The translations under genes and the position numbers were made by a program. Source: Candidatus Poribacteria bacterium (lineage in GTDB: Bacteria; Poribacteria; WGA-4E; WGA-3G). Taken from it: DNA of 64,000 nt. Positions 1 to 64,000 of this stretch are shown here, in pieces. The notes under the pieces were generated by a model. That model was not told where the DNA came from, did no database searches, and was given only the letters and a program-made list of their open reading frames with translations. How positions within the stretch are numbered: position 1 is the stretch's first letter; the number at the start of each line of letters is the position of its first letter. Where the stretch lies: the NCBI GenBank assembly GCA_022825825.1, contig JAJDWA010000021.1, forward strand, positions 1 through 64,000. The letters are read 5' to 3'.

Positions 1-55
1 AACTGAATGCGTTTTCCCTGCTATTTCCATCACACGATACCGCACGCTGCGAATA

Positions 56-364
56 TCAAGACGATCTCCGTATTTTTTGTGGACAGATCAGTTTCACCCA
101 GACAGGAAAAAGTGTCCACCCTGTTGCCGTCTCACATAACAAACCGAGTGCACCGAACTGATACTTGGATTGATTGACACTACGCCTGTAGAAACTGAAG
201 TTGCGAAAGAAGTGCAATCCCCATTGTGATTTGCCTGTTTTGATTTCTTTCGTTTCGTCATAAACATAAACCCAGATAGCGTGGGTGTTTTGGAGAAGTT
301 TTATATATCCATCACTTCGTTCTAAAAAAGTCTCTGGTCTTTGGTCATTACGTATTACTGACGA
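56..364 (-). pseudogene. possible DDE transposase fragment
   Basis: A 102-codon open frame without a usable start codon reads on the minus strand and ends at the stop complement at 56-58. Its composition looks protein-like, with segments such as WVYVYDETKEIKTG, WGLHFFRNFSFY and YQFGALGLL followed by a hydrophobic strand (LFPVWVKLI). This resembles the core of a DDE transposase, but I cannot assign an IS family from memory. The upstream part overlaps a toxin remnant on the other strand, so the true boundary is probably near 300-320. Treat it as a decayed insertion-element remnant; it could be something else. Confidence 0.35.
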
Positions 365-449
365 TTACAGAGCTTTAGGATATGAAGAAAACGGTAAGAT
401 TATTTGGTTTTGGGTTGGAACACATGGCGAATACGAGAGACGGATTTGA
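285..449 (+). pseudogene. 3' remnant of a RelE/ParE-type toxin gene
   Basis: The plus-strand frame ending at TGA 447-449 encodes YPSLRSKKVSG, then LWSLRITDDYRALGY, then IIWFWVGTHGEYERRI. This matches the C-terminal half of a common RelE/ParE-superfamily toxin family (K-V-x-G, then W-S-x-R-I, then Y-R-A-L-G, then WFW-x-G-x-H-x-x-Y). The frame is closed upstream by TAA at 267-269 and the N-terminal half is absent. No antitoxin gene is seen beside it. It was probably broken by the element on the opposite strand. The match is by family pattern only. Confidence 0.5.
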
Positions 450-497
450 TAACATGCATAATCCAAGAATATCAAACTAAGTCTTGCTGTAGATACT

Positions 498-3455
498 TTA
501 TTCGTTATCATACCAACTCGGAAAAGCAATCCCCTTCCGCTTAAGCCCAACCAACTCCGCATCCAGATCACATGTAGACTGCTTCCCACCGTGGATACTC
601 GGTTCAGCACAGAGCATCTCGCGCAGTGTCTGCATAGACTCTAACACGTTATCACTTGTAATGCCCAACACCTCAGTCAGTAGAGAACGATCTAATTCCT
701 CGCGCACGGGATCATGAGCGCATTCGTTGACAGGCAACATACGCTTATATTTCAACCGTTCAAAAATTGACTCAGCGTTTGCCAATGCCCCATCGGAGAG
801 TTCGCGCACATCCAGCGTAGGCAGTGTCTCTAATGTCTTTTGACGTAACCTCCCGCGTCCCATCTGCTGTTTACTGCAATGTAACCAGTGACAGAGTAAT
901 CCTAACGTTGAGTTACACCACAGCGTCCACGCAATTTCGTGACGTGAATCGTTGAGTAATACGTTTATCATTGACGTTATTCCAATTGAAGGTTTCTGTG
1001 TGAAAGAAGATATAACCGAGTTTGCTCCGAATGTTAAATTAAGGTGATAATGGGTTTTGCTGAAGCAGTCTAAAACCCGCTTTACCATAGCATTATCATC
1101 TGCACGTGGTATCGCAGTATAATCAGGCTCAGCAATTATAGCACGTTGTAAAGGGGCATTAACTTTCCATAGTGCATCGTAGCCATCACTGTTCGGTTCA
1201 CACCCTTCCACCATAATAAACGGACCACCCTTTGCTCTTGAGGAATCTGCCGAACCTACTTTTGCAATTTCCTGGACTTGGCAAATGTTAATTGGTATAG
1301 TCTCGCTCGACATCGGCAGATGGAGTTTTCCATTCCTGATTCTGTGTGCCGTCTGTAGTAATGCCATTGACCGAGCACGGGTTGCAATCCATGCGACACC
1401 ATCTTTTATTGGACAGTCCAACATCTGTCCAATCTTTGTATTCCCTATACTAATAATATCGCCACCGTTAGGCTCATTTTCAAGTTTACGTGTTTCGCTA
1501 CTTCGATTAATCCGATTTGCGATTTCTACTGCTTCAAGTGTACTTTGCGGTCTATGACTCAGGCAAACAAACTTCCCGCGTCCAGTATTTTCTCCTATAC
1601 CTTTCGTAGCGATAGCGATACATTCTGCCATGCCTGTGTCCGCAGAAAATGAACTGTCCTCTGCCTTCGCTTGCGCCATCGTAATAACAATTATGTTATG
1701 ATATTCGGTTGCCCACATGTCCCTTATTTTTTCTGTCGTAGGTGAACCTAAGACTGTCAAAGGCAGGACAAAACCCATAGTACCGTCGTTCTTCAATTTT
1801 TTATCAGCAAGGTCTATAAAGTAGGAGGCGAAACCGCTTGCACCATCGGCAACTCTTGTGTTTTTAGACCTTAACGCAGCCTGCATCAACCGCTGATCTT
1901 CCTCGGGTCTATCATGACTCTGGAACGTAGATTTTGGAACATCGGTATTGCTATCCGATCCAGGTCTTGTAAACGGAGGATTCTGTATAACAATGTCAAC
2001 ATCACCGTGCGGGAACTGTTTTTGGAGTTTAACCACAGTATTTTCCTCACCGCCGATCTGTTCAGCCTCCGTATCAAATAGAGGTATATCAAGCAATTCC
2101 AGTGAACCTATTGCATAGCCCTTATTTTCTATTACACCGTAAGGTGCAGTTACTATTTGAGTGCCACCGATTTTGATACTTGGATATGTACTCGCAAGCG
2201 CAGCAGCCGTAAGGTGCGTAGCATTCGGCATCACATCTGCTCCCGCAAGGTTCTCCTCTAACATTTTTTGATGGATCTCTCTACCATTTCCACCCGATTG
2301 TTCATACAGCGATAAAATGCGTTGATAGACACCGTTGAGCAGCGCGCCTGTTCCGCATGCAAAGTCTGCTACTTTCGGGAGTTTGCCTTTCGGCAGTTCA
2401 GGCATCACAAGCGTAGAGAGCAACACAGCACTTTCGGGTAGAGTGTAGTTTGCCTTCACGTATTTCCTATCAGTGATTAACTTTTGGAATACGATACCCG
2501 CGAGCTCATGTATCTGCGCAATACCTGTATCAACAAGGTCTTTGGCAGCTTCACACAGAAGCCTTAAGATATGTTTGACAAGTCTGTCATCAGTCGCGAG
2601 TGCTTCAACGAGGTTGCGGGCATCTTCAAAAATGGGACGGTAGTTAACCTTAAGGATTGTGTTCCAGTCATCAATGACATCGGCATAATCAATTGTCGGG
2701 AGGAGTTGACGAAGTGAACGGACAGATTCCATCTCTGCTTTACCTGCAAGGGAACTCTGAAACACAAAAGCATCGGTGATAATCAGTGCTGCCATACGGA
2801 GCGTTTGGACGTTAGGGAGTCGCGATGCAGACGAATCTTCCTCAGAAAAGACCTCTTGGTGCAGAATTGTCTCAATTTTCTTGCCGATAGCAGGGTGTTC
2901 AACGATTGCATCTTCAAGTAGATAAGCCGCTTTGTTAACGCTTTTCTCCATCTCTGCCGCTGCTTCTTCAAGGTGAGAGTTCGGCATTGCACCCACGCGG
3001 AGTGCATTTGCTATATCCGCAACTGTACCTGTTGCCCATCCGTTTTCAGGGAAGTGTGCAACGGTGTCCCCGACGGTATTGACAAGTTTGTACTGGAGGT
3101 CATCCGCAGAACGTAGTTGTGAATTGACATCCCTTCCCGGCATCGTCTTAAATCGGTCAGGATATAGGATTGCCATGACGTTATTAAGCGTTTTTCCAAC
3201 GACGTGGTATTCCGTTTCAAGTTCGAGAACAAGCCTGTCTTCTGCTTGTGTTATGAGATTTTTGGCATTAGTCGTAGTAGCAAACTTTGCTTCTATTCCG
3301 ACAGGTTCTCTGCCGCGTTCAATAACGATAGCGTCAAGTTCGTTGTTGCCTTTGATGAAGGCGTTAACTTCCGTTTCGAGTTCCCATCCGTGGCGCATGT
3401 GGCGTAAGATGTTCACCAGTTCATTTGTGATTGTAGTTTCGCGTCTTTTTGGCAT
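498..3455 (-). CDS. single-chain nuclease / N6-adenine DNA methylase (type IIG-like)
   Basis: A 985-residue protein with the parts of a restriction-modification enzyme in one chain. The N-terminus carries a PD-(D/E)xK-like pattern (D41, then E55-A-K57). The Rossmann methylase core has SAM-binding motif I at D364-FACGTG and catalytic motif IV NPPF at 492-495, typical of gamma-class N6-adenine methylases (HsdM/type IIG). Residues from about 690 onward would be the target-recognition region. The start is supported by AGGAGA just upstream of ATG 3453-3455. No hsdS, hsdR or PglZ neighbour is present, so a stand-alone type IIG-like enzyme is more likely than type I or BREX. It would act on DNA in the cytoplasm as a defence enzyme. 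Nuclease activity is inferred from the short motif only. Confidence 0.7.
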   Translation of the reverse strand: MPKRRETTITNELVNILRHMRHGWELETEVNAFIKGNNELDAIVIERGREPVGIEAKFATTTNAKNLITQAEDRLVLELETEYHVVGKTLNNVMAILYPDRFKTMPGRDVNSQLRSADDLQYKLVNTVGDTVAHFPENGWATGTVADIANALRVGAMPNSHLEEAAAEMEKSVNKAAYLLEDAIVEHPAIGKKIETILHQEVFSEEDSSASRLPNVQTLRMAALIITDAFVFQSSLAGKAEMESVRSLRQLLPTIDYADVIDDWNTILKVNYRPIFEDARNLVEALATDDRLVKHILRLLCEAAKDLVDTGIAQIHELAGIVFQKLITDRKYVKANYTLPESAVLLSTLVMPELPKGKLPKVADFACGTGALLNGVYQRILSLYEQSGGNGREIHQKMLEENLAGADVMPNATHLTAAALASTYPSIKIGGTQIVTAPYGVIENKGYAIGSLELLDIPLFDTEAEQIGGEENTVVKLQKQFPHGDVDIVIQNPPFTRPGSDSNTDVPKSTFQSHDRPEEDQRLMQAALRSKNTRVADGASGFASYFIDLADKKLKNDGTMGFVLPLTVLGSPTTEKIRDMWATEYHNIIVITMAQAKAEDSSFSADTGMAECIAIATKGIGENTGRGKFVCLSHRPQSTLEAVEIANRINRSSETRKLENEPNGGDIISIGNTKIGQMLDCPIKDGVAWIATRARSMALLQTAHRIRNGKLHLPMSSETIPINICQVQEIAKVGSADSSRAKGGPFIMVEGCEPNSDGYDALWKVNAPLQRAIIAEPDYTAIPRADDNAMVKRVLDCFSKTHYHLNLTFGANSVISSFTQKPSIGITSMINVLLNDSRHEIAWTLWCNSTLGLLCHWLHCSKQQMGRGRLRQKTLETLPTLDVRELSDGALANAESIFERLKYKRMLPVNECAHDPVREELDRSLLTEVLGITSDNVLESMQTLREMLCAEPSIHGGKQSTCDLDAELVGLKRKGIAFPSWYDNE

Positions 3456-4056
3456 AATATTTCTTTCTCCTATAATCTAAATTAACACAATAGACAGAAA
3501 AGTGCAAGTTTTATATCGGGCTGGGCACATTCCCCTCGCCTTCACATGCTTCTTTAAGCATTCCCCGTGTGACATGCGAATTGGGAGGATAAAGAGAGGC
3601 AGCCTTGAAAAGGACAAAATTCTAAACGGAGATACTTAAATTTACGCCCGTTCTGAAAATATTAATGTTTTATTGATAAATAGCAAGTTGTACGATATAA
3701 TCAACAAGCGGAATATTATCACACAATATTTGAAAGCCACAATTTATAGTGAATTGTGAAAATAATTGGACACTTTCACCCTTCGGTAGGCGGGAATGCC
3801 TAAAGACGAATGCGCGTGGTAGAATACGCGTGTGGTATTCTACATGATTCGCCATGATTCGGACCGTTGATTTGGAGGTTTCCTAACCTCGCTGGCGCAA
3901 AGTGTCCAAAAAAATCTAAAATCTACTATAAGTGCTATTTAGCTGTGATTAAGTATCTGTATGGAAATGTAATTTCCAAAATTATTTACGGAGAATAAAA
4001 CGAATATATGCCCTGAATCTTATACGTCTTTGTTCAGCAACTAATGGAGGTTTCCA
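3456..4056. other. 600-bp spacer with nested inverted repeats, no gene
   Basis: I see no convincing coding frame here. The interval holds the inverted-repeat element at 3766-3909 and, closer to the next gene, a perfect 7-bp inverted repeat (TGGAAAT gta ATTTCCA, 3962-3978) that could be an operator for the small gene starting at 4057. Confidence 0.5.
3766..3909. repeat. 144-bp element bounded by 11-bp inverted repeats
   Basis: TTGGACACTTT at 3766-3776 is exactly repeated in reverse complement at 3899-3909. Inside lies a perfect 9-bp stem (GTAGAATAC at 3819-3827 with GTATTCTAC at 3835-3843) and, near the right end, GGTTTCCTAACC. The reverse complement of that last motif (GGTTAGGAAACC) recurs at 55511-55522. 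The structure suits a small non-autonomous element or a structured RNA. No target-site duplication was established. Confidence 0.45.
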
Positions 4057-4317
4057 ATGACTGGCGAAAGAATGACCGTTGAGGAGATGACGAAGAAATA
4101 CCCGAACGAATGGCTGTTTATTATTGAACCTGAAACTCGCGCTAATACTACTCACCTCGTGTCGGGGATAGTTCAAGTCCATAGCAAATCGCGTGATGAG
4201 GTGTATGAGGCATCCAGGAAATTCAAAGGCGATGCAGCTATAAGGTGGACAGGTGATTATACGACTGAAGAACGAAGACCTCAAATGCCTTCGTATAGAC
4301 CAAGAAATCTAAATTAA
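4057..4317 (+). CDS. small hypothetical protein (86 aa)
   Basis: A clear GGAGG precedes the ATG with normal spacing, so translation is well supported. The product is 86 residues, soluble and charged. It has an N-terminal helix-like MTVEEMTKKYPNEW segment, then FIIEP, then a beta-like segment LVSGIVQVHSKSRDEVY. I recall similar short proteins as uncharacterised families sometimes beside retropepsin-like proteins, but no such neighbour is present here. No catalytic motif, membrane segment or signal peptide is visible. It is monocistronic, with a strong hairpin directly after the stop. Function unknown. Confidence 0.6.
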   Translation: MTGERMTVEEMTKKYPNEWLFIIEPETRANTTHLVSGIVQVHSKSRDEVYEASRKFKGDAAIRWTGDYTTEERRPQMPSYRPRNLN

Positions 4318-4328
4318 CAGACAAACAA

Positions 4329-4371
4329 AAACCTCTATTGTATTTGATGATTTAAAATACAATAGAGGTTT
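4329..4371 (+). terminator. 17-bp hairpin downstream of the 86-aa gene
   Basis: AAACCTCTATTGTATTT at 4329-4345 pairs perfectly with 4355-4371 around a 9-nt loop, starting 11 bases after the stop codon. There is no long T run on the plus strand, so termination may be weak or the hairpin may protect the transcript 3' end. Confidence 0.6.
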
Positions 4372-4571
4372 ACTGTTGGAAAGGACCGATTTTGCTCAAC
4401 AGTAATAGGATACCTATCAAATATAGAGGTGGACATGATCATATTGAAGTCGAATGTACAGATTTATTCTGTTGATGATAGTTATTACAACAACTTGTGC
4501 TAAATAACTTATTGAATATTGTTTTATATAAGTCCAATATTCAGCGAGTTTTCCTCATGACAGGTAGACTC

Positions 4572-4643
4572 TTTAGTCCCGTAGGGACGATATGTTTATA
4601 GAAAAACGAATAAACGCCTTTTAGTCCCGTAGGGACGATATGT
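4572..4643. repeat. two copies of a 24-bp palindromic repeat, 48-bp period
   Basis: The 24-bp unit TTTAGTCCCGTAGGGACGAT plus ATGT occurs at 4572-4595 and 4620-4643. Its core GTCCC-GTA-GGGAC is a small hairpin. The surrounding 430-bp AT-rich spacer (4372-4801) holds no gene. With only two units and no cas genes this is an interspersed palindromic repeat rather than a CRISPR array. Confidence 0.7.
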
Positions 4644-4801
4644 AGATACTAATGACAAGTCCATAAACATTGCGTCCTATGGGCCTGAAGAAGGTTTCCA
4701 TGGTTAGAAAATCCTTAAGTTGACAGTTATAAGTTTCGCACGTTCAACCCAACCTATGATACAGATAAAATATTGACACCCCTTCACACATCCGAAATTA
4801 T

Positions 4802-4830
4802 TTGACATTCAAGACTAATTGTGGTATCAT
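4802..4830 (+). promoter_or_regulatory. sigma70-type promoter for the radical SAM/ECF operon
   Basis: TTGACA at 4802-4807, a 17-bp spacer ending in TGG, and TATCAT at 4825-4830. The spacing is ideal and it sits about 90 bp before the radical SAM start. Confidence 0.65.
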
Positions 4831-4918
4831 ACTTAATTGATTATTTATATTCCTACTTCCTTTTCACAATTTTTGGCAATCGGCATGAAGTTTGCCCACA
4901 AGGAGTCATACATATATT

Positions 4919-6907
4919 ATGCCAAATGCATTATTTATCTATCCGGAGTTTCCGCCATCCTATTGGGGTTTTAAATACGCCTTAGACTTCCTCGGTAAAA
5001 AATCATCAATGCCCCCGCTCGGATTATTGACGATTGCCGGAATGTTTCCCAATAATTATAACCTAAAAGTCGTTGATATGAACATTGAACCGTTGACAGA
5101 TGCACATCTTGAGTGGGCAGATATGGTGTTGACATCAACGATGATTGTCCAAAAAGCATCACTATATGACGTCGTCCAACGGTGTAACCGCGCTAACGTG
5201 CCAGTGATTGCAGGCGGACCACATCCCACATCTTACTACGATAACATCAAAGAAGAATGTGATGGCACGGTCAACCATTTCCTGTTCGGTGAAGTTGAAG
5301 AGATTTTTGAAGACTTTTTGACAGATTTTGAGAGTGGTTCTGCTACAGAGGTATATCGTGAAAAGCGAAAACCGGATATCACAAAAACACCGCCACCTCG
5401 ATACGACCTGATTGATATAAATGCTTACGGGTCAATGGCACTGCAATTTTCTCGTGGATGCCCATTCAACTGCGAATTTTGCGATATTACCAAGTTATTC
5501 GGACGCGTGCCACGTACCAAAAGCAATGAACAGATGCTTGCTGAGTTTGAGATGTTGTATAAACTCGGATGGAAAGGCGCAATGTTTGTCGTTGATGACA
5601 ACTTTATCGGGAACAAACGCGATGCGATGCGTTTACTCCCCGCAGTCCAAGAGTGGCAGGAAGAACGCGGGTTTCCGTTTGCACTCTATACCGAAGCGAG
5701 TGTAAACCTTGTTGAAATTCCCGAAATGCTGGATGCGATGAGTACTGCAGGGTTTAACATGGTATTTCTCGGTATTGAATCCCCCAATGAAGAAGCACTG
5801 ATTACAACTTCTAAAGGGCAAAACACAAGTAAAGAAGAGGACGCGGGAAGTTACCTGTTGCACGCTATCAGGAAGATTCAGCACAAAGGGATGGAAGTCA
5901 CTGGCGGGTTTATTATCGGGCTTGATGGGGATACTGAGTTTGATTCACACATTAATTTCATACAGGAAGCAGGAATTCCGATGGCGATGGCAGGATTGCT
6001 GACCGCCTTGAAAGAGACAGACCTGTGGCACCGATTGAAGCAGGAAGACCGATTGCTTATAGAATCCAGTGGTAACAATACAGATATGACCTTGAATTTT
6101 GTGCCAGAAATGCCGCGCGAGAAACTTATTGAAGAATACCGGCGGGTAATTTCTACGCTTTACGATCCGACTTTAAAAAACTATTTTACACGTTGCTATA
6201 AATTGCTGCAACACATGCCATATACCCCCCATAACGTTAGGAGTATCCAGAAAGCCGAAGTACGCGCATTTTTCCGATCAATGCAACTGCAAATTTTCTC
6301 CAAACAGGGATTGGAATATGCCAAATTCTTGGTCAAAGTGCTTAAAAACCATCGACAGATGTTTCCTGAAGCAGTCCGTTTAGCAATAATGGGGTATCAT
6401 CTGGAAAAAATTACACGTCATACTGTCGCAGTAGAAGACTTTAGGACGTTTTTGTCAGGAGAAATGGATTCGTTTAAAGCAGAGATTTCGCAATTCGCAC
6501 ACGCGCAAGGTGATCGGATGCATGAAATTCAGAAATATACAAAACGACTTTTCGCGAGAGTAAAGGCAGAATACGAATCTATCCACAAAGATTTTCGCTA
6601 TGCAGCCCACAGTGCCCTCGAAAATTTCCAAAATTCTATGTTTAAGGAATATTTAGAAGCGGAATTGACTGCTTTCAAGGAAGCGGTTGCTGCTTTTGCG
6701 AAAGCACAAAGTGAACGTCTGGGTGAGTTACAGGCATATCTCAGCACGCTTTTTGCCCGTGTCCGTGCACAACAGGCACAACTCCATGATGATTTCAAGC
6801 AGAACGTTCAGGAAACATTTGACGCATTCCAAGAATCGGTCACTCGACATTTAGAGCAGCTCTTCGGTTCTATGCCAGTACAAATTGAAGAATTGCAGCA
6901 AAACTGA
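4919..6907 (+). CDS. B12-binding-type radical SAM protein with duplicated coiled-coil tail
   Basis: The start is the ATG at 4919, preceded by AAGGAG at 4900-4905; an upstream in-frame TTG lacks this. The product is 662 residues. Residues about 1-150 form a cobalamin-binding-like Rossmann domain (P-P-L-G-L near the start, later IAGGPHPT). The radical SAM core carries C181-x3-C185-x2-C188, which binds the SAM-cleaving 4Fe-4S cluster. The layout resembles DUF4070-type B12 radical SAM enzymes, which include methylases; the substrate cannot be read from sequence. The C-terminus (about 518-650) is unusual: a helical unit starting at S518 is repeated 67 residues later at A585 (LFARVKAEYESIHKDF versus LFARVRAQQAQLHDDF). 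Eighteen bases separate it from the ECF ATPase gene, suggesting one operon. Confidence 0.85.
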   Translation: MPNALFIYPEFPPSYWGFKYALDFLGKKSSMPPLGLLTIAGMFPNNYNLKVVDMNIEPLTDAHLEWADMVLTSTMIVQKASLYDVVQRCNRANVPVIAGGPHPTSYYDNIKEECDGTVNHFLFGEVEEIFEDFLTDFESGSATEVYREKRKPDITKTPPPRYDLIDINAYGSMALQFSRGCPFNCEFCDITKLFGRVPRTKSNEQMLAEFEMLYKLGWKGAMFVVDDNFIGNKRDAMRLLPAVQEWQEERGFPFALYTEASVNLVEIPEMLDAMSTAGFNMVFLGIESPNEEALITTSKGQNTSKEEDAGSYLLHAIRKIQHKGMEVTGGFIIGLDGDTEFDSHINFIQEAGIPMAMAGLLTALKETDLWHRLKQEDRLLIESSGNNTDMTLNFVPEMPREKLIEEYRRVISTLYDPTLKNYFTRCYKLLQHMPYTPHNVRSIQKAEVRAFFRSMQLQIFSKQGLEYAKFLVKVLKNHRQMFPEAVRLAIMGYHLEKITRHTVAVEDFRTFLSGEMDSFKAEISQFAHAQGDRMHEIQKYTKRLFARVKAEYESIHKDFRYAAHSALENFQNSMFKEYLEAELTAFKEAVAAFAKAQSERLGELQAYLSTLFARVRAQQAQLHDDFKQNVQETFDAFQESVTRHLEQLFGSMPVQIEELQQN

Positions 6908-6925
6908 TGGCAATCATTTAGCATT

Positions 6926-8446
6926 ATGGTGCCAATTCAGATAGATAATCTCTTCTTCACCTACCCAAGTCGAGAAAAATCCACACTTCACGGCATCAAT
7001 GCCGAGATTTCTCCCAGCGATTTTGTGCTGCTGACCGGACCAACAGGGTGCGGCAAAACCACGTTACTACGGACAATAAACGGTTTGATTCCGCATGCTT
7101 CTTCCGGAACACTGACGGGTGCTGTCCGTGTTAATGATGAAGATGTTGCCTCTCAACCGCTTGCAGCAACGTGTCAACAAGTAGCACTTCTCTTCCAAAA
7201 TCCTGACGATCAACTTTTTTGCACACTGGTCCAAGATGAGATCGCTTTTGGACTCGAAAATCTCTGTTTTCCGCCTGAAGAGATCAAAGAACGGATTACT
7301 TTAGCGTTAGAACAGGTGGGTTTAACCGGATTTGAGGGAAGACGGATTTCAGAACTTTCAGGAGGTGAAAAGCAGCGTGTGGCACTTGCGTCTATTTGTG
7401 CTATGAAACCGCAGGTCTTGCTTCTTGACGAACCCACAAGCCATCTCGACCCACGTGCCACGCACGATATTCTTAATATTGTCAAGCAACTCAACACTGA
7501 AATCGGTATCACAGTTGTGTTGGCAACTCACCGTGTTAAAGAAGTAGCACCATTGTGCAACCGTGTTTGGCTCATGCACGAAGGGCAACTCTATTTAGAT
7601 TTACCGAGAGCAGAAGCGTTTCAAGACACTTCAGTTTTTCGTAGTTTAGGTGTAGAAGTACCAGAGACTGAGAACCCACCAAGTCCCATCAAGCGAAAAC
7701 CTTCCACTAACACAACGCCACACCATCCGCTCCTTAACGTCAAAGATATTAGTTTTTGTTATTCCAACAGTGATAAGAATGCAGTACAGACGATCTCTTG
7801 TGAAGTGTCACGAGGTGAAATAATTGCGATTATGGGAGCAAATGGGTCTGGCAAAACAACACTGCTTCATCTGATGGGCGGGTTGCTCCGACCTTCATCA
7901 GGTGAGGTTAAAATTGATGGAAAAACGTCTAAACGTAGAAAACTCCATCAGTTAGCAGGTAAAGTTGGAATTGTGTTTCAGAATCCTGACCTGCTGCTAC
8001 AGGCAGAGACCGTTAAGAGTGAAGTGGAATTTGGTCCCAAGAACCTGAAGTTGAAATCTGAAATTCTTCAAACCTTAGTGACCGATACTTTAGCGCAATT
8101 CAAGTTAACAGATTTTGCTGCAGAAGCACCATATTCGCTATCACGTGGACAACGGCAACGCGTTGCTGTTGCTGCAACCTTTTCGCTGCATCCCGACATA
8201 TTTCTACTTGATGAACCGACAACAGGTCAGGATGCACACCACTTGCAACATCTAATGGACGAGCTTTGCAATCAAATCTGGCAAGAGAATAAAACGCTGA
8301 TTTTTGCAACACATAATATAGAACTCACCCAAAAATATGCTGATCGCGTCCTGTTGATGCGGGAAGGTGAACTGATTTTTGATGGTACACCAAATGCAGC
8401 TTTTTCAGACAAGGAATTGCTTAAAAATGCTTCGCTTGCATTCTGA
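6926..8446 (+). CDS. ECF transporter ATPase, two fused nucleotide-binding domains
   Basis: A 506-residue protein containing two complete ABC ATPase domains, equivalent to EcfA1 plus EcfA2 (CbiO/BioM type). Domain 1 has Walker A G38-PTGCGKTT and signature LSGGE at about 144. Domain 2 has Walker A G304-ANGSGKTT and signature LSRGQ at about 405. Each domain also has its Q-loop (QNPD) and a hydrophobic stretch ending in DEP. It hydrolyses ATP on the inner face of the membrane to power vitamin or metal uptake through the EcfT protein encoded just downstream. No gene for a substrate-binding S component is nearby, so the substrate is unknown. The preceding radical SAM gene makes cobalt or cobalamin a reasonable guess only. 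Confidence 0.9.
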   Translation: MVPIQIDNLFFTYPSREKSTLHGINAEISPSDFVLLTGPTGCGKTTLLRTINGLIPHASSGTLTGAVRVNDEDVASQPLAATCQQVALLFQNPDDQLFCTLVQDEIAFGLENLCFPPEEIKERITLALEQVGLTGFEGRRISELSGGEKQRVALASICAMKPQVLLLDEPTSHLDPRATHDILNIVKQLNTEIGITVVLATHRVKEVAPLCNRVWLMHEGQLYLDLPRAEAFQDTSVFRSLGVEVPETENPPSPIKRKPSTNTTPHHPLLNVKDISFCYSNSDKNAVQTISCEVSRGEIIAIMGANGSGKTTLLHLMGGLLRPSSGEVKIDGKTSKRRKLHQLAGKVGIVFQNPDLLLQAETVKSEVEFGPKNLKLKSEILQTLVTDTLAQFKLTDFAAEAPYSLSRGQRQRVAVAATFSLHPDIFLLDEPTTGQDAHHLQHLMDELCNQIWQENKTLIFATHNIELTQKYADRVLLMREGELIFDGTPNAAFSDKELLKNASLAF

Positions 8447-8475
8447 AAATCTTAAACACTCTATGTGTCATCTAC

Positions 8476-9357
8476 ATGATTGGAAAAGAGGATATGACTT
8501 CACGTAATACCGGGCTGGAATCCCGCACAAAAATACTCATCATGATGATTTGTGGATGTCTTGTCATTTTGCTTGATAGCCCAATCGCACTGCTGGTATG
8601 TTTCCTTGCAAGCCTTGTGTTGATTGCTGTATCAAAGCCGACCTTAAGACAAATCCGATTATTACTCCTCTTTCTCTTTTTCACAACGTGGGGATTGATT
8701 TACAGTCAAGGAATGTTCTACAACGCATTTCCTCGCACAGTCCTGATAACGCTCGTTCCAGCGGAGTTTCCGTTCATCGGGGAGTGGACTGGCGGCATCA
8801 AAATCTATCGCGAAGGACTGTTTCACGGCATAATTCAATCCCTGCGGTTTAATACCACGCTTGTGATCGGTTGCTATATAGTGTGGAGCACACAACCTCG
8901 CGATCTGCTTCTCGCGTTGGGACAATTGCGTGTACCGGGCGCACTTGCATTTATGGTAACGACCGCATTACATTTCATTCCTGTAATTGCAGGTGAAACC
9001 GCTGCAGTCATTCGGTCACAAAGATTGCGCGGATTTCGCTACGGACAGTTCAACCTGTTTGCTACTGTGCGAGGTGTTATCAATAGTTTTCGACCTATCT
9101 TGGCGGGGAACATTCGGCATGCGACTAACCTTGGCGAATCAGTTGAAAGTCGCGGATTTTCTCCTGATATCGCGAGACAACGGACATCTTTACACACCTC
9201 ACAGATGGGAAAGTGGGATTATTGCTTGCTTGCGTTGCTATCTCTCTCCTTGATTTGCGTCATCGGTTTGAAAGTTCTCTATTTCTGTTACGTGAATGGC
9301 ATCTATTACGAGTCGTGGTTGAGAGGTGCGTATACATTTACGCGAGAGATGCTGTAA
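8476..9357 (+). CDS. ecfT: ECF transporter transmembrane component EcfT
   Basis: A 293-residue membrane protein with hydrophobic segments near residues 17-50, 60-75, 125-140 and 255-285. The two short Arg-Gly motifs that couple EcfT to the ATPases are present: RSQRLRG from R180 and ESRG at 224-227. It should be the scaffold that binds the fused ATPases encoded 29 bp upstream and recruits an S component from elsewhere in the genome. A second in-frame ATG at 8494 follows AAAAGAGG but with too short a spacer, so the start remains uncertain by six codons. Confidence 0.85.
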   Translation: MIGKEDMTSRNTGLESRTKILIMMICGCLVILLDSPIALLVCFLASLVLIAVSKPTLRQIRLLLLFLFFTTWGLIYSQGMFYNAFPRTVLITLVPAEFPFIGEWTGGIKIYREGLFHGIIQSLRFNTTLVIGCYIVWSTQPRDLLLALGQLRVPGALAFMVTTALHFIPVIAGETAAVIRSQRLRGFRYGQFNLFATVRGVINSFRPILAGNIRHATNLGESVESRGFSPDIARQRTSLHTSQMGKWDYCLLALLSLSLICVIGLKVLYFCYVNGIYYESWLRGAYTFTREML

Positions 9358-9471
9358 GAAATAATACCGTATTAACCTGATTCGTTCTGTTTGTACGGGC
9401 GAGGAGACCCGCTTCTACATCCGCAGTGATTTCACTTGATGAAAACGCCCATTATCAAGTACAAAGTCATG

Positions 9472-9500
9472 TTGACCAAAACTTCAATATCTTATATAAT
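9472..9500 (+). promoter_or_regulatory. strong promoter giving a probably leaderless transcript
   Basis: TTGACC at 9472-9477, 17-bp spacer, TATAAT at 9495-9500. A start seven bases after the -10 element falls on A9507, the first base of the GNAT initiation codon. Confidence 0.7.
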
Positions 9501-9506
9501 ATATGT

Positions 9507-10367
9507 ATGGAAATTGAAGTTTCTTTTAGTGATGATGCAAGCTGGGTGTTAAACGAAGCGAATGTATTTCTAAGTTCAGAACCAGTCCATCATAACCTCA
9601 TTCTGTCACTTTTGCACACACGAATTGTGGACTGTGGCCCCGGTCGATACTGGGTGGCAAAAGACAATAAAGAGGCGGTCGGTGTTGTCGTTCAGTCTCC
9701 GTTAAACTCGCGTGCGATTGTCACACCTATGGAGTCGGAAATAGTTGGTATAGTCGTAGACGCTATATCAGATGCTAACATAGCGTTGCCAGGGGTAGCT
9801 GGCGATGCTGCGACAACGGCATGTTTCGCTGGACAATGGGCAGAACGGCAAAAATCCGCTGTATTTCCGTTCTTAGGACTTCGTCTTTATGAAGTAGACG
9901 AAGTACAGGAATCTTCAAATGTTAGAGGACACTTTCGTCCAGCTGTTGTGGATGACCGAGAACTACTCATTGACTGGGTTAGTCGTTTTTCGGTAGATAT
10001 AGGGGAGAAAGAGAACACTTCTGACGATGAAGAATTGCAAAAACGTAAGATTGCTGCCTCATATATTGTTGACAGATACCTATCTGATGGTCATCTTTGG
10101 CTATGGGAGGATACAGAACCCGTGTCGATGGTAGCACGAACAACCGCAGTAGCGGGTGTTGTCCAAGTAAAATTCGTCTATACGCCACAAGAGCACCGAA
10201 ACCGTGGTTACGCTACCGCGTGCGTTGGTGAAATTTCCAAACAAATTCGCGAGGGAGGGGCTCGTTGTATCCTCTACACCGATTTATGCAATCCAATTTC
10301 TAACACCATCTACCGTAGAATCGGTTACCGTGCTGTAGCCGACGCGATTCAATACCGATTTGAGTAA
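9507..10367 (+). CDS. GNAT-family N-acetyltransferase
   Basis: A 286-residue protein. The C-terminal half carries a GNAT fold: the acetyl-CoA pyrophosphate-binding motif R231-N-R-G-Y-A-T after the beta4-like VKFVYTPQE, then DLCNPISNTIYRRIGY. The N-terminal half is a degenerate second acetyltransferase-like domain. The same two-part organisation and C-terminal motif occur in the gene at 39698-40558, so the two are paralogs. I prefer ATG 9507 over an upstream in-frame ATG at 9439 because the promoter lies between them. There is no Shine-Dalgarno sequence, which fits leaderless translation. Substrate unknown. Confidence 0.75.
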   Translation: MEIEVSFSDDASWVLNEANVFLSSEPVHHNLILSLLHTRIVDCGPGRYWVAKDNKEAVGVVVQSPLNSRAIVTPMESEIVGIVVDAISDANIALPGVAGDAATTACFAGQWAERQKSAVFPFLGLRLYEVDEVQESSNVRGHFRPAVVDDRELLIDWVSRFSVDIGEKENTSDDEELQKRKIAASYIVDRYLSDGHLWLWEDTEPVSMVARTTAVAGVVQVKFVYTPQEHRNRGYATACVGEISKQIREGGARCILYTDLCNPISNTIYRRIGYRAVADAIQYRFE

Positions 10368-10412
10368 ACAATTGGTAGACTGCTCTATTTCTTAAACTGA
10401 TAAGGACGGACT

Positions 10413-12332
10413 ATGAAACTTTTTGTGCCAGGACGTATCTGCTTGTTTGGTGAACATAGCGATTGGGCAGGAGGACATCGACGCACCAATGCCGAGCTTG
10501 AGAAGGGCTATACTTTAATCACGAGTACGAACCAAGGAGTCTATGCTGAAGTGCAGCCGCACCCTACAAACCTCATTCTGAAAACGACGCTCAGCGATGG
10601 CACACGTCACGGTCCTTATACGTTGCCGATGGAACCTGCAGCATTACTTGCAGAAGCAGAAAAAGGGAGTTTTTTCAGTTATGCTGCTGGCGTTGCCTAT
10701 CAGATACTTACCAATTATCGCGTCCAAGGATTAGAAATCGATAACTATCTGACGGACTTACCTGTTAAGAAAGGGCTTTCTTCAAGTGCTGCTATCTGTG
10801 TTTTAGTTGCCCGTGCTTTTAATCGGATATATGATCTCAAAATGACGACGCGCGGAGAAATGGAATGCGCTTATCAGGGTGAGATTAAGACGCCTTCTCG
10901 TTGCGGGAGAATGGACCAAGGTTGTGCCTACCAGCATCCTATCCTTATGAGTTTTGACGGTGAAAATATAGAGGTGCGAGAATTTAGCGTGCCAACGAAC
11001 CTATACATGGTAATTGTAGATTTAGGGGCAGGTAAAGATACACGTCTGATATTAAAACAGTTACATGACTGTTACCCGTTTGCTGGAAATGATCTTCAAG
11101 AAAAAGTACAGCACTATCTTGGCCCCTTAAATAAAGAAATCACCCATGCTGCTCATGATGCGCTTCGCCGTGGTGATGCTGAAGCAGTTGGAAAGTTGAT
11201 GACACGCGCTCAACACGAGTTTGATAGACATCTGATACCCGCCTGTCCATCCCAATTGACTGCCCCTGTGCTTCACAAAGTTTTAAATTATGAACCGATT
11301 CAGCCGTATATTTGGGGCGGTAAGGGAGTCGGTTCTCAAGGTGATGGATCAGCACAATTCATTGTCAAAGATGAAGAGAGTCAAAGCCGCGTCATTGAAA
11401 TCATTGAAAGAGACTTACAGATGTCTTGTCTTAAATTAGTGATTGAGGCAAGCAGGGATGTACGTAAGGCTGTTATTCCTGCGGCAGGGTTTGGCACTCG
11501 ACTTTTTCCGGCATCAAAGGCGATGAAAAAGGAACTATTTCCTATTATCGACAGTGCTGGACGTGCAAAACCAGCAATTATGGCAATCGTTGAAGAGGCT
11601 GTCAACGCCGGTATAGAAGAAGTATGTCTGATCGTACAGAGTAGAGATATAGACCTATTTGAATCCTATTTTAAAACGCCACCCCGTATTGAGCATTACA
11701 ACAAACTTAGCAAAGAAAATAAGGCTTATTGCGATTACTTACTTGAATTAGGTAGCCGAATTTCGTTGGTGACACAAGACGTTCAGGAAGGTTTTGGACA
11801 TGCTGTCTATTGTGCTCGAGATTGGGTTGGCAATGAACCATTTCTGTTAATGTTGGGCGATCATCTCTACGGTTCAGATGAACCCCACTCCTGTGCAAAA
11901 CAGGTTTTAGATGCTTACGAAAGAGTAGGGCACAGTGTAGTCGGATTAAAAGAAACACCAATAGAAGAGCTGTCGAACTTTGGATGTGTTACGGGTGTAT
12001 GGCAGGAAGACCAGTCAATGCTCTCTGTAACAGAGTTTTACGAAAAACCCGATCCTGAATATGCAAGGGAACATCTTCATGTTGATGGCATGGACGCTGA
12101 CAGTTTTCTTACTGTTTTTGGTATCTACGTGATAGAACCACAGATTTTTGGGTTTCTTGAGCAGAATATTGAACACAACTTCCGTGAGCGAGGCGAATTT
12201 CAACTCACCTCTTGTTTGGATGAATTACGAAAGACAGATGGGTTTTCTGGTTACGTTGTGAAGGGACGGCGATTTGACATCGGACTTCCCGAAGAGTATC
12301 GACAAACCGTCATCGGCTTTAGAAATGCATAG
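10413..12332 (+). CDS. GHMP kinase fused to sugar-1-phosphate uridylyltransferase-like domain
   Basis: A 639-residue fusion with a good SD (AAGGA). Residues 1-345 are a GHMP-family sugar kinase: PGRICLFGEHSDW at the start and the ATP-binding loop G121-LSSSAA. Residues about 352-639 are a GalU-like nucleotidylyltransferase: P356-AAGFGTRLFP then K-x-x-K-E, LLMLGDHLY, EKPD and a C-terminal GRRFDIGLPEEY. The two activities would run in series: phosphorylate a free sugar at C1, then load it with a nucleotide to give an activated NDP-sugar. This parallels the salvage logic of the fucokinase/GDP-fucose pyrophosphorylase FKP but with the domains in the opposite order. The sugar is not identifiable; a hexose or uronic acid from host or matrix polysaccharide is plausible. 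Confidence 0.8.
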   Translation: MKLFVPGRICLFGEHSDWAGGHRRTNAELEKGYTLITSTNQGVYAEVQPHPTNLILKTTLSDGTRHGPYTLPMEPAALLAEAEKGSFFSYAAGVAYQILTNYRVQGLEIDNYLTDLPVKKGLSSSAAICVLVARAFNRIYDLKMTTRGEMECAYQGEIKTPSRCGRMDQGCAYQHPILMSFDGENIEVREFSVPTNLYMVIVDLGAGKDTRLILKQLHDCYPFAGNDLQEKVQHYLGPLNKEITHAAHDALRRGDAEAVGKLMTRAQHEFDRHLIPACPSQLTAPVLHKVLNYEPIQPYIWGGKGVGSQGDGSAQFIVKDEESQSRVIEIIERDLQMSCLKLVIEASRDVRKAVIPAAGFGTRLFPASKAMKKELFPIIDSAGRAKPAIMAIVEEAVNAGIEEVCLIVQSRDIDLFESYFKTPPRIEHYNKLSKENKAYCDYLLELGSRISLVTQDVQEGFGHAVYCARDWVGNEPFLLMLGDHLYGSDEPHSCAKQVLDAYERVGHSVVGLKETPIEELSNFGCVTGVWQEDQSMLSVTEFYEKPDPEYAREHLHVDGMDADSFLTVFGIYVIEPQIFGFLEQNIEHNFRERGEFQLTSCLDELRKTDGFSGYVVKGRRFDIGLPEEYRQTVIGFRNA

Positions 12333-12352
12333 ATGGCTATACCAATAACCTT

Positions 12353-15300
12353 TTAATTAGATGCGGCTATACGTTTGACCACAACAAGCGTTAAATCATC
12401 GTACTGTTCTGCCTCCTGCACAAAACTTTGAACATCTTCAACGATGTGCTGAATTACCTCTTCGGCACTGCATTCTTCAGGAATTTGTACAGCCAATTCT
12501 TTGAAACGATCTGTTCCGTACATGTCGTGGTTAGCGTTAAGAGCTTCAATCAGACCATCCGTATGGAAAATAAGAACATCCCCTTCATCTAAATCAAATG
12601 TGATAGATTCGTACTGAACGCGTTTCATACTTCCGAGGGGCAGGTCACTATTTTCAATCTCAATAATTTCAGAGCCTCTTTTGAGAATAGGGTAAGGTTG
12701 TCCACCGTTTGCATAATCAACACGTTTCTCAGATTCGTTAAGGACAGCTAAATTGAGTGCGATAAAGCTTGGTCCATACATACGAGGTGCCAATCCCGCA
12801 TTGAGATCGGTCAGAATGACATCCGCGTCTGATTTAAATCGAGCAACTTCATGTAGCATTCCATTCGTAAGCACAGCATTCATCGCACCGCGTATACCTT
12901 TCCCAGCTGCATCTGCCACAGCAATAGCAGTTTGTCCGTTCGCAACGGTCAAGTAGTCGAAAAAATCACCTCCTACCTGTGTAGCGGGAATTGACATCCC
13001 AGCGATATCAAAATCTGGCGTATGTGGTGATTCAGGAGGCAAAAGTCCCATTTGGATATTTTGTGCTTCATCCAATTCAGCACGGATTCGTTGCATCTCT
13101 GCCTCTTCTTTTTCGCGCATTTCAAGACGGAGCTGGGCGGTTTGTCTTCGGTTTACAATCAACCTAAAAAGCAAGGAACCTGCAGCTGCAAGCAAAATTA
13201 GAGAGGGTAGGTAATTCCGCCATCGGGTCCAAATAGGTTGGTCAATAGTAAAATTCAAAACTGCAGGTCGTTGTGTATAGGGCCATCCTTCACGAAAAGC
13301 TTTTATTAAAAAGGTATAACTTCCTGATTTCAAACCTTCATATCGTATTCGCGGCATCCTTTTGACTGTACCAGCATCTGGTGACAGAACCTTTTGCTCA
13401 AAAAATTGTTCAACGTTGTCCTTAAACGTGGCCTGATTACTTTGCATTTTGTCAGAAGAAACAGTTGTCCATCTGTTGTTATCAATACCGAGTAATCTAA
13501 ATTTGTATTCCACATCATCTCTAAGTGGACTAATACCTTGAAAACGGATAGTAAGATTTTTGAGCCCCGCGGGCAGTAGTTCTGTTATCTCAGTAAAAGT
13601 GCGTTTGCCGGATTCTGCCATAAAAGGTTCTGTGAAAGATTTTCCCGCATCAACAGAGATGATACGACAAAATGGGAGCGCGCCAAGACTTGCTCTATAC
13701 TGCGTAGCACCGCCTTCTGTACCGAACCACAGTTCTTTCTCATTAGACGCATGAATGCTTGATACATTGTTATGGATGAGACCGTCTTTGGTCGTAATAG
13801 ATTGAAAGGAGTCGCCATCGTATCTGACAACGCCGCCACCCCATGTAGCAAACCATAAGTTGCCCCAATGATCTTCATGCACATCGCGCAAATCATCAAC
13901 AAGGAACCTGTCCGCTGTTGTGTAAGTCGTCACCTCATTGCCATTATACCGAACTGCACCTTGTGAAGTCGCTAACCAAAGATCACCATTCGTTGCAGTA
14001 AGTGCGCCTCTGACCTCACCGAGTGCAACGGATACAGCGTTTTTCAACTCTATTCCCTGATATGTTTTAATACCATCCTGAAAAACAAAAGTAATTAATT
14101 CTGATGATTTTTGAGAAGAATCGGTAGCATCACCAGCCTGTTGTTCTAAAGTAGCAGTAGATGTTTGCACACTTAATAGCGGAGGACCACTCGCTGCGCC
14201 CGAAAGTTCAGTTAACGTATTTCTAATGTCAGGATTCTCCCAATACATTAACTGTCCACTTACAGTATTGTAAAACCATTTGACAACTTTTCCTTCGGTA
14301 TTATCTAACACTGGAACAACCGATTTAAGTGGAAGTACTTCAACTCTTGGCTGCCTTATGCTGCTCCCAATATTCGTGAATCTTTTTACTCCTCCAGTTT
14401 CAAAATAGCACCATAGTCGGTTTTGACTGTCGGTATGTAAAGCTGTTATGGCATCGGTTGTAGGTGGTAAAGATTTAAAAGATTCAGTCGTTTTAAAATC
14501 AGTCGTATTAAAAAGGAAAATTTTTGATTCACCATTTGGTGAAAACCTGTATAATCCATCGCTTCTTGGTAGAAAAAGCCATCCACCTAAAACGACCCAA
14601 GGATCAGTATTTGAAGATACAAGTACTGAATCATTGTAGATTTTTTCACCGCCTGGACCGATCTCAGCGCCAATGTAGAGAGAAAGTTTTTCAAATTCTC
14701 CATTCCTATAGCGAAAAATTCTATAAAGGGTAAAACCATCTTGGTGCTGAATAGGTTTATCCAAAAACCAGATGTCACTATCTACCTCAAAAAATTTGAT
14801 AATTTCAGCCCGTCTATTTAATTTTTGATCATCAAAAATGACCTCGATTTTTAAGTTTCCGGTTTGTCCAGCAAAGTTTGTTAATGAATCTTGATGAAGT
14901 TTATCTGTTTTTGCATCGTATCTGGCAACACCGCCAAGAATGCTGAGCCACAGCATACCCTTGCTATCTGAATACATCAATCTAACACTATTGCTCCCTA
15001 AATTAGCACGAGTTGTGTGATTAACGATTGCCGGTTGCGGTTCGTACGCTGTCACACCGTTATCATGACCGAACCAGATTTTACCATCCATCCCTTCAAA
15101 AATCGTCAGGATATTATCACTACCAAGTCCATCGTCAACTCGATAAACTTTATGTACCGATTCTGGTAAATCCGTAAGCGAGGATTCTAATTTAAAAACA
15201 CCCGCTGCTTCATCTTCAAAATATTTGTCTTCGTATAAGTGCGCCCCCGTTTCACTGGCAAACCAGAGTTTGTTCCAAGCATCTTCAATTTCAAAAGCAC

Positions 15301-16258
15301 CGTACAAGAAATCTTGGTTTGCGCCCTGGGTGAAATTTCTCAATCGTTGAAGGTCTTTACCATCCCACCAATGCAATTGTTTGCTATCATTAAACCATAT
15401 CCTTCCTCGTTTATCACTCTTCACAGAAACTTTACCATTTTCTAAATTACTCGGTGTCTGATCTGTAGATTTTAATATTTCTTCAAATTGTGCGCCATCA
15501 TAACGAAGCAGAAGGGATTGTCCTCCAAACCAGATATTGTCATCTGTATCTTGAATAATCACCTGGATCGCGCGATCTTTTGGGAGTTTCGGCAGATTAT
15601 CCAAGCGTTGTAGGTTTGCAGTTTGCCAAACGTTTACATCACCTTGGAAACGCATAATAAGTGCCCCTTGAGCATCGTTTCCACCTATCCATATTGTGCC
15701 ATCACGGCTTTGGAAAATAACGTTTATTTTCGCAATTGAAGCACCCCCGATGGCAAGTTGGTAGGGCACCGGATCGTCTTGACTATTTAACGCATTATAT
15801 CGAGTCACAGAATTATTGCCTCCGACCCAAATATCTCCTTCATTATCAACTGCAAGACAGTTGCCATCAGTAATATATTTAAATTCTGGTTCTTTTTTAT
15901 CTTCAAAAGTATTTCTTTTATATCTACTAACGACGCCTACACCTTCTGCTGGGTGTTTGCTGAGAAACCAAATATGTCCCCACTTATCTTCAACGATGTT
16001 TTCCGTTTTGCCACGGAAATCCTTAGAATCGCCGGAGTAACGAACAAAAGTGTTACCGTCAAAACGGCTTACGCCTCCTCGATCAGAACCGAACCAAAGC
16101 ACACCTCGGCTATCTTGAAATATAACGGGAACTATCGGCCCTACAAGACCGTCAGCAACAGTGTAGGTCTTCATCTGCTCATAGGCTACGGTATATTTAG
16201 CAAATCCGAAGCAGAAACTTAATATTAAAATGGAAACTATTTTTTTCAAAAGGTTCAA
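12353..16258 (-). CDS. Reg_prop beta-propeller sensor with SpoIIE/PP2C phosphatase output
   Basis: A 1301-residue membrane sensor. An N-terminal signal or anchor helix (residues 1-25) is followed by about 900 residues of two-component-regulator-propeller repeats (W-F-G-x-x-x-G-x-x-R-Y/F-D). A Y_Y_Y-like Ig domain follows at roughly 900-1005, then a transmembrane helix at about 1012-1040, a short coiled coil, and a cytoplasmic SpoIIE-type PP2C phosphatase (1065-1301). Phosphatase metal-site motifs are intact: VGGDFFD, VADAAGKG, HTDGL and YDDLTL. This is the extracellular half of a hybrid sensor kinase joined to a phosphatase, likely feeding a partner-switching (anti-anti-sigma) pathway whose partners are not in the window. 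The start appears to be TTG, preceded by AAGGTGG. It lies 35 bp after dapL and may be cotranscribed. Confidence 0.85.
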   Translation of the reverse strand: MNLLKKIVSILILSFCFGFAKYTVAYEQMKTYTVADGLVGPIVPVIFQDSRGVLWFGSDRGGVSRFDGNTFVRYSGDSKDFRGKTENIVEDKWGHIWFLSKHPAEGVGVVSRYKRNTFEDKKEPEFKYITDGNCLAVDNEGDIWVGGNNSVTRYNALNSQDDPVPYQLAIGGASIAKINVIFQSRDGTIWIGGNDAQGALIMRFQGDVNVWQTANLQRLDNLPKLPKDRAIQVIIQDTDDNIWFGGQSLLLRYDGAQFEEILKSTDQTPSNLENGKVSVKSDKRGRIWFNDSKQLHWWDGKDLQRLRNFTQGANQDFLYGAFEIEDAWNKLWFASETGAHLYEDKYFEDEAAGVFKLESSLTDLPESVHKVYRVDDGLGSDNILTIFEGMDGKIWFGHDNGVTAYEPQPAIVNHTTRANLGSNSVRLMYSDSKGMLWLSILGGVARYDAKTDKLHQDSLTNFAGQTGNLKIEVIFDDQKLNRRAEIIKFFEVDSDIWFLDKPIQHQDGFTLYRIFRYRNGEFEKLSLYIGAEIGPGGEKIYNDSVLVSSNTDPWVVLGGWLFLPRSDGLYRFSPNGESKIFLFNTTDFKTTESFKSLPPTTDAITALHTDSQNRLWCYFETGGVKRFTNIGSSIRQPRVEVLPLKSVVPVLDNTEGKVVKWFYNTVSGQLMYWENPDIRNTLTELSGAASGPPLLSVQTSTATLEQQAGDATDSSQKSSELITFVFQDGIKTYQGIELKNAVSVALGEVRGALTATNGDLWLATSQGAVRYNGNEVTTYTTADRFLVDDLRDVHEDHWGNLWFATWGGGVVRYDGDSFQSITTKDGLIHNNVSSIHASNEKELWFGTEGGATQYRASLGALPFCRIISVDAGKSFTEPFMAESGKRTFTEITELLPAGLKNLTIRFQGISPLRDDVEYKFRLLGIDNNRWTTVSSDKMQSNQATFKDNVEQFFEQKVLSPDAGTVKRMPRIRYEGLKSGSYTFLIKAFREGWPYTQRPAVLNFTIDQPIWTRWRNYLPSLILLAAAGSLLFRLIVNRRQTAQLRLEMREKEEAEMQRIRAELDEAQNIQMGLLPPESPHTPDFDIAGMSIPATQVGGDFFDYLTVANGQTAIAVADAAGKGIRGAMNAVLTNGMLHEVARFKSDADVILTDLNAGLAPRMYGPSFIALNLAVLNESEKRVDYANGGQPYPILKRGSEIIEIENSDLPLGSMKRVQYESITFDLDEGDVLIFHTDGLIEALNANHDMYGTDRFKELAVQIPEECSAEEVIQHIVEDVQSFVQEAEQYDDLTLVVVKRIAASN

Positions 16259-16293
16259 AACAAACCACCTTTGATAGTTAAGCGGTATAGAGT

Positions 16294-17478
16294 TTATAAT
16301 GATTTCGTAGAAAAATCACGTATCCGAGTAATAGCTTCTTCAATTACTTCATTTGGATACGTAAGCGAAATTCGGAAATACCCTTCGCTCCACTGTCCAT
16401 ATCCGAGTCCTGGCGTAATAACAACGCCTGCCTCCTCAAGAAGTGCAGTCGCAAATGCACGACTTGAACCATTAAAACGTTCTGGCACTGGTGCCCAAAC
16501 ATACATTGTGGCTTTCGGTTTGTCAAGCACCCATCCGCTTTGTGTCAGCGCATCAACCACCATATCTCTACGTTTTTGGTAAATTTCGTTCAGTTTAGGC
16601 GTAATTTCATCCGCAATTGAAAGTGCTTTTGCTCCAGAGAATTGTAATGCACGTAGCGATCCGTTGTCAATATTATCTTTAACTTTTTTTACGGCTTCAA
16701 CAGCAATTGGATTGCCCACTACAAATCCCAGTCGCCATCCTGTCATATTGAATGCTTTGCTCAAAGAAAAGAATTCAACTGCGACCTCCTCAGCACCATC
16801 TACTTGCAGGATACTGGGTGAACGATAACCGTCGTAAGTATTTTCACTATAAGCGTTGTCGTGTGCAATGAGAATATTGTTTTGACGTCCAAATTCAACT
16901 GCACGTTTAAAAAAGTCTAAATCGGCAATTGCTGTTGTTGGGTTATTAGGATAGTTTATCCAGAGAACTTTGGCAAGACGTTTCACTTCATCTGGAATCG
17001 CATCAAAGTCGACATAAAATTCGTTCTCTCGTAAAAGCGGGGCATAGTATGTGGTTGCACTGGCAAACACGTGTCCAATGTTGTAAGTCGGATAGCCAGG
17101 GCTCGCAGCAATGCCAACATCGCCAGGATTCAGTATGCCTAACGCCATTTTGACAATGGCATCTTTGCTACCGAGCGTTGTGACGATCTGATCTTCGGCT
17201 AAGGAAACGCCATAGCGATGTTGATAAAATTTACTGATTGCCTCAGGAAATTCGGCAACAGGACTGTCGCAACCGTAACGGTGTCTATCTGGGTCTGATG
17301 TGTTTTGGACTGCGTTGCACAAAGTTTCCACTACCGGATCAGGTGTTGGAAAATCTGGATCTCCGATGCCAAGGCTTATCACGTCAACGCCCCGTTCTTT
17401 GGCCGCCGCCATTTTTTGACGCAAATCTACAAAAAGATATGGTGGAAGTTTCTGTAACCTTTCTGAAAGTGTAATCAA
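16294..17478 (-). CDS. dapL: LL-diaminopimelate aminotransferase-like class I/II aminotransferase
   Basis: A 394-residue fold-type I PLP aminotransferase. The PLP lysine is K241 in SLSKAFNMTGWRLGF; NYPNNPT and the arginine of GYFRISLTYP are also present. The N-terminal signature (LPPYLF, then ISLGIGDPDFPTP) and the nearby dapB pair favour LL-diaminopimelate aminotransferase, which makes LL-DAP directly from tetrahydrodipicolinate, over a generic aspartate aminotransferase. The start codon appears to be TTG with GGAGAG eight bases upstream. Its product would follow the DapB reaction encoded about 3 kb upstream on the same strand. Confidence 0.75.
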   Translation of the reverse strand: MITLSERLQKLPPYLFVDLRQKMAAAKERGVDVISLGIGDPDFPTPDPVVETLCNAVQNTSDPDRHRYGCDSPVAEFPEAISKFYQHRYGVSLAEDQIVTTLGSKDAIVKMALGILNPGDVGIAASPGYPTYNIGHVFASATTYYAPLLRENEFYVDFDAIPDEVKRLAKVLWINYPNNPTTAIADLDFFKRAVEFGRQNNILIAHDNAYSENTYDGYRSPSILQVDGAEEVAVEFFSLSKAFNMTGWRLGFVVGNPIAVEAVKKVKDNIDNGSLRALQFSGAKALSIADEITPKLNEIYQKRRDMVVDALTQSGWVLDKPKATMYVWAPVPERFNGSSRAFATALLEEAGVVITPGLGYGQWSEGYFRISLTYPNEVIEEAITRIRDFSTKSL

Positions 17479-17593
17479 AATAGTTTTCTCTCCTATATTT
17501 TTACCCTCAAAGGTGGGCGAATTTTCATAGTAAATCCATAACTGTTTATTTCACTGCAATAGTGCCACGTATTTGGATTTACTGTAATCAATG

Positions 17594-18337
17594 TTATTTC
17601 AGTTGAAGAATTGCCTGTTGCGCTTCATTGAGTTGATTCATTATGTTTGGACTAAAATGCAATCCCTGTCCACCCCAATCTGGCATATAACCAATACTGT
17701 AGCAGTAATAAAGTGTCCTACGCGGCTTTCCTGAGACATTGATGACAGAACCGTGCGTAAGTGCCTCTGTGAAGATGATAGCGTCCCCCGCCTTAGCTGG
17801 AATCGGTGTAAGTACAGGATTTTCATCGGGATGGCTGCCCCACGGTTTGGGAAAATTGCTCTTATGCGCGCCGGGTATTACTGCGAAACATCCGTCTTCA
17901 ACATCACAATCAAGCATCGGGAAAACGGCTTTGGTCAATGTAGAGACCATCTCCCCATTTTTGCAATGATATTGACACTTCGGAATAATCGGTGTTCCAT
18001 GCATGTGTAAACCGGTATAACCGCCGCCCCAACGATAAATTGTGTAGGTGTGATTAAGACGATACGGACCACCTGTCACCCCTTGAATTACGTCTAACAC
18101 CTCAGGAATATCAACGAGGGCATTAAACACGCTATCTGCCTCTAATATGTTAGAAATATAGAGTTCCTTTTCTGTTTTTTCTGTGCCGAGGCATAACGGC
18201 TCTGGATAATCGCTGGGATCCATATTCTCATACGCATCAAGCACAGCATTACAAGATTCAATCACTTCTTGAGGGATAACATCTTTCAAAACAATAAAGC
18301 CTTGCAAATCAAATAGATATTTTTGTTCACCTGTCAT
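17594..18337 (-). CDS. phytanoyl-CoA dioxygenase-like (PhyH) protein
   Basis: A 247-residue Fe(II)/2-oxoglutarate oxygenase fold: DVEDGCFAVIPGAHK in the middle, distal iron ligand H195 (LTHGSV), and the 2-oxoglutarate arginine in KPRRTLYY. The proximal motif reads H111-M-H113-G rather than the usual HxD, so the iron site may differ from standard PhyH enzymes. The SD is AAGGATG. It is a single-domain cytoplasmic protein of usual length. Substrate unknown. It lies between dapL and the YCF48 lipoprotein with no obvious functional link. Confidence 0.75.
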   Translation of the reverse strand: MTGEQKYLFDLQGFIVLKDVIPQEVIESCNAVLDAYENMDPSDYPEPLCLGTEKTEKELYISNILEADSVFNALVDIPEVLDVIQGVTGGPYRLNHTYTIYRWGGGYTGLHMHGTPIIPKCQYHCKNGEMVSTLTKAVFPMLDCDVEDGCFAVIPGAHKSNFPKPWGSHPDENPVLTPIPAKAGDAIIFTEALTHGSVINVSGKPRRTLYYCYSIGYMPDWGGQGLHFSPNIMNQLNEAQQAILQLK

Positions 18338-18349
18338 ATTTTCACATCC

Positions 18350-20419
18350 TTATTCAATCTCTATAACCTCATATTTTAGAATTGTTCCACCTTGTCCTGT
18401 TATTAAACCACTGTGAGAGCTGCTCATGTGGATTGCCGTTAAATCTGTTCGTGTATCAGTCCGCTGTGGTCTCCAGTTTTCGCCACTATCTTTTGTGTGT
18501 AGCACAAGCCCATCCTTTCCTACGATCCATCCTTCATCTTTAGAGATAAAAAACACATCGTAAAGGAAATTTTGGGTGCGAGTCTCTTGACGAGACCAAC
18601 TTTTTCCACCATCATCGGTGTGGAAGACCGTGCCGTTTTCACCAACAACCCATCCTATTTGAGGCGAAACGAAATAGACCGCATTTAACCAGATATTTTT
18701 ATTTATGTCCAATCTTGTAAGTTGGTGAGTTAATGTTGAAAGTTGCCACCGATTACCGCCATCAACCGTATATAATAGTGTTCCGAAGAGTCCAACAACC
18801 CATCCTTCTTTTTTTGATGTAAAGTGAATATCAAATAGGTTATAGGGGACACCGCTCTGTTGCAGAGACCAAGTTTTACCACCATCGGAAGTGTGGACAA
18901 TTTCACCCGCGCTCCCAACACACCAGCCAGTTTCTTCATCTATAAAGAAAACAGCGAGTAGGTCCTGTTTCGTATTTGAGGTTTGTCGTTGCCAAACCGC
19001 GCCACCGTTTGTTGTGTGTAGAATAACACCTGATTCTGCGACTGCCCACCCTTTCTGAGGTGATACAAAATGTGTGGCACTGAAGCATTCTGCAGTACGG
19101 CTATCCTGTGCTTGCCACTTCGTTCCACCATCGTGAGTCTGTAGAATCGCGCCTCGGTCGCCGACAACATATCCCTTATCCTTCGCAACGATACAAACAT
19201 CAAACAGTAGATGCGTTGGGCTTGATTGTGCTTCCCACGTAATACCACCGTTCCGCGTGTGTAGAATCGTGCCGTTTTCGCCAACCGCCCAACCAAGCTT
19301 TTTAGATACAAAGTCTACACCTAATAGGAGTCCATCTGCGCTATTATGAAAACGTGGACCGCCGCGCTGATGTTTCCATACGCTACTGCCATCTTTCTTG
19401 ATTCCAGTTGAAGTCCGAAGGATAACACCTAAGTCTCCTACTATCCAACCGTGCTGATTGTCTACGAAGTCAACATCATAGAGTGTAAATGTATGTAAAG
19501 GTTCTTTGCCAAGATATTCCGGTTGACCGTATTTTTCCTTGTGACGTTGGTTACTTCCGTCAGTGACAAATTTCCAGTTTTTTCCTCCATCCGTTGTAAC
19601 ATAGAGGCTGCGTTTGTCACCTACAACCCATCCTGTCATCCTGTCAACGAAGTGCAAACCGAACAGTGCGGATTTTGTAGAGAATTGTTCTTCCCATGTC
19701 TTTCCGCCATTTGTGGTGTGATAGATATACCCTGCGTTTTCACTATCGTTAGGCGTGCTGTAGGTAATGATCCATCCATACGATTTGTCCACAAAATAGA
19801 TGTCTTTTAATGATTTTTCTCCGAAGATGCTTCCATCAACTTTTTCAAATGTTTTTCCACCATCAGCTGTTTTGAGCAGGGTGCCCCAATCGCCAACTAT
19901 CCATCCTATGACTTTGCCTAAATAGAGACTATGCAGATTGTATTCTGTGTCTGTTTCAATCCGTTGCCATGTCTTTCCGCCATCGGTTGTGTGTATGACA
20001 ACACCGCCTTCTCCGACACTCCATCCTTCGGATGTGTTTCGAAAATATACTTTCCACAAAGGTTTTCCAAAAATGCCACTATTTTGTCTATGCCAATTCT
20101 CGCCGCCATCTGCTGTCCGAAGTATAATGCTCTCTGCCCCTTCGGTATAAGATCGGTCTGTTCCATCAACAATATGCCCAGAAAACAAACCTACCGAATT
20201 CCCGACTGCCCATCCGTGTGTTTCAGAGATAAAGTGAACATCATGTAGGTGTGCACTCCAATCTCCTTTTAGGACGGTTTTCCATTCACCTCTTGTCTGT
20301 TTCGGTGTGTTTGAACAACCGAGGAAACATAACATTGTAATTATGTTTAAGAAAAACAGATATGAAAGTATCCGATTTCCGTATCTATCTATTATTCTCA
20401 AAAAGGACTTCGCTGACAT
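18350..20419 (-). CDS. YCF48-type beta-propeller lipoprotein (14 repeats)
   Basis: The start is placed at ATG 20417-20419 (MSAKSFL), with GAGG eight bases upstream; a longer frame starts at 20440. The N-terminus is a lipoprotein signal with lipobox L-G-C-S. The rest is 13 full repeats plus one partial repeat of the form G-W-x-V-G-x-x-G-x-I-L-H-T-x-D-G-G-x-x-W, the YCF48/HCF136 blade seen in photosystem II assembly factors and in many secreted propellers. Fourteen blades would suit two seven-bladed propellers. The gene overlaps the 3' end of the upstream dapB copy by 35 bp in another frame. No catalytic motif is seen; an envelope scaffold or binding role is likely. Confidence 0.8.
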   Translation of the reverse strand: MSAKSFLRIIDRYGNRILSYLFFLNIITMLCFLGCSNTPKQTRGEWKTVLKGDWSAHLHDVHFISETHGWAVGNSVGLFSGHIVDGTDRSYTEGAESIILRTADGGENWHRQNSGIFGKPLWKVYFRNTSEGWSVGEGGVVIHTTDGGKTWQRIETDTEYNLHSLYLGKVIGWIVGDWGTLLKTADGGKTFEKVDGSIFGEKSLKDIYFVDKSYGWIITYSTPNDSENAGYIYHTTNGGKTWEEQFSTKSALFGLHFVDRMTGWVVGDKRSLYVTTDGGKNWKFVTDGSNQRHKEKYGQPEYLGKEPLHTFTLYDVDFVDNQHGWIVGDLGVILRTSTGIKKDGSSVWKHQRGGPRFHNSADGLLLGVDFVSKKLGWAVGENGTILHTRNGGITWEAQSSPTHLLFDVCIVAKDKGYVVGDRGAILQTHDGGTKWQAQDSRTAECFSATHFVSPQKGWAVAESGVILHTTNGGAVWQRQTSNTKQDLLAVFFIDEETGWCVGSAGEIVHTSDGGKTWSLQQSGVPYNLFDIHFTSKKEGWVVGLFGTLLYTVDGGNRWQLSTLTHQLTRLDINKNIWLNAVYFVSPQIGWVVGENGTVFHTDDGGKSWSRQETRTQNFLYDVFFISKDEGWIVGKDGLVLHTKDSGENWRPQRTDTRTDLTAIHMSSSHSGLITGQGGTILKYEVIEIE

Positions 20420-21194
20420 CGTGTAATCCTCGTGAGGCATTTACCACCCATCTCGCCGCTCGGATAGCACCTTTTGCAAATGCTTCAGGGCTATGTGCAC
20501 GATGCACCACACTTAACGTTTCACCTTCAGTTGCAAACATGACAGTGTGGTCACCAGCAATATCACCACCGCGAATCGCGTGAATCCCGATCTGTTTCTC
20601 CGGGCGGGGTCCAATTATACCGTGCCGACCATAGACACCTACTTCATCTAAATCGCGTTCAACGGCATCGGCAACCGTCTCTGCCAATCGGAGTGCAGTG
20701 CCACTGGGTGAATCTGCTTTATGGTTATGATGCGCTTCTATTATTTCAATATCGTAGTCATCGCCGAGTGCTTTCGCAATTAATTCAAGTGCTTGGATCA
20801 TGACGTTTACACCGAGACTCATGTTCGGCGCCATCACACATCGAATCTTTGAGGCAAGTTCTTGGACTTCAGCTAACTCGTCAGTACTAAATCCAGTTGT
20901 TCCAAGAACTATTGCTTTATCTTTTTTGACAATCTGCTGAAGGTACTGTAGGGTTGCTGCAGGTTTTGAAAACTCAATGACAACGTCTGTGTTTTCAAGC
21001 AGATCGTCAAGTTTACCTGTGATGGTTATTCCAATGCCTCCAATACCTGCGACTACACCAGCATCATCTCCGACTTGTGGATGTGATGGATATTGAACAG
21101 CTCCTACAAGCTTCATGTCAACTTGTTGGGTAACACCTTGTATAATGAGTCGTCCCATACGGCCACACGCACCAGTGATAACGACACGAATCAT
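20385..21194 (-). CDS. dapB: 4-hydroxy-tetrahydrodipicolinate reductase, copy 2
   Basis: A 269-residue DapB. It has the NAD(P)H-binding ITGACGRMG at the N-terminus, GTTGFS in the middle, and the catalytic signature EAHHNHKADSPSGTA. It reduces the dapA-pathway intermediate to tetrahydrodipicolinate in the lysine/diaminopimelate route. The start is ATG 21192-21194, with AGGAGG seven bases away; the extra upstream TTG is rejected. From about residue 100 to residue 264 it is almost identical to the adjacent copy, while the first 100 residues differ at many positions. The last residues (ENNR) lie in the overlap with the next gene. Confidence 0.9.
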   Translation of the reverse strand: MIRVVITGACGRMGRLIIQGVTQQVDMKLVGAVQYPSHPQVGDDAGVVAGIGGIGITITGKLDDLLENTDVVIEFSKPAATLQYLQQIVKKDKAIVLGTTGFSTDELAEVQELASKIRCVMAPNMSLGVNVMIQALELIAKALGDDYDIEIIEAHHNHKADSPSGTALRLAETVADAVERDLDEVGVYGRHGIIGPRPEKQIGIHAIRGGDIAGDHTVMFATEGETLSVVHRAHSPEAFAKGAIRAARWVVNASRGLHDVSEVLFENNR

Positions 21195-21224
21195 CAAAAA
21201 GCCTCCTGAGGTAGCGTTTCACGC

Positions 21225-22031
21225 CTACTGTTTCTCAAAAAGGACTTCGCTGACATCGTGTAATCCTCGTGAGGCATTTACCACCCATCTTGCCGCTCGG
21301 ATAGCACCTTTTGCAAATGCTTCAGGGCTATGTGCACGGTGTACTACACTTAACGTTTCACCTTCAGTCGCAAACATGACAGTGTGGTCACCAGCAATGT
21401 CACCACCGCGAATCGCGTGAATCCCGATCTGTTTCTCCGGGCGGGGTCCAATTATACCGTGCCGACCATAGACACCTACTTCATCTAAATCGCGTTCAAC
21501 GGCATCGGCAACCGTTTCTGCTAATCGGAGTGCAGTGCCACTGGGTGAGTCTGCTTTATGGTTATGGTGCGCTTCTATTATTTCAATATCATAGTCATCG
21601 CCAAGTGCTTTCGCAATTAAGTCCAGTGCTTGGATCATGACGTTAACACCGAGACTCATGTTTGGTGCCATCACACATCGAATCTTTGCTGCAAGTTCTT
21701 GGACTTCAGCTAACTCGTCAGTACTAAATCCGGTCGTAGCAATTATCATCGCCTTATCAGCATCTACAACTTGCCGCAGATGCTGTAATGTGGCATCTGG
21801 TTTTGAGAATTCAATCACGACATCCGTGTCCACAATAACATCGTTGAGTTCACTGGTAATTGGGACACCCAATTCACCTATACCCGCAACGACACCGACA
21901 TCATTGCCTATTTCTGGATGGGCGGAGAACTCAATCGCCCCTACAAGTTCCATATCATCTTGTTGTGCAACGCCTTGGGTAATCAGTCTCCCCATACGTC
22001 CGCATGCCCCATTAACTACTACATGAATCAT
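21225..22031 (-). CDS. dapB: 4-hydroxy-tetrahydrodipicolinate reductase, copy 1
   Basis: A 268-residue DapB with VNGACGRMG at the N-terminus and the active-site stretch EAH155-H-N-H-K159-ADSPSG. AAGGA precedes the ATG. It is the upstream member of a head-to-tail pair, 30 bp from copy 2. Both copies keep all motifs I can check, so neither is visibly broken. Divergence is concentrated in the coenzyme-binding N-terminal half (for example ATTGFS here versus GTTGFS in copy 2). This could reflect either relaxed constraint or a different nucleotide preference. Confidence 0.9.
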   Translation of the reverse strand: MIHVVVNGACGRMGRLITQGVAQQDDMELVGAIEFSAHPEIGNDVGVVAGIGELGVPITSELNDVIVDTDVVIEFSKPDATLQHLRQVVDADKAMIIATTGFSTDELAEVQELAAKIRCVMAPNMSLGVNVMIQALDLIAKALGDDYDIEIIEAHHNHKADSPSGTALRLAETVADAVERDLDEVGVYGRHGIIGPRPEKQIGIHAIRGGDIAGDHTVMFATEGETLSVVHRAHSPEAFAKGAIRAARWVVNASRGLHDVSEVLFEKQ

Positions 22032-22181
22032 TGTTTTTCCTTTTACCGCTGTTGCTGTTTACTTTTGATAATGAAGGATTCCTATACCTTTCGGTATTGA
22101 AGTATATGTTTTGATTAAGTATATCATATTCATGGAAAATTCACACAAAATTCTATTTCTAAAGTGAGTCTAACTTATACG

Positions 22182-23093
22182 TTACAACAAACTTGATAAT
22201 TGCACCTGATCACCTGCATGATAGGAACTACGGACTAATGGTCCCGACTCTACATGTCGAAATCCCATCTCAATACCAGCTGCTTTGAGTTCATCAAATT
22301 CCTCTGGTGTGTAGTAGCGTTGAATAGGTAGGTGGCGCGAAGAAGGCGAAAGATATTGTCCAATCGTAAGAATATCACAACCTGTCCTTTGAATGTCTTG
22401 CATCGTTTCTAAAAGTTCAATGACCGTTTCACCCAATCCTACCATAAGACCGGACTTGGTAAGCATTTGTGGATTCAAATTTTTACCGATTTTGAGAAGT
22501 GAAAGTGTTTGTTGGTAATTCGCATAAGGACGCGCGCGACGGTAAAGGCGTTGAACTGTTTCAGTGTTGTGATTAAGCACTTCTGGTCCTGCTTGCACAA
22601 TTACTTTGAGGGCGTCCCAATTTCCTTCAAGATCGGGAATCAGAACTTCTATAGTACAATTTGGGCGTTGTTTCCGTGCTTCGGTGATACAATCAGCGAA
22701 TACACCCGCGCCTCCATCAGGTAAATCGTCACGGTTAACGGAGGTAATCACAACATGATTTAGCTTCAAATGGGCGACTGCTTCTCCGAGTCTTCGCGGT
22801 TCATCTGTATCCACGATACCAGGTTTGCCTTTCTTTACTGCACAGAACATACATCGCCGTGTACAAACATCTCCTAATATCATAAAAGTAGCTGTGCGGC
22901 TGTTCCAGCATTCCCCGATATTAGGACAACGTGCTTCTTCACAGACCGTGTGAAGATCAAGATCACGCATTAATTTTTTAAGTTCGGCGTAGTTGCCACC
23001 GCCAGGAATACGTGCCTTAATCCATGATGGATGTCTCCGTTGCGGTGTATCAGGGGTAAGAATCGGAAGGGGTTTGACCATTTTGTATTCCAT
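22182..23093 (-). CDS. lipA: lipoyl synthase
   Basis: A radical SAM enzyme of about 303 residues that inserts two sulfurs into octanoylated E2/H subunits. Both clusters are visible: the auxiliary-cluster motif C-x4-C-x5-C (CEEARCPNIGEC) and the radical SAM motif C-x3-C-x2-C (CTRRCMFC). The C-terminal serine-containing R-S-S-Y ligand motif is also present. The frame stays open upstream through the tRNA-Sec gene, so the start must be ATG 23091-23093 or 23079-23081 (MVKPLPIL); neither has a strong SD. It lies 27 bp after the tRNA and is probably cotranscribed with selB. No lipB is seen nearby. Confidence 0.9.
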   Translation of the reverse strand: MEYKMVKPLPILTPDTPQRRHPSWIKARIPGGGNYAELKKLMRDLDLHTVCEEARCPNIGECWNSRTATFMILGDVCTRRCMFCAVKKGKPGIVDTDEPRRLGEAVAHLKLNHVVITSVNRDDLPDGGAGVFADCITEARKQRPNCTIEVLIPDLEGNWDALKVIVQAGPEVLNHNTETVQRLYRRARPYANYQQTLSLLKIGKNLNPQMLTKSGLMVGLGETVIELLETMQDIQRTGCDILTIGQYLSPSSRHLPIQRYYTPEEFDELKAAGIEMGFRHVESGPLVRSSYHAGDQVQLSSLL

Positions 23094-23120
23094 TAGCAAG
23101 GACACAAATCCCATATAAAA

Positions 23121-23214
23121 TGGCGGGAGAGGGTGGGAGTCGAACCCACCTATCCATTTGCATGGACAAGCCGGTTTTGAAGACCGGTAGGGCCACCGGA
23201 CCCTATCCTCCCCC
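23121..23214 (-). tRNA. selC: tRNA-Sec (anticodon UCA)
   Basis: Ninety-four bases including an encoded CCA. The 8-bp acceptor stem GGGGGAGG/CCTCTCCC contains one G-U pair. The 6-bp D stem AGGGTC/GGCCCT closes a 4-base loop. The anticodon stem CCGGT/ACCGG carries loop CTTCAAA, so the anticodon is TCA and reads UGA. There is a long variable arm (TCCAT/ATGGA) and a 5-bp T stem GTGGG/CCCAC with TTCGACT. The 8+5 arrangement, long D stem, long variable arm and G73 discriminator are diagnostic of bacterial tRNA-Sec. selB lies immediately upstream. Confidence 0.93.
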
Positions 23215-23236
23215 ATAAAAATAACTTATGATTTTG

Positions 23237-25165
23237 TTACCTTGATGACAATCTGCGAACGTTTCCATCTCGGACTGTAACATTTTGTGTATCACAGTAT
23301 TCCAGGAAAGGCACAGCATATTTTCGCGAAGTTTGTGCTAATTCCCTAAACTCTGCAACCGTTATTGTCTCATTTTCACGGAGATAGTTGGTTAATAATT
23401 CTTTTATCTCTTCAAATACATCCTTGTGGATAAAGAAATTATCGGACGCTTTGATAAATTGTCCAAGGTTTAGTAAAGCAAAAAATGTAGACTCAATTGT
23501 TTGTGGTGTATATTCAGGAAGTAGCGTCTTGAGTTCATTTAGCCCGGGTGTGTTAATTCCCGCATCTAAAAACAGCTTTTCAAGTGTTTCTTTAGCAGTT
23601 GACTCCTCTTCAGAGAATTGAATTTCATGTGAGGCTAATCGGAGCAGATTCCCATCTTTAACCAATTGCTTCGTTTTGATCAGTTTATTTGTAAGTTTTT
23701 CAAAACCCACCTCGTCAAGTCCAAGTTCACGGCTTAATTGTGATGCGTTCTGCCCGGCGAGGAGTGGTTCTTTTTCGTGAAATTCTGACAACACTGTTAG
23801 GAGTTTCTCTGTAACTTCTGCAGTACGCGCAGCATCTGAAATAAGAGGTGTTCTGCCTGATGTATCCCATCGAACAATTTTTTCTTCGGATTCCAAAGTA
23901 TCCAAAATGTTTCTCACTTCCGCTTGTGAATACGGCATATAATAATAGAGAAACGATTCGGCAACACACAGTGAGGGGCTATTTTCTAATACGGCATTTA
24001 CAACCTGTGTGTCGTCCGCTTCTTCCCACTGTGCCAAGGTTGTAATAGTTTCCTGTGTAAACCGTTTATGTTTCGGAGCAAACGGGTTAATCACTTCACC
24101 ACCACCGACAGTGTGTTGTGCAGAAAAATCACGCAAAATGATACGGTCGCCTCTAAAAGTTAAAATCGGCTGTTCTAATCGGAGTTGGACTTGAACACTG
24201 TCCCCTGGGAGAATTGCTTCATCAACCAATAAAATCAACCTGCAAAACAGTTCACGTGTGCCGAGATAAGCACGGAAACGCCCCCAATGTTCAAGCATCC
24301 TTGGAAATGAGGATAAAACCTGCAACGATACATCAATGTTATCAGTAACCCGTGAGAAATCAATCGGACATAACACATCACCACGTTGGATATTATGAGC
24401 AGTGGTGCCAGACAGATTAAGCGCAGTTCTTTGCCCCGCCTGTGCAACATCCGCATGCTCATTATGTACTTGTATGCCTCGCACGCGTACCACATCTCCT
24501 TGGGGTAGAATGACCATCCGCTGATCCCGATTTACTGAACCACCGATAAGCGTTCCTGTAACAACCACCCCAAACCCTTGAACAGTAAAAACACGATCTA
24601 CATATAGCCGCGGAATTCCGTCATGTTCTTGCGCCTTCGTTGCCAGATTAACCTGTTCAACGATCTTATCCTTTAAAGCATCAATGCCTTCACCGGTTAT
24701 AGATGAAACACTTACCGAAGGAATTCCCTCAAGCGATGTGCCGACAAGCATTTCCTGTGTCATTTCTGTTGCTTCAGTCAATTCATCGGGAGTAGCTAAA
24801 TCTGATTTCGTCATCACAAGTATACCGTTTGAGATGCCGAGCAGGTCTAAAATTGCCAAATGTTCAAGTGTCTGTTCCTGCACACCTTCCTTAGCATCAA
24901 CAACAAAAAGGACAATATCCATTCCGTAAGCACCGGATAGCATGTTGCGGATAAATTTCTCATGTCCAGGTACATCAACAATCCCTGCGCGTGAATTGTC
25001 GGGAAGGTCAAAGTAAGCAAACCCTAACTCAATAGATAAACCGCGTTCTCGTTCCTCTTTGAGTCGGTCTGTCTCAATGCCAGTAAGCGTGCCAACCAGG
25101 GCAGTTTTCCCATGGTCGACATGCCCTGCCGTGCCGATGATAAGGTGTCGTCTATCTTGATGCAT
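23237..25165 (-). CDS. selB: selenocysteine-specific elongation factor SelB
   Basis: A 642-residue translational GTPase. The G1 motif is GHVDHGKT, followed by DVPGHE and TKSD for G3 and G4. EF-Tu-like domains 2 and 3 follow, then a C-terminal region (about 380-642) built of winged helices that would bind the SECIS hairpin. It delivers Sec-tRNA to in-frame UGA codons. Its ATG shares one base with the lepB stop (TGATG), suggesting translational coupling. tRNA-Sec follows 22 bp after its stop. selA and selD are not in the window. Confidence 0.93.
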
Positions 25166-25977
25166 CAGTTGAGTCCGTGTTGTGAATGGATAAGTTTCCC
25201 GATTCTATTGAACCGAATATTCCCAATTATTTTCCACACCTCCCATATTTTTATATTCTCATTTTTACACTCTACGTGCGGATCCTTATCGGGACAGAGG
25301 GACCAGTATACCATAAAGGCTTGCCCTTTGATCCTATCAATAGGGACAGGCCCCCAGGTGCGGCTATCTTGACTATTATTACGGTTATCCCCCATCGCAA
25401 AAACGTGCCCTTTTGGGACAGTGAAAGGTTTCCCATCAGGAAATTCGCGCTTAAATTGGTTGTTTGTCATGGTGTAATCATCGTATAATTCATTTTCCCT
25501 CATATATTTATGATGGGTTTCCCGGAAGGGAGGGAAATCGTTCCGTCTTGAGAAATGACCTCCCACGTGCTTGGTGTAAACACTATCATTAACCGCTTCA
25601 CCGTTAACATAGAGTGTTCTTCCTTCTGTCCGGACTGTATCCCCTTCTACTGCTACAATACGCTTAATGAAATTCCGATCAGTCTCGTGTGGTGGAATAA
25701 AAACAAAAACGTCTCCACGTGCAGGCTTGTGAAAATCGAAAACTCTAATATCTGTGCCGGGAATTTTAAACCCGTAGATAAATTTGCATACCAGAATTCG
25801 GTCTCCAACAAGGAGGGTATCCTCCATTGAACCAGATGGAATTTTAAAGGCTTCTACGACGAAGGGACGTATAAACCCAAAAACAAGAATAAGTGCAACG
25901 ACAATGACCTGGGTATATTCCCAAAAGATCGTTTTGCTAAATCTTTGCCATTTTGATAATTGAACATCAGTACTCAT
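25165..25977 (-). CDS. lepB: signal peptidase I
   Basis: The family-like start MSTDVQLSKWQRF is placed at 25977; the open frame extends to a TTG at 26049. The product is about 270 residues, with one N-terminal transmembrane helix (IVVALILVFGFI) and then the catalytic serine S50 in IPSGSMEDTL. The general base K105 lies in RNFIKRIVAVEGD, and GDNRNNSQDSR forms the conserved box. It cleaves signal peptides of exported proteins on the outer face of the cytoplasmic membrane. Many secreted proteins in this window are plausible clients. It is coupled to selB by a one-base overlap. Confidence 0.92.
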   Translation of the reverse strand: MSTDVQLSKWQRFSKTIFWEYTQVIVVALILVFGFIRPFVVEAFKIPSGSMEDTLLVGDRILVCKFIYGFKIPGTDIRVFDFHKPARGDVFVFIPPHETDRNFIKRIVAVEGDTVRTEGRTLYVNGEAVNDSVYTKHVGGHFSRRNDFPPFRETHHKYMRENELYDDYTMTNNQFKREFPDGKPFTVPKGHVFAMGDNRNNSQDSRTWGPVPIDRIKGQAFMVYWSLCPDKDPHVECKNENIKIWEVWKIIGNIRFNRIGKLIHSQHGLN

Positions 25978-26069
25978 AATGTTTAAAAACCGTTGTAATA
26001 AGACGGTATCCCTTTCTTCCTTTAGATAATAGAACTTACGTGTTTTCAAGCGTTATAACGTTTGTAGTA

Positions 26070-26085
26070 GCACAATTCATTGTGC
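26070..26085. promoter_or_regulatory. short inverted repeat between lepB and the beta-helix gene
   Basis: GCACAAT-TC-ATTGTGC is a perfect 7-bp inverted repeat with a 2-base centre in the spacer. It could be an operator for lepB or part of a terminator of the beta-helix gene; there is no T run. Confidence 0.35.
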
Positions 26086-26137
26086 GTTCTTTAGCGATAA
26101 CAGAACTAATATGATAATTGGTCAATTAGATATGGTA

Positions 26138-27568
26138 TTATTTGCGTTTTAAATCTGCCCACAAGACAACTCGTTTTCCATGATGTGATACGGAGAGGGA
26201 GTCTTCCTCTTTATTTTTTGGCTGATTATTTTGTTCTTGTTCAATTGGTTCCTGATCTTCTGGGTCACGTACACCCATTCCTTCGGCCGGACTATTTGGC
26301 TGAAGTGTAAAATCACCAGCGTCTACATTAACAAACAGAGGATCTTCATCTATGTTGTCTTCATAAATAAACTTGTCCCCATCAGCAACCAGGCCAATCC
26401 CGTCAAGCCCATCACCAATATCACATGATTTAATGACTATACCCCTACCCAGAACGAAAACTTCTGCATGCGAAACATTTGATGAATTTCCCCAAACTAT
26501 AGAATCGGTTAAGTTAAAACGATTTATGAGGGTAATAGGATCTTGGCGGGCAATAGTAAAAATCCCACCACCAAGAGTGCCAGCACTGTTTCCCGTAATT
26601 GTACAACGCTTGATATTTACCGATCCTAAGATTGCCTGACACTGAATCCCTCCACCAGAGTATATTGCCCTATTATGTGCAATTAAACAGTCCGTAACCC
26701 AAATCTCTGAGTTAGACCCACAAGAAATTCCGCCACCACTTCCGGCTGTATTCCGTACTATGATCGAATTCTCAATTTTCAAAACAGTATCTTTCCAAGC
26801 TTCTAAGCCGCTACCAGCATTGTGTTCAATTCGACAATTGGTAATAGGTTTGTTTGTGCGGGCATAAGAGTAAAAAATACCGCGAGCACTGTTATGAGAA
26901 ACAACACAATTATCAATAATCGGATCTACATCGTCCATACAGTAAACTCCATTCCCTGTATTCTCAGTAATCGTGCTATTTTTAAGTGTGGGTTGTGCTG
27001 GAGTTTCTTTTAAGACAACGCCTTTATGTTCGGTATTTCCTGAAATGAAAATACCGCCACCCATATTGCGTGTAATTGTGCAGTCTGTTATGATTGGATC
27101 GGAATTATGGCAAAAGATTCCACCACCACCGCCACCCATAGATTGGTTACTGTCAATCGTACAGTTTCTAATTGTCGGTGAAGCATGCGTAAGGTAGATT
27201 CCACCGCCAAATCTCTGGTCCCCATTTTTAATGGTAAATCCATCTAACACCGAATCAACTGTTTCATCATTTTGGAATATAAATCCTCTGGTTTCAAGTT
27301 TTTTCTCACAGTCAATAATCGTTGCCTCAGCACCATTGCGAGATTTAAGAGTTATCCGTTTCCCCTTAAAATCAAGGTTCACGTTTCCTTCGCCTCGGTA
27401 GATTCCATCATCTACCAAAACAGTATCACCATTTTGTGATGCATCAATGCCAGATTGAATTGTGGGTTGATCTGCAGGAACGTTAATCGTAGCGGCAAAA
27501 GTAAGTGGACTTAAAAGAGAGAAACATACAATAAGTGTCAAATTGAAGGACCATCTCATTTGTTTCAT
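26138..27568 (-). CDS. secreted right-handed beta-helix protein with WADLKRK tail
   Basis: A 476-residue protein. A typical Sec signal peptide (residues 1-25, ending LTFA-A) is followed by a pectate-lyase-like parallel beta-helix of the NosD/DUF1565 kind: TINVPADQPTIQSGID, then many I-x-N-C-x-I-x-x-N-x-A-x-x-G-G-G-I coils to about residue 430. A low-complexity Q/E/N-rich linker follows and the chain ends in VVLWADLKRK. GGAGG precedes the start. The helix could bind or cleave polysaccharide, but no catalytic residues are obvious. It is a close paralog of the next gene upstream. The C-terminal tail resembles those of the protease-ankyrin proteins. Confidence 0.8.
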   Translation of the reverse strand: MKQMRWSFNLTLIVCFSLLSPLTFAATINVPADQPTIQSGIDASQNGDTVLVDDGIYRGEGNVNLDFKGKRITLKSRNGAEATIIDCEKKLETRGFIFQNDETVDSVLDGFTIKNGDQRFGGGIYLTHASPTIRNCTIDSNQSMGGGGGGIFCHNSDPIITDCTITRNMGGGIFISGNTEHKGVVLKETPAQPTLKNSTITENTGNGVYCMDDVDPIIDNCVVSHNSARGIFYSYARTNKPITNCRIEHNAGSGLEAWKDTVLKIENSIIVRNTAGSGGGISCGSNSEIWVTDCLIAHNRAIYSGGGIQCQAILGSVNIKRCTITGNSAGTLGGGIFTIARQDPITLINRFNLTDSIVWGNSSNVSHAEVFVLGRGIVIKSCDIGDGLDGIGLVADGDKFIYEDNIDEDPLFVNVDAGDFTLQPNSPAEGMGVRDPEDQEPIEQEQNNQPKNKEEDSLSVSHHGKRVVLWADLKRK

Positions 27569-27730
27569 GTCTTTCCTCCTACGGAAAAAGTATACTCTAC
27601 TGTATTACTATTAAAACTACGAAGTAAACTATATCCAAGTGTATAAAACACGTTTACAAAAATCTAAGTTCCGACTTAAAAGTTTTAGGTATGCTACCAC
27701 TGTTTTTACATAAAACTTTGTAATGGGAAG

Positions 27731-29224
27731 TTACTTACGTTTTATATCTGCCCATAGGACAATTAGTTTTCCGTGCTGTGATACTGAGCGTGGTTCTTCC
27801 TCGTGGATTTGGTCCTGCCGCGGTTCTTCCTCTTTATTTTCTTCCTGAATATTCTGTTCTTGTTCAATTGGTTCCTGATCTTCTGGGTCACGTACACCCA
27901 TTCCAGCAGCTGGACTATTAGCCTGAAGGGTAAAATCTCCAGCATTAGCATTTACAAACAGAGGGTCTTCATCAATGTTGTCCACATAAGTAAAAAATAT
28001 ATGATTGGGATCGACATCAATTCCCACAAGACCATTTTTAATATCACATGACTTAATGGTTACGATCCCCCCGGCAAATACTTCAGCATGTGTTCCATCA
28101 GATGTATTGTCCCATACGATCGAATTGGTTAGGTCTAAACGGCCTCTGTCGTTTACATAAACACCCCCACCTCTATTCCCTGCTGAGTTTTTCGTAATAG
28201 TACTATATTTGATTACTGCATCACCAAATCTTGTGAGATCCCAAACCCCGCCACCATTATTCGTAGCGGTATTGTTTGCAATGACGCAATCCGAGACATA
28301 TAATGATGAAGTTGCACTGCAGAAAATACCTGCTCCATCAACCGCTGTATTCCAATCTATGACTGAATTTTTAATTCTTATTCTTGAATATTCATAACAC
28401 TTTAAGCCGCCATCAGCATTTTGCGTTATGTGGCAATTTGCGATATCCGCTCCAGAGAAAGAATTACAAAAAATACCGCGCCCACCATTTTGGGAAATCG
28501 TACAATTTTTTATAGTTGCGTATGCGGCTAAATGTATACAGCCAATTCCAACACTAGTATTTTCAGTAATAATGCAATTATTAATTGTGGGTCGCGAAGG
28601 GATATCTATAAAAAAGTTACCTTTTTTGATTACATCACCTGCAACCGAAATACCCTGAGAATTTCGCGTAATTACACAGTCAGTAATAATTGGGGCGGAA
28701 CCTGTAACCGAAATACCCCAAGTATTCCGCGTAATTGTACAATCAGTAATGATTGGATTGGATTGGAAGCAAGATATGCCAGTACCACCCCAATTAACTC
28801 CGATTCCATCAATCACACAGTTCTTTATTGTCGGGGAAACGGCATTAAGGTGGATACCACTACCTCCTTCATGTAGTCCATTTATAACTGTAAATCCATC
28901 TAACACCGAATTGGCTGTTTCATTATTTTGGAAGATGAATCCTCTTGTATTAAAGTTTACCTCACAGTCAATAATAGTTTTATCGGCTCCATTTTTTGAC
29001 TTAAGGGTAATTCGTTTTCCCTTAAAATCTATGTTAACATTTCCTTCGCCTTTATAGATTCCATCATCTACTAAAACAATGTCTCCGTTTTGTGCGGTGT
29101 CAATACCGGCTTGAATTGTGGGTTGTTCTGCAGGAATATTTATCGTAGCTGCATAAGTAAGTAGACTTAATAGAGATAAGCATAAAATAAGTGTCAAATT
29201 GAAATATCTTTTCATTTGTTTCAT
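27731..29224 (-). CDS. secreted right-handed beta-helix protein with WADIKRK tail
   Basis: A 497-residue paralog of the 26138-27568 product, encoded 162 bp upstream of it on the same strand. Signal peptide (residues 1-25), TINIPAEQPTIQAGID, parallel beta-helix coils, and a linker containing EEEPRQDQIHEEEPRS that is longer and more acidic than in its sister. The C-terminus is VLWADIKRK. The N-terminal 70 residues and the linker-tail are the best conserved parts between the two paralogs; the central coils differ in number and sequence. GGAGG (in taggaggaaag) precedes the start. Likely cell-surface or extracellular. Confidence 0.8.
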   Translation of the reverse strand: MKQMKRYFNLTLILCLSLLSLLTYAATINIPAEQPTIQAGIDTAQNGDIVLVDDGIYKGEGNVNIDFKGKRITLKSKNGADKTIIDCEVNFNTRGFIFQNNETANSVLDGFTVINGLHEGGSGIHLNAVSPTIKNCVIDGIGVNWGGTGISCFQSNPIITDCTITRNTWGISVTGSAPIITDCVITRNSQGISVAGDVIKKGNFFIDIPSRPTINNCIITENTSVGIGCIHLAAYATIKNCTISQNGGRGIFCNSFSGADIANCHITQNADGGLKCYEYSRIRIKNSVIDWNTAVDGAGIFCSATSSLYVSDCVIANNTATNNGGGVWDLTRFGDAVIKYSTITKNSAGNRGGGVYVNDRGRLDLTNSIVWDNTSDGTHAEVFAGGIVTIKSCDIKNGLVGIDVDPNHIFFTYVDNIDEDPLFVNANAGDFTLQANSPAAGMGVRDPEDQEPIEQEQNIQEENKEEEPRQDQIHEEEPRSVSQHGKLIVLWADIKRK

Positions 29225-29274
29225 GTCTTTCCTCCTAAGGATGGATAAACTCTACTGTTTTTGCATCTTTTGTA

Positions 29275-31080
29275 TCACTCATCCGTTGCAAGCATTGCCG
29301 TAAACGCTTCTTGCGGGACATCAACGCTGCCAATCTGTTTAAGTCGCTTTTTGCCTTCCTTCTGTCTTTCCAACAACTTCCGTTTTCGGGTTATATCGCC
29401 GCCATAACATTTGGCAGTAACGTTTTTCCGAAGTGCTCTGACTGTATCACGCGCTACAATCTTGTTACCTATGGCTGCCTGAACAGGAATCTCAAACATC
29501 TGTCGAGGAATCAACTCTGTTAATTTGCTAACTAAACTTTTTCCACGCACTTCAGCCATCTCGCGAGGTAGAATAGTTGAGAGTGCATCTACCGGTTTTT
29601 CGTTGAGTAGCACATCTAACTTTACAAGATTCTCTGTTTTATACTCTCCTATATCATATTCCAGCGAACCGTAACCGCGAGTGAGTGATTTGAGTTTCGG
29701 GTAAAAGTCCACTAACATTTCACTGAGCGGGAGTTCATAGAGCAGCTGCACACGCGCAGCATCAAGTTGATTCATCCGTTTATATATACCCCGCCGCTTC
29801 TGACAAAGTTCCATTGCATTTCCGATATACTCCCGTGGGACAATTATATCTATATTGACATAAGGTTCCTCAATTTGTTCGATATGCTGAATTTCAGGGA
29901 GATGCGCGGGGTTATCTACTAATACATGCTCACCTGATTTTAGAAAGACTTTATACATCACACTGGGAGCAGTCCGAACAAGTGAGAGCTCAAATTCACG
30001 CTCAAGACGTTCATGAACAATTTCCATGTGGAGTAAGCCCAAAAATCCGCACCGAAATCCAAAACCGAGTGCAACGGAAGTCTCAGGTTCAAAGGTAAAA
30101 GATGCATCATTGAGACGAAGTTTTTCTAACGCCTCTCGTAGTGCATGAAATTGATTGGAGTCTGCTGGATAGAGTCCGCTAAATACGAGCGGTTTTATCT
30201 CTTGGTATCCGGGGAGCGGTTCTGATGTTGGGTGCAGATGATGCGTAAGTGTATCACCAATCTTTGCCTGGTCTATTTCGCGAATACCAGCGATGATATA
30301 CCCAACTGCTCCAGTTTGAAGTTCGGAGGTAGGTTGCATCTTAGGCGTAAAAATGCCGACCTCTTCAATTTCATAAGAACGTTTTGTCTGCATCAGTTGA
30401 ATTTTATCTCCCGGTGCCACACCTCCATCAAAGATACGCGTGTACATAATTACACCGCGATAATTATCATAGACTGAATCGAGCACGAGTGCCTTTAAAG
30501 GTGCATCAGATTCGCCGATAGGTGGTGGAATTCGATTGACAATCGCCTCTAATATAGCAGGAATTCCGGTGCCAGCTTTTGCACTTACAAGAAGCGCATC
30601 ATCGGCGGGGATGCCGACTACCTCTTCAATTTGCCGTTTTACTTCATCTGGTTGTGCAGCAGGCAAATCAATTTTGTTGATAACAGGGATAATTTCAAGT
30701 TCACTCTCAATGGCAAGATAGGCGTTTGCCAAGGTTTGCGCTTCAACACCTTGCGCGGCATCAACAATTAATATCGCACCTTCGCATGCTGCAAGGCTAC
30801 GAGATACCTCGTAAGTAAAATCAACATGTCCGGGGGTATCAATTAAGTTGAGTTCGTATAGGTTCTCATCTTCAGCACGATATTTCAGCTTAACTGCTGT
30901 GGCTTTGATCGTGATACCACGTTCACGTTCCAAGTCCATCAGATCAAGCACCTGTTCCCGCATCTCTCTTTCGGCAAGCGTGTTCGTCCGCTCTAATAGT
31001 CGGTCACTCAGTGTGCTTTTTCCGTGATCTATATGCCCTAAAATACAGAAGTTGCGTATGTTTTGAAGTTCGGTTGACAT
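29275..31080 (-). CDS. lepA: elongation factor 4 (LepA)
   Basis: A translational GTPase of 601 residues from ATG 31078-31080 ([11 protein letters not shown]). G1 is [10 protein letters not shown]3 is DTPGHVDF and G4 is NKIDLP. The C-terminal LepA-specific domain includes [17 protein letters not shown]-like [17 protein letters not shown]. It promotes back-translocation or ribosome remodelling under stress. No SD precedes the ATG; a -10 element ends ten bases upstream, so the message may be nearly leaderless. A further upstream in-frame ATG (31101) would lie within or upstream of the promoter and is rejected. Confidence 0.93.
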
Positions 31081-31089
31081 GATGTAATA

Positions 31090-31119
31090 AGTATACCACA
31101 ATTTAGGTCAATTTAGCAA
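31090..31119 (-). promoter_or_regulatory. lepA promoter, start close to the initiation codon
   Basis: On the minus strand TTGCTA (31119-31114), an 18-bp spacer ending in GTGG, and TATACT (31095-31090). Transcription would begin about three bases before the lepA ATG. Confidence 0.5.
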
Positions 31120-31244
31120 TAAAATGTGTGGAGGTATCTCATAGAAAAGTATTTACGTTTTTGCATTCCTGTCAACACAATTTTAAAAACAAAGAGACGC
31201 AACAAATTGCGCCTCTTACATCAGCTGTCTATTTTCTCTTTGTA

Positions 31245-31264
31245 GGGCGGGTCTCTATGCCCGC
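31245..31264. repeat. GGCGGG/CCCGCC interspersed palindrome
   Basis: GGCGGG-tctctatg-CCCGCC forms a hairpin in the lepA/DUF1080 spacer, followed by CTGAATCGCGGGATTACGC. Both look like interspersed intergenic repeats rather than a gene. Confidence 0.45.
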
Positions 31265-31331
31265 CATTGGTCTGAATCGCGGGATTACGCAGATTAGGTC
31301 ACGTTTCGCTTACCTCTACCCAACATGTGCA

Positions 31332-31934
31332 CTACAAAGGTTTGACCTTAATATTCCGAAACCAAAGTTTTCCACCATGGTCTTGAAGACCGATATGTCC
31401 TTTACGCGGAAAATCCTTAAGCGCAATGCCGAATTTGTTTCTGCTGCCATCAGGATTTTCGTGAGGCGTATCCCACAAATCCAAATCGGCACGTACAATT
31501 TCTTCACCGTTCATCTCAACTACAACGAGGCTACCGTCACAAGTGATTATCATCTCATTCCATTCACCTGCAGGTTTACACACGTTTCGGGTTGGTTCCA
31601 AAGCATCATAGAGTGCACCACAACAGTGCTTCGTAGCGGGTTCTTTACCGTGCGTGTCTAAAATCTGGATTTCAAGTCCTGTTTGCACGGGGCGTTGCAA
31701 ATCTTCCCAACGAATAAAAACACCACTATTCACTGTCGGCTCACTCATATACTCTAACGACAAAACAAAGTTGTCAAATTGTTCTTCTGAATAGAGCATC
31801 TGACCACCTTTGACAGTGCAGAGAATAGCACCATCATCAACAACCCAACCTTCTTCTTTACCAGTGGCACCCCATCCATTTAGTGTTTCTCCATCAAAGA
31901 GGGATTTCCAACCATTAGTTTGTTCTTTTGCCAT
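31332..31934 (-). CDS. DUF1080 (3-keto-disaccharide hydrolase-type) protein
   Basis: A 200-residue single-domain beta-sandwich protein of the DUF1080/LamG-like family: GWKSLFDGETLNGW at the start, SGVFIRWED and GLEIQILD in the middle, and GHIGLQDHGGKLWFRNIKV at the end, all hallmarks of the family. Some members hydrolyse 3-keto-glycosides. AAGGAAA precedes ATG 31932-31934; the upstream extension is rejected. Unlike many relatives it has no signal peptide, so a cytoplasmic role is likely. Confidence 0.85.
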   Translation of the reverse strand: MAKEQTNGWKSLFDGETLNGWGATGKEEGWVVDDGAILCTVKGGQMLYSEEQFDNFVLSLEYMSEPTVNSGVFIRWEDLQRPVQTGLEIQILDTHGKEPATKHCCGALYDALEPTRNVCKPAGEWNEMIITCDGSLVVVEMNGEEIVRADLDLWDTPHENPDGSRNKFGIALKDFPRKGHIGLQDHGGKLWFRNIKVKPL

Positions 31935-31993
31935 CAATATTTCCTTTCTCAAAGCGATTACGATAACCGCCCAATAGCAATTCAATTTACAAT

Positions 31994-32325
31994 TTGTGCC
32001 AGTTAAATGCACTGGGCACTTTCTTAGGATTTCGGTGTAGTGTGATAACTACTTCTTATGAACTACCTGTTGATTTTACCATTACATCAGCAGACATTGA
32101 TGACAGAGAAGTTCTTCCGTTGTTTCGTGAGCGTGGCACTTATCCTATTATCATTGGAGACAAAGGATATATGCAAGGAACTTGAAACACTATTACTAAA
32201 AAACCTACAATGTCTGTCTATTACCGACGCGGCGTCATAGTATTAGATATATTATATAGTCAATTAGCACAAGTCGTCAACTTACATTATGGTATTATAC
32301 GTTACCTAAATCCTGAATTGCAATA
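31994..32325 (+). pseudogene. IS982-like transposase remnant, frameshifted
   Basis: Frame 1 (31994-32185) encodes GFRCSVITTSYELPVDFTI, TSADIDDREVLPLF and IIIGDKGYMQG, the DDE-core pattern of IS982-type transposases (x-P-V-D-F, x-A-x-x-D-D-R, GDKGY). It then hits a stop. The continuation is in other frames: KELETLLLKNLQ (about 32173-32208), then SQLAQVVNLHYGIIRY (about 32261-32310). At least two frameshifts, and no terminal repeats found. Dead element. Confidence 0.65.
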
Positions 32326-32362
32326 GTTATTTCGTATTTTCAAATCGTCTCAAAATATATTG

Positions 32363-32391
32363 TAGACAGATTGGATAAACCGTGATAAAAT
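32363..32391 (+). promoter_or_regulatory. candidate promoter for the nitrilase-family gene
   Basis: TAGACA, 17-bp spacer, TAAAAT. The -35 box is imperfect. It lies 124 bp before the start codon. A copy of the CCG-A/T-ACGTGAGTTTGATAAT repeat lies in between (32447-32466). Confidence 0.4.
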
Positions 32392-32514
32392 AGATTACAA
32401 GCTTTTTGTGAATATACAGAGGTGCCACCCTTCCACGGTGATTTAACCGAACGTGAGTTTGATAATAGGACAGGACATTGAAAACAACAGAAACAATATA
32501 GGAAAAGCTGTAAG

Positions 32515-33357
32515 ATGGCTAATAATCATATTAAAATCGCAGCATGTCAGTTGCTTACAAGCAGAGATGTTGTCGCAAGCACCACAAAAGTGCTTCAGCA
32601 GATAGAAGCATGCGCAGAAATGGAGATTCAGATTGCGGCATTTCCTGAGGGATGTCTATTCGGTTATTGCTGTGATACTGACTATTGGGAACAGATATCG
32701 CCACAAATCTTTAAAGAAGCAGAGGCGAAGATTGCAGAAGCTGCACGGCGCCACAAAATGGCAGTTATTGTCGGTTCTGCACATCACGATGGCGAAAACT
32801 GGCACAATGACTTAGCCATATTTGATCGGCACGGCAGCCTTAAATACCGTTATGGGAAGACATTTCTCGCTGGTGAGAAGTGGTGTACAAACAATCGTGG
32901 GAAACTGCCGATAGTGCAATTAGCGGATGTTGCATGTTGCTTTATCATCTGCCACGATGTTCGCTATCCTGAACTTGTGAAACTGCCTGCTGCGATGGGA
33001 GCGCAAATCTGCTTCTTTTGCTCCTGTGAATCGGGCTTATTATCGGAATATAAACTCTCTGCGTATCGTGCTATGCCGATTTCGCGGGCAACAGAAAACG
33101 GGATTTACCTTGTGATGGCAAACACGCCCGCAAATCCCGATGATATAAGGGCAGCAGGGTCGTCACATGGCAACTCCAAAGTTGTTCATCCGAACGGTAA
33201 TGTTCTCAAAGAAGCAGGCTTTTTCGGAGATGAAATTGTATCTGCTTCAATTGACCTCTCACAAGCAACGGGTTCACAAGCGAAACGGACTTACAATGAA
33301 AATACAATCCTTCGGGAGTGGTTCCAAGAGGGATGTGAGTTTGTAGAAAAGGTCTAA
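32515..33357 (+). CDS. carbon-nitrogen hydrolase (nitrilase superfamily)
   Basis: A 280-residue amidase-fold enzyme with the full catalytic triad: E45 in AAFPEGCLFGY, K115 in YRYGKTFL and nucleophile C146 in IICHDVRYPE. It hydrolyses a C-N bond (amide or carbamoyl) in a small cytoplasmic substrate that cannot be named. Length and motif spacing are normal for the superfamily. It is convergent with the sulfatase gene, with only 12 bp between stops, and no operon partner is present. Confidence 0.88.
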   Translation: MANNHIKIAACQLLTSRDVVASTTKVLQQIEACAEMEIQIAAFPEGCLFGYCCDTDYWEQISPQIFKEAEAKIAEAARRHKMAVIVGSAHHDGENWHNDLAIFDRHGSLKYRYGKTFLAGEKWCTNNRGKLPIVQLADVACCFIICHDVRYPELVKLPAAMGAQICFFCSCESGLLSEYKLSAYRAMPISRATENGIYLVMANTPANPDDIRAAGSSHGNSKVVHPNGNVLKEAGFFGDEIVSASIDLSQATGSQAKRTYNENTILREWFQEGCEFVEKV

Positions 33358-33369
33358 AGGTTTTGAGAA

Positions 33370-34806
33370 CTAACGCTCTCTGTCAGAGATCAGCAGATCA
33401 AACGAATTGCTCTGCCATCCACCTTCCATCACGATATTATCTTTCGTTTCGCGTAACCGCTTGACCATACGGTCTTTCATGCGGCGAAGCACGTGTTTGT
33501 ATCCAAGATGTGTTGCGAGATTGTGAAGTTCATGCGGATCACTTTGCATATCGTAGAGTTCATCTTGACTATATGGATTGTAGACATATTTCCAAGAATC
33601 TGTGCGTACCATCCGCACAGTTGCAAGCGTTGGCTCGTATCCATGAAATTCAGCGAAAACGTCGTCTGGCCAATCTGATACCGTTTCACCTTTGAGTAAC
33701 GGTACAATAGACCTTCCGTCAAGATTGTTAGGCATAGTTGCCCCACCGATTTCCAAAAAAGTCGGCATAAGGTCAACGAGGTTTACGAATTCATCACAAG
33801 TTGTCCCAGTCGATGTCACCCCAGGCCATCTTATAACAAGTGGAATGTGATGTGTTTCCTCATACATGTGAAAACCCTTGTTGAAAAGGCGATGGCTACC
33901 GAGCATGTCACCGTGGTCAGTTGAGAAGATGATAATAGTATTGTCTGCTAAACCGTTCGCTTCAAGGCAATCAATTACCCGTTTAACCTGGTCGTCAATA
34001 AAGGTGCAAAATCCCCAATACGCTGCGATGACTTTTTGCCAATCAGGCCACGTCAGATGACTTGAGTTCCAGCGGAGCATCTCTTTCTGTTGGATAAGCG
34101 GTTTGTTGATGAATTGTTCATCAAAGTTCCCCCATCGTTCTACAGAATTTGGGTCATACATCGTATCGTACGGTTCTGGCACAGCATAAGGGAAATGCGG
34201 TCCGAAGAAATTGGCGGCAATCATAAAAGGTTGTTCGGAATTGGTATACCCGTTGATTAATTCAATTGTTTTATCTGCTGTCCATGCCTCCATCGTGCGT
34301 TCAACCGGGAGTGGAAGTCTACCGTAGAAAGGTGCCTCTCCACCCCATTCATAAGGTTGCACCGCGTCCCGATCAATTCTAAAATCGATCCCATCATCAC
34401 GTAGCCACTGATGCCATTCACTGTACGGATGCCATTTGTCATAGCCCCAAAACTCGGTGTCACCTTGTTTAGCAAGATGCCATTTTCCGACACATGCCAC
34501 GTTATATCCAGCGGCTTTTAGTAGTTGCGGATATGCAGGTTTGTCAAGAATCTGATCTGAGAACACCGCGTTGAAATTGCCCATGTTTGAGAGTTGTCCG
34601 TGATTGTGGGGATATAGTCCTGTAAGCAGGGAACCGCGTGCAGGAGAACAGAGTGCGATCGGGGTATAGGCTTTTGTGAAACGCATACCTGTCGCGGCGA
34701 CCTTGTCTACCGCAGGCGTTTGGCAAACGGGAGCACCGTTGCAGCCTAACGAATCAAAACGTTGCTGATCAGTGAGCAAAAATAAGATATTAGGAGATTG
34801 TGACAT
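33370..34806 (-). CDS. Cys-type sulfatase
   Basis: A 478-residue alkaline-phosphatase-superfamily sulfatase. The N-terminal metal site is NILFLLTDQQR, and the formylglycine motif is C53-S-P-A-R-GSLLTG. STDHGDMLGSH provides the second set of metal ligands. GAGG precedes the start. There is no signal peptide, so it would act in the cytoplasm on imported sulfated sugars or metabolites after maturation by an FGE- or anSME-type enzyme not in the window. Sulfatases of this type are characteristic of marine polysaccharide degraders and sponge symbionts. The next gene upstream is 15 bp away. Confidence 0.9.
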   Translation of the reverse strand: MSQSPNILFLLTDQQRFDSLGCNGAPVCQTPAVDKVAATGMRFTKAYTPIALCSPARGSLLTGLYPHNHGQLSNMGNFNAVFSDQILDKPAYPQLLKAAGYNVACVGKWHLAKQGDTEFWGYDKWHPYSEWHQWLRDDGIDFRIDRDAVQPYEWGGEAPFYGRLPLPVERTMEAWTADKTIELINGYTNSEQPFMIAANFFGPHFPYAVPEPYDTMYDPNSVERWGNFDEQFINKPLIQQKEMLRWNSSHLTWPDWQKVIAAYWGFCTFIDDQVKRVIDCLEANGLADNTIIIFSTDHGDMLGSHRLFNKGFHMYEETHHIPLVIRWPGVTSTGTTCDEFVNLVDLMPTFLEIGGATMPNNLDGRSIVPLLKGETVSDWPDDVFAEFHGYEPTLATVRMVRTDSWKYVYNPYSQDELYDMQSDPHELHNLATHLGYKHVLRRMKDRMVKRLRETKDNIVMEGGWQSNSFDLLISDRER

Positions 34807-34821
34807 ATTTCTTCCTCTTTA

Positions 34822-35937
34822 TTAACTGATGAGATTTTCCGGATTTAATGCATCCAATTCTGGATGAACAAATCGTCCATCTTTGCGAATGAGTTTTCCA
34901 TCAAAATAGATTTCTCCACCGCCATGCTCTGGCGTTTGAATCATTACCATGTCCCAATGGACAGCGGAACGAACACCGTTATCTGCTTCTTCATAAGCTT
35001 GTCCGGGTGTGAAATGAAACGACCCAGCGATTTTCTCATCGAACAAGATATCGAGCATCGGATTTGTGATGTACGGATTGAACGCGATGGCAAACTCTCC
35101 GATATAACGTGCACCTTCGTCTGTATCAAGAATAGCATTCAACTTTTCGGTGTAATTTGCAGATGCTTCAACGATTTTGCCATTTTCAAAGATGAGACGA
35201 ACATCCGTAAACGTTGTACCTTGATAAATTGTAGGGGTATTGAAATGGATTGTGCCGTTGACAGAATCTTGCACAGGTGAAGTGAAACATTCACCATCAG
35301 GGATGTTATATTCGCCTGCACACGGAATAACGGGGATGTCCTTAATGCTGAACTGCAAATCAGTATCCTCACCGACAATGTGGACTTCATCCGTTTCTTC
35401 CATCAAAGATTTTAGAGGTTGCATAGCGCGCTCCATTTTGCTATAGTCAAGCGTGCAAACGTCGAAATAGTAATCCTCGAACGCCTCAGTGCTCATCTTT
35501 GCCTGCTGTGCCATCGCTGGCAATGGCCATCTTAGCACAACCCATTTTGTCTGTGGCACGCGGATATCGTTGAGCGGCTTGATCCAATACTTTCTATAGC
35601 GCTGCATTGCTTCCGATGAGACATCAGACATCTCGGTAATGTTGTGACTACCACGAATACCGATATACGCCTGAACCTTTTTTATCCGATATGTTTCATA
35701 TTCACCAATCAATTTCATGCCAGCATCGTCTCCACCAAGAATGATTTCACGCTGAATTCGGTTTTGCTTGAGTTCAACGAGTGGGATACCACCCGCTTTC
35801 CGCACAGCACGAATAAGGGCGATTACCATCTCCTGTGGAATATCAATGGCTTCAATTAGGACGAATTCACCAGGTTGGACTTTGGTGGAGTGGGTTGTGA
35901 GTACGTTTGCGAGTTTATCAAGTCGTGGGTCGTGCAT
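34822..35937 (-). CDS. M29-family aminopeptidase
   Basis: A 371-residue metallo-aminopeptidase of the AmpS/PepS (M29) type. Typical elements are CAGEYNIPDGECF (metal-binding glutamates), GARYIGEFAIAFNP, DEKIAGSFHFTPG and VRSAVHWDMV with the closing metal ligands. It removes N-terminal residues from peptides in the cytoplasm. GAGG precedes the start. Transcribed with the sulfatase at a short distance. Confidence 0.88.
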   Translation of the reverse strand: MHDPRLDKLANVLTTHSTKVQPGEFVLIEAIDIPQEMVIALIRAVRKAGGIPLVELKQNRIQREIILGGDDAGMKLIGEYETYRIKKVQAYIGIRGSHNITEMSDVSSEAMQRYRKYWIKPLNDIRVPQTKWVVLRWPLPAMAQQAKMSTEAFEDYYFDVCTLDYSKMERAMQPLKSLMEETDEVHIVGEDTDLQFSIKDIPVIPCAGEYNIPDGECFTSPVQDSVNGTIHFNTPTIYQGTTFTDVRLIFENGKIVEASANYTEKLNAILDTDEGARYIGEFAIAFNPYITNPMLDILFDEKIAGSFHFTPGQAYEEADNGVRSAVHWDMVMIQTPEHGGGEIYFDGKLIRKDGRFVHPELDALNPENLIS

Positions 35938-35961
35938 ATTTACCTCGGAAGTGGTTCAATT

Positions 35962-36591
35962 TCAACTATCGTTTGAACGAAATAAGAAGTTTTCTTGCAT
36001 ATTTTTCGCGATAGATACCCACCAAGTATTGCTTGTGCTGACCCGTAAAACATGGGTATAGCGCGGGGCATCATTCGCGCCTAAACTTTTTTCAATTATC
36101 TGTGTGTCTGGATCGTGTTCTAAGAATTCTGCGATAGTATTTTCTAAGCGTTTAGGAGAACGAATAGCAATAACATTGATAATCTCCGCCAATTCTAAAT
36201 CCAACATAAAATCGATATTCCAGAACAGTTTTTTGCCGCTTTTTGGTAGCGGGTCGGGTGGTCCCAAATCACATTCTCGGAATTGCTTTAACATTCCTTC
36301 TCTGATAATGTGTGGCGGTTTGTCGCCGCTGCGTGTGGCGTGTCGAACAAGCCGTCGAGCCAGTGAGGTAGCACCTTTTTCTGAAAGCGCGGAGCCGACA
36401 TAGGTATAGTTGCCTGCGGGGAGTGAAATTAGTTTGCCTTTCTTAAATCGCCCAAATTGTAATTTGGTATCTTCTTTAAGTCTAATTCGCAGCACATAAG
36501 TTCCTGCTTGTGAATTTTTTCCGATAATGAAGATTTTTGGAATTTTCACTGTCCCTCCAATACGCTTTTGTTTAATTTTAATCTCAGGCAA
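35962..36591 (-). CDS. DUF123 / GIY-YIG-like nuclease domain protein
   Basis: A 209-residue protein with the DUF123 core: GTYVLRIRL, then LPAGNYTYVGSAL, SLARRLVRHAT, and KLFWNIDFMLD, a variant of the usual HWHIDYLL. In other bacteria DUF123 is found alone or fused to endonuclease III and resembles GIY-YIG nucleases. The apparent start is TTG 36591, 20 bases after a good promoter; a GTG at codon 15 is possible. Role unknown, perhaps nucleic-acid repair. Confidence 0.7.
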   Translation of the reverse strand: MPEIKIKQKRIGGTVKIPKIFIIGKNSQAGTYVLRIRLKEDTKLQFGRFKKGKLISLPAGNYTYVGSALSEKGATSLARRLVRHATRSGDKPPHIIREGMLKQFRECDLGPPDPLPKSGKKLFWNIDFMLDLELAEIINVIAIRSPKRLENTIAEFLEHDPDTQIIEKSLGANDAPRYTHVLRVSTSNTWWVSIAKNMQENFLFRSNDS

Positions 36592-36612
36592 AACATCTTC
36601 TTATCCACTGTG

Positions 36613-36641
36613 AGTATACCTTTTCTATTAGGATGAGTCAA
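36613..36641 (-). promoter_or_regulatory. promoter for the DUF123 gene
   Basis: Minus strand TTGACT (36641-36636), 17-bp spacer ending in GG, TATACT (36618-36613). It is back to back with the plus-strand promoter at 36661-36689; the two -35 boxes are 19 bp apart. Confidence 0.65.
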
Positions 36642-36660
36642 GAAAAATCAGAGTCTTTGC

Positions 36661-36689
36661 TTGACTTTTTCAACTGAATGTGGTATTAC
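36661..36689 (+). promoter_or_regulatory. promoter for the membrane glycosyltransferase-like gene
   Basis: TTGACT, 17-bp spacer ending in TGG, TATTAC. It lies inside the longest open frame, which is why the start at 36757 is preferred over TTG 36661. Confidence 0.6.
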
Positions 36690-36756
36690 TTTTGTAATTG
36701 CTCATGGAATTTCAAACAGGTGGAAAGCCAGCCACGTTAGTGAGTTCAGAGAAATA

Positions 36757-38853
36757 ATGAAAGTAAGTCAATTGTCTATTAGATATATTACTGTTATTGC
36801 GCTGTTAGTGATTCATCTTCTGCCTGTTTGGGGTTTTAAGTATTTTCCAACACAGGATGGGGCAAGTCATATCTACAACGCTTATGTTCTGAAAGAATAC
36901 CACAATCACGAAAATTACCGATTACGAGAAGTCTACAAATTAAATCCTACGTTTTTCCCTAACTGGACATCCCACGCACTTCTACTATTACTGTTATACA
37001 TCTTTCCACCTCTTATTTGTGAAAAGATTGTGCTTACGCTTTGTATCGGTCTTTTACCTTTGTCTCTCTTTTATTTTCTAAAAGGTGTACAGAAAAAGAA
37101 CGTAGTTTTTGGGTTGGTAGGGTTTATTTTTGCTTACAACTACCTGTTACACATGGGATTCTACAACTTTGTTCTTAGTTTGTCCCTGTTTTTCTTTACG
37201 ATGGGCTACTGGTGGCGTGTCAAGGACAAATTACGTTGGACCAACCTTTTGTTCATATACATATTGCTGTTGGCGACTTACTTCACGCACTACCACTCCT
37301 ATGCGTTGCTTATTATATCACTGACGTTCTTTGCGCTTTTCTTATCAGTTTACGAGATATTACACGAGGTATGGGGCAATAAAAAAACAACGCATCCACC
37401 GATACATCGCTTCAAGGACGCGATGATGAAACTCAAACCTACACTAATTTTTATCGTTATGCTTTTGCCTGCTTACTTTATCTTCTTTTCCTACTACCTT
37501 TACCTTGTTAACGCCCACGGGAGTGAAGGTGACCATAGAGGTTTTGAATGGCTGATAAACTACTTTTTCTCTATGAAATCTTTGGTCTCGTTTCGGGACG
37601 ATCATGTGCTCATCGGACGGATGTTGTTAACACTTTTTGGCGTTGCCATTGTACTCACAGTTATCAATAGAGTCCAGGATTATCAAAAGCAATCGAAATC
37701 CCTTGATGAACAGCTCTGGACGCACATTGTAACCCGAACAGATGGATTTCTAATCATGGCAATCCTCGTTACAGCGATGTATTTCATATCTCCCTGGTCC
37801 GGCTTTAGCGGAGGTTGGTTAAATGATCGTTTTCACCTGTACATATTCTTGATTTTGCTCCCCTTTTTCTCTATCAACTTACATCGCTACATAAACTATG
37901 GAGTTGCAGGAGTTATTATCGTACTTTCCTTATGGCATCTCGGATATAATGTTCATACATACACAATGCTGAATCGTGACATTACTAACGCGCTTTCATT
38001 GGAAGGAATGGATGAGAAACATACAATTCTCCAAAGTCTACCCGGAGAATGGAATGGTTTTTCTGACTCACTCGGTTTTGAACCAGAGTATGTTGAACCG
38101 TTCGGACACATTGAATCCCTGCTTGCAGTGAAAAAAGGGATTGCCTATCTTAACAACTATGAGGCGAATACAGACCATTTTCCGTTGCGGTATAAGCGAA
38201 AAGATTTGCCTGCAGACTTCATCATCGTATGGCGGACAGAATATCATGATGTTGAAGGTTTAGAAAAAGAATACGAATTGATTGATTCCAACGATTACAA
38301 TCGTCTGTATCGCCGCAAACGTGCCCTGCCGGATACCCAACTGTGGAAAGGAGTAGTCGGGGTAGCATTTGACATGCAACCCCGTGACGCTCAGACAGCA
38401 TCCGGATTTATCCCTGTGTATACTGATACAGTTTTCACTGATGGAAAATACGGTTGGTTAACGCAGTCGGAACTGGACGACTTTAAAAGTGAATCTGAAG
38501 ATCAACCGATGCACAGAGATAGTATTTTGGGTGAGGAAGATGGGGTTTTCCGAGTGACACTTCCCAATGGAAAGTATGAGGTGATATGTTATTTTGGTTT
38601 AAGCGAATCTGAGCCTTTAGAGATAAACCTAATTGCGAATGGTGAAAAAAAGATACAGCGATTGCAAATTCCTGCTGGAAGTGATAGGATTTCAAGGACT
38701 TACAGAATCGAGATTACTGATGAAATACTGACTCAGGTAATATATGCCCGTGGAAAAGGAAATTATAAAAGATGGGGGTGGTGTAGTTGTACTATACTCT
38801 GCGTTGATGGTGATATGCAATTCAATCTTCCCGAAGGAACCGAAGAGCAATAA
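36757..38853 (+). CDS. polytopic GT-C-like membrane protein with C-terminal galactose-binding-like domain
   Basis: A 698-residue protein. About ten hydrophobic helices occupy residues 8-440, with an early periplasmic loop containing PTQDGASHIYNAYVLKEY. This is the pattern of GT-C glycosyltransferases that use lipid-linked sugars (an acidic residue in the first outer loop). Residues about 545-695 form a soluble beta-sandwich: VAFDMQPRDAQTASGFIPV, GKYGWL, FRVTLPNGKYEVICYFG and a closing strand pair, similar to malectin/galactose-binding domains. It probably transfers or recognises sugars at the outer membrane-facing side. No sugar donor can be named. Confidence 0.6.
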   Translation: MKVSQLSIRYITVIALLVIHLLPVWGFKYFPTQDGASHIYNAYVLKEYHNHENYRLREVYKLNPTFFPNWTSHALLLLLLYIFPPLICEKIVLTLCIGLLPLSLFYFLKGVQKKNVVFGLVGFIFAYNYLLHMGFYNFVLSLSLFFFTMGYWWRVKDKLRWTNLLFIYILLLATYFTHYHSYALLIISLTFFALFLSVYEILHEVWGNKKTTHPPIHRFKDAMMKLKPTLIFIVMLLPAYFIFFSYYLYLVNAHGSEGDHRGFEWLINYFFSMKSLVSFRDDHVLIGRMLLTLFGVAIVLTVINRVQDYQKQSKSLDEQLWTHIVTRTDGFLIMAILVTAMYFISPWSGFSGGWLNDRFHLYIFLILLPFFSINLHRYINYGVAGVIIVLSLWHLGYNVHTYTMLNRDITNALSLEGMDEKHTILQSLPGEWNGFSDSLGFEPEYVEPFGHIESLLAVKKGIAYLNNYEANTDHFPLRYKRKDLPADFIIVWRTEYHDVEGLEKEYELIDSNDYNRLYRRKRALPDTQLWKGVVGVAFDMQPRDAQTASGFIPVYTDTVFTDGKYGWLTQSELDDFKSESEDQPMHRDSILGEEDGVFRVTLPNGKYEVICYFGLSESEPLEINLIANGEKKIQRLQIPAGSDRISRTYRIEITDEILTQVIYARGKGNYKRWGWCSCTILCVDGDMQFNLPEGTEEQ

Positions 38854-38889
38854 CTTTATCATGCAAGTGGTTAATGTAAATTCTTTGTC

Positions 38890-39684
38890 TTATCTCAAAG
38901 GTCTTCCCCAAGTCACCCTTGTTTCTAATTGGAAACTGATATGTCCGTCATTATTAACATAGTCAGACAAGATTTGAGACATTTCGGTATCAAAAGTTCT
39001 GACGTTTTCCTCTCCCATGTCTTCTTCAGACAGACTTTGTCTCGAATGAAATGACTGAACATAGTCTGTCAGTGGTTGCGAGAAGTAGACCGGTGCCGTC
39101 CGTTTATCTCCAATCAGATGTATGTGTCCTCTATTCACGAGTTCTTGAACCAGATCAATCTGTTTATAGTGCTTGTTGGTAGAATACTTGCGGATCAATG
39201 CAAGTTCTGCGTCATGCCAAGGTGCGCCAACGGGACGATCACCATCAATAATTACGAGGTACCCATCTGTCGTCAATACTTCCTTGAATCTCGAGAAAAC
39301 TACGTTCCACTCCATCCAGTGAATACTTGCGCCAGCTACCACCATATCGTAGGGCGGATATAACCGAACATCTTCAACAGCTCCATTTATCCATCGGAGC
39401 TTTGGGTGATCACCTTTAGCGAGCGATTTTCCTACTCGGATCATTTCCTGTGAGAAGTCAACCGCATCAACACTGTTTACCTGCTCGACGAGTGTTCGTG
39501 CTATTTTCCCTGGGCCACACCCGACATCTAAAACACGCCCTCTTGATTCTCCCAGCAAACTGAGAAGTATTTTATACGTCTCGCCTGGATAGGGAGGTCG
39601 TAACTCATAAGTTTCTGCTAAACTTCGGTTTTTGAAGCGCGATGCGTAATCGTTCCAGTATTGTCGTGGTCTTGTGGTTTTCAT
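38890..39684 (-). CDS. class I SAM-dependent methyltransferase
   Basis: A 264-residue methyltransferase of the Methyltransf_11/25 type. Motif I is VLDVGCGPGKIA at about residue 56, the acidic post-I residue is in VDAVDFSQEM, and YDMVVAGASIHWM supplies motif IV. The C-terminal half is substrate-specific and not recognised. AGGA precedes the ATG. It is convergent with the membrane-protein gene, 36 bp apart. Small-molecule methylation is the default guess. Confidence 0.85.
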   Translation of the reverse strand: MKTTRPRQYWNDYASRFKNRSLAETYELRPPYPGETYKILLSLLGESRGRVLDVGCGPGKIARTLVEQVNSVDAVDFSQEMIRVGKSLAKGDHPKLRWINGAVEDVRLYPPYDMVVAGASIHWMEWNVVFSRFKEVLTTDGYLVIIDGDRPVGAPWHDAELALIRKYSTNKHYKQIDLVQELVNRGHIHLIGDKRTAPVYFSQPLTDYVQSFHSRQSLSEEDMGEENVRTFDTEMSQILSDYVNNDGHISFQLETRVTWGRPLR

Positions 39685-39697
39685 GTTTTAATCCTAA

Positions 39698-40558
39698 CTA
39701 TTGGATAGGCGAAAAATCAAACGTTAACGCATCCCCTATAGGCACATAACCGATTTTGGTGTAGATATTATTAGAGGTCGGATTTGCTAAATCGGTATGG
39801 AGGCAGCAAAATGAATAGCGTTCCGAAAGCAATTTTTTCGTCAACAGTAAAACACATGAAGTCGCATACCCTTTGTTGCGGTGCTCAGGTGGTGTGTACA
39901 CGCCAGCAATTGCCGCGCCATTTTTCGTTTGACGGAACACACCGGCAATAGACACTGGGCCGCCGTGATCCCAAATGTACAATTGCTGATCCTTGATGAT
40001 CTGCTCGGTCCAGCTTTTGGCCCCCTCAAAACTGCCAGGTTTACCTATCTCCTCTGTGTAGGCAACAGTCCATCGTGTCATCAGTGAGTGATCATCCGGA
40101 CGAGCGATACGTAACTTCCCCGGAGAAAGTGGCAGGTCCGCGACCGCTTTTGCTTCAAATGTACGCATTCGCATAGCGATTTTGGAGGATACGCCGGGCA
40201 TGTCCTCAATCCAACAATCAGAAAAGACTTGGGCTTCGGCAGCTGGCCCAATAACACTTGGTATTTGTACATCAATCCCACGTAGATGATGTACAAGATG
40301 AACGATAGCCATCTGGACTTCAGTATCGATTTTGCTCAAGATGATCCACCGTGGTATCATTATTGCGACACCGACGGCTCTTCCTTGCTCCAAAATACTC
40401 AACAGAAGCGGTGACTCGGGACCGTGATAGCCCGGATCTTCAGCCATCTTATAAGCGAAATCGAGAACTCTATTGTTTTCGCTCTCATTCTGTTCCAAGT
40501 AGACACCCGAGAGTGAAATAAGTTCGCTTGCATGGTTGTGAGATATTATTTTAATCAT
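39698..40558 (-). CDS. GNAT-family N-acetyltransferase, paralog of the 9507-10367 gene
   Basis: A 286-residue protein starting at ATG 40556-40558 (MIKIISHNH). The GNAT motif is VYTPPEHRNKGYAT, followed by DLANPTSNNIYTKIGY, as in the first paralog. The N-terminal half is a poorly conserved acetyltransferase-like domain. Identity of the two N-terminal halves looks low. It is 13 bp downstream of the methyltransferase gene's start-side, so the order on the minus strand is GNAT then methyltransferase, probably one transcript. Confidence 0.75.
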   Translation of the reverse strand: MIKIISHNHASELISLSGVYLEQNESENNRVLDFAYKMAEDPGYHGPESPLLLSILEQGRAVGVAIMIPRWIILSKIDTEVQMAIVHLVHHLRGIDVQIPSVIGPAAEAQVFSDCWIEDMPGVSSKIAMRMRTFEAKAVADLPLSPGKLRIARPDDHSLMTRWTVAYTEEIGKPGSFEGAKSWTEQIIKDQQLYIWDHGGPVSIAGVFRQTKNGAAIAGVYTPPEHRNKGYATSCVLLLTKKLLSERYSFCCLHTDLANPTSNNIYTKIGYVPIGDALTFDFSPIQ

Positions 40559-40644
40559 GATGCCTAGATCCACTTTCTTCCAATAAATTCGAATAATATT
40601 TTAACCGACTTCCTCCGATTATTCAATCTATTTTGATTTAGGCG

Positions 40645-40673
40645 TTGCACAAGATGAAAATCTATGATATGCT
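40645..40673 (+). promoter_or_regulatory. promoter for gamma-glutamyltransferase gene
   Basis: TTGCAC, 17-bp spacer, TATGCT, about 70 bp upstream of the start. Confidence 0.55.
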
Positions 40674-40743
40674 CTTAATTGTAGAGAAGGGAATTATAAA
40701 AGAAAATTAGAGCAACTTCTGACACTAAAGCAAAGGAAAACCG

Positions 40744-42357
40744 ATGCAAGAAGCTCAACAAATTGGCTGGAAAGCAGTTAGCAAAACTGGAGTCGTAGCT
40801 GCAGGCGGCGCAAAGGCGGTTGCTGCAGGAATTGAGATTTTAGAAGCAGGTGGAAATGCAGCAGATGCAGCTGCAGGGACGATTCTTGCACTCAACGTTA
40901 CAGACCACGGTGCCTGTTCTATTGGCGGTGAGGTGCCACTTCTTATCTTTGATGCCCAAAAGCAGGAAGTAAAATCGCTTTCAGGGCAAGGACGCGCACC
41001 GCTTTCTCAAGCAGCAATTGACTGGTATATGGAGAACGGTATCCCGAATTTCGATATAAAAATGGCACCTGTCCCGTCAGTTGTGGACTTGTGCACAACA
41101 ACACTTAAGCTATATGGAACGATGACATTTGCGGAAATCGTGGCACCGACGCTGGCACTGCTTGATGCTGGTAAGGCGGACTGGCATTCTGATTTGGCGG
41201 TTACCCTAAGGCGGATGGTTGAAGAGGAACAGAAAACATCTGGAAGTCGTGAACAGAAAGTGCAAGCGGCAAGTGATCGGTTTTATGGACGGAACGGTGT
41301 TCAGAGTGACATTGCTGATGAATTAGAGGCTTTTTACATTGAAAATGGCGGGTTTCTTCGTAAGAACGACCTTGCTGCTCACGTCACGCTTATTGAAAAC
41401 CCCATAACAGTGGATTACCGAGGTTATACAGTGTGTAAGTGTGGTACCTGGACACAGGGTCCCTACCTTTGTCAAGCACTGCGTCTGTTGGAAGGTTTCG
41501 ACCTCAAAGCGATGGAACATTTCTCGGCAGATTACGTGCATGTGGTCACGGAATCACTCAAGTTGGCAATGGCAGACCGAGATGAATATTACGCTGACCC
41601 TGAATTTGTAGATGTTCCTATGGCTAAATTGCTTTCCGATGCGTATACCGAGATTCGCCGCCCACTAATTGATATGGAAAAGGCATCACATGAAGCACAA
41701 CCGGGTGACGTAGAAAATATGAAGCCGCTAAAAGCAGATGGTGTGTTTCGACCCGGGGTTGGTGGCACAACAACCTGTGTGGTTGCTGACCGATGGGGCA
41801 ATGTCGTGTCTGCTACACCGAGTGCTAATGTCTATCACGCAGGTGGGACAGGCACTACAGGTGTAAGTTATGGTAATCGCTTACGCAGCCTCAATACAAC
41901 TCCCGGACATCCGAACTGTATTGAGCCTGGCAAACGTCCGAGAATCACGCTTACACCAACACTTGTTCTTAAGGATGGCGCACCTATTTTAGCAATCAGC
42001 GTTGCAGGCGGTGATCTGCAGGATCAGGCAACAATGAATTTACTGCTCAATTTCGTTGAATTTGGCATGCTACCAGAAGATGCTGTTACAGCACTGCGTT
42101 TTGCTACTGCCCATCATCAAGATTCGTTTGACCCTAATCCCAATCGTGAACAGAGATTCGGACAAGCAGGTTCGCTAACTATAAACGATAGTGTAAGCAA
42201 AAACGTTAGGGAGGAGCTTACCAGCCGCGGCCATCAGGTTAGGGCACAAGCAGGTGCTATTGCTGCCCCCTCCATGCTTTATGTTGACAAAGATAGCGGG
42301 ACGTTCTATGCTGCGGGCGATCCTGCTGCTGGTAGGCATGCTGCAGGACTGGAATAG
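40744..42357 (+). CDS. gamma-glutamyltransferase family protein
   Basis: A 537-residue Ntn-hydrolase precursor. The N-terminal part has VVAAGGAKAVAAGIEILEAGGNAADAA and the glycine-rich SIGGEVPLLIF. The autocleavage/catalytic threonine is T342 in GGTTTCVVADRWGNVVSATPS; where the family has T-T-H this protein has T-T-T. Later elements are RPRITLTPTLVLKDG and SVAGGDLQDQ. AAAGGA precedes the ATG. No signal peptide is visible, unlike secreted GGTs, so a cytoplasmic gamma-glutamyl hydrolase/transferase or a cephalosporin-acylase-like amidase is possible. Confidence 0.85.
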   Translation: MQEAQQIGWKAVSKTGVVAAGGAKAVAAGIEILEAGGNAADAAAGTILALNVTDHGACSIGGEVPLLIFDAQKQEVKSLSGQGRAPLSQAAIDWYMENGIPNFDIKMAPVPSVVDLCTTTLKLYGTMTFAEIVAPTLALLDAGKADWHSDLAVTLRRMVEEEQKTSGSREQKVQAASDRFYGRNGVQSDIADELEAFYIENGGFLRKNDLAAHVTLIENPITVDYRGYTVCKCGTWTQGPYLCQALRLLEGFDLKAMEHFSADYVHVVTESLKLAMADRDEYYADPEFVDVPMAKLLSDAYTEIRRPLIDMEKASHEAQPGDVENMKPLKADGVFRPGVGGTTTCVVADRWGNVVSATPSANVYHAGGTGTTGVSYGNRLRSLNTTPGHPNCIEPGKRPRITLTPTLVLKDGAPILAISVAGGDLQDQATMNLLLNFVEFGMLPEDAVTALRFATAHHQDSFDPNPNREQRFGQAGSLTINDSVSKNVREELTSRGHQVRAQAGAIAAPSMLYVDKDSGTFYAAGDPAAGRHAAGLE

Positions 42358-42372
42358 AGGGAGCTTGTGCTG

Positions 42373-42969
42373 TTAAACTCCCGTCTGTTGCCAAATCTTA
42401 AATCGGCGTTGCAATGCCCTTAAAAACCGATCAATGGATTTATCCGTTTGGGACATACGCTGCAGATCCATTTCGTTGACGAGGTCTGCTACGCGCTCGG
42501 TTCCATCTAACGGCGGCATCATACCAGCTTCCATGATGGCGTTTAGAAGAAGTTTTTTATAACGATCCTGTTCACATTTCTGATCCGGTGTTGGACACCC
42601 TCTGCTGAATACTGTTTTGAACGCCTGCGAATCAAGAAGCAACCATCGCTCAATGTGAGGTTCAGGAGTAGCACTGATAACCAGATTCGTGTAATCGGAG
42701 ATGGCCTGATGAATCTCGCGTTCTTGTTCCAAAAAACCCTTACAATTGCTATCTGTACCGACGATGATAAGGTCTGGCAAATTCTCTTGATTCCGATGCA
42801 AATCCTGTTGATACTTTTTTAGGGCATTGATGACTTTTCCCTGTCCACCACGTACACTGTAGCGGATAAGATTGATTTTTACATGGTATGTATTAGCAAG
42901 ACGCTCTGCGAGGGCTATGATAAAACGTTCCAGTGTCCGATCTTCAGCGAAGATACTGATATTATACAT
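42373..42969 (-). CDS. Toprim-like (DUF4276-type) protein partnered with an ATPase
   Basis: A 198-residue protein from ATG 42967-42969, which overlaps the last eight bases of the upstream ATPase frame. The fold pattern fits a small Toprim-like nuclease/regulator: acidic E9-D10 after the first strand (ISIFAEDRTLERF), a G-G-x-G-K loop, and D73-S-N after a hydrophobic strand (DLIIVGTDSN). DUF4276-type proteins commonly follow AAA ATPases of the RecF/OLD type. The pairing suggests a two-component nucleic-acid-sensing module, by analogy with PARIS (AriA/AriB). The Toprim assignment rests on pattern only. Confidence 0.6.
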   Translation of the reverse strand: MYNISIFAEDRTLERFIIALAERLANTYHVKINLIRYSVRGGQGKVINALKKYQQDLHRNQENLPDLIIVGTDSNCKGFLEQEREIHQAISDYTNLVISATPEPHIERWLLLDSQAFKTVFSRGCPTPDQKCEQDRYKKLLLNAIMEAGMMPPLDGTERVADLVNEMDLQRMSQTDKSIDRFLRALQRRFKIWQQTGV

Positions 42970-44278
42970 CAAGATCCCCCCGCAAAACGCGTTTTGAAAT
43001 GGACATCTCATCTTCGGATTGAAAGGCTTTCTCAATATCTAATTTCGGCCATAACGATTTCAACCGTGTCTTAAAAGGCTCAATTTCTGTCTGCCCATCC
43101 ACCTTACGACAGACGTAAAAAAATTCTGGACGAATAAATTCCAGCAAAAGCGGTGAATGCGTTGTTACAATGTACTGTGTGCGCCCAAGAAGCCTACGAG
43201 CGTCCAAAAAACTCGCAATTCTATCAATCTGGCGCGGCTGCACACCATTTTCTGGTTCTTCAAATCCGATTAATGCGGGCGGCTCTTTGCTGCCCACGAG
43301 TGCCAAGAGTCCTAAAATCCGGAGTGTGCCTTCCGACAAGACTCGGATTGACATGTCCCTTTCTCCTTCACGAAGGTTGAGTTCAACCTCACCTAAGTCG
43401 TTGATGCCAACTTCAATTCCGGTTATAGAGGGAATAATGCTATGGAGTGCTTTTTCAATAGATTCAAACTGCCGTTCATTGTGAGTCTTTAAGGTATGCA
43501 GATAACTTGCAAGCTCTTCGCCCATCGCCCCTATGTGGGCCACCTCCTTTGCAGGAGTGGGGAGCCGCATGCGTTCTCGTGGTTCAAAATAGTGGGTGAA
43601 CCAGCTTGCTAATTCGTGATGCATCGCTACAACATGTGGACAGTGGAGAGGAGAGTGCTGCATTGATAAGATGCTTTGATCGAGAGGATATTCATAACAG
43701 ATTGAACGCCCCTCCCCCTCTAAACGCATAAGTATTTGATTCCCAACCCGTTCCAAGAAGGGTTTCCTATTTTGTTTTAGTTCTCCCTTGGCATTGAGCG
43801 CGGCGAGATGTTCATCTGCTACACGCAAAATGCCTTGCTTTGGCAGCATCTCAATCTCAATCCGATACCGCAGATTTTCTTCTCGGACCGGGAGTAATCG
43901 CTTTGAAGCGGATCTGCCTTTATCCTGCACATCTGTTGTTGGAGTTGGCTTCATTTTCTGAACTTGTCGATTGACTTTTTCAACAAATGTCGGAGATAAC
44001 TGAACATCTATCTCTATACAGAACGAAACTTTTTCCTGCTGCCGTAGCGTCTTGATGCCTTCTGCTCCAAAAGTGAACGATTCCAGTGGATATCCTCGAT
44101 GCTGTGCAAAAGCCTCCCGTAACGTGCGGCAGGTCGCTATTCGTGACAGAAGGTGCAAGGCATCAAGAAAATTGCTCTTTCCCGAAGCGTTAGGACCGAT
44201 AAGCACTGCGAGGTATCCAAGATGTACCTCAACATCGGCAAGAGATTTATACCCTTGAATTTTGATTCGCTTCAGCAT
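42962..44278 (-). CDS. AAA ATPase of the RecF/OLD (AAA_15/21) type
   Basis: A 438-residue ABC/SMC-like ATPase. The N-terminus is MLKRIKIQGYKSL with Walker A GPNASGK34SN. A middle insertion (about 80-230) contains K-rich and helical segments. The signature-like LSEGTLRILGLL is followed by Walker B ALIGFEEPENG (E340, E341) and the D/H-loop YIVTTHSPLLL. GGAGG precedes the start. These ATPases pair with nucleases or Toprim proteins in repair and phage-defence modules; here the partner gene overlaps the 3' end and continues on the same strand. Confidence 0.85.
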   Translation of the reverse strand: MLKRIKIQGYKSLADVEVHLGYLAVLIGPNASGKSNFLDALHLLSRIATCRTLREAFAQHRGYPLESFTFGAEGIKTLRQQEKVSFCIEIDVQLSPTFVEKVNRQVQKMKPTPTTDVQDKGRSASKRLLPVREENLRYRIEIEMLPKQGILRVADEHLAALNAKGELKQNRKPFLERVGNQILMRLEGEGRSICYEYPLDQSILSMQHSPLHCPHVVAMHHELASWFTHYFEPRERMRLPTPAKEVAHIGAMGEELASYLHTLKTHNERQFESIEKALHSIIPSITGIEVGINDLGEVELNLREGERDMSIRVLSEGTLRILGLLALVGSKEPPALIGFEEPENGVQPRQIDRIASFLDARRLLGRTQYIVTTHSPLLLEFIRPEFFYVCRKVDGQTEIEPFKTRLKSLWPKLDIEKAFQSEDEMSISKRVLRGDLDV

Positions 44279-44294
44279 CGCGGTGTTCCTCCGT

Positions 44295-45092
44295 TTAATA
44301 TCCTAAACTCCGAAGATATTCTCTATTTACGACTGCAGCTTCGGCAGGTGGGCGCGGCGGATACGGACGGTCAAGTTCTACTGAAACCCATCCATCGTAA
44401 TTGACTGATTCAAGTCCTTCAAGCACCGCTTTGACATCAAGTCCAAGGTTGCCCGCGCCGAGTTCTGCAAAACGCGCTTTCTCACCGAAACGTTGTGTTC
44501 TGTAATCCCAAGTTTCTGGGTCATCCGCGTGGCAATCTTTGAGATGGACATGCCCAATCCGATTGCGCAAAAGCTCGCTCTCAAAAACTTGCATCGGATC
44601 GCTACCGGCTGCAAGCATGTGCCCCGTATCATAAAGCAGCCAGAGATTCGGTGCTACAGCTAAGAGACGTTCTGCATCATCAACCGTTTCAATCAAGGTG
44701 CCAAGATGTGCGTGGTGGAAACCTTTGATGTGGTGCGCATCGCAGAAAGCAAGCACGTCATCAAGCGTTCGGGCAGCGTTTTCGATATCCGCATCGCTTG
44801 GATTTGCACCGCCCCATTCCCCACGACGTAGTGCGGGAACCTCGGCAGCGTTGTTGCCTAAGGTAATGTTGAATTTTATTCTGTCCAGTCCTGCGCCGCC
44901 AGCATTGACAATATGAAGTCCGAGGCTTCGGGCAAGCGTTGCCATTTCAACCAAACTTTCTGCTCCCTCAATAGGAACACTTTCAACCCCTTCCCAACCT
45001 GCATCGGCAACTTCGCGCAATACTTTTTCTGGATTTTCTCGCTGTTCCCCGCCAAATTGGATAAGATGACAGGCGAATCTTAATTTGCTCAT
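44295..45092 (-). CDS. sugar phosphate isomerase/epimerase (xylose-isomerase-like TIM barrel)
   Basis: A 265-residue AP_endonuc_2/IolE-type TIM barrel: FHHAHLGTLIET with metal-binding histidines, LLYDTGHMLAAG, HVHLKDCH and WVSVELDRPYPPRP, the last giving the closing glutamate. It would isomerise, epimerise or dehydrate a sugar or inosose with a divalent metal. AAGGGAG precedes the start. The next gene downstream on the strand is the ATPase, 16 bp away. Confidence 0.85.
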   Translation of the reverse strand: MSKLRFACHLIQFGGEQRENPEKVLREVADAGWEGVESVPIEGAESLVEMATLARSLGLHIVNAGGAGLDRIKFNITLGNNAAEVPALRRGEWGGANPSDADIENAARTLDDVLAFCDAHHIKGFHHAHLGTLIETVDDAERLLAVAPNLWLLYDTGHMLAAGSDPMQVFESELLRNRIGHVHLKDCHADDPETWDYRTQRFGEKARFAELGAGNLGLDVKAVLEGLESVNYDGWVSVELDRPYPPRPPAEAAVVNREYLRSLGY

Positions 45093-45103
45093 TAATATCT
45101 CCC

Positions 45104-45811
45104 TTACTTATTTTTATTAAATTTGTAATGCCAGTGGTGGAATTGTCCGTAATCAGTGGCGGAAGCTAATAAATCAGGCGCAATTGTCAGTTTAAGACTA
45201 TCTGGGATAAACATACTTGTGTTTAAGCGATTCTCATGAAAAATGCGATTTTGCGCCGCACGAATCACACTGTGCTGCTCCTTTACGGATAACTGAGACT
45301 CAACAAATCCGCCAATCCATAATCCACGATAGGTTAGTGCATCGACAGGCATAAGTCGGACATCTTCCACTATATTGGGGACAGATTCGTAAACTAAAGG
45401 ATCCCACAAGAGAAGACTAAACACTTGATTATCCGTTGTAAAACCCGCCTTGGAAAATGCCTGCTGGCTTGCATGGTTATTGACACGGATTGATGCCTTT
45501 GCCCAATATGCTCCCAGATTTGCCCCATAGGTTAATGCGTCCTGAATGAGAGAAGTCCCAATACCCTTGCCCTGATTTTTAGGATGAACAATTATAATAT
45601 CTATTTCCCATTGAGGTGCCTGTTTAGGTGCCAGAAAAGCGGAGAGAAAACCCGCAATTTCGTCTGCATCGACTGCAACGAAGATTTGATGTTCCGGCGA
45701 CGAAATATGATCACTAAAGACATCAAAGAGAAGAGACTCTCCCCATACTTCTTGTAATATTAGATGAATTGTTTGGGCATCATCTGGACGCGCCAATCTA
45801 ATACTTAACAT
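45104..45811 (-). CDS. GNAT-family N-acetyltransferase
   Basis: A 235-residue protein with an N-terminal GNAT domain: IRLARPDDAQTIH at the start, EIDIIIVHPKNQGKGIGTSL for acetyl-CoA binding, and NHASQQAFSKAGF. The C-terminal 80 residues form an additional domain, possibly a second degenerate acetyltransferase. No SD is visible. Lies in a compact minus-strand cluster with the isomerase and MBL-fold genes. Substrate unknown. Confidence 0.8.
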   Translation of the reverse strand: MLSIRLARPDDAQTIHLILQEVWGESLLFDVFSDHISSPEHQIFVAVDADEIAGFLSAFLAPKQAPQWEIDIIIVHPKNQGKGIGTSLIQDALTYGANLGAYWAKASIRVNNHASQQAFSKAGFTTDNQVFSLLLWDPLVYESVPNIVEDVRLMPVDALTYRGLWIGGFVESQLSVKEQHSVIRAAQNRIFHENRLNTSMFIPDSLKLTIAPDLLASATDYGQFHHWHYKFNKNK

Positions 45812-45830
45812 AGTTAGAAGTGTTCTGCTA

Positions 45831-46544
45831 TTATGGGCTGTGCAGATTCCTAAGTTCAGGGTTTAAACGAAATCCTTCCTCACGTTCTTGAGCCAGGTCT
45901 TTCCACGTGGCATCACATTCAATAAAGTGTCTCAAAACATCCTTAGCACCACGAACAACCGGCGATCCGTGCCCGAAACACATAAGATCAAACTCAAAAT
46001 GTAGCAGCATTCTGAGGGATAAACGTGCTTTGTTGATATCCACCAGATATTCAGGCGCGTTAATTCCAACCTTTCCGTCTGGAATGCCTTTGTCCTTTCT
46101 GCCGCCACTGAGCAGATCACCAAAGATGAATGCGCCCCCGTGAGGTCTCAAGTAGAAACTGACCTCTTCACCATGGCGGACATCTGGAACACGCACAACC
46201 TCAACGAGATCCCAAAGCACATCTCTGTCAGCGAATGTCCTATCATAAACAAATTCAGCCTCTTGCACCTGATTTTCATGAAGCAAGACCTCACACCCCC
46301 ATTTTTGTTTGAATTCAGTCAAGCATCTTTCATGATAGGTACAGGTCAGCATTAAATGTGTTGGACCACCAAGTTTGTCAAGCCATTGAATCTCACTTAC
46401 TGAGAGTGGGAGTGGATCTATCAACACTCGGATACTGTTGCTCTCGTCTTGCACGAAAAAACTATTCCAGTTATAGGCTTGATTCCGAGATGCCCCGTGA
46501 ATTTCCGCCCAAGTAAACAGATGGGGAGTCAGTTTAGTCAACAT
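45831..46544 (-). CDS. metallo-beta-lactamase-fold protein with degenerate metal site
   Basis: A 237-residue MBL-fold protein: NWNSFFVQ, RVLIDPLP and THLMLTC open the fold, and FIFGDLLSG and MCFGHGSPVVRGA are the later loops. The diagnostic HxHxDH is replaced by Y-H-E-R, so the first zinc site is probably lost. The last His (GHGSPV) and an Asp (FGD) remain. It may bind one metal or act non-enzymatically. Its ATG lies within the last 11 bases of the LamG gene, so the two are likely translationally coupled. Confidence 0.7.
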   Translation of the reverse strand: MLTKLTPHLFTWAEIHGASRNQAYNWNSFFVQDESNSIRVLIDPLPLSVSEIQWLDKLGGPTHLMLTCTYHERCLTEFKQKWGCEVLLHENQVQEAEFVYDRTFADRDVLWDLVEVVRVPDVRHGEEVSFYLRPHGGAFIFGDLLSGGRKDKGIPDGKVGINAPEYLVDINKARLSLRMLLHFEFDLMCFGHGSPVVRGAKDVLRHFIECDATWKDLAQEREEGFRLNPELRNLHSP

Positions 46545-47304
46545 CTCTATCTCTTTTGAGCATACCCCAAGTCGTTGCAGCTTTGTCTAATGGTGATACG
46601 CTCAAGACCTGATTCATATCTTGCTGAATCTCGGCTTCAGTCAGGACACGGTTATAGATGACAAATTCATCAAGCATTCCCTTATAGGGCCACGCACCGT
46701 CTAACCGATTGCCGAACCAATGATCTTTTTGAGAGGTCGGAATTTCGCCTTCTAACTTATGGGTCTGATCGAGTTTGCCGTTGATATAAAACCGAAGTTC
46801 TTTATTAAATTCGTAGACCGCAGCGACATGCGACCATTTATTGAGGGGAATACTGCTTTTTGCGCTGTTCCATGTCCGCCCACCAGCACCGCCGCTTCCA
46901 ATCCATACTGACGGTTTACCTTGATGGATACTTAGATAATACGTGTGAGGATCCGCTTGCCCGCGTACATTGCGATAATCACCGATACTCTCTGGATATA
47001 CCCATACCTCCATCGTCAGACTCTTGGTAATCGCCAGACTATTAGACGCTTTGACAGCAACGACTCCCTGCTGTACTTGTTCATTAAAAAACACCGCTGA
47101 TTTAATCTTTCCATTTTGCATCCATTTGACATCACCTTCAAGTGTGCCATCATTCCCTTTGCCGCTCAAGTCTTTGACATCTTTTCCTTTACCCTTATCG
47201 AACGAGAGGTAAAGTACCATTGCGTTGTCCTTAATCGCATCACTTACAAGCGGGAATATAAAAATGAATGCCGCGCTTAAAATATAAGAAACTATCTGTT
47301 TCAT
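46534..47304 (-). CDS. secreted LamG-domain protein with TTWGMLKR tail
   Basis: A 256-residue protein from ATG 47302-47304 with GGAGG upstream. Signal peptide (residues 1-22, VSDA-I), then a laminin-G/concanavalin-like sandwich: YLSFDKGKGKDVKDLSGKGNDG, LTMEVWVYP, NKWSHVAAVY, LRFYINGKLD and GMLDEFVIYNRVLTEAEI, a glycan-binding fold. After a short linker the chain ends KAATTWGMLKRDRDVD. The W-G-x-L-K-R part matches tails of the protease-ankyrin array 3 kb away. The final five residues are encoded in the overlap with the MBL-fold gene. Confidence 0.85.
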   Translation of the reverse strand: MKQIVSYILSAAFIFIFPLVSDAIKDNAMVLYLSFDKGKGKDVKDLSGKGNDGTLEGDVKWMQNGKIKSAVFFNEQVQQGVVAVKASNSLAITKSLTMEVWVYPESIGDYRNVRGQADPHTYYLSIHQGKPSVWIGSGGAGGRTWNSAKSSIPLNKWSHVAAVYEFNKELRFYINGKLDQTHKLEGEIPTSQKDHWFGNRLDGAWPYKGMLDEFVIYNRVLTEAEIQQDMNQVLSVSPLDKAATTWGMLKRDRDVD

Positions 47305-47370
47305 TGCAAACCTCCATATCAAAACGCCTGAAGAGACTTCTGATGGGCAAAACCTTAACTAAAATTCAAT

Positions 47371-47691
47371 CTACTTCCAGTCGTCATCTGGTGGATAAAT
47401 GTTAGAGCTTCCGCTGCCAGCACCTTTAAAATCGCTCTCAGCGAACCAGTCTTTGACGGTATCCCGCCACTTAATGAAGTGAGGAGCTTTTAGATGTTCT
47501 TGGAACGCTGCTTCGTCTACATAAACCTCATAAAGCCAAATCCGATTCTCGTCGGAACCGTCTTGAATTATATCAAATCGCAGACAACCGGGTTCGTTCT
47601 CAATAGAACCTTTCGCGTCGTCTATCATCGCTTCGATAAATGCTTCTCTATGACCTTCTTTAATCTGAATTGGGGCAATAATAACAAACAT
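47371..47691 (-). CDS. antibiotic biosynthesis monooxygenase (ABM) domain protein
   Basis: A 106-residue ABM/YgiN-type dimeric alpha+beta barrel: MFVIIAPIQIKEGHREAF, ENEPGCLRFDI, IWLYEVYVDEAAFQEH and HFIKW are the usual strand-helix elements. AAGGAGA precedes ATG 47689-47691; the ten-codon upstream extension is rejected. Members oxidise quinones or heme or have no known substrate. Confidence 0.85.
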   Translation of the reverse strand: MFVIIAPIQIKEGHREAFIEAMIDDAKGSIENEPGCLRFDIIQDGSDENRIWLYEVYVDEAAFQEHLKAPHFIKWRDTVKDWFAESDFKGAGSGSSNIYPPDDDWK

Positions 47692-47793
47692 AATCTTTCT
47701 CCTTTTCGTAAAATACAAGTATTGGTTTTACCTCTAAGGCTGTAGTCTATCAAAATCCTGGGCAAATGTCAAATTCCACGATAGCGATCTGCT

Positions 47794-48561
47794 TTACGGC
47801 AACTCGCCGCGCAACAGAAGGTTATCTTTCATCACTTCGCCATTGCTATTCCGCGTCCCAGATGGCATGTAATGAATGACCATCGCCCGACGGTCTCTGG
47901 ATGATCGGTTCGGATTGGTTTGGTGGAGCGTCATGCAGTGATGGACCATAGCACATCCTGCTTCAACAGGCACTGGCACAGCACGATGGACATCAGCATC
48001 TACTTGCAACAGCGCTGGCACACTACCTTTCTCCGACTCAGCACGTCCATGTGCCGCCAATCCTTCAGAATAACTGCCGGGGATAACGTTCATACAACCG
48101 TTTTCCTCGTCGGCATCATCAAGTGCTATCCAGATGCTCACAAGATTGGGTGGATCACACCGCCAATATGCATTATCCTGATGCCAATACACTTCACCGC
48201 CGTGATAGGCGGGTTTGTAAAGTGCTTGGTCATGAAATAACTGGATATTGACTCCGATTAAACTCTCAGCGATGTCTAACAGTGGTTCGTGATAGAGTAA
48301 CTTCCGATATTCCTCATCGAAACGCCACATCTCCATGATCTGCAACATCTCTTCGGCACGATCAGCGTCTGCATCGCTTTCCGAATCACCAACGACTGCG
48401 AGATTGCGTAACCCCTCACCAGTTGTATCGCGTTTTTCTGTAAACAGTGCATCGTAATGTTCGCGTAGCACGGCAAGGTGTTCGTCATCAATGACTCGTT
48501 CGTCTATTTTGAGATAGCCTTCACGTTTGAATTGTTGGACCTCTTCAGGCATAAGTTTCAT
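47794..48561 (-). CDS. phytanoyl-CoA dioxygenase family protein
   Basis: A 255-residue PhyH enzyme with an intact iron site: H127-Q-D129 in VYWHQDNAYW and distal H213 in CMTLHQTNPNRS, followed by RDRRAMVIHY with the 2-oxoglutarate arginine. AAGGAG precedes the ATG. Fe(II)/2-oxoglutarate-dependent hydroxylation of a lipid-like or small substrate is expected; the substrate is unknown. Single-domain, normal length. Of the three PhyH genes here this is the one with a textbook motif. Confidence 0.88.
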   Translation of the reverse strand: MKLMPEEVQQFKREGYLKIDERVIDDEHLAVLREHYDALFTEKRDTTGEGLRNLAVVGDSESDADADRAEEMLQIMEMWRFDEEYRKLLYHEPLLDIAESLIGVNIQLFHDQALYKPAYHGGEVYWHQDNAYWRCDPPNLVSIWIALDDADEENGCMNVIPGSYSEGLAAHGRAESEKGSVPALLQVDADVHRAVPVPVEAGCAMVHHCMTLHQTNPNRSSRDRRAMVIHYMPSGTRNSNGEVMKDNLLLRGELP

Positions 48562-48704
48562 TACACTGCTCCTTATAGTGGATTACAAAAATACATAGAC
48601 ATTATTTTTTTATAAAAAAGAACCTGCTACTGCTTGTGGAAATAGCTCTGAAAACCCATAACTGTCAACTTATCGATGCACCTACCGGGATTGGAAACAA
48701 TTAG

Positions 48705-48747
48705 AATTACCGAATTAAAAATTTAAACTTCATTCAAGAGGAAATGC
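48705..48747. repeat. 43-bp direct repeat, left copy
   Basis: AATTACCGAATTAA begins a 43-bp stretch that matches 55561-55603 at 36 of 43 positions in the same orientation. The two copies bracket the GNAT gene and the whole protease-ankyrin array. Confidence 0.5.
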
Positions 48748-48782
48748 GTAAGTCCTGGACAATGAATCCTCGCGTGCCGTAA

Positions 48783-49268
48783 TTATTTTTTGGGGCTTTC
48801 AAACTCTTGGACAGGTCCCTTCTCCCCTTGGGTCTCTGTGAAATTGCCTTTTGTGTATTCGTCAATAACTTTTCTCCAAAAGGCTTGTGCAGGGAAATTG
48901 CCAGCTTCCTGTACAACTGACCATTTGCCCGGATATTTCGCGAAGAGTCGATGAGCAACCTTCATTCCTATCCCTTTTCGTCGGTATTTTCTCATAATGA
49001 AGAATTCGGAGAGTATGTTTATGCGCTCACCGTTTTCTGGTTGACTCTGCCTACCTAACGCAAATCCAGCCAATTTTCCGTCAATCTTCACAAAGTAAGC
49101 AAAACGTTCAGGTTCTGTCCAATAGTAGTCAAGATATTTGTAGTTGAACAGTCCATAAGGTCCAACATCCTCGTTATTATATTCACTATAATCATGAAAG
49201 CAAAACTGCATCAGATTGCTAAGAATAGGTTTTTCATCTATTGAAATTTGCTTAAGTTCAATGTTCAT
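48783..49268 (-). CDS. GNAT-family N-acetyltransferase
   Basis: A 161-residue single-domain GNAT. LAGFALGR, the core INILSEFFIMRKYRRKGIGMKVAHRLF (R-R-K-G-I-G for acetyl-CoA), and a C-terminal AQAFWRKVI are present. AAGGA precedes the start. It lies downstream of the protease array beyond a 254-bp repeat-like spacer, so cotranscription is doubtful. Substrate unknown. Confidence 0.85.
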   Translation of the reverse strand: MNIELKQISIDEKPILSNLMQFCFHDYSEYNNEDVGPYGLFNYKYLDYYWTEPERFAYFVKIDGKLAGFALGRQSQPENGERINILSEFFIMRKYRRKGIGMKVAHRLFAKYPGKWSVVQEAGNFPAQAFWRKVIDEYTKGNFTETQGEKGPVQEFESPKK

Positions 49269-49284
49269 ACATTTTCCTTTTTTC

Positions 49285-49528
49285 TACCGTAACGTGAGTT
49301 TGATAATTAGATGTAGGTTGGGTAGAGCGTAGCGAAATCAACAATGCAACCGTCTTGACAGTCCTAAAGCGTTGGGTTTCACCTGTTTTTTCAGAAATAT
49401 TAACATCATAAGGGTCAAAACCTCTCTTTAGGGGATGTTTTTATTCTCCATTTCCGTTCTACCCCACCGAATGCCATAGGCGCATTCGGTGTTGATTCCC
49501 TACGGGATTTATCAAACTCACGTTACCG
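49285..49528. mobile_element. 244-bp MITE-like element with about 20-bp terminal inverted repeats
   Basis: CCGTAACGTGAGTTTGATAA near 49287 is repeated inverted as TTATCAAACTCACGTTACCG (49509-49528) with one mismatch. A second, imperfect complementarity lies further in (GTAGCGAAATCAACA against TGTTGATTCCCTAC). The right end covers the stop codon of protease copy 1. The interior includes GGTTGGGTAGAGCGTAGCG, a motif of the interspersed-repeat kind. No coding frame inside. Single-ended relatives lie at 32444-32466, 55630-55652 and 57444-57458. Confidence 0.55.
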
Positions 49529-50683
49529 TTTACGTTTCACGGCACCCCACGTTGTCGCCAAAGTCCACGCGCGTTCGACAGGTTGCGGTGGTAGTTTTGC
49601 ACTGGGATGCGCCTCAATCAGTGCTGCAAGGTCTACGTGCTGAAGTTCTCTCGCCAGTTTAGCAGGAGTGCGTCCATGTTTGTCAAGGATGTTAACCTGA
49701 ATATTAGCGTGCTGCAGCAGTCTCTCCACTATCTCGCGGCTATCACGCAACACAGCATAGTGCAAAGCCGTCATCTTGCTGGCGTCGCGCGCGTTAACGT
49801 CAAAGGTAGGGTCGTCGCGCAGAAACCAATTCACCGTAAAAGGGACACCATGCTTGACCTCAAAAATTAGCGGATACTTGGGACGGCAGCCGCGTGTTTC
49901 TTCCTCGTAGACATAGTCAGGGAAAAAACAGTCGTCCGCTGGCAGGTCTTCGTATAAGTATTTATAGTACCAGATAATACCCTTTATATCATCCTCGCTG
50001 AGATAGGCAGGCGGCTCGGCAAGCGAGAAACCAGCCATGAGCGAACCTGGCTGCTTGCCCACTGTCCAATCCATCCCACCAGTACTATTCATTCCCTCGT
50101 TTGTGATATAGGTGTCAGCCATGCCCAAGACATGCCCCAACTCGTGAGAGAGATCGTAAGCGATAGCATGATCGGCATCGTTCTCCCTACGATGTATGTA
50201 GATTTCGGGAGGTTCACCATCTACCACCAGGGCAAAGGAGTTCATGTCCCCCCTGCATAGGAAGGTCACCCGTGTTTCAAGCCCGCGCACTGTCTGACGA
50301 TCTTCCCTGCGATCTACCTTGTCGAAGCCCTTAAAATCTTTCTGGCGCACAAAATGGAAGTCGTCGGTAATCGCTCTTTCAGGGTGTAGTTCCCGAATCG
50401 GTTGCAGCCAGGCGCGCAGAATGTCGGTAATCATTTCCTTGAATTTGTCTTCCCTCTGCCGAAACGCATCGGAGCAGCCTTCGGCGAAACGATAGCCGAT
50501 CGTCCAGCGCGGCTTATCTATTTTGCGCAGCAAGATATGATCCCACTCTACCTCAGCCCCTACCAAATACCTCTCGTAAGTAATAAATCCTTGCGTGGAA
50601 TAGGTGACGTTAAAAAACAGACCGCACACCACTGCCAGCATAAAAAAGGTCCGGATTGTTTGGAAACGTTTTTGTCCCTGCAT
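49523..50683 (-). CDS. secreted metzincin-like protease with ankyrin repeats, copy 1
   Basis: A 386-residue protein. Signal peptide (residues 1-32, ending STQG-F), then a zinc-metallopeptidase-like domain with H180-E-L-G-H184-V-L-G-M-A-D190, the HExxHxxGxxD form of the metzincin motif. A candidate Met-turn follows (QPGSLMAG). Residues about 285-365 are two ankyrin repeats (DASKMTALHYAVLRDSREIV, then DKHGRTPAKLARELQ). The C-terminus is TLATTWGAVKRKR. GGAGGAG lies upstream of the ATG. It is the last and most divergent gene of a five-gene array. It should act outside the cytoplasm; substrate unknown. The zinc-site reading is by motif only. Confidence 0.75.
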   Translation of the reverse strand: MQGQKRFQTIRTFFMLAVVCGLFFNVTYSTQGFITYERYLVGAEVEWDHILLRKIDKPRWTIGYRFAEGCSDAFRQREDKFKEMITDILRAWLQPIRELHPERAITDDFHFVRQKDFKGFDKVDRREDRQTVRGLETRVTFLCRGDMNSFALVVDGEPPEIYIHRRENDADHAIAYDLSHELGHVLGMADTYITNEGMNSTGGMDWTVGKQPGSLMAGFSLAEPPAYLSEDDIKGIIWYYKYLYEDLPADDCFFPDYVYEEETRGCRPKYPLIFEVKHGVPFTVNWFLRDDPTFDVNARDASKMTALHYAVLRDSREIVERLLQHANIQVNILDKHGRTPAKLARELQHVDLAALIEAHPSAKLPPQPVERAWTLATTWGAVKRKR

Positions 50684-50732
50684 CTTTTAATGTTCTCCTC
50701 CGTCTGTAGCACAAACTAACAGTTTATGCTAC

Positions 50733-51869
50733 TTACCGTTTACGTTTCACAGCACCCCACGTCGCTGTTAGCCTCCATTTAGATGACACACTCCATGCTA
50801 TCGGGTGATGTTTGGCTGTCGGATGTGCCTCGATAAGTTTGGCGAGGTTAACCTGCCGAAGTTCACGTGCCAACTGTGCAGGGGTGAGTTTATCCTTGTT
50901 GAGAAGATTGACTTTGATCTTCGCTTGTGCCAGCAGGACTTCCACCATCTCGGCACTACCGCGCTGTACAGCATAGTGCAGCGCAGTCATGCCATGTGAA
51001 TCGCGTGCGTTGAGTTCAAGGGTTGGATCATCAATCAGTATCTGCCGCACAGTTTGAAAAACACCGTGCTTAGCTTCAAAAATCAATGGATAATTAGGTT
51101 CACATCTACCATCCCACTCGACACGAATGTAGTCAGGAAAGAAGCAGTCACCAGTTGGTTGATTTTCATACAAGTACTTATAAAGCCAGATGATGCCGTT
51201 CTTATCATCCTGACCAAGAGCAAACGGCTCAATAATGTGACGCATCAAAGTACTAGACATGACCGCGGACGGCTGCTTGCCCATGGTATATGCAAGACCA
51301 CCAATACTCGGCAGACGGTCGCGTACGTATGTATCCCCCAATCCGAAAGCGTGTCCCAGCTCGTGAACGAGGGTGAAAGTGAAACCCCGATTTTCAACGC
51401 CGACTGCGACACCCTTTCTCATACATATGTCTGGTGCCTCGCCAGCGAGGGCTATCCTTGCAAAGGCTCCTCTGGCATCTTCCGCACAGTCAAAGGTGAT
51501 GCGCGTGTCCAACTCACGCAGACTTAGCCTATCCTCCTCACACGCAGCAACATCCGGATGTCTCACCAAAAGAAAATTGTCGGTAAACTGCTTATTCGGG
51601 TAACGCTCCCGCAGCGGTTGCAGCCAAGCCTGTAGAGCCTTAGTAATCGCTTCCTGCAGCTGCTTTTCCTGCTGGCGAAATTCTGCCGGACAATCCACAG
51701 TGAAGTTATAGCCGATCCGCCACTGCGGCTTATCTAACTTGTCCAACAATATATCTCTTTCTTTGAGAGTCCATGCATTGAATCCCTGGACAGTGGGTGG
51801 GATACTGAAGAGCAAGCATCCTGCCAGCAGAATACTGAAGATATATCTCATTTTTTTCATAAGTTTCAT
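50733..51869 (-). CDS. secreted metzincin-like protease with ankyrin repeats, copy 2
   Basis: A 378-residue protein from ATG 51867-51869, which has AGAGGA ten bases upstream; the longer frame is rejected. Signal peptide to about residue 35 (TVQG-F). Metal motif H169-E-L-G-H-A-F-G-L-G-D with Met-turn-like QPSAVMSS. A D-D-K-N-G-I-I-W-L-Y-K-Y helix follows, then the cysteine pair GDCFFPDY/GRCEPNYPLIFE shared by all copies, then two ankyrin repeats (DSHGMTALHYAVQRGSAEMV, NKDKLTPAQLAREL). Tail TATWGAVKRKR. It is separated from copy 3 by a 60-bp spacer identical to the one before copy 4. Confidence 0.75.
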   Translation of the reverse strand: MKLMKKMRYIFSILLAGCLLFSIPPTVQGFNAWTLKERDILLDKLDKPQWRIGYNFTVDCPAEFRQQEKQLQEAITKALQAWLQPLRERYPNKQFTDNFLLVRHPDVAACEEDRLSLRELDTRITFDCAEDARGAFARIALAGEAPDICMRKGVAVGVENRGFTFTLVHELGHAFGLGDTYVRDRLPSIGGLAYTMGKQPSAVMSSTLMRHIIEPFALGQDDKNGIIWLYKYLYENQPTGDCFFPDYIRVEWDGRCEPNYPLIFEAKHGVFQTVRQILIDDPTLELNARDSHGMTALHYAVQRGSAEMVEVLLAQAKIKVNLLNKDKLTPAQLARELRQVNLAKLIEAHPTAKHHPIAWSVSSKWRLTATWGAVKRKR

Positions 51870-51926
51870 TATGGTGTTTCCTCTGTTTGTGTAATAGCAA
51901 TTCAAAAAGCGTTAATCGGTTCAAGT
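51867..51926. repeat. 60-bp intergenic repeat, array unit A
   Basis: The 60 bases covering the start codon, SD and upstream region of copy 2 are repeated exactly at 53056-53115, and with some changes at 54251-54309. They mark the duplication unit of the array. Confidence 0.75.
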
Positions 51927-51930
51927 ATCA

Positions 51931-53058
51931 TCAATCTCCGCGTTTAAGCTCTCCCCAGGTTGTTGTTAATTTATCTTTCGCATCAACAGATAACGTCAAC
52001 GGATGGGAAAGCAACAAAGCGATTATCTTGTCAAGTCCTCTCTCCCGTGCAATGCGTAGGGCAGTGCGTCCCTGCTTGTCAGACAAAAACGGCTTAATGT
52101 CCGGGTGGTCAAGCAGTTTCGCGATCAACTCCTCAAATCCCTGCAACACCGCGTAGTGCAACGCGGTCATGCCCTCCTTATCTTGGGCATTGATGTCAAG
52201 GTTAGGATCGTCCTTGATGACCTCGAGTGACCAGTATTCATCCCCCTGCTTGATCTCAAAGATCAGTGGATATTTTGGACGACATCCCAGTGGTGTCTCC
52301 TCCAACGCATATTCGGGGAAAAAACATTCTTCCAGCGGCAACTGCTCATGCACATGTTTGTAGAGCCAGATGATGCCGTTGATGTCGTCTGTGCCAAGCG
52401 GTTCAAGTCCATCGAGTGCGACGGGATGGTTGGCATCTTGATCTAAAAAGACAGGCATGTGCCCGCTCATCACGGCAGCGGGCTGCGTGCCCTTAGTGCC
52501 TGACAAACCGCCCTGGCTGAGACCTGGCTTGTGCCTATCATTCCACGGAATGTAGGTGTCGGCAAGACCAAAAACATGCCCTGTTTCATGGACGAGGGAA
52601 TTCATAAAGGGCCTTACCACCTTCGTGCCTTGGCGCAGTTTGATGCTAGGCACTCCACCGATGAAAGCCTTAGAACGCCCCAGCTTACAGTAGAAGATGA
52701 TCCACAGGTCGGTTTCCGCGTGGAAAGGCATAGCCGCGAACTGATGATAACGGAAATCGTTGACAATCGGCTTGTTGCTATAATCGCGCAATGGCTGTAA
52801 CCATGTCTGCAGGGCTTTTGTGACCGCGGCGGTGATCGCCTTATCGTTGTTTCTCATCTCTGGCGGGCAATCATCGCCATAACTATAACTGATAGTCCAG
52901 TGTGGCGCATGCACCTTGTTGATCAACAGACCATCCAAATTCTCCCACCCCTCGTGATGTAGCGCGATGAATCCTTGTGCTGCCGGGACAATGCTGAAAA
53001 ATAGACATCCTACCAGCACACTTATAAAGAAAAGATTTATTTTTTTCCAAAGGTTCAT
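51931..53058 (-). CDS. secreted metzincin-like protease with ankyrin repeats, copy 3
   Basis: A 375-residue protein from ATG 53056-53058 with AGAGGA upstream. Signal peptide (NLFFISVLVGCLFFSIVP, AAQG). Metal motif H157-E-T-G-H-V-F-G-L-A-D, with Met-turn-like QPAAVMSG. The domain contains GTDDINGIIWLYKHVHEQL, LEECFFPEYALEE and CRPKYPLIFEIKQG. Ankyrin repeats read DKEGMTALHYAVLQGFEELI and DKQGRTALRIARERGLDKII. Tail KLTTTWGELKRGD. Very similar to copies 4 and 5 from the cysteine pair to the end. The L-V-G-C inside the signal could be read as a lipobox, but the hydrophobic stretch continues past it, so a signal-peptidase-I site at AQG is preferred. Confidence 0.78.
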   Translation of the reverse strand: MNLWKKINLFFISVLVGCLFFSIVPAAQGFIALHHEGWENLDGLLINKVHAPHWTISYSYGDDCPPEMRNNDKAITAAVTKALQTWLQPLRDYSNKPIVNDFRYHQFAAMPFHAETDLWIIFYCKLGRSKAFIGGVPSIKLRQGTKVVRPFMNSLVHETGHVFGLADTYIPWNDRHKPGLSQGGLSGTKGTQPAAVMSGHMPVFLDQDANHPVALDGLEPLGTDDINGIIWLYKHVHEQLPLEECFFPEYALEETPLGCRPKYPLIFEIKQGDEYWSLEVIKDDPNLDINAQDKEGMTALHYAVLQGFEELIAKLLDHPDIKPFLSDKQGRTALRIARERGLDKIIALLLSHPLTLSVDAKDKLTTTWGELKRGD

Positions 53059-53115
53059 TATGGTGTTTCCTCTGTTTGTGTAATAGCAATTCAAAAAGCG
53101 TTAATCGGTTCAAGT
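53056..53115. repeat. 60-bp intergenic repeat, array unit B
   Basis: Exact copy of 51867-51926, covering the start region and upstream spacer of copy 3. Confidence 0.75.
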
Positions 53116-53119
53116 CTCA

Positions 53120-54253
53120 TCAATCTCCGTTTTTAAGCTCTCCCCAGGTTGTTGTCAGCTTACCTTTCGCATCAACAGCCAACGTCAACGGATGGGAAAG
53201 CAACAACGCTATTATCTTGTCAAATCCTCTCTCCTGTGCAAGACTCAGCGCAGTACGTCCCTGCTTGTCAGACAAAAACGACTTGATGTCGGGGTGGTCA
53301 AGCAGTTTCGCTATCAACTCCTCAAACCCCTGCAACACCGCGTAGTGCAACGCGGTCATGCCATCCTTATCTTGGGCATTGATGTCAAGGTTAGGATCGT
53401 CCTTGATGACCTCAAGCGACCAGTATTCATCTCCCTGCTTGATCTCAAAGATTAGTGGATATTTGGGCACACAGCCCAGGGGTGTCTCCTCCAACGCATA
53501 TTCAGGGAAAAAACAGTCTTCCAGCGGCAGCTGCTCATGCACATGCTTGTAGAGCCAGATGATGCCGTTGATGTCGTCCGCGCCGAGTAGTGGTGGAAGA
53601 GCATTGAGGTCGACGGGGTCGTGTGCATCTACATTAATTGGAAGAATGGGCATGTGTAAGCTCATCACGGCAGCGGGCTGCGTACCTTTGGTGTTAGCTA
53701 AACCGCCTTTACTGATACCTGGCTTGCCCCGATCCACCCACGGAATGTAAGTATCGGCAAGACCAAAAACATGTCCTGTTTCATGGACAAGCGAAGCCAT
53801 AAATCTCCACACCACTTTCGTGCCTTGGCGCAAACTGATACCAGGACTATTAGCATCAACGTGTGCATTAGAATTCTGCAATACACAGTAGAAGATGATC
53901 CACAGATCGCTATCCGCGCGGAAAGGCTCAGCCGCAAACTTCTGATAGCGGAAATCGTTGACAATCGGCTTGTTGCTATAATCGCGCAACGGCTGCAACC
54001 ATGTCTGCAGGGCTTTTGTGACCGCGGCGGTAATCGCCTTGTCGTTGTTTCTCATCTCTGGCGGGCAATCATCACCGTAACTATAACTGATGGTCCAGTG
54101 TGGCGCATGCACCTTATCGATCAGGACGTTAAAATGTATTTTAAACTCATGGTCAAAGGTCATGAACCCTTGCACTGATGGGACAATACTGAAAAACAGG
54201 CATCCTACCAGCACACTGATAAAGAAAAGATTTATTTTTTTCCAACGGGTCAT
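53120..54253 (-). CDS. secreted metzincin-like protease with ankyrin repeats, copy 4
   Basis: A 377-residue protein from ATG 54251-54253. Signal peptide as in copy 3. Metal motif H157-E-T-G-H-V-F-G-L-A-D at the same residue as copy 3, Met-turn-like QPAAVMSL. The ankyrin region differs from copy 3 at only a few residues. Tail KLTTTWGELKNGD, in which the usual R of the tail is N. The most variable part between copies 3 and 4 is the stretch before the metal motif (DLWIIFYCVLQNSNAHVD here), which may form the substrate cleft. Confidence 0.78.
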   Translation of the reverse strand: MTRWKKINLFFISVLVGCLFFSIVPSVQGFMTFDHEFKIHFNVLIDKVHAPHWTISYSYGDDCPPEMRNNDKAITAAVTKALQTWLQPLRDYSNKPIVNDFRYQKFAAEPFRADSDLWIIFYCVLQNSNAHVDANSPGISLRQGTKVVWRFMASLVHETGHVFGLADTYIPWVDRGKPGISKGGLANTKGTQPAAVMSLHMPILPINVDAHDPVDLNALPPLLGADDINGIIWLYKHVHEQLPLEDCFFPEYALEETPLGCVPKYPLIFEIKQGDEYWSLEVIKDDPNLDINAQDKDGMTALHYAVLQGFEELIAKLLDHPDIKSFLSDKQGRTALSLAQERGFDKIIALLLSHPLTLAVDAKGKLTTTWGELKNGD

Positions 54254-54309
54254 TATCGTGTTTCCTCCGTTTGTGTAAAGCATTTCAAAAAGCGTTAATC
54301 GGTTCAAGT
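54251..54309. repeat. intergenic repeat, diverged array unit C
   Basis: Matches units A and B apart from a few substitutions and one missing base; covers the start region of copy 4. Confidence 0.65.
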
Positions 54310-54313
54310 CCCA

Positions 54314-55444
54314 TCAATCGCCGCGTTTGAGCTCTCCCCAGGTTGTTGTCAGCTTGCCTTTCGCATCAACAGCCAATGTCAGCGGATGGGAAAGCAACAA
54401 AGCGATTATCTTATCAAGTCCTCTCTCCTGTGCGATACGTAGGGCAGTGCGTCCCTGTTTGTCAGACAAAAACGGCTTAATGTCAGGGTGGTCAAGCAGT
54501 TTCGCGATCAACTCCTCAAACCCCTGTAACACCGCGTGGTGCAAGGCGGTCATGCCATCGGCATCCTGTGCGTTGACATCAAGGTTTTCGTCATCGTTGA
54601 GGACAAAGAGGGCGAGCCGCTCATTTTCTTGCTTGATTTCAAAGATGAGGGGGTACTTGGGTTCACAGCCGAACGGTGTTTCCGCCAGTTCATAGTTAGG
54701 AAAAAAGCAGTCATCCATTGGCAGTCCTTCGTAGGTGTACTTATAGAGCCAGATGATGCCATTTTCATCGTCTTGACCCAGTGGCACGAGTCCTTGCAAG
54801 GGGACGAGAGCGTCCCGGTCAATATCTTTAAAGTCCTTCCCCGCGACCGATAAGCCAAAACTACTCATAAAAGAAGTCGGCTGTGATCCTCTCGTATGAT
54901 TTGTCCCACCGGTACTGATGCCAGCCGGACCGAGACGCGCACCGTCGTAGGTGTCTGCCAAGCCGAAGAGATGTCCTAACTCGTGCAGCATTGCTGCCAT
55001 CCGGCGCCAGGTAAGTTCATGCCCCTTCGCAGGGTTGATGATCCCCAGCGGGCCAAAAAATGCTTTGGGGGCTTCTTTTAGCTCACAGATGTGGGTGACA
55101 CCGAAAGTAGCCCCGCGCCAATCGGGATCGAGCTTATAGCGAAAATCGTTGACGATCGGCCGCTCAGTGTATTCCCGCAACGGTTGTAGCCACGACTGGA
55201 GAAACTTTGTTATGATCTGTTCAAATTTTTCTTGAGTCTCTTTGTCTACCGGTTCGCACTTGTCAAAGCTGTAATGAATGATCCAAAACGGCTCATGCAC
55301 CTTGCTTATTAGAAAACCATCGAAACGTTGACCGAGGTCGTGATGCAGCGTGATGAATCCTTGTGCTGCCGGGGCAATGCTGAAGAGCAGACATCCTACC
55401 AGCACACCTATAAAGAAAAGATTTATTTTTTTCCAAAGTTTCAT
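54314..55444 (-). CDS. secreted metzincin-like protease with ankyrin repeats, copy 5
   Basis: A 376-residue protein from ATG 55442-55444 (AGAGGA eight bases upstream); an ATG two codons earlier is too close to the SD. Signal peptide (IAPAAQG-F). Metal motif H154-E-L-G-H-L-F-G-L-A-D with Met-turn-like QPTSFMSS. The N-terminal catalytic half is diverged from copies 3 and 4, while the ankyrin part and tail (KLTTTWGELKRGD) are nearly identical to copy 3. First gene of the array in transcription order; no clear -35/-10 pair found in the 286-bp spacer upstream. Confidence 0.78.
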   Translation of the reverse strand: MKLWKKINLFFIGVLVGCLLFSIAPAAQGFITLHHDLGQRFDGFLISKVHEPFWIIHYSFDKCEPVDKETQEKFEQIITKFLQSWLQPLREYTERPIVNDFRYKLDPDWRGATFGVTHICELKEAPKAFFGPLGIINPAKGHELTWRRMAAMLHELGHLFGLADTYDGARLGPAGISTGGTNHTRGSQPTSFMSSFGLSVAGKDFKDIDRDALVPLQGLVPLGQDDENGIIWLYKYTYEGLPMDDCFFPNYELAETPFGCEPKYPLIFEIKQENERLALFVLNDDENLDVNAQDADGMTALHHAVLQGFEELIAKLLDHPDIKPFLSDKQGRTALRIAQERGLDKIIALLLSHPLTLAVDAKGKLTTTWGELKRGD

Positions 55445-55560
55445 TATCATATTCCTCTGTTTATATATCGGTTGTTATAGTTCAATCCACAATTACCTGG
55501 ACATTGGTGAGGTTAGGAAACCGCGCCAGCAGCGGGTACACCCGCCTCGTGCAGACAGGA

Positions 55561-55603
55561 AATTACCGAATTAATAAATTAATCTTCATATAAGGGGGAA
55601 TGC
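55561..55603. repeat. 43-bp direct repeat, right copy
   Basis: Partner of 48705-48747. The surrounding spacer (55445-55736) also holds GGTTAGGAAACC (55511-55522) and a single-ended copy of the terminal repeat TTATTAAACTTACGTTACCG (55630-55649). No gene is seen in it. Confidence 0.5.
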
Positions 55604-55736
55604 ATCCATCCTATCAAAATTGAATTCTTTTATTAAACTTACGTTACCGTAACCTTAAAATTTTCTATTTAACCTATTTACTTTTCCACATATAAACTTA
55701 CGGATTCTTTTAGAAAAGTATGATTATAAAAGGGTT

Positions 55737-56456
55737 TTAAGCATTGACCTCTGAATCGTTAAAGTCCACTAAAGCATTTACGTAAGCAATTGTAGATTTG
55801 TGCAAATGCTCAATCCTCTCTGCTGTAATAGCCCCGCTATCTTCTTCTACATACAGATCCGATATGATGCGGACACCGACGTACTTGACGTTATTAATCG
55901 CACAGACATCAACAATTGCTGCCGATTCCCAATTAACTGCTACGGCTTCACTTTCCTCGGCAATCCTATCTCTAATTTCACGGTCATATATGTCCATATC
56001 TCCGCAAATTACAGAAGATTCCATGAAGGTGATACAAGGGTTTACTGATAAAATTGTTGCGAACCTGCTTATTGAAGATGATGAAGCATCAAAAAGACGG
56101 GTCCTCCATGCATCTTGCTCACGTTGAATCTCTGCTCTATTTGGAGCATCATGTTCGGAAACACCGTTAATCACTATAATATCCCCGATTTTTAAGGTAT
56201 CAATTAAACCACCTGCGAATCCAAACTCAAAGAAGGTATCCACCTGACACCTATCTATTATCATTTGACACATTGACGCCGCACGGACTTTACCCATACC
56301 CGACTGCATGATGACCCACTGTTTGTCTCCGTAGCAACACTCAAACTGTAATCTACTATTCCAGTCAACTGAATCACTCACGTCTTGTCCTAAAGCATTG
56401 AGGAGTGCCAAGGTTTCGTCCGCATAAGCCGTCATAATACATAGTTTGCTCCCCAT
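55737..56456 (-). CDS. nucleoside phosphorylase / MTA-SAH nucleosidase family protein
   Basis: A 239-residue PNP_UDP_1-fold protein: MTAYADETLALL, the phosphate/ribose loop MQSGMGKVRAASMC, FEFGFAGGLIDTLKIGDIIV, and the late VNWESAAIVDVC, where the Trp-Glu-Ser-Ala box normally reads M-E-x-A. RIISD supplies the base-binding Asp. It would cleave a purine or thio-nucleoside N-glycosidic bond. It is 5 bp downstream of the adenosine-deaminase-like gene, so both probably act in nucleoside salvage. Confidence 0.8.
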   Translation of the reverse strand: MGSKLCIMTAYADETLALLNALGQDVSDSVDWNSRLQFECCYGDKQWVIMQSGMGKVRAASMCQMIIDRCQVDTFFEFGFAGGLIDTLKIGDIIVINGVSEHDAPNRAEIQREQDAWRTRLFDASSSSISRFATILSVNPCITFMESSVICGDMDIYDREIRDRIAEESEAVAVNWESAAIVDVCAINNVKYVGVRIISDLYVEEDSGAITAERIEHLHKSTIAYVNALVDFNDSEVNA

Positions 56457-56461
56457 AGATT

Positions 56462-57439
56462 TTACTCCGTAGCGAAACTCGTAACTGACGCCCGGCGGAT
56501 ATCGTCGAGTTCTTGCGCGCTGAAAACGCCTGCTTGATACAGATTCCGATACTCTTCAGAGACGCTCTGACCGAATATCATCAGATCGTCCGTGTTGATA
56601 GTCACAGGCACACCGTTATCAAATAAGATACGGATAGGATGAGAGGCTAAATCCTCTACGCCTCCCAACATCACGTTGCTGGTAGGACACACATTTAATT
56701 GAATACGGTTCTGGGAAAGCCATTGCATGACTCCAATTGACTCTGCAGCAGCAATACCGTGTTGGACCTCGTCTAAGTCAAGGGCTTCAACAGTTCGCCG
56801 CACTTCCTCCGCGCCTCCGAATTCGCCCACGTGTGCTTTGAGTTTCATACCTGCTGCGCGTGCTTTTGTATACAAAGGCTTCACGGCTTCAGGAGCACAC
56901 GCTTCTTCATAGCTATACAGATCGATTGATTGAAATACTCCTAATTCTATTGCTTCATGCGCCAACTTCATGAGTTTTACATCGCCAGCATGCGTCCGAG
57001 GAAAACCAAGTTCTGGACGCAGATTAATTTGTGACCGATATTTTTCAACTAATCCTTCAACAAACGCCTTTACTCCAGCTAATCCATTTGGATAAAACCT
57101 TGCCATCATAATGTCAAAACTCATTTCAAGCCCAACTACACCATCCTGTATGGCATCGTTTATTCCTGATGTAGAAACAAATTCAAAACCTTCACGCGAT
57201 TTCTGGAGTGGTGCTAAAACCGTGATGACGTACTCCATCATTTCTTCAAGTCCGTTCATCTTGCGAGGAGGTTTCGTCACGGAATGTCCTAACCAATGTT
57301 CCAAGTTTTTTAATCGTGTGCTAAGGAATGCGTGGGAGTGAACGTCAGTTTTAGGCGCAGCTCTTATGGCGTCCAAATCGTCTGTAGATAGTGCCTCAAT
57401 AAAATTAGTATGTCTCATCTCAAATATTATTCTTTTCAT
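56462..57439 (-). CDS. adenosine deaminase family protein
   Basis: A 325-residue amidohydrolase. Zinc ligands are H34-S-H36 (KTDVHSHAF), the His of KAHVGE, and the Asp of TINTDDL; VQHGIAAAES is the catalytic His region. These are the hallmarks of adenosine/AMP deaminases. The start may be ATG 57437-57439 or ATG 57416-57418 (MRHTNFIEAL). It is co-directional with the nucleoside phosphorylase gene, suggesting conversion of adenosine-like nucleosides to a deaminated product and then a free base. Confidence 0.85.
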   Translation of the reverse strand: MKRIIFEMRHTNFIEALSTDDLDAIRAAPKTDVHSHAFLSTRLKNLEHWLGHSVTKPPRKMNGLEEMMEYVITVLAPLQKSREGFEFVSTSGINDAIQDGVVGLEMSFDIMMARFYPNGLAGVKAFVEGLVEKYRSQINLRPELGFPRTHAGDVKLMKLAHEAIELGVFQSIDLYSYEEACAPEAVKPLYTKARAAGMKLKAHVGEFGGAEEVRRTVEALDLDEVQHGIAAAESIGVMQWLSQNRIQLNVCPTSNVMLGGVEDLASHPIRILFDNGVPVTINTDDLMIFGQSVSEEYRNLYQAGVFSAQELDDIRRASVTSFATE

Positions 57440-57566
57440 TCTTGTATCAAACTTACGCTATTTTAGCACGAGTGGAAGCGGAACGCAATTAAAAAGGATT
57501 CGTTAAGTGCAGAGATTTGACACTATCAGTGTAGCATTATGGTGAAAAATTAATCCTCGATTCTTA

Positions 57567-57595
57567 TTGACCTTCAAGTAAGCAATTGGTATAAT
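57567..57595 (+). promoter_or_regulatory. promoter for the double-PhyH / GH32 operon
   Basis: TTGACC, 17-bp spacer ending in TTGG, TATAAT. The initiation codon with a strong GGAGGG is 45 bp downstream. Confidence 0.7.
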
Positions 57596-57639
57596 AATCA
57601 ACAATTGGGAAATAGGCACAGCATATTTTGGAGGGACAA

Positions 57640-59379
57640 ATGGATAACGAAGTAATGACGAATGAAGAGAATTATGCTTTTGATGTGGCAGGTTACTTAC
57701 ACATTCCGGGAGTTCTAAATCAAGAAGATGTAGCAGCACTGAACGAGGCATTAGATGCAGTTGGAGAAAGTGAAACGTTATTAGGCGGGTCAAGTCCGTC
57801 TCGCGAATTGTTCCGCGATCTACTTGTACACCCAAAATTGGTGTGGTATTTGAACCAGATCATCGGACACGGCTTCCGCCTCGATCAAGCCCCTCAATTG
57901 TTGGGACAGCACGAAGATGAAGTAAGTACAACTCTCGTCGGCGGCGATGAACCGAGAAATCCGTCCTTGGCATATCGTCAACAAAACGGTCGGCGGAGCT
58001 GTCAGGGTGTGAAAGCGATCTGGGCATTGGAAGATGTCGCTGATGGTGACGGTGGCCTGGTTGTTGTTCAGGCAAGCCACAAGAGCAATGTTGAAACACC
58101 CTACGACTTGGCAACAGGGGTTGATGACATGGAATTGGTACAGCAACCAGCACTGAAGGCAGGCGATCTATTTTTGCTCGCGGCACCCACACTCCAAGGT
58201 GTTCGCCCCTGGAAAGAGAAACCAAAAAGATTGTTAACCTATCGGTATGCAGCGCGGGCAGCAGTTCAATCCAATCCAGTTGGACCTTACTCGGAAACCG
58301 AATCTTTACCCGGATGGGCAGACGAAGCAACGCCTGCACAAAAGGCGGTTATGCATAGACCTGGGTATAAAGGCTCAAATCCGCAGCCGGTGTTAAATAC
58401 AGATGGCAAAAAAACGTGGGTGGAGGAAGACACGCCTGTCATTCATCCTTCAATTTATATCCGAGACCCAGATTCGGGTATTGATGAAAAAGAGTTTTAC
58501 TTTTGGGATCTGAATGGGTATTTGGTAGTGCGCGGTGTGATGGATGAGCAGTGGTTAGCAGAGGCAAATGAGGCAGTAGATAAATTCCAAGATCGTATTG
58601 TCGTAGGTAGCGAACTGGCAGGCGGTTCAGTAAGTCAAGCTGGCACTGGTCGCCCCCTCCTACCGGGTTTGTTAGACCTACCTAATCCCTATAATGCACC
58701 ATTTCGACGCATGATTGCGCATCCTGCTGTGGTGCAGCGACTCAATTGGATGAAAGGTAGCGGCTACCGCACGGGTGGCGCGACTGTATTTTGCGCTGTT
58801 CAAGGCACATCGGGACACGCGCTGCACGATGGAAATGAACCGATGAGTCCATCACGCGGTTATGATTTTAAAAACGGTCGTAGTTATGCTGAGACTGTCA
58901 CTATTACATGGCAATTACGGGATGTTGAGCCGGGACTGGGCGGTTTTGCATGTGTGCCTGGGTCTCACAAGACACAGTATTCCATGCCCCGTGGGATTCG
59001 GACATGTGATGACACGATGGGGCTGGTAGTACAACCCGTTATGAAGGCTGGAGATGTACTCTTTTTTATGGATGGCGGTTGCACACACGGGGCATTAGCG
59101 TGGAAGAATCCAGTCCCCAGACGCGGGGTACTGATTAAGTATCAATCGAAGAATGTTAATTGGGGTGGCGGTGTGGTTGATCCACAAGACAGATGGGGCG
59201 ATATGGTTGAAGATATGACCGAGGAACAGTTCGCTGTAATGCGAGGACCCGAACGGGATGGTCGTCACCGAACTGTACCACGACTGGTTGTGGAAGATGG
59301 GCAGGTGTTTGTTTCGTACGACCCTGAAGGGGATAGTTACTCTTCTAAGTATCGCAAACCGGGTGAAAAACGAGGATAG
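57640..59379 (+). CDS. tandem-domain PhyH protein, first domain apparently inactive
   Basis: A 579-residue protein with GGAGGG before ATG 57640; the in-frame TTG that overlaps the SD is rejected. Two PhyH domains: about 12-235 and about 285-545, joined by a short linker. Domain 2 keeps H396 (ALHDGNEP), distal H483 (CTHGALAW) and an arginine (VPRRGVLIKY). In domain 1 the aligned positions are V100 (TLVGGDEP) and Q186 (TLQGVRPW), so both iron-ligand histidines are lost. Domain 1 probably has a structural or regulatory role. The downstream LamG-GH32 gene begins 20 bp later. Confidence 0.75.
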   Translation: MDNEVMTNEENYAFDVAGYLHIPGVLNQEDVAALNEALDAVGESETLLGGSSPSRELFRDLLVHPKLVWYLNQIIGHGFRLDQAPQLLGQHEDEVSTTLVGGDEPRNPSLAYRQQNGRRSCQGVKAIWALEDVADGDGGLVVVQASHKSNVETPYDLATGVDDMELVQQPALKAGDLFLLAAPTLQGVRPWKEKPKRLLTYRYAARAAVQSNPVGPYSETESLPGWADEATPAQKAVMHRPGYKGSNPQPVLNTDGKKTWVEEDTPVIHPSIYIRDPDSGIDEKEFYFWDLNGYLVVRGVMDEQWLAEANEAVDKFQDRIVVGSELAGGSVSQAGTGRPLLPGLLDLPNPYNAPFRRMIAHPAVVQRLNWMKGSGYRTGGATVFCAVQGTSGHALHDGNEPMSPSRGYDFKNGRSYAETVTITWQLRDVEPGLGGFACVPGSHKTQYSMPRGIRTCDDTMGLVVQPVMKAGDVLFFMDGGCTHGALAWKNPVPRRGVLIKYQSKNVNWGGGVVDPQDRWGDMVEDMTEEQFAVMRGPERDGRHRTVPRLVVEDGQVFVSYDPEGDSYSSKYRKPGEKRG

Positions 59380-59398
59380 ACTGAAAGGTAGGTCCCTT

Positions 59399-61471
59399 AT
59401 GTCCACAACGACAGACAAGACACTTGTAAGTTGGTTCTGCTTTGATGAGGAAGCTCCGAAGCACTGCAGCGTGATTACTGTGCAGGCGGCAGACAAGTAT
59501 GATGCGCTTGCTTTTGGAGAGGATGTTCCAGGGAAGTGGTCCACCGCCAGTGATGATAACACTCGCACGCAAACCACCGAACAACTTGCACAAAATCCGG
59601 CACAGGAAATTGTAATTGGACAGTTCATGATGATGGCAGCTGTCTACAAGGACAATACGGTCACCATTTACAGCGACGGGGAAGTATATGCCAGCTATAC
59701 TATTGAAGAACCTTTTGATTTCCTAAACAGTCCCTATCTACAATTGGTAATCGGATCGGTCAATCTAAATCCTAACTATGCCACATCGTTCAAAGGAAAG
59801 GTCAAAGACGTAAGGATTTATGCCCAGGCTTTGACGCAAGAACAGATTAAGGAGCTGAGACCGAACGCGCCTTCTGCAATTCAACCTTTCAGCTGGTATG
59901 ATTTCTCAATAGATGGTTGGTGGGAAGATCGTGCAGGAAAATTTCCTGAGTTTAGAAACATTGCCGCGATAAAAGAAAATGAAGAAGACGCTTATATTGT
60001 TTTTGATCGAGACGACAGATACATGTTTACCATGGATAATGAAGCTGTGCGTATCGTACGGGATTTTCGCCAACGACTGATGCATGACCCGAGCCGTCCG
60101 ACGTATCATTTGGTTAATTCCGAAGGAGATTCCGAGAGGAACTATCCTTTTGACCCGAATTTCATGATCTATTGGAAAGGCCAGTATCATTTCGGTTATA
60201 TGTATAAAGGTGATGAGCATGCTTTCGGACATTTCACAAGTACAGACCTTGTTCACTGGCGGCGGCGCGGGGACTGTGCTTTAGGCAGCGGCGGTTGTGG
60301 TACGGGCGGTACGATTATCACTAAAGATGGTAAGAAGGTTATCTTTGTCGGCATATTTGGTGGTCGTCCGACATACATAGAAGCATCAGATGAGCATTTG
60401 GAGAACTGGTCTAAACCGATAGAGATTGATGTGCCGCAAGAGGCACGGGATGCTGATTATTGGACATTCTGGGATCCGACCGCTTGGGTAGAGGGAGATT
60501 ATTATTACATTTTTACTGGTGATCACGCTATGGAGGATACACGTCCAGGGTTTGGTAATTGGTATAAAAGAACAACACTCATGCGCTCCAAAGACTTTAA
60601 GAAATGGGAGTTTCTCGGTCAATTTATGACGAAAGAGTTACCGGGACTTGAACATCACGACCATTCCTGCACCGATTTCTTCAAACTTGGTAACAAGCAT
60701 ATGATGCTACTTATCAGTCATAGCTGGGGTGCTCGGTACTATCTGGGTGAATGGAAAGATAATAAGTTCACACCTGATTTTCATACCAAAATGAGTTGGA
60801 CTTACAATTATCGCGGCATACCTATCTATTGGGCACCCAAGACTTTCCTCACACCAGACGGACGCAGAGTCGTCATTACCAATCTACTGTCTAACCTTGG
60901 CAACACTTTATGGAGCTGTGCATTCTCATTGCCATGGGAGTTGAGTCTACCTGATGATGGGATTGTGCGTATTAAACCGGTTCGCGAGCTTGAGTGTCTA
61001 CGCTATAATGAAACGGTTGAGAACAACATTACGGTCAAAAATGGCGAAAACTATAGGCTGAAAGAAATCTCAGGCGATACGGTAGAATTGAATGTCACAA
61101 TCAAGCCAACCGAAGCGAAGGACTACGGTGTAAAAGTGTTTTGTGACAAAGACAACCAGAATGGGATGGAGATATTTTACTCAGCAGACGAGAAGACGAT
61201 TTCGGTAGGTGATGGCAATGATAAGCCAAAACTGTATGGTAGTTCTCAACCTTATGGTGTTGCACCGTTCGAGTTGAACGCTGGAGAGGATTTGAATTTA
61301 CGAATATTCATCGACAGAGCACTTGTGGAAGTTTTTATCAATGAACGTCAGGCAGTCGTACAAAATCAACTACATAAACCGGAAGACGTTGGGATATGTC
61401 TTTACAGCATCGGTGGGGACATCAAGGCAGACGTGACGTGTTGGAAGATGGCACCCGCTAATCAATGGTAG
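59399..61471 (+). CDS. LamG-like domain plus GH32-type glycoside hydrolase
   Basis: A 690-residue protein from ATG 59399 (AGGTAGG upstream). Residues about 5-155 are a LamG/concanavalin domain (KVKDVRIYAQALTQEQI). Residues about 225-540 are a five-bladed GH32-type propeller: nucleophile candidate D252 in FDPNFMIYWKGQYHFGY, DLVHWRR, FWD359PTAW. A C-terminal beta-sandwich follows (about 560-690, LRIFIDRALVEVFINER, typical of GH32). Where GH32 has the acid/base E-C-P-D this protein reads S423-C-T-D, so activity may be altered or the acid supplied elsewhere. No signal peptide. Expected substrates are fructosides or related sugars. Confidence 0.75.
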   Translation: MSTTTDKTLVSWFCFDEEAPKHCSVITVQAADKYDALAFGEDVPGKWSTASDDNTRTQTTEQLAQNPAQEIVIGQFMMMAAVYKDNTVTIYSDGEVYASYTIEEPFDFLNSPYLQLVIGSVNLNPNYATSFKGKVKDVRIYAQALTQEQIKELRPNAPSAIQPFSWYDFSIDGWWEDRAGKFPEFRNIAAIKENEEDAYIVFDRDDRYMFTMDNEAVRIVRDFRQRLMHDPSRPTYHLVNSEGDSERNYPFDPNFMIYWKGQYHFGYMYKGDEHAFGHFTSTDLVHWRRRGDCALGSGGCGTGGTIITKDGKKVIFVGIFGGRPTYIEASDEHLENWSKPIEIDVPQEARDADYWTFWDPTAWVEGDYYYIFTGDHAMEDTRPGFGNWYKRTTLMRSKDFKKWEFLGQFMTKELPGLEHHDHSCTDFFKLGNKHMMLLISHSWGARYYLGEWKDNKFTPDFHTKMSWTYNYRGIPIYWAPKTFLTPDGRRVVITNLLSNLGNTLWSCAFSLPWELSLPDDGIVRIKPVRELECLRYNETVENNITVKNGENYRLKEISGDTVELNVTIKPTEAKDYGVKVFCDKDNQNGMEIFYSADEKTISVGDGNDKPKLYGSSQPYGVAPFELNAGEDLNLRIFIDRALVEVFINERQAVVQNQLHKPEDVGICLYSIGGDIKADVTCWKMAPANQW

Positions 61472-61509
61472 AGAACTCCGTTTTTTTATAATTGTTCTTA
61501 CAAAACAAA

Positions 61510-62898
61510 ATGTATTCTAAACTACTTAATTATCTCAGTCAACCAGAGCGTATAAAAAAGATAGGAATTTGGGTTGTACCAACCTTATTGCTATTTTTCG
61601 GTTTTTACACGAACTTATGGCGTGTGGCTGAACAGAACTGGTTTGACAATCATCAGAAAGATACCGAAAGCCATATTATGGGAAGAATGGCCAAATCTCG
61701 CCAAGACGGTATATTCTCGGCTGGTGGTTTGAATGGGTGGGGAACAGCGAAAAGTCCTGATGCGGAGTGGATACCGCCAACGGAAAGGACCCCTCAATAT
61801 ACAGCCTATCTCCACAATCTCACCTTTGAAAATTTTTCAACGTACAATTCACAACCTGGTGGCCAAGGTATGATTTTTAGCCTACTTGATAGACTAATTC
61901 CATTTTCGCCTCAAACTAAATTAAGGTTATTCTATGTCCTGACAGCTTTACTTTCTGCAGTTGCCTTGACATTCATTATTAGCTGGTTCTATGACGAGTT
62001 CGGCTTGTTGACCGCTACATTCGTGATAGGTTCAGCAGTGCTTTCTCAATGGTTGACAGTCTTTGGTAAGAATCTATGGTGGAGTTCATGGGCATTTTAC
62101 CTACCGATGATTGTTGTGCTGTACTTCCTTAAACGCTACAGAGTTTCAGAGAATCGTCAGTTTATCAGATTTGGAATTCTGGTTTTCATAGCGGTTTCCA
62201 TTAAGTGTTTCATCAACGGCTACGAGTACATCACAACTACGTTGATAATGATGATGACACCGTGTATCTATTATGCTATTCTTGACAAGTGGAGCAGGCA
62301 GCAATGCTTGAAATGGACGTTTGCAGCCGGGATCGGTACTGGTGTAGCAGTTCTCCTGAGTATGCTAATGTTATGTTTCCAGATTGGTGCTGTCAAGGAT
62401 GGGTTCATGGATGGCGTTGCGCATGTGATCTGGTCATTTGGAAAACGCACGTATGCAAGTCCCGAAGACTATCCACCAGTATATGCTGCCAGTCTTAAAG
62501 CAGGGACGATAGGGGTGGTCATCACCTACATGAAAGGTGTTTTCTTTGATCTCAACAACTATCTATCTGTCACAAACGACTTCGTTTCTAAACATCTACT
62601 TAAGATACGCTATTTTTATCTGATAGTTCTTTTTATGGCGATGTCTGCCCTGCTATTTTTCCGTAGTAATAGAAAGATGAGGACAGAGCGAAGTCAGCAG
62701 GACATTGCGCTAATCTGGACGACTTGGTTCTCAATTCTGGCACCGTTATCGTGGTTTGTAATCTTTAAAGCACATTCATATATTCATACGCACATGAGTT
62801 TTCTTCTGTGGCAGATGCCGTTTACTTTCTTTGGCTTTGCCGTGTTCGGCGCTGCGGTTATAGAATGGACGAAAAAGATCGTATCAAAGCAAAGTTAG
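61510..62898 (+). CDS. polytopic membrane protein, possible glycosyltransferase-like
   Basis: A 462-residue protein with about nine hydrophobic helices spread from residue 20 to 455. An early outer loop contains DTESHIMGRMAKSRQDG, and another has WWSSWAFYLPM. The composition and loop pattern resemble uncharacterised membrane glycosyltransferase-like proteins, but no diagnostic motif is certain. The ATG at 61510 is chosen over a TTG at 61492; no SD is clear. It follows the GH32 gene by 38 bp and may share its transcript. Confidence 0.55.
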   Translation: MYSKLLNYLSQPERIKKIGIWVVPTLLLFFGFYTNLWRVAEQNWFDNHQKDTESHIMGRMAKSRQDGIFSAGGLNGWGTAKSPDAEWIPPTERTPQYTAYLHNLTFENFSTYNSQPGGQGMIFSLLDRLIPFSPQTKLRLFYVLTALLSAVALTFIISWFYDEFGLLTATFVIGSAVLSQWLTVFGKNLWWSSWAFYLPMIVVLYFLKRYRVSENRQFIRFGILVFIAVSIKCFINGYEYITTTLIMMMTPCIYYAILDKWSRQQCLKWTFAAGIGTGVAVLLSMLMLCFQIGAVKDGFMDGVAHVIWSFGKRTYASPEDYPPVYAASLKAGTIGVVITYMKGVFFDLNNYLSVTNDFVSKHLLKIRYFYLIVLFMAMSALLFFRSNRKMRTERSQQDIALIWTTWFSILAPLSWFVIFKAHSYIHTHMSFLLWQMPFTFFGFAVFGAAVIEWTKKIVSKQS

Positions 62899-63209
62899 GT
62901 TACGTTGAAGGAAAGAGCAACAGCTCATCCATAAGTGGAAGGAATCATTTTACGTAATGCGTAAAATAATGGTAAATTGTTGTTAATTCTTCGGTTTTTG
63001 CGTTTTATTTTGCAATAATTATCGTTTTTTGATACACTTATATTCCAGTTTTGGGTGGCACAGCTACGAGCAACGCACGTTGTTCCTGCCACCCTCTCAT
63101 TTCGTAAGGGAATAAAGGACTGAAACTGGAAATCCAAGTTGAACAAATTTTGCCCTTCAACTTAAGGCGCGTCTCTAAACTGTTAACACAGATAGGCAGG
63201 GAAATAAAT
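62899..63209. other. 311-bp spacer with hairpin and promoter
   Basis: Contains ATTTTACG-taatg-CGTAAAAT (62947-62967), a hairpin well placed to end the upstream transcript, and the promoter listed at 63010-63038. The stretch GGGTGGCA to TGCCACCC near 63052-63096 is another inverted repeat in the leader of the next gene. No gene seen. Confidence 0.45.
63010..63038 (+). promoter_or_regulatory. candidate promoter for the HEAT-methyltransferase gene
   Basis: TTGCAA, 17-bp spacer, TACACT; leader of about 165 bases containing a GGGTGGCA/TGCCACCC inverted repeat. Confidence 0.5.
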
Positions 63210-64000
63210 ATGTTTACAAAAGCCCAAATTGATTCGGAGAAATTGAATCCAGATTCAACATTTTTCAAGGAAGCTCTTGCACCAACTCAAGAAGCATCAA
63301 AGCTTTTATCCTTGCTTGATAACCTTGGAAGGTTGCCAGCAGGATTCAACGGTGAAGTGTTTATACCCTTACTTTTCCATCCTAACAACAAAATTCGCAG
63401 GCTTGCGGTAAAAAACGTAGGTAAGTTAAAAGATGAATGTTTCTTGGAAAAACTCTCAACCTTTGCAGACAACGAAACAGACACTCTCACCCGCCGCGAG
63501 GCAATTTCTGCCATTGGGCGCATGCGGAGCGAGAAAGCAATCCCGATTTTGACGCAGTTTCTTACTGACACAGATCCTAAAGTCATCTTACAAGGATTAC
63601 GCGGACTCCTATGTTTCAAAGGACATCCGGAAGTTGAAGAAGCATTAACTATCCTTCGTGAGCACCCGAACGAGATGATCCGAGAGCATTTTGAAAACGA
63701 GAAAACAGTAAATGCACGAAGCGATTCCAGAGAAAGCCATCCAATGAGTTTAGATGCGTTCAAAAACGTGATTGTCTCTGCGGATGTGCAGGATGTGTTT
63801 AAGCTAATCCCAGATGAGTCTGTCCACTTAACTTTTACCTCCCCGCCCTACTACAACGCTCGCGATTATACAATTTTTGAAAGTTACAAGGCATATCTTG
63901 ATTTTCTAACTAACGTTTTCAAGGAAACACATCGTATTACTAAAGAAGGGAGGTTCTTTGTGCTTAACACTTCCCCTGTTATTGTGCCGCGCTTTAGCCG
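63210..64000 (+). CDS. HEAT-repeat DNA methyltransferase, 5' part only
   Basis: Open from ATG 63210 (AGGCAGGG upstream) to the end of the window, 263 codons visible. Residues about 50-150 are HEAT-like helical repeats (NNKIRRLAVKNVGKLKDE, RREAISAIGRMRSEKAIPIL, DPKVILQGLRGLL). At about residue 208 the methylase motif TSPPYYNARDY begins, the catalytic motif IV of beta-class (N4-cytosine/N6-adenine) DNA methyltransferases. The downstream GRFFVLNTSPVIV fits this fold. SAM-binding motif I should lie beyond the window. It is likely the modification half of a type II system, with a restriction gene next door. Confidence 0.8.
   Translation, partial: MFTKAQIDSEKLNPDSTFFKEALAPTQEASKLLSLLDNLGRLPAGFNGEVFIPLLFHPNNKIRRLAVKNVGKLKDECFLEKLSTFADNETDTLTRREAISAIGRMRSEKAIPILTQFLTDTDPKVILQGLRGLLCFKGHPEVEEALTILREHPNEMIREHFENEKTVNARSDSRESHPMSLDAFKNVIVSADVQDVFKLIPDESVHLTFTSPPYYNARDYTIFESYKAYLDFLTNVFKETHRITKEGRFFVLNTSPVIVPRFS

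Follow-up and report, generated by a model that had tools for sequence, protein, structure and literature searches.

Tandem candidate matrixin-like metzincins with ankyrin repeats, and a recurrent C-terminal tail, in a poribacterial genome

Five head-to-tail genes in a Candidatus Poribacteria genome appear to encode exported matrixin-like metzincins whose C-terminal half would place the enzyme by means of an ankyrin solenoid and, after it, a proposed phylum-general tag, with the catalytic cores diverging and recombination helping to keep the remainder alike. I give this overall reading a probability of roughly 0.55. The genome-wide C-terminal tail is a more unusual finding than the protease array itself. 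The features lie in the window, the whole stretch of 64,000 nucleotides that was analysed:

46537..47304, minus strand: LamG-like gene with a hydrophobic N-terminus, ending ATTWGMLKRDRDVD; the sixth tail-bearing gene of the window
49523..50683, minus strand: copy P0001, 386 aa; hydrophobic N-terminus, matrixin-like catalytic half, ankyrin repeats, tail TTWGAVKRKR
50733..51869, minus strand: copy P0002, 378 aa; layout as P0001; tail ATWGAVKRKR
51075..51764, minus strand: catalytic half of P0002, input of a structure model; matrixin-like fold
51931..53058, minus strand: copy P0003, 375 aa; layout as P0001; tail TTWGELKRGD
53120..54253, minus strand: copy P0004, 377 aa; layout as P0001; tail TTWGELKNGD
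54314..55450, minus strand: copy P0005, 378 aa; layout as P0001; tail TTWGELKRGD (start codon at 55450 or 55444)

The array and its catalytic half

The five minus-strand open reading frames (375-386 aa) are separated by intergenic gaps of 49-61 bases, and their coordinates confirm the tandem arrangement described in the initial annotation. The motifs that it had read in every copy, of the HExxHxxGxxD type, QPxxxM and a W-G-x-[LV]-K tail, are indeed present in all five as HE[LT]GHxxG[LM][AG]D, QPxxxM and T-W-G-x-[LV]-K. Export of the array proteins is likely, judging from their shared cysteines and from N-termini that a simple hydropathy rule scores as hydrophobic. P0002-P0005 carry L[VA]GC within the hydrophobic stretch, with more hydrophobic residues after it; because this cysteine fits a lipobox by eye, lipoprotein anchoring may apply to these four copies. 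Only some relatives keep the Cys. Among those from an Oligoflexales genome, L087 and L090 fit a lipobox by eye and L074 and L081 do so loosely.

HExxHxxGxxD is invariant in all 16 aligned catalytic-half sequences, with Asp as the presumed third ligand in each, and every putative ligand, together with the Met of QPxxxM, is kept in 5/5 array copies and 16/16 aligned sequences. One conserved cysteine pair had been proposed; instead, four cysteines are common to all 16 catalytic halves, which contain 4 to 7 apiece. The metzincin idea had been staked on HExxHxxGxxD lying on the active-site helix, and in both predicted structures the H, E and H of HExxH do lie in a helix, at residues 149-163 of the full P0003 model and 126-140 of the P0002 catalytic-half model. 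The catalytic half was modelled separately because the full-length P0003 model gave ankyrin-type matches only, among the PDB matches listed; the predicted fold of the half (P0002) matches the MMP catalytic domain among the structure matches listed. Its best 50 structure matches include no snapalysin, a result that is uninformative about a snapalysin fold. Confidence in both models is moderate (mean pLDDT about 73), and the Asp ligand and the Met-turn fall in or beside low-confidence stretches, the ten-residue blocks around the Met averaging pLDDT 53-56.

Searched against solved structures, the catalytic-half profile found snapalysin best (6e-5, in two collinear segments) and matrixins weakly. 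The Pfam model PF00413 (M10) scored P0002 at 21.4 bits over the full length (2.6e-4) and 23.6 bits over the catalytic half, short of the gathering score of 24 bits; P0001 and P0004 stayed under 12 bits, and P0003 and P0005 were not listed. The NCBIfam snapalysin model gave 11.6-12.4 bits in P0001, P0003 and P0004 against a cut-off of 300 (P0002 and P0005 not listed), and TIGR03296, the M6 metalloprotease domain, matched weakly around HExxHxxGxxD in all five at 15.8-21.3 bits, far under its cut-off of 110.8. The helix position in both models, the MMP fold match and the snapalysin and weak matrixin profile matches uphold the metzincin idea. On motifs and models, the five genes probably encode matrixin-like metzincin zinc endopeptidases with predicted activity and zinc binding.

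Matrixins (MEROPS M10A, with the MMPs and the bacterial karilysin) have His as third zinc ligand (HExxHxxGxxH). The array proteins resemble them in a catalytic fold like that of the MMP catalytic domain, but have Asp rather than His as the presumed third ligand, shared cysteines and ankyrin repeats, fall below the Pfam M10 cut-off and have no prodomain recognised by eye. Snapalysin (M7), the small neutral protease of Streptomyces, has HExxHxxGxxD in common with them and is the best profile match among solved structures, although its solved entries span 132-134 residues whereas the array catalytic part has about 230, with ankyrin repeats and a tail in addition.

Ankyrin repeats, relatives and a mosaic of identities

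Pfam ankyrin matches exceed the cut-off in all five copies, and the initial annotation's ankyrin repeats are borne out by Pfam and by the model; its figure of two per copy holds as a minimum only, because the ankyrin fold covers approximately residues 262-355 of the P0003 model. Separately, NCBIfam models of Dot/Icm ankyrin effectors match mainly the ankyrin part, far below cut-off. According to the excerpted text of PMC3909097, which cites Nguyen et al., ankyrin proteins of sponge symbionts alter phagocytosis. Ankyrin repeats in a sponge symbiont are shared with those proteins, but here they are fused to a putative metzincin with a hydrophobic N-terminus.

The claim that no described family combines these parts stands for Pfam and NCBIfam, but the proteases do belong to a family with relatives. 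The protease outside its ankyrin part was found in at least 20 of 84 poribacterial genomes, a lower bound from a search that scored 23 candidates per genome, and the Oligoflexales genome, from a different phylum, has tail-bearing relatives. Four relatives end, in place of the tail, in repeats that are dockerin-like by eye, so the C-terminus of the protease looks exchangeable.

The array is a mosaic: for several pairs, though not for every one, identity is higher in the ankyrin-tail part than in the catalytic cores. Given as pairwise per cent identity of catalytic core and ankyrin-tail part, P0003/P0005 stand at 49/85, P0004/P0005 at 48/84 and P0003/P0004 at 81/92; P0005 is thus 48-49% identical to the other two in its core and 84-85% in the remainder. 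The L047 pair (79/100) and the L067 pair (72/85) among the relatives are similar, whereas sister sequences in different genomes give 73/68, 61/62 and 76/73. Exceptions to a uniform mosaic are P0002/P0003 (49/42) and L036 (58/67), and L087-L067 is reversed (90/70). The cross-genome pairs P0003-L039 (47/61) and P0001-L038 (50/59) are also more alike in the ankyrin-tail part although no array is involved; slower change of the ankyrin part may therefore account for some of the contrast.

In the reading that I prefer, the array enzymes would be exported zinc endopeptidases, with a presumed Asp ligand and a putative activity and export route, whose cores would cut extracellular proteins (of the sponge matrix or others) with differing specificity. 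The host- or prey-facing role that the initial annotation proposed for them may hold. The ankyrin part would bind a partner or substrate, the C-terminal half as a whole, solenoid and then tail, would serve placement of the enzyme, and recombination between copies would help to hold the ankyrin-tail part alike as the cores diverge.

The C-terminal tail and type IX secretion

The tail pattern occurs at 79 sites genome-wide against 1 for a backward control, and a chance origin of the motif in this genome is rejected on these counts. Most sites (75/79) sit 6-16 codons upstream of a stop; 72 of these 75 belong to reading frames of 100 aa or more, and a hydrophobic N-terminus by the hydropathy rule was found in 70 of the 72. 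Domain matches among these 72 proteins are varied (35 LamG-like, 10 PD40/TolB-like, 5 Ank, 5 3-keto-disaccharide hydrolase), and their bodies, minus the last 25 residues, fall into 13 BLAST clusters. The tail had been taken for a part of the protease family. Its presence on the proteases stands, but as a feature of that family it is rejected, the sites being genome-wide, C-terminal and on unrelated folds. The consensus of about 20 residues is V-x-[PA]-x-x-K-L-x-T-T-W-G-x-[LIV]-K, where the search pattern itself dictates T-W-G and the final K.

I read the tail as a localisation tag at the C-terminus and as something other than the type IX domain. It would be general to Poribacteria and would send unrelated exported proteins to a common extracytoplasmic place, the cell surface or a matrix, where they may be anchored. 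LPXTG and PEP-CTERM are C-terminal sorting motifs on many exported proteins, followed by a transmembrane segment. The tail is likewise short, C-terminal and on many exported proteins, but it sits at the very end, without a hydrophobic segment after the motif: since only 3/72 tail proteins reach a mean hydropathy of 1.6 over 15 residues within the last 50, no transmembrane segment appears to follow it. This would also suit a tail that simply closes the C-termini of exported proteins as a conserved element, or that marks them for turnover or quality control, the proteases then being just secreted or periplasmic. So would the finding of no transport or anchoring machinery tied to the tail, and the searches with ten of the 72 tails alone, in which NCBIfam gave no match and Pfam none above cut-off, although queries this short make the test a weak one. 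The tail may have such another role, in folding or turnover. I consider a non-sorting tail rather doubtful, however, because V (67/72) and K (65/72) are conserved upstream of the search pattern too, and because the same tail ends LamG, beta-propeller, ankyrin and other folds and so does not belong to the structure of any single fold.

Alternatively, the tail could be related to the type IX C-terminal domain (TIGR04183), as a shorter version or as a partner, and use the type IX system. Both are C-terminal modules borne by many exported proteins in this genome, where TIGR04183 has 61 matches (58 over cut-off), including one in frame with each of 3 C25 peptidases; a SprA model matches in 83/84 poribacterial genomes (1 over cut-off), and in two proteins the tail motif immediately precedes the type IX domain. 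Those two are, however, the only cases among 61 domains with the strict motif directly upstream. The type IX domain spans 72 positions against about 20 residues for the tail. None of the five array proteins has it listed, none of its matches in the genome falls inside the window, and it is missing from the 25 NCBIfam families seen most often in the 72 tail proteins (13 rarer families occur besides). The Oligoflexales genome has tail proteins and no SprA match, a weak point as no control matched. A type IX relation of the tail is in my judgement quite unlikely. A PDB search with the SprA-like protein gave no match. The excerpted text of Kamke et al. 2014 (PMC3909097) describes type IX C-terminal domains in Poribacteria without type IX structural genes and leaves the export route open.

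Occurrence across genomes and significance

Tail sites outnumber those of the control in each of the 84 poribacterial genomes (4-119 against 0-8), and in two distant ones 19/20 sampled sites are C-terminal. This distribution bears on another reading, in which the substrates that the proteases mature or turn over would be surface proteins of the bacterium itself and not those of host or prey. The tail occurs on 67 further genes of the genome besides the five (72 minus 5), so the proteases would be co-located with the other tail proteins; but they are patchy, in at least 20 of 84 genomes against 84/84 for the tail, where a housekeeping maturase would be expected to be more widespread, and I consider this reading improbable.

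Beyond the phylum, one Oligoflexales genome has 11 tail proteins whose N-termini look exported, and 57 genomes of that record's phylum contain 125 pattern sites against 109 in the control. Small-contig contamination is rejected, the Oligoflexales copies being spread over a 2.84 Mb contig. Starred branches of the tree require three label changes, against four in the best tree; three separate transfers as a proved history are nonetheless withdrawn, since a single transfer of a multi-copy array would give the same pattern and 500/500 shuffles were as low. A second Oligoflexales tail family (L078, L082, L088, L159, L160, L164) has by eye a degenerate chymotrypsin-type domain, a reading that stays an impression, as Pfam gave no match for the corresponding part of L050.

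Tentatively, and at somewhat less than even odds, I take the tail to be a previously undescribed C-terminal address label, used phylum-wide, with dozens of exported proteins bearing it in each genome, and both independent of the type IX domain and portable to another phylum. Neither the tail nor the combined architecture was found described in the open-licence literature, where the bare motif letters gave only noise among the matches listed. Poribacteria are a dominant sponge symbiont phylum, as the excerpted text of PMC3909097 has it, and a matrixin-like ankyrin family with a presumed Asp ligand in such a phylum makes the array enzymes candidates for sponge-matrix remodelling. The tail and the SprA-like protein are two concrete handles on protein display to the host by an uncultured phylum. 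If the tail is indeed a portable address label, proteins of different symbionts could assemble at one common surface or matrix.

A tail shared well beyond the protease array

The source genome (5.14 Mb in 75 contigs, 84% complete) carries one array of related protease genes:

49523-55450, minus strand: five head-to-tail protease genes, P0001-P0005

The open reading frames and their alignment bear out the initial annotation of an array with shared motifs: HE[LT]GHxxG[LM][AG]D, QPxxxM and T-W-G-x-[LV]-K are common to all five, as are four cysteines of the catalytic half. The protease reading is itself well supported at the level of the predicted fold. Synonymous divergence exceeds non-synonymous wherever measurable (ratios 0.12-0.54, many comparisons being saturated), and thus the genes look maintained. 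P0003 has five matches across the whole genome, and of nine related loci drawn from the genome collection, seven belong to records named Poribacteria. Elsewhere in the window, ARAGORN predicts a selenocysteine tRNA at 23121-23214 on the minus strand, within a 344-aa frame (22182-23216).

The tail, however, is a larger finding than the array. Previously counted as part of the protease family, it proves to be genome-wide: T-W-G-x-[aliphatic or F]-K occurs at 79 sites, versus one for the backward pattern. Inspection of all 79 places a stop codon 6-16 codons downstream at 75, and leaving out three very short frames gives 72 tail proteins. Upstream of the pattern, these tails share V (67/72), P or A (65), K (65), L (50) and T (53); in 70 the last K is followed by 1-6 residues, on average net basic. 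A simple hydropathy rule, which is not a signal-peptide program and was applied to start codons picked with it in mind, thereby favouring a hydrophobic N-terminus, finds one in 70/72. The Pfam types (E up to 0.001) comprise LamG-like (35), PD40/TolB-like propeller (10), ankyrin (5), 3-keto-disaccharide hydrolase (5) and others in smaller numbers, and the bodies, minus their last 25 residues, fall into 13 BLAST clusters (43, 10, 5, 2, 2, 2, 2 and six singles). When ten of the 72 tails served as sole queries, no NCBIfam model matched and no Pfam model passed its cut-off.

The motif extends across the phylum, with 4-119 sites per poribacterial genome versus 0-8 for the control in 84/84 genomes; in two marked only as same phylum, a sample of 20 sites had 19 at the C-terminus of frames 100 aa or longer. 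Four protease relatives (L044, L045, L051, L053) have, in place of the tail, terminal repeats resembling dockerins by eye; dockerin matches total 46 (E up to 0.01).

A probable type IX-like system

Of the four non-C-terminal motif sites, two lie directly upstream of a TIGR04183 domain. This model has 61 matches in the source genome (58 over cut-off), two of which are, by coordinates, directly preceded by the tail motif. With an E limit of 0.001, the SprA model matches 83/84 genomes of Poribacteria, one over the curated cut-off, in a search that matched 0/14 control genomes and hence had no positive control. Matches are typically separate collinear segments of one frame of about 2150-2300 aa. 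The source genome carries:

Contig 75, 3719-10174 (L148): SprA-like protein, 2152 aa; TIGR04189 2.2e-19 and PF14349 (SprA_N) 4.4e-5, both below cut-off

Three gingipain-type C25 peptidases lie in very large frames on contigs 10, 30 and 72, each also having a type IX C-terminal domain. Kamke et al. 2014 (PMC3909097) reported that type IX structural genes were not found in Poribacteria, whereas the TIGR04183 domains, SprA-like matches and C25 peptidases together make a distant type IX-like system likely here.

Mosaic copies and proposed transfer involving Oligoflexales

Between P0003 and P0005, identity is 49% for the catalytic part and 85% for the ankyrin-tail part (49/85), with sharp borders between segments; their synonymous sites diverge by 0.11 over the signal region and 0.58 over the ankyrin-tail part, and are saturated across the core. 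P0004-P0005 (48/84), P0003-P0004 (81/92) and the L047 (79/100) and L067 (72/85) pairs point the same way, P0001-P0002 (46/61) and L036 (58/67) more weakly, and P0002-P0003 (49/42) shows no such lean. Cross-genome sisters are even (73/68, 61/62, 76/73), as are L081-P0002 (57/58) and L074-L090 (44/39); P0003-L039 (47/61) and P0001-L038 (50/59) also lean toward the ankyrin-tail part, and L087-L067 is reversed (90/70). L051-L053 could not be split and was left out. I read the strong cases as probable exchange or conversion, which would keep the placing part alike while letting the cores diverge; a slower pace of change in the ankyrin part may contribute to the contrast.

OY282434.1, named Oligoflexales, contains four full protease copies, which do not group together in a tree of 31 sequences; at least three label changes follow from the starred branches, and four are required by the best tree. 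Either several transfers or one transfer of an array would give this scatter. In the catalytic half, one copy is 90% identical to a poribacterial copy and another 57% to P0002, and this unequal divergence favours several transfers. Judged by eye, a lipobox fits the N-termini of two of these copies, and loosely those of the other two. All 50 loose motif sites in this genome (39 for the control) were inspected; 11 are C-terminal on frames >300 aa, namely the four proteases and a second family:

OY282434.1, loci L078, L082, L088, L159 (two), L160 and L164: second tail family, seven paralogues

By eye, these look like inactive chymotrypsin-type domains with hydrophobic N-termini. Poribacterial L050 fuses protease, ankyrin and, in its C-terminal part, a domain similar to this family (best E about 1e-22 with tails, 7e-19 without); one of the seven has no match to L050 among the matches listed. 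Across 57 genomes of the phylum of OY282434.1 the motif has 125 sites versus 109 for the control, and the SprA search matched neither OY282434.1 nor any control genome.

What the proteases may do

Most likely, the enzymes would be exported and retained alongside the other tail proteins, cleaving extracellular proteins, with the ankyrin part perhaps selecting a partner or substrate. Against this, the tail has no known partner and the protease occurs only patchily across Poribacteria: the family profile, scoring 23 candidates per genome, matches 52/84 genomes, 20 of them (source genome included) outside the ankyrin part by reading of the results table and 32 only in or beside it. Two of those 20, G074 (contig 27) and G082 (contig 1), have family copies only in pieces, unlike the intact copies of other genomes. 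Both the fold and where the phylum lives make sponge matrix a plausible candidate target.
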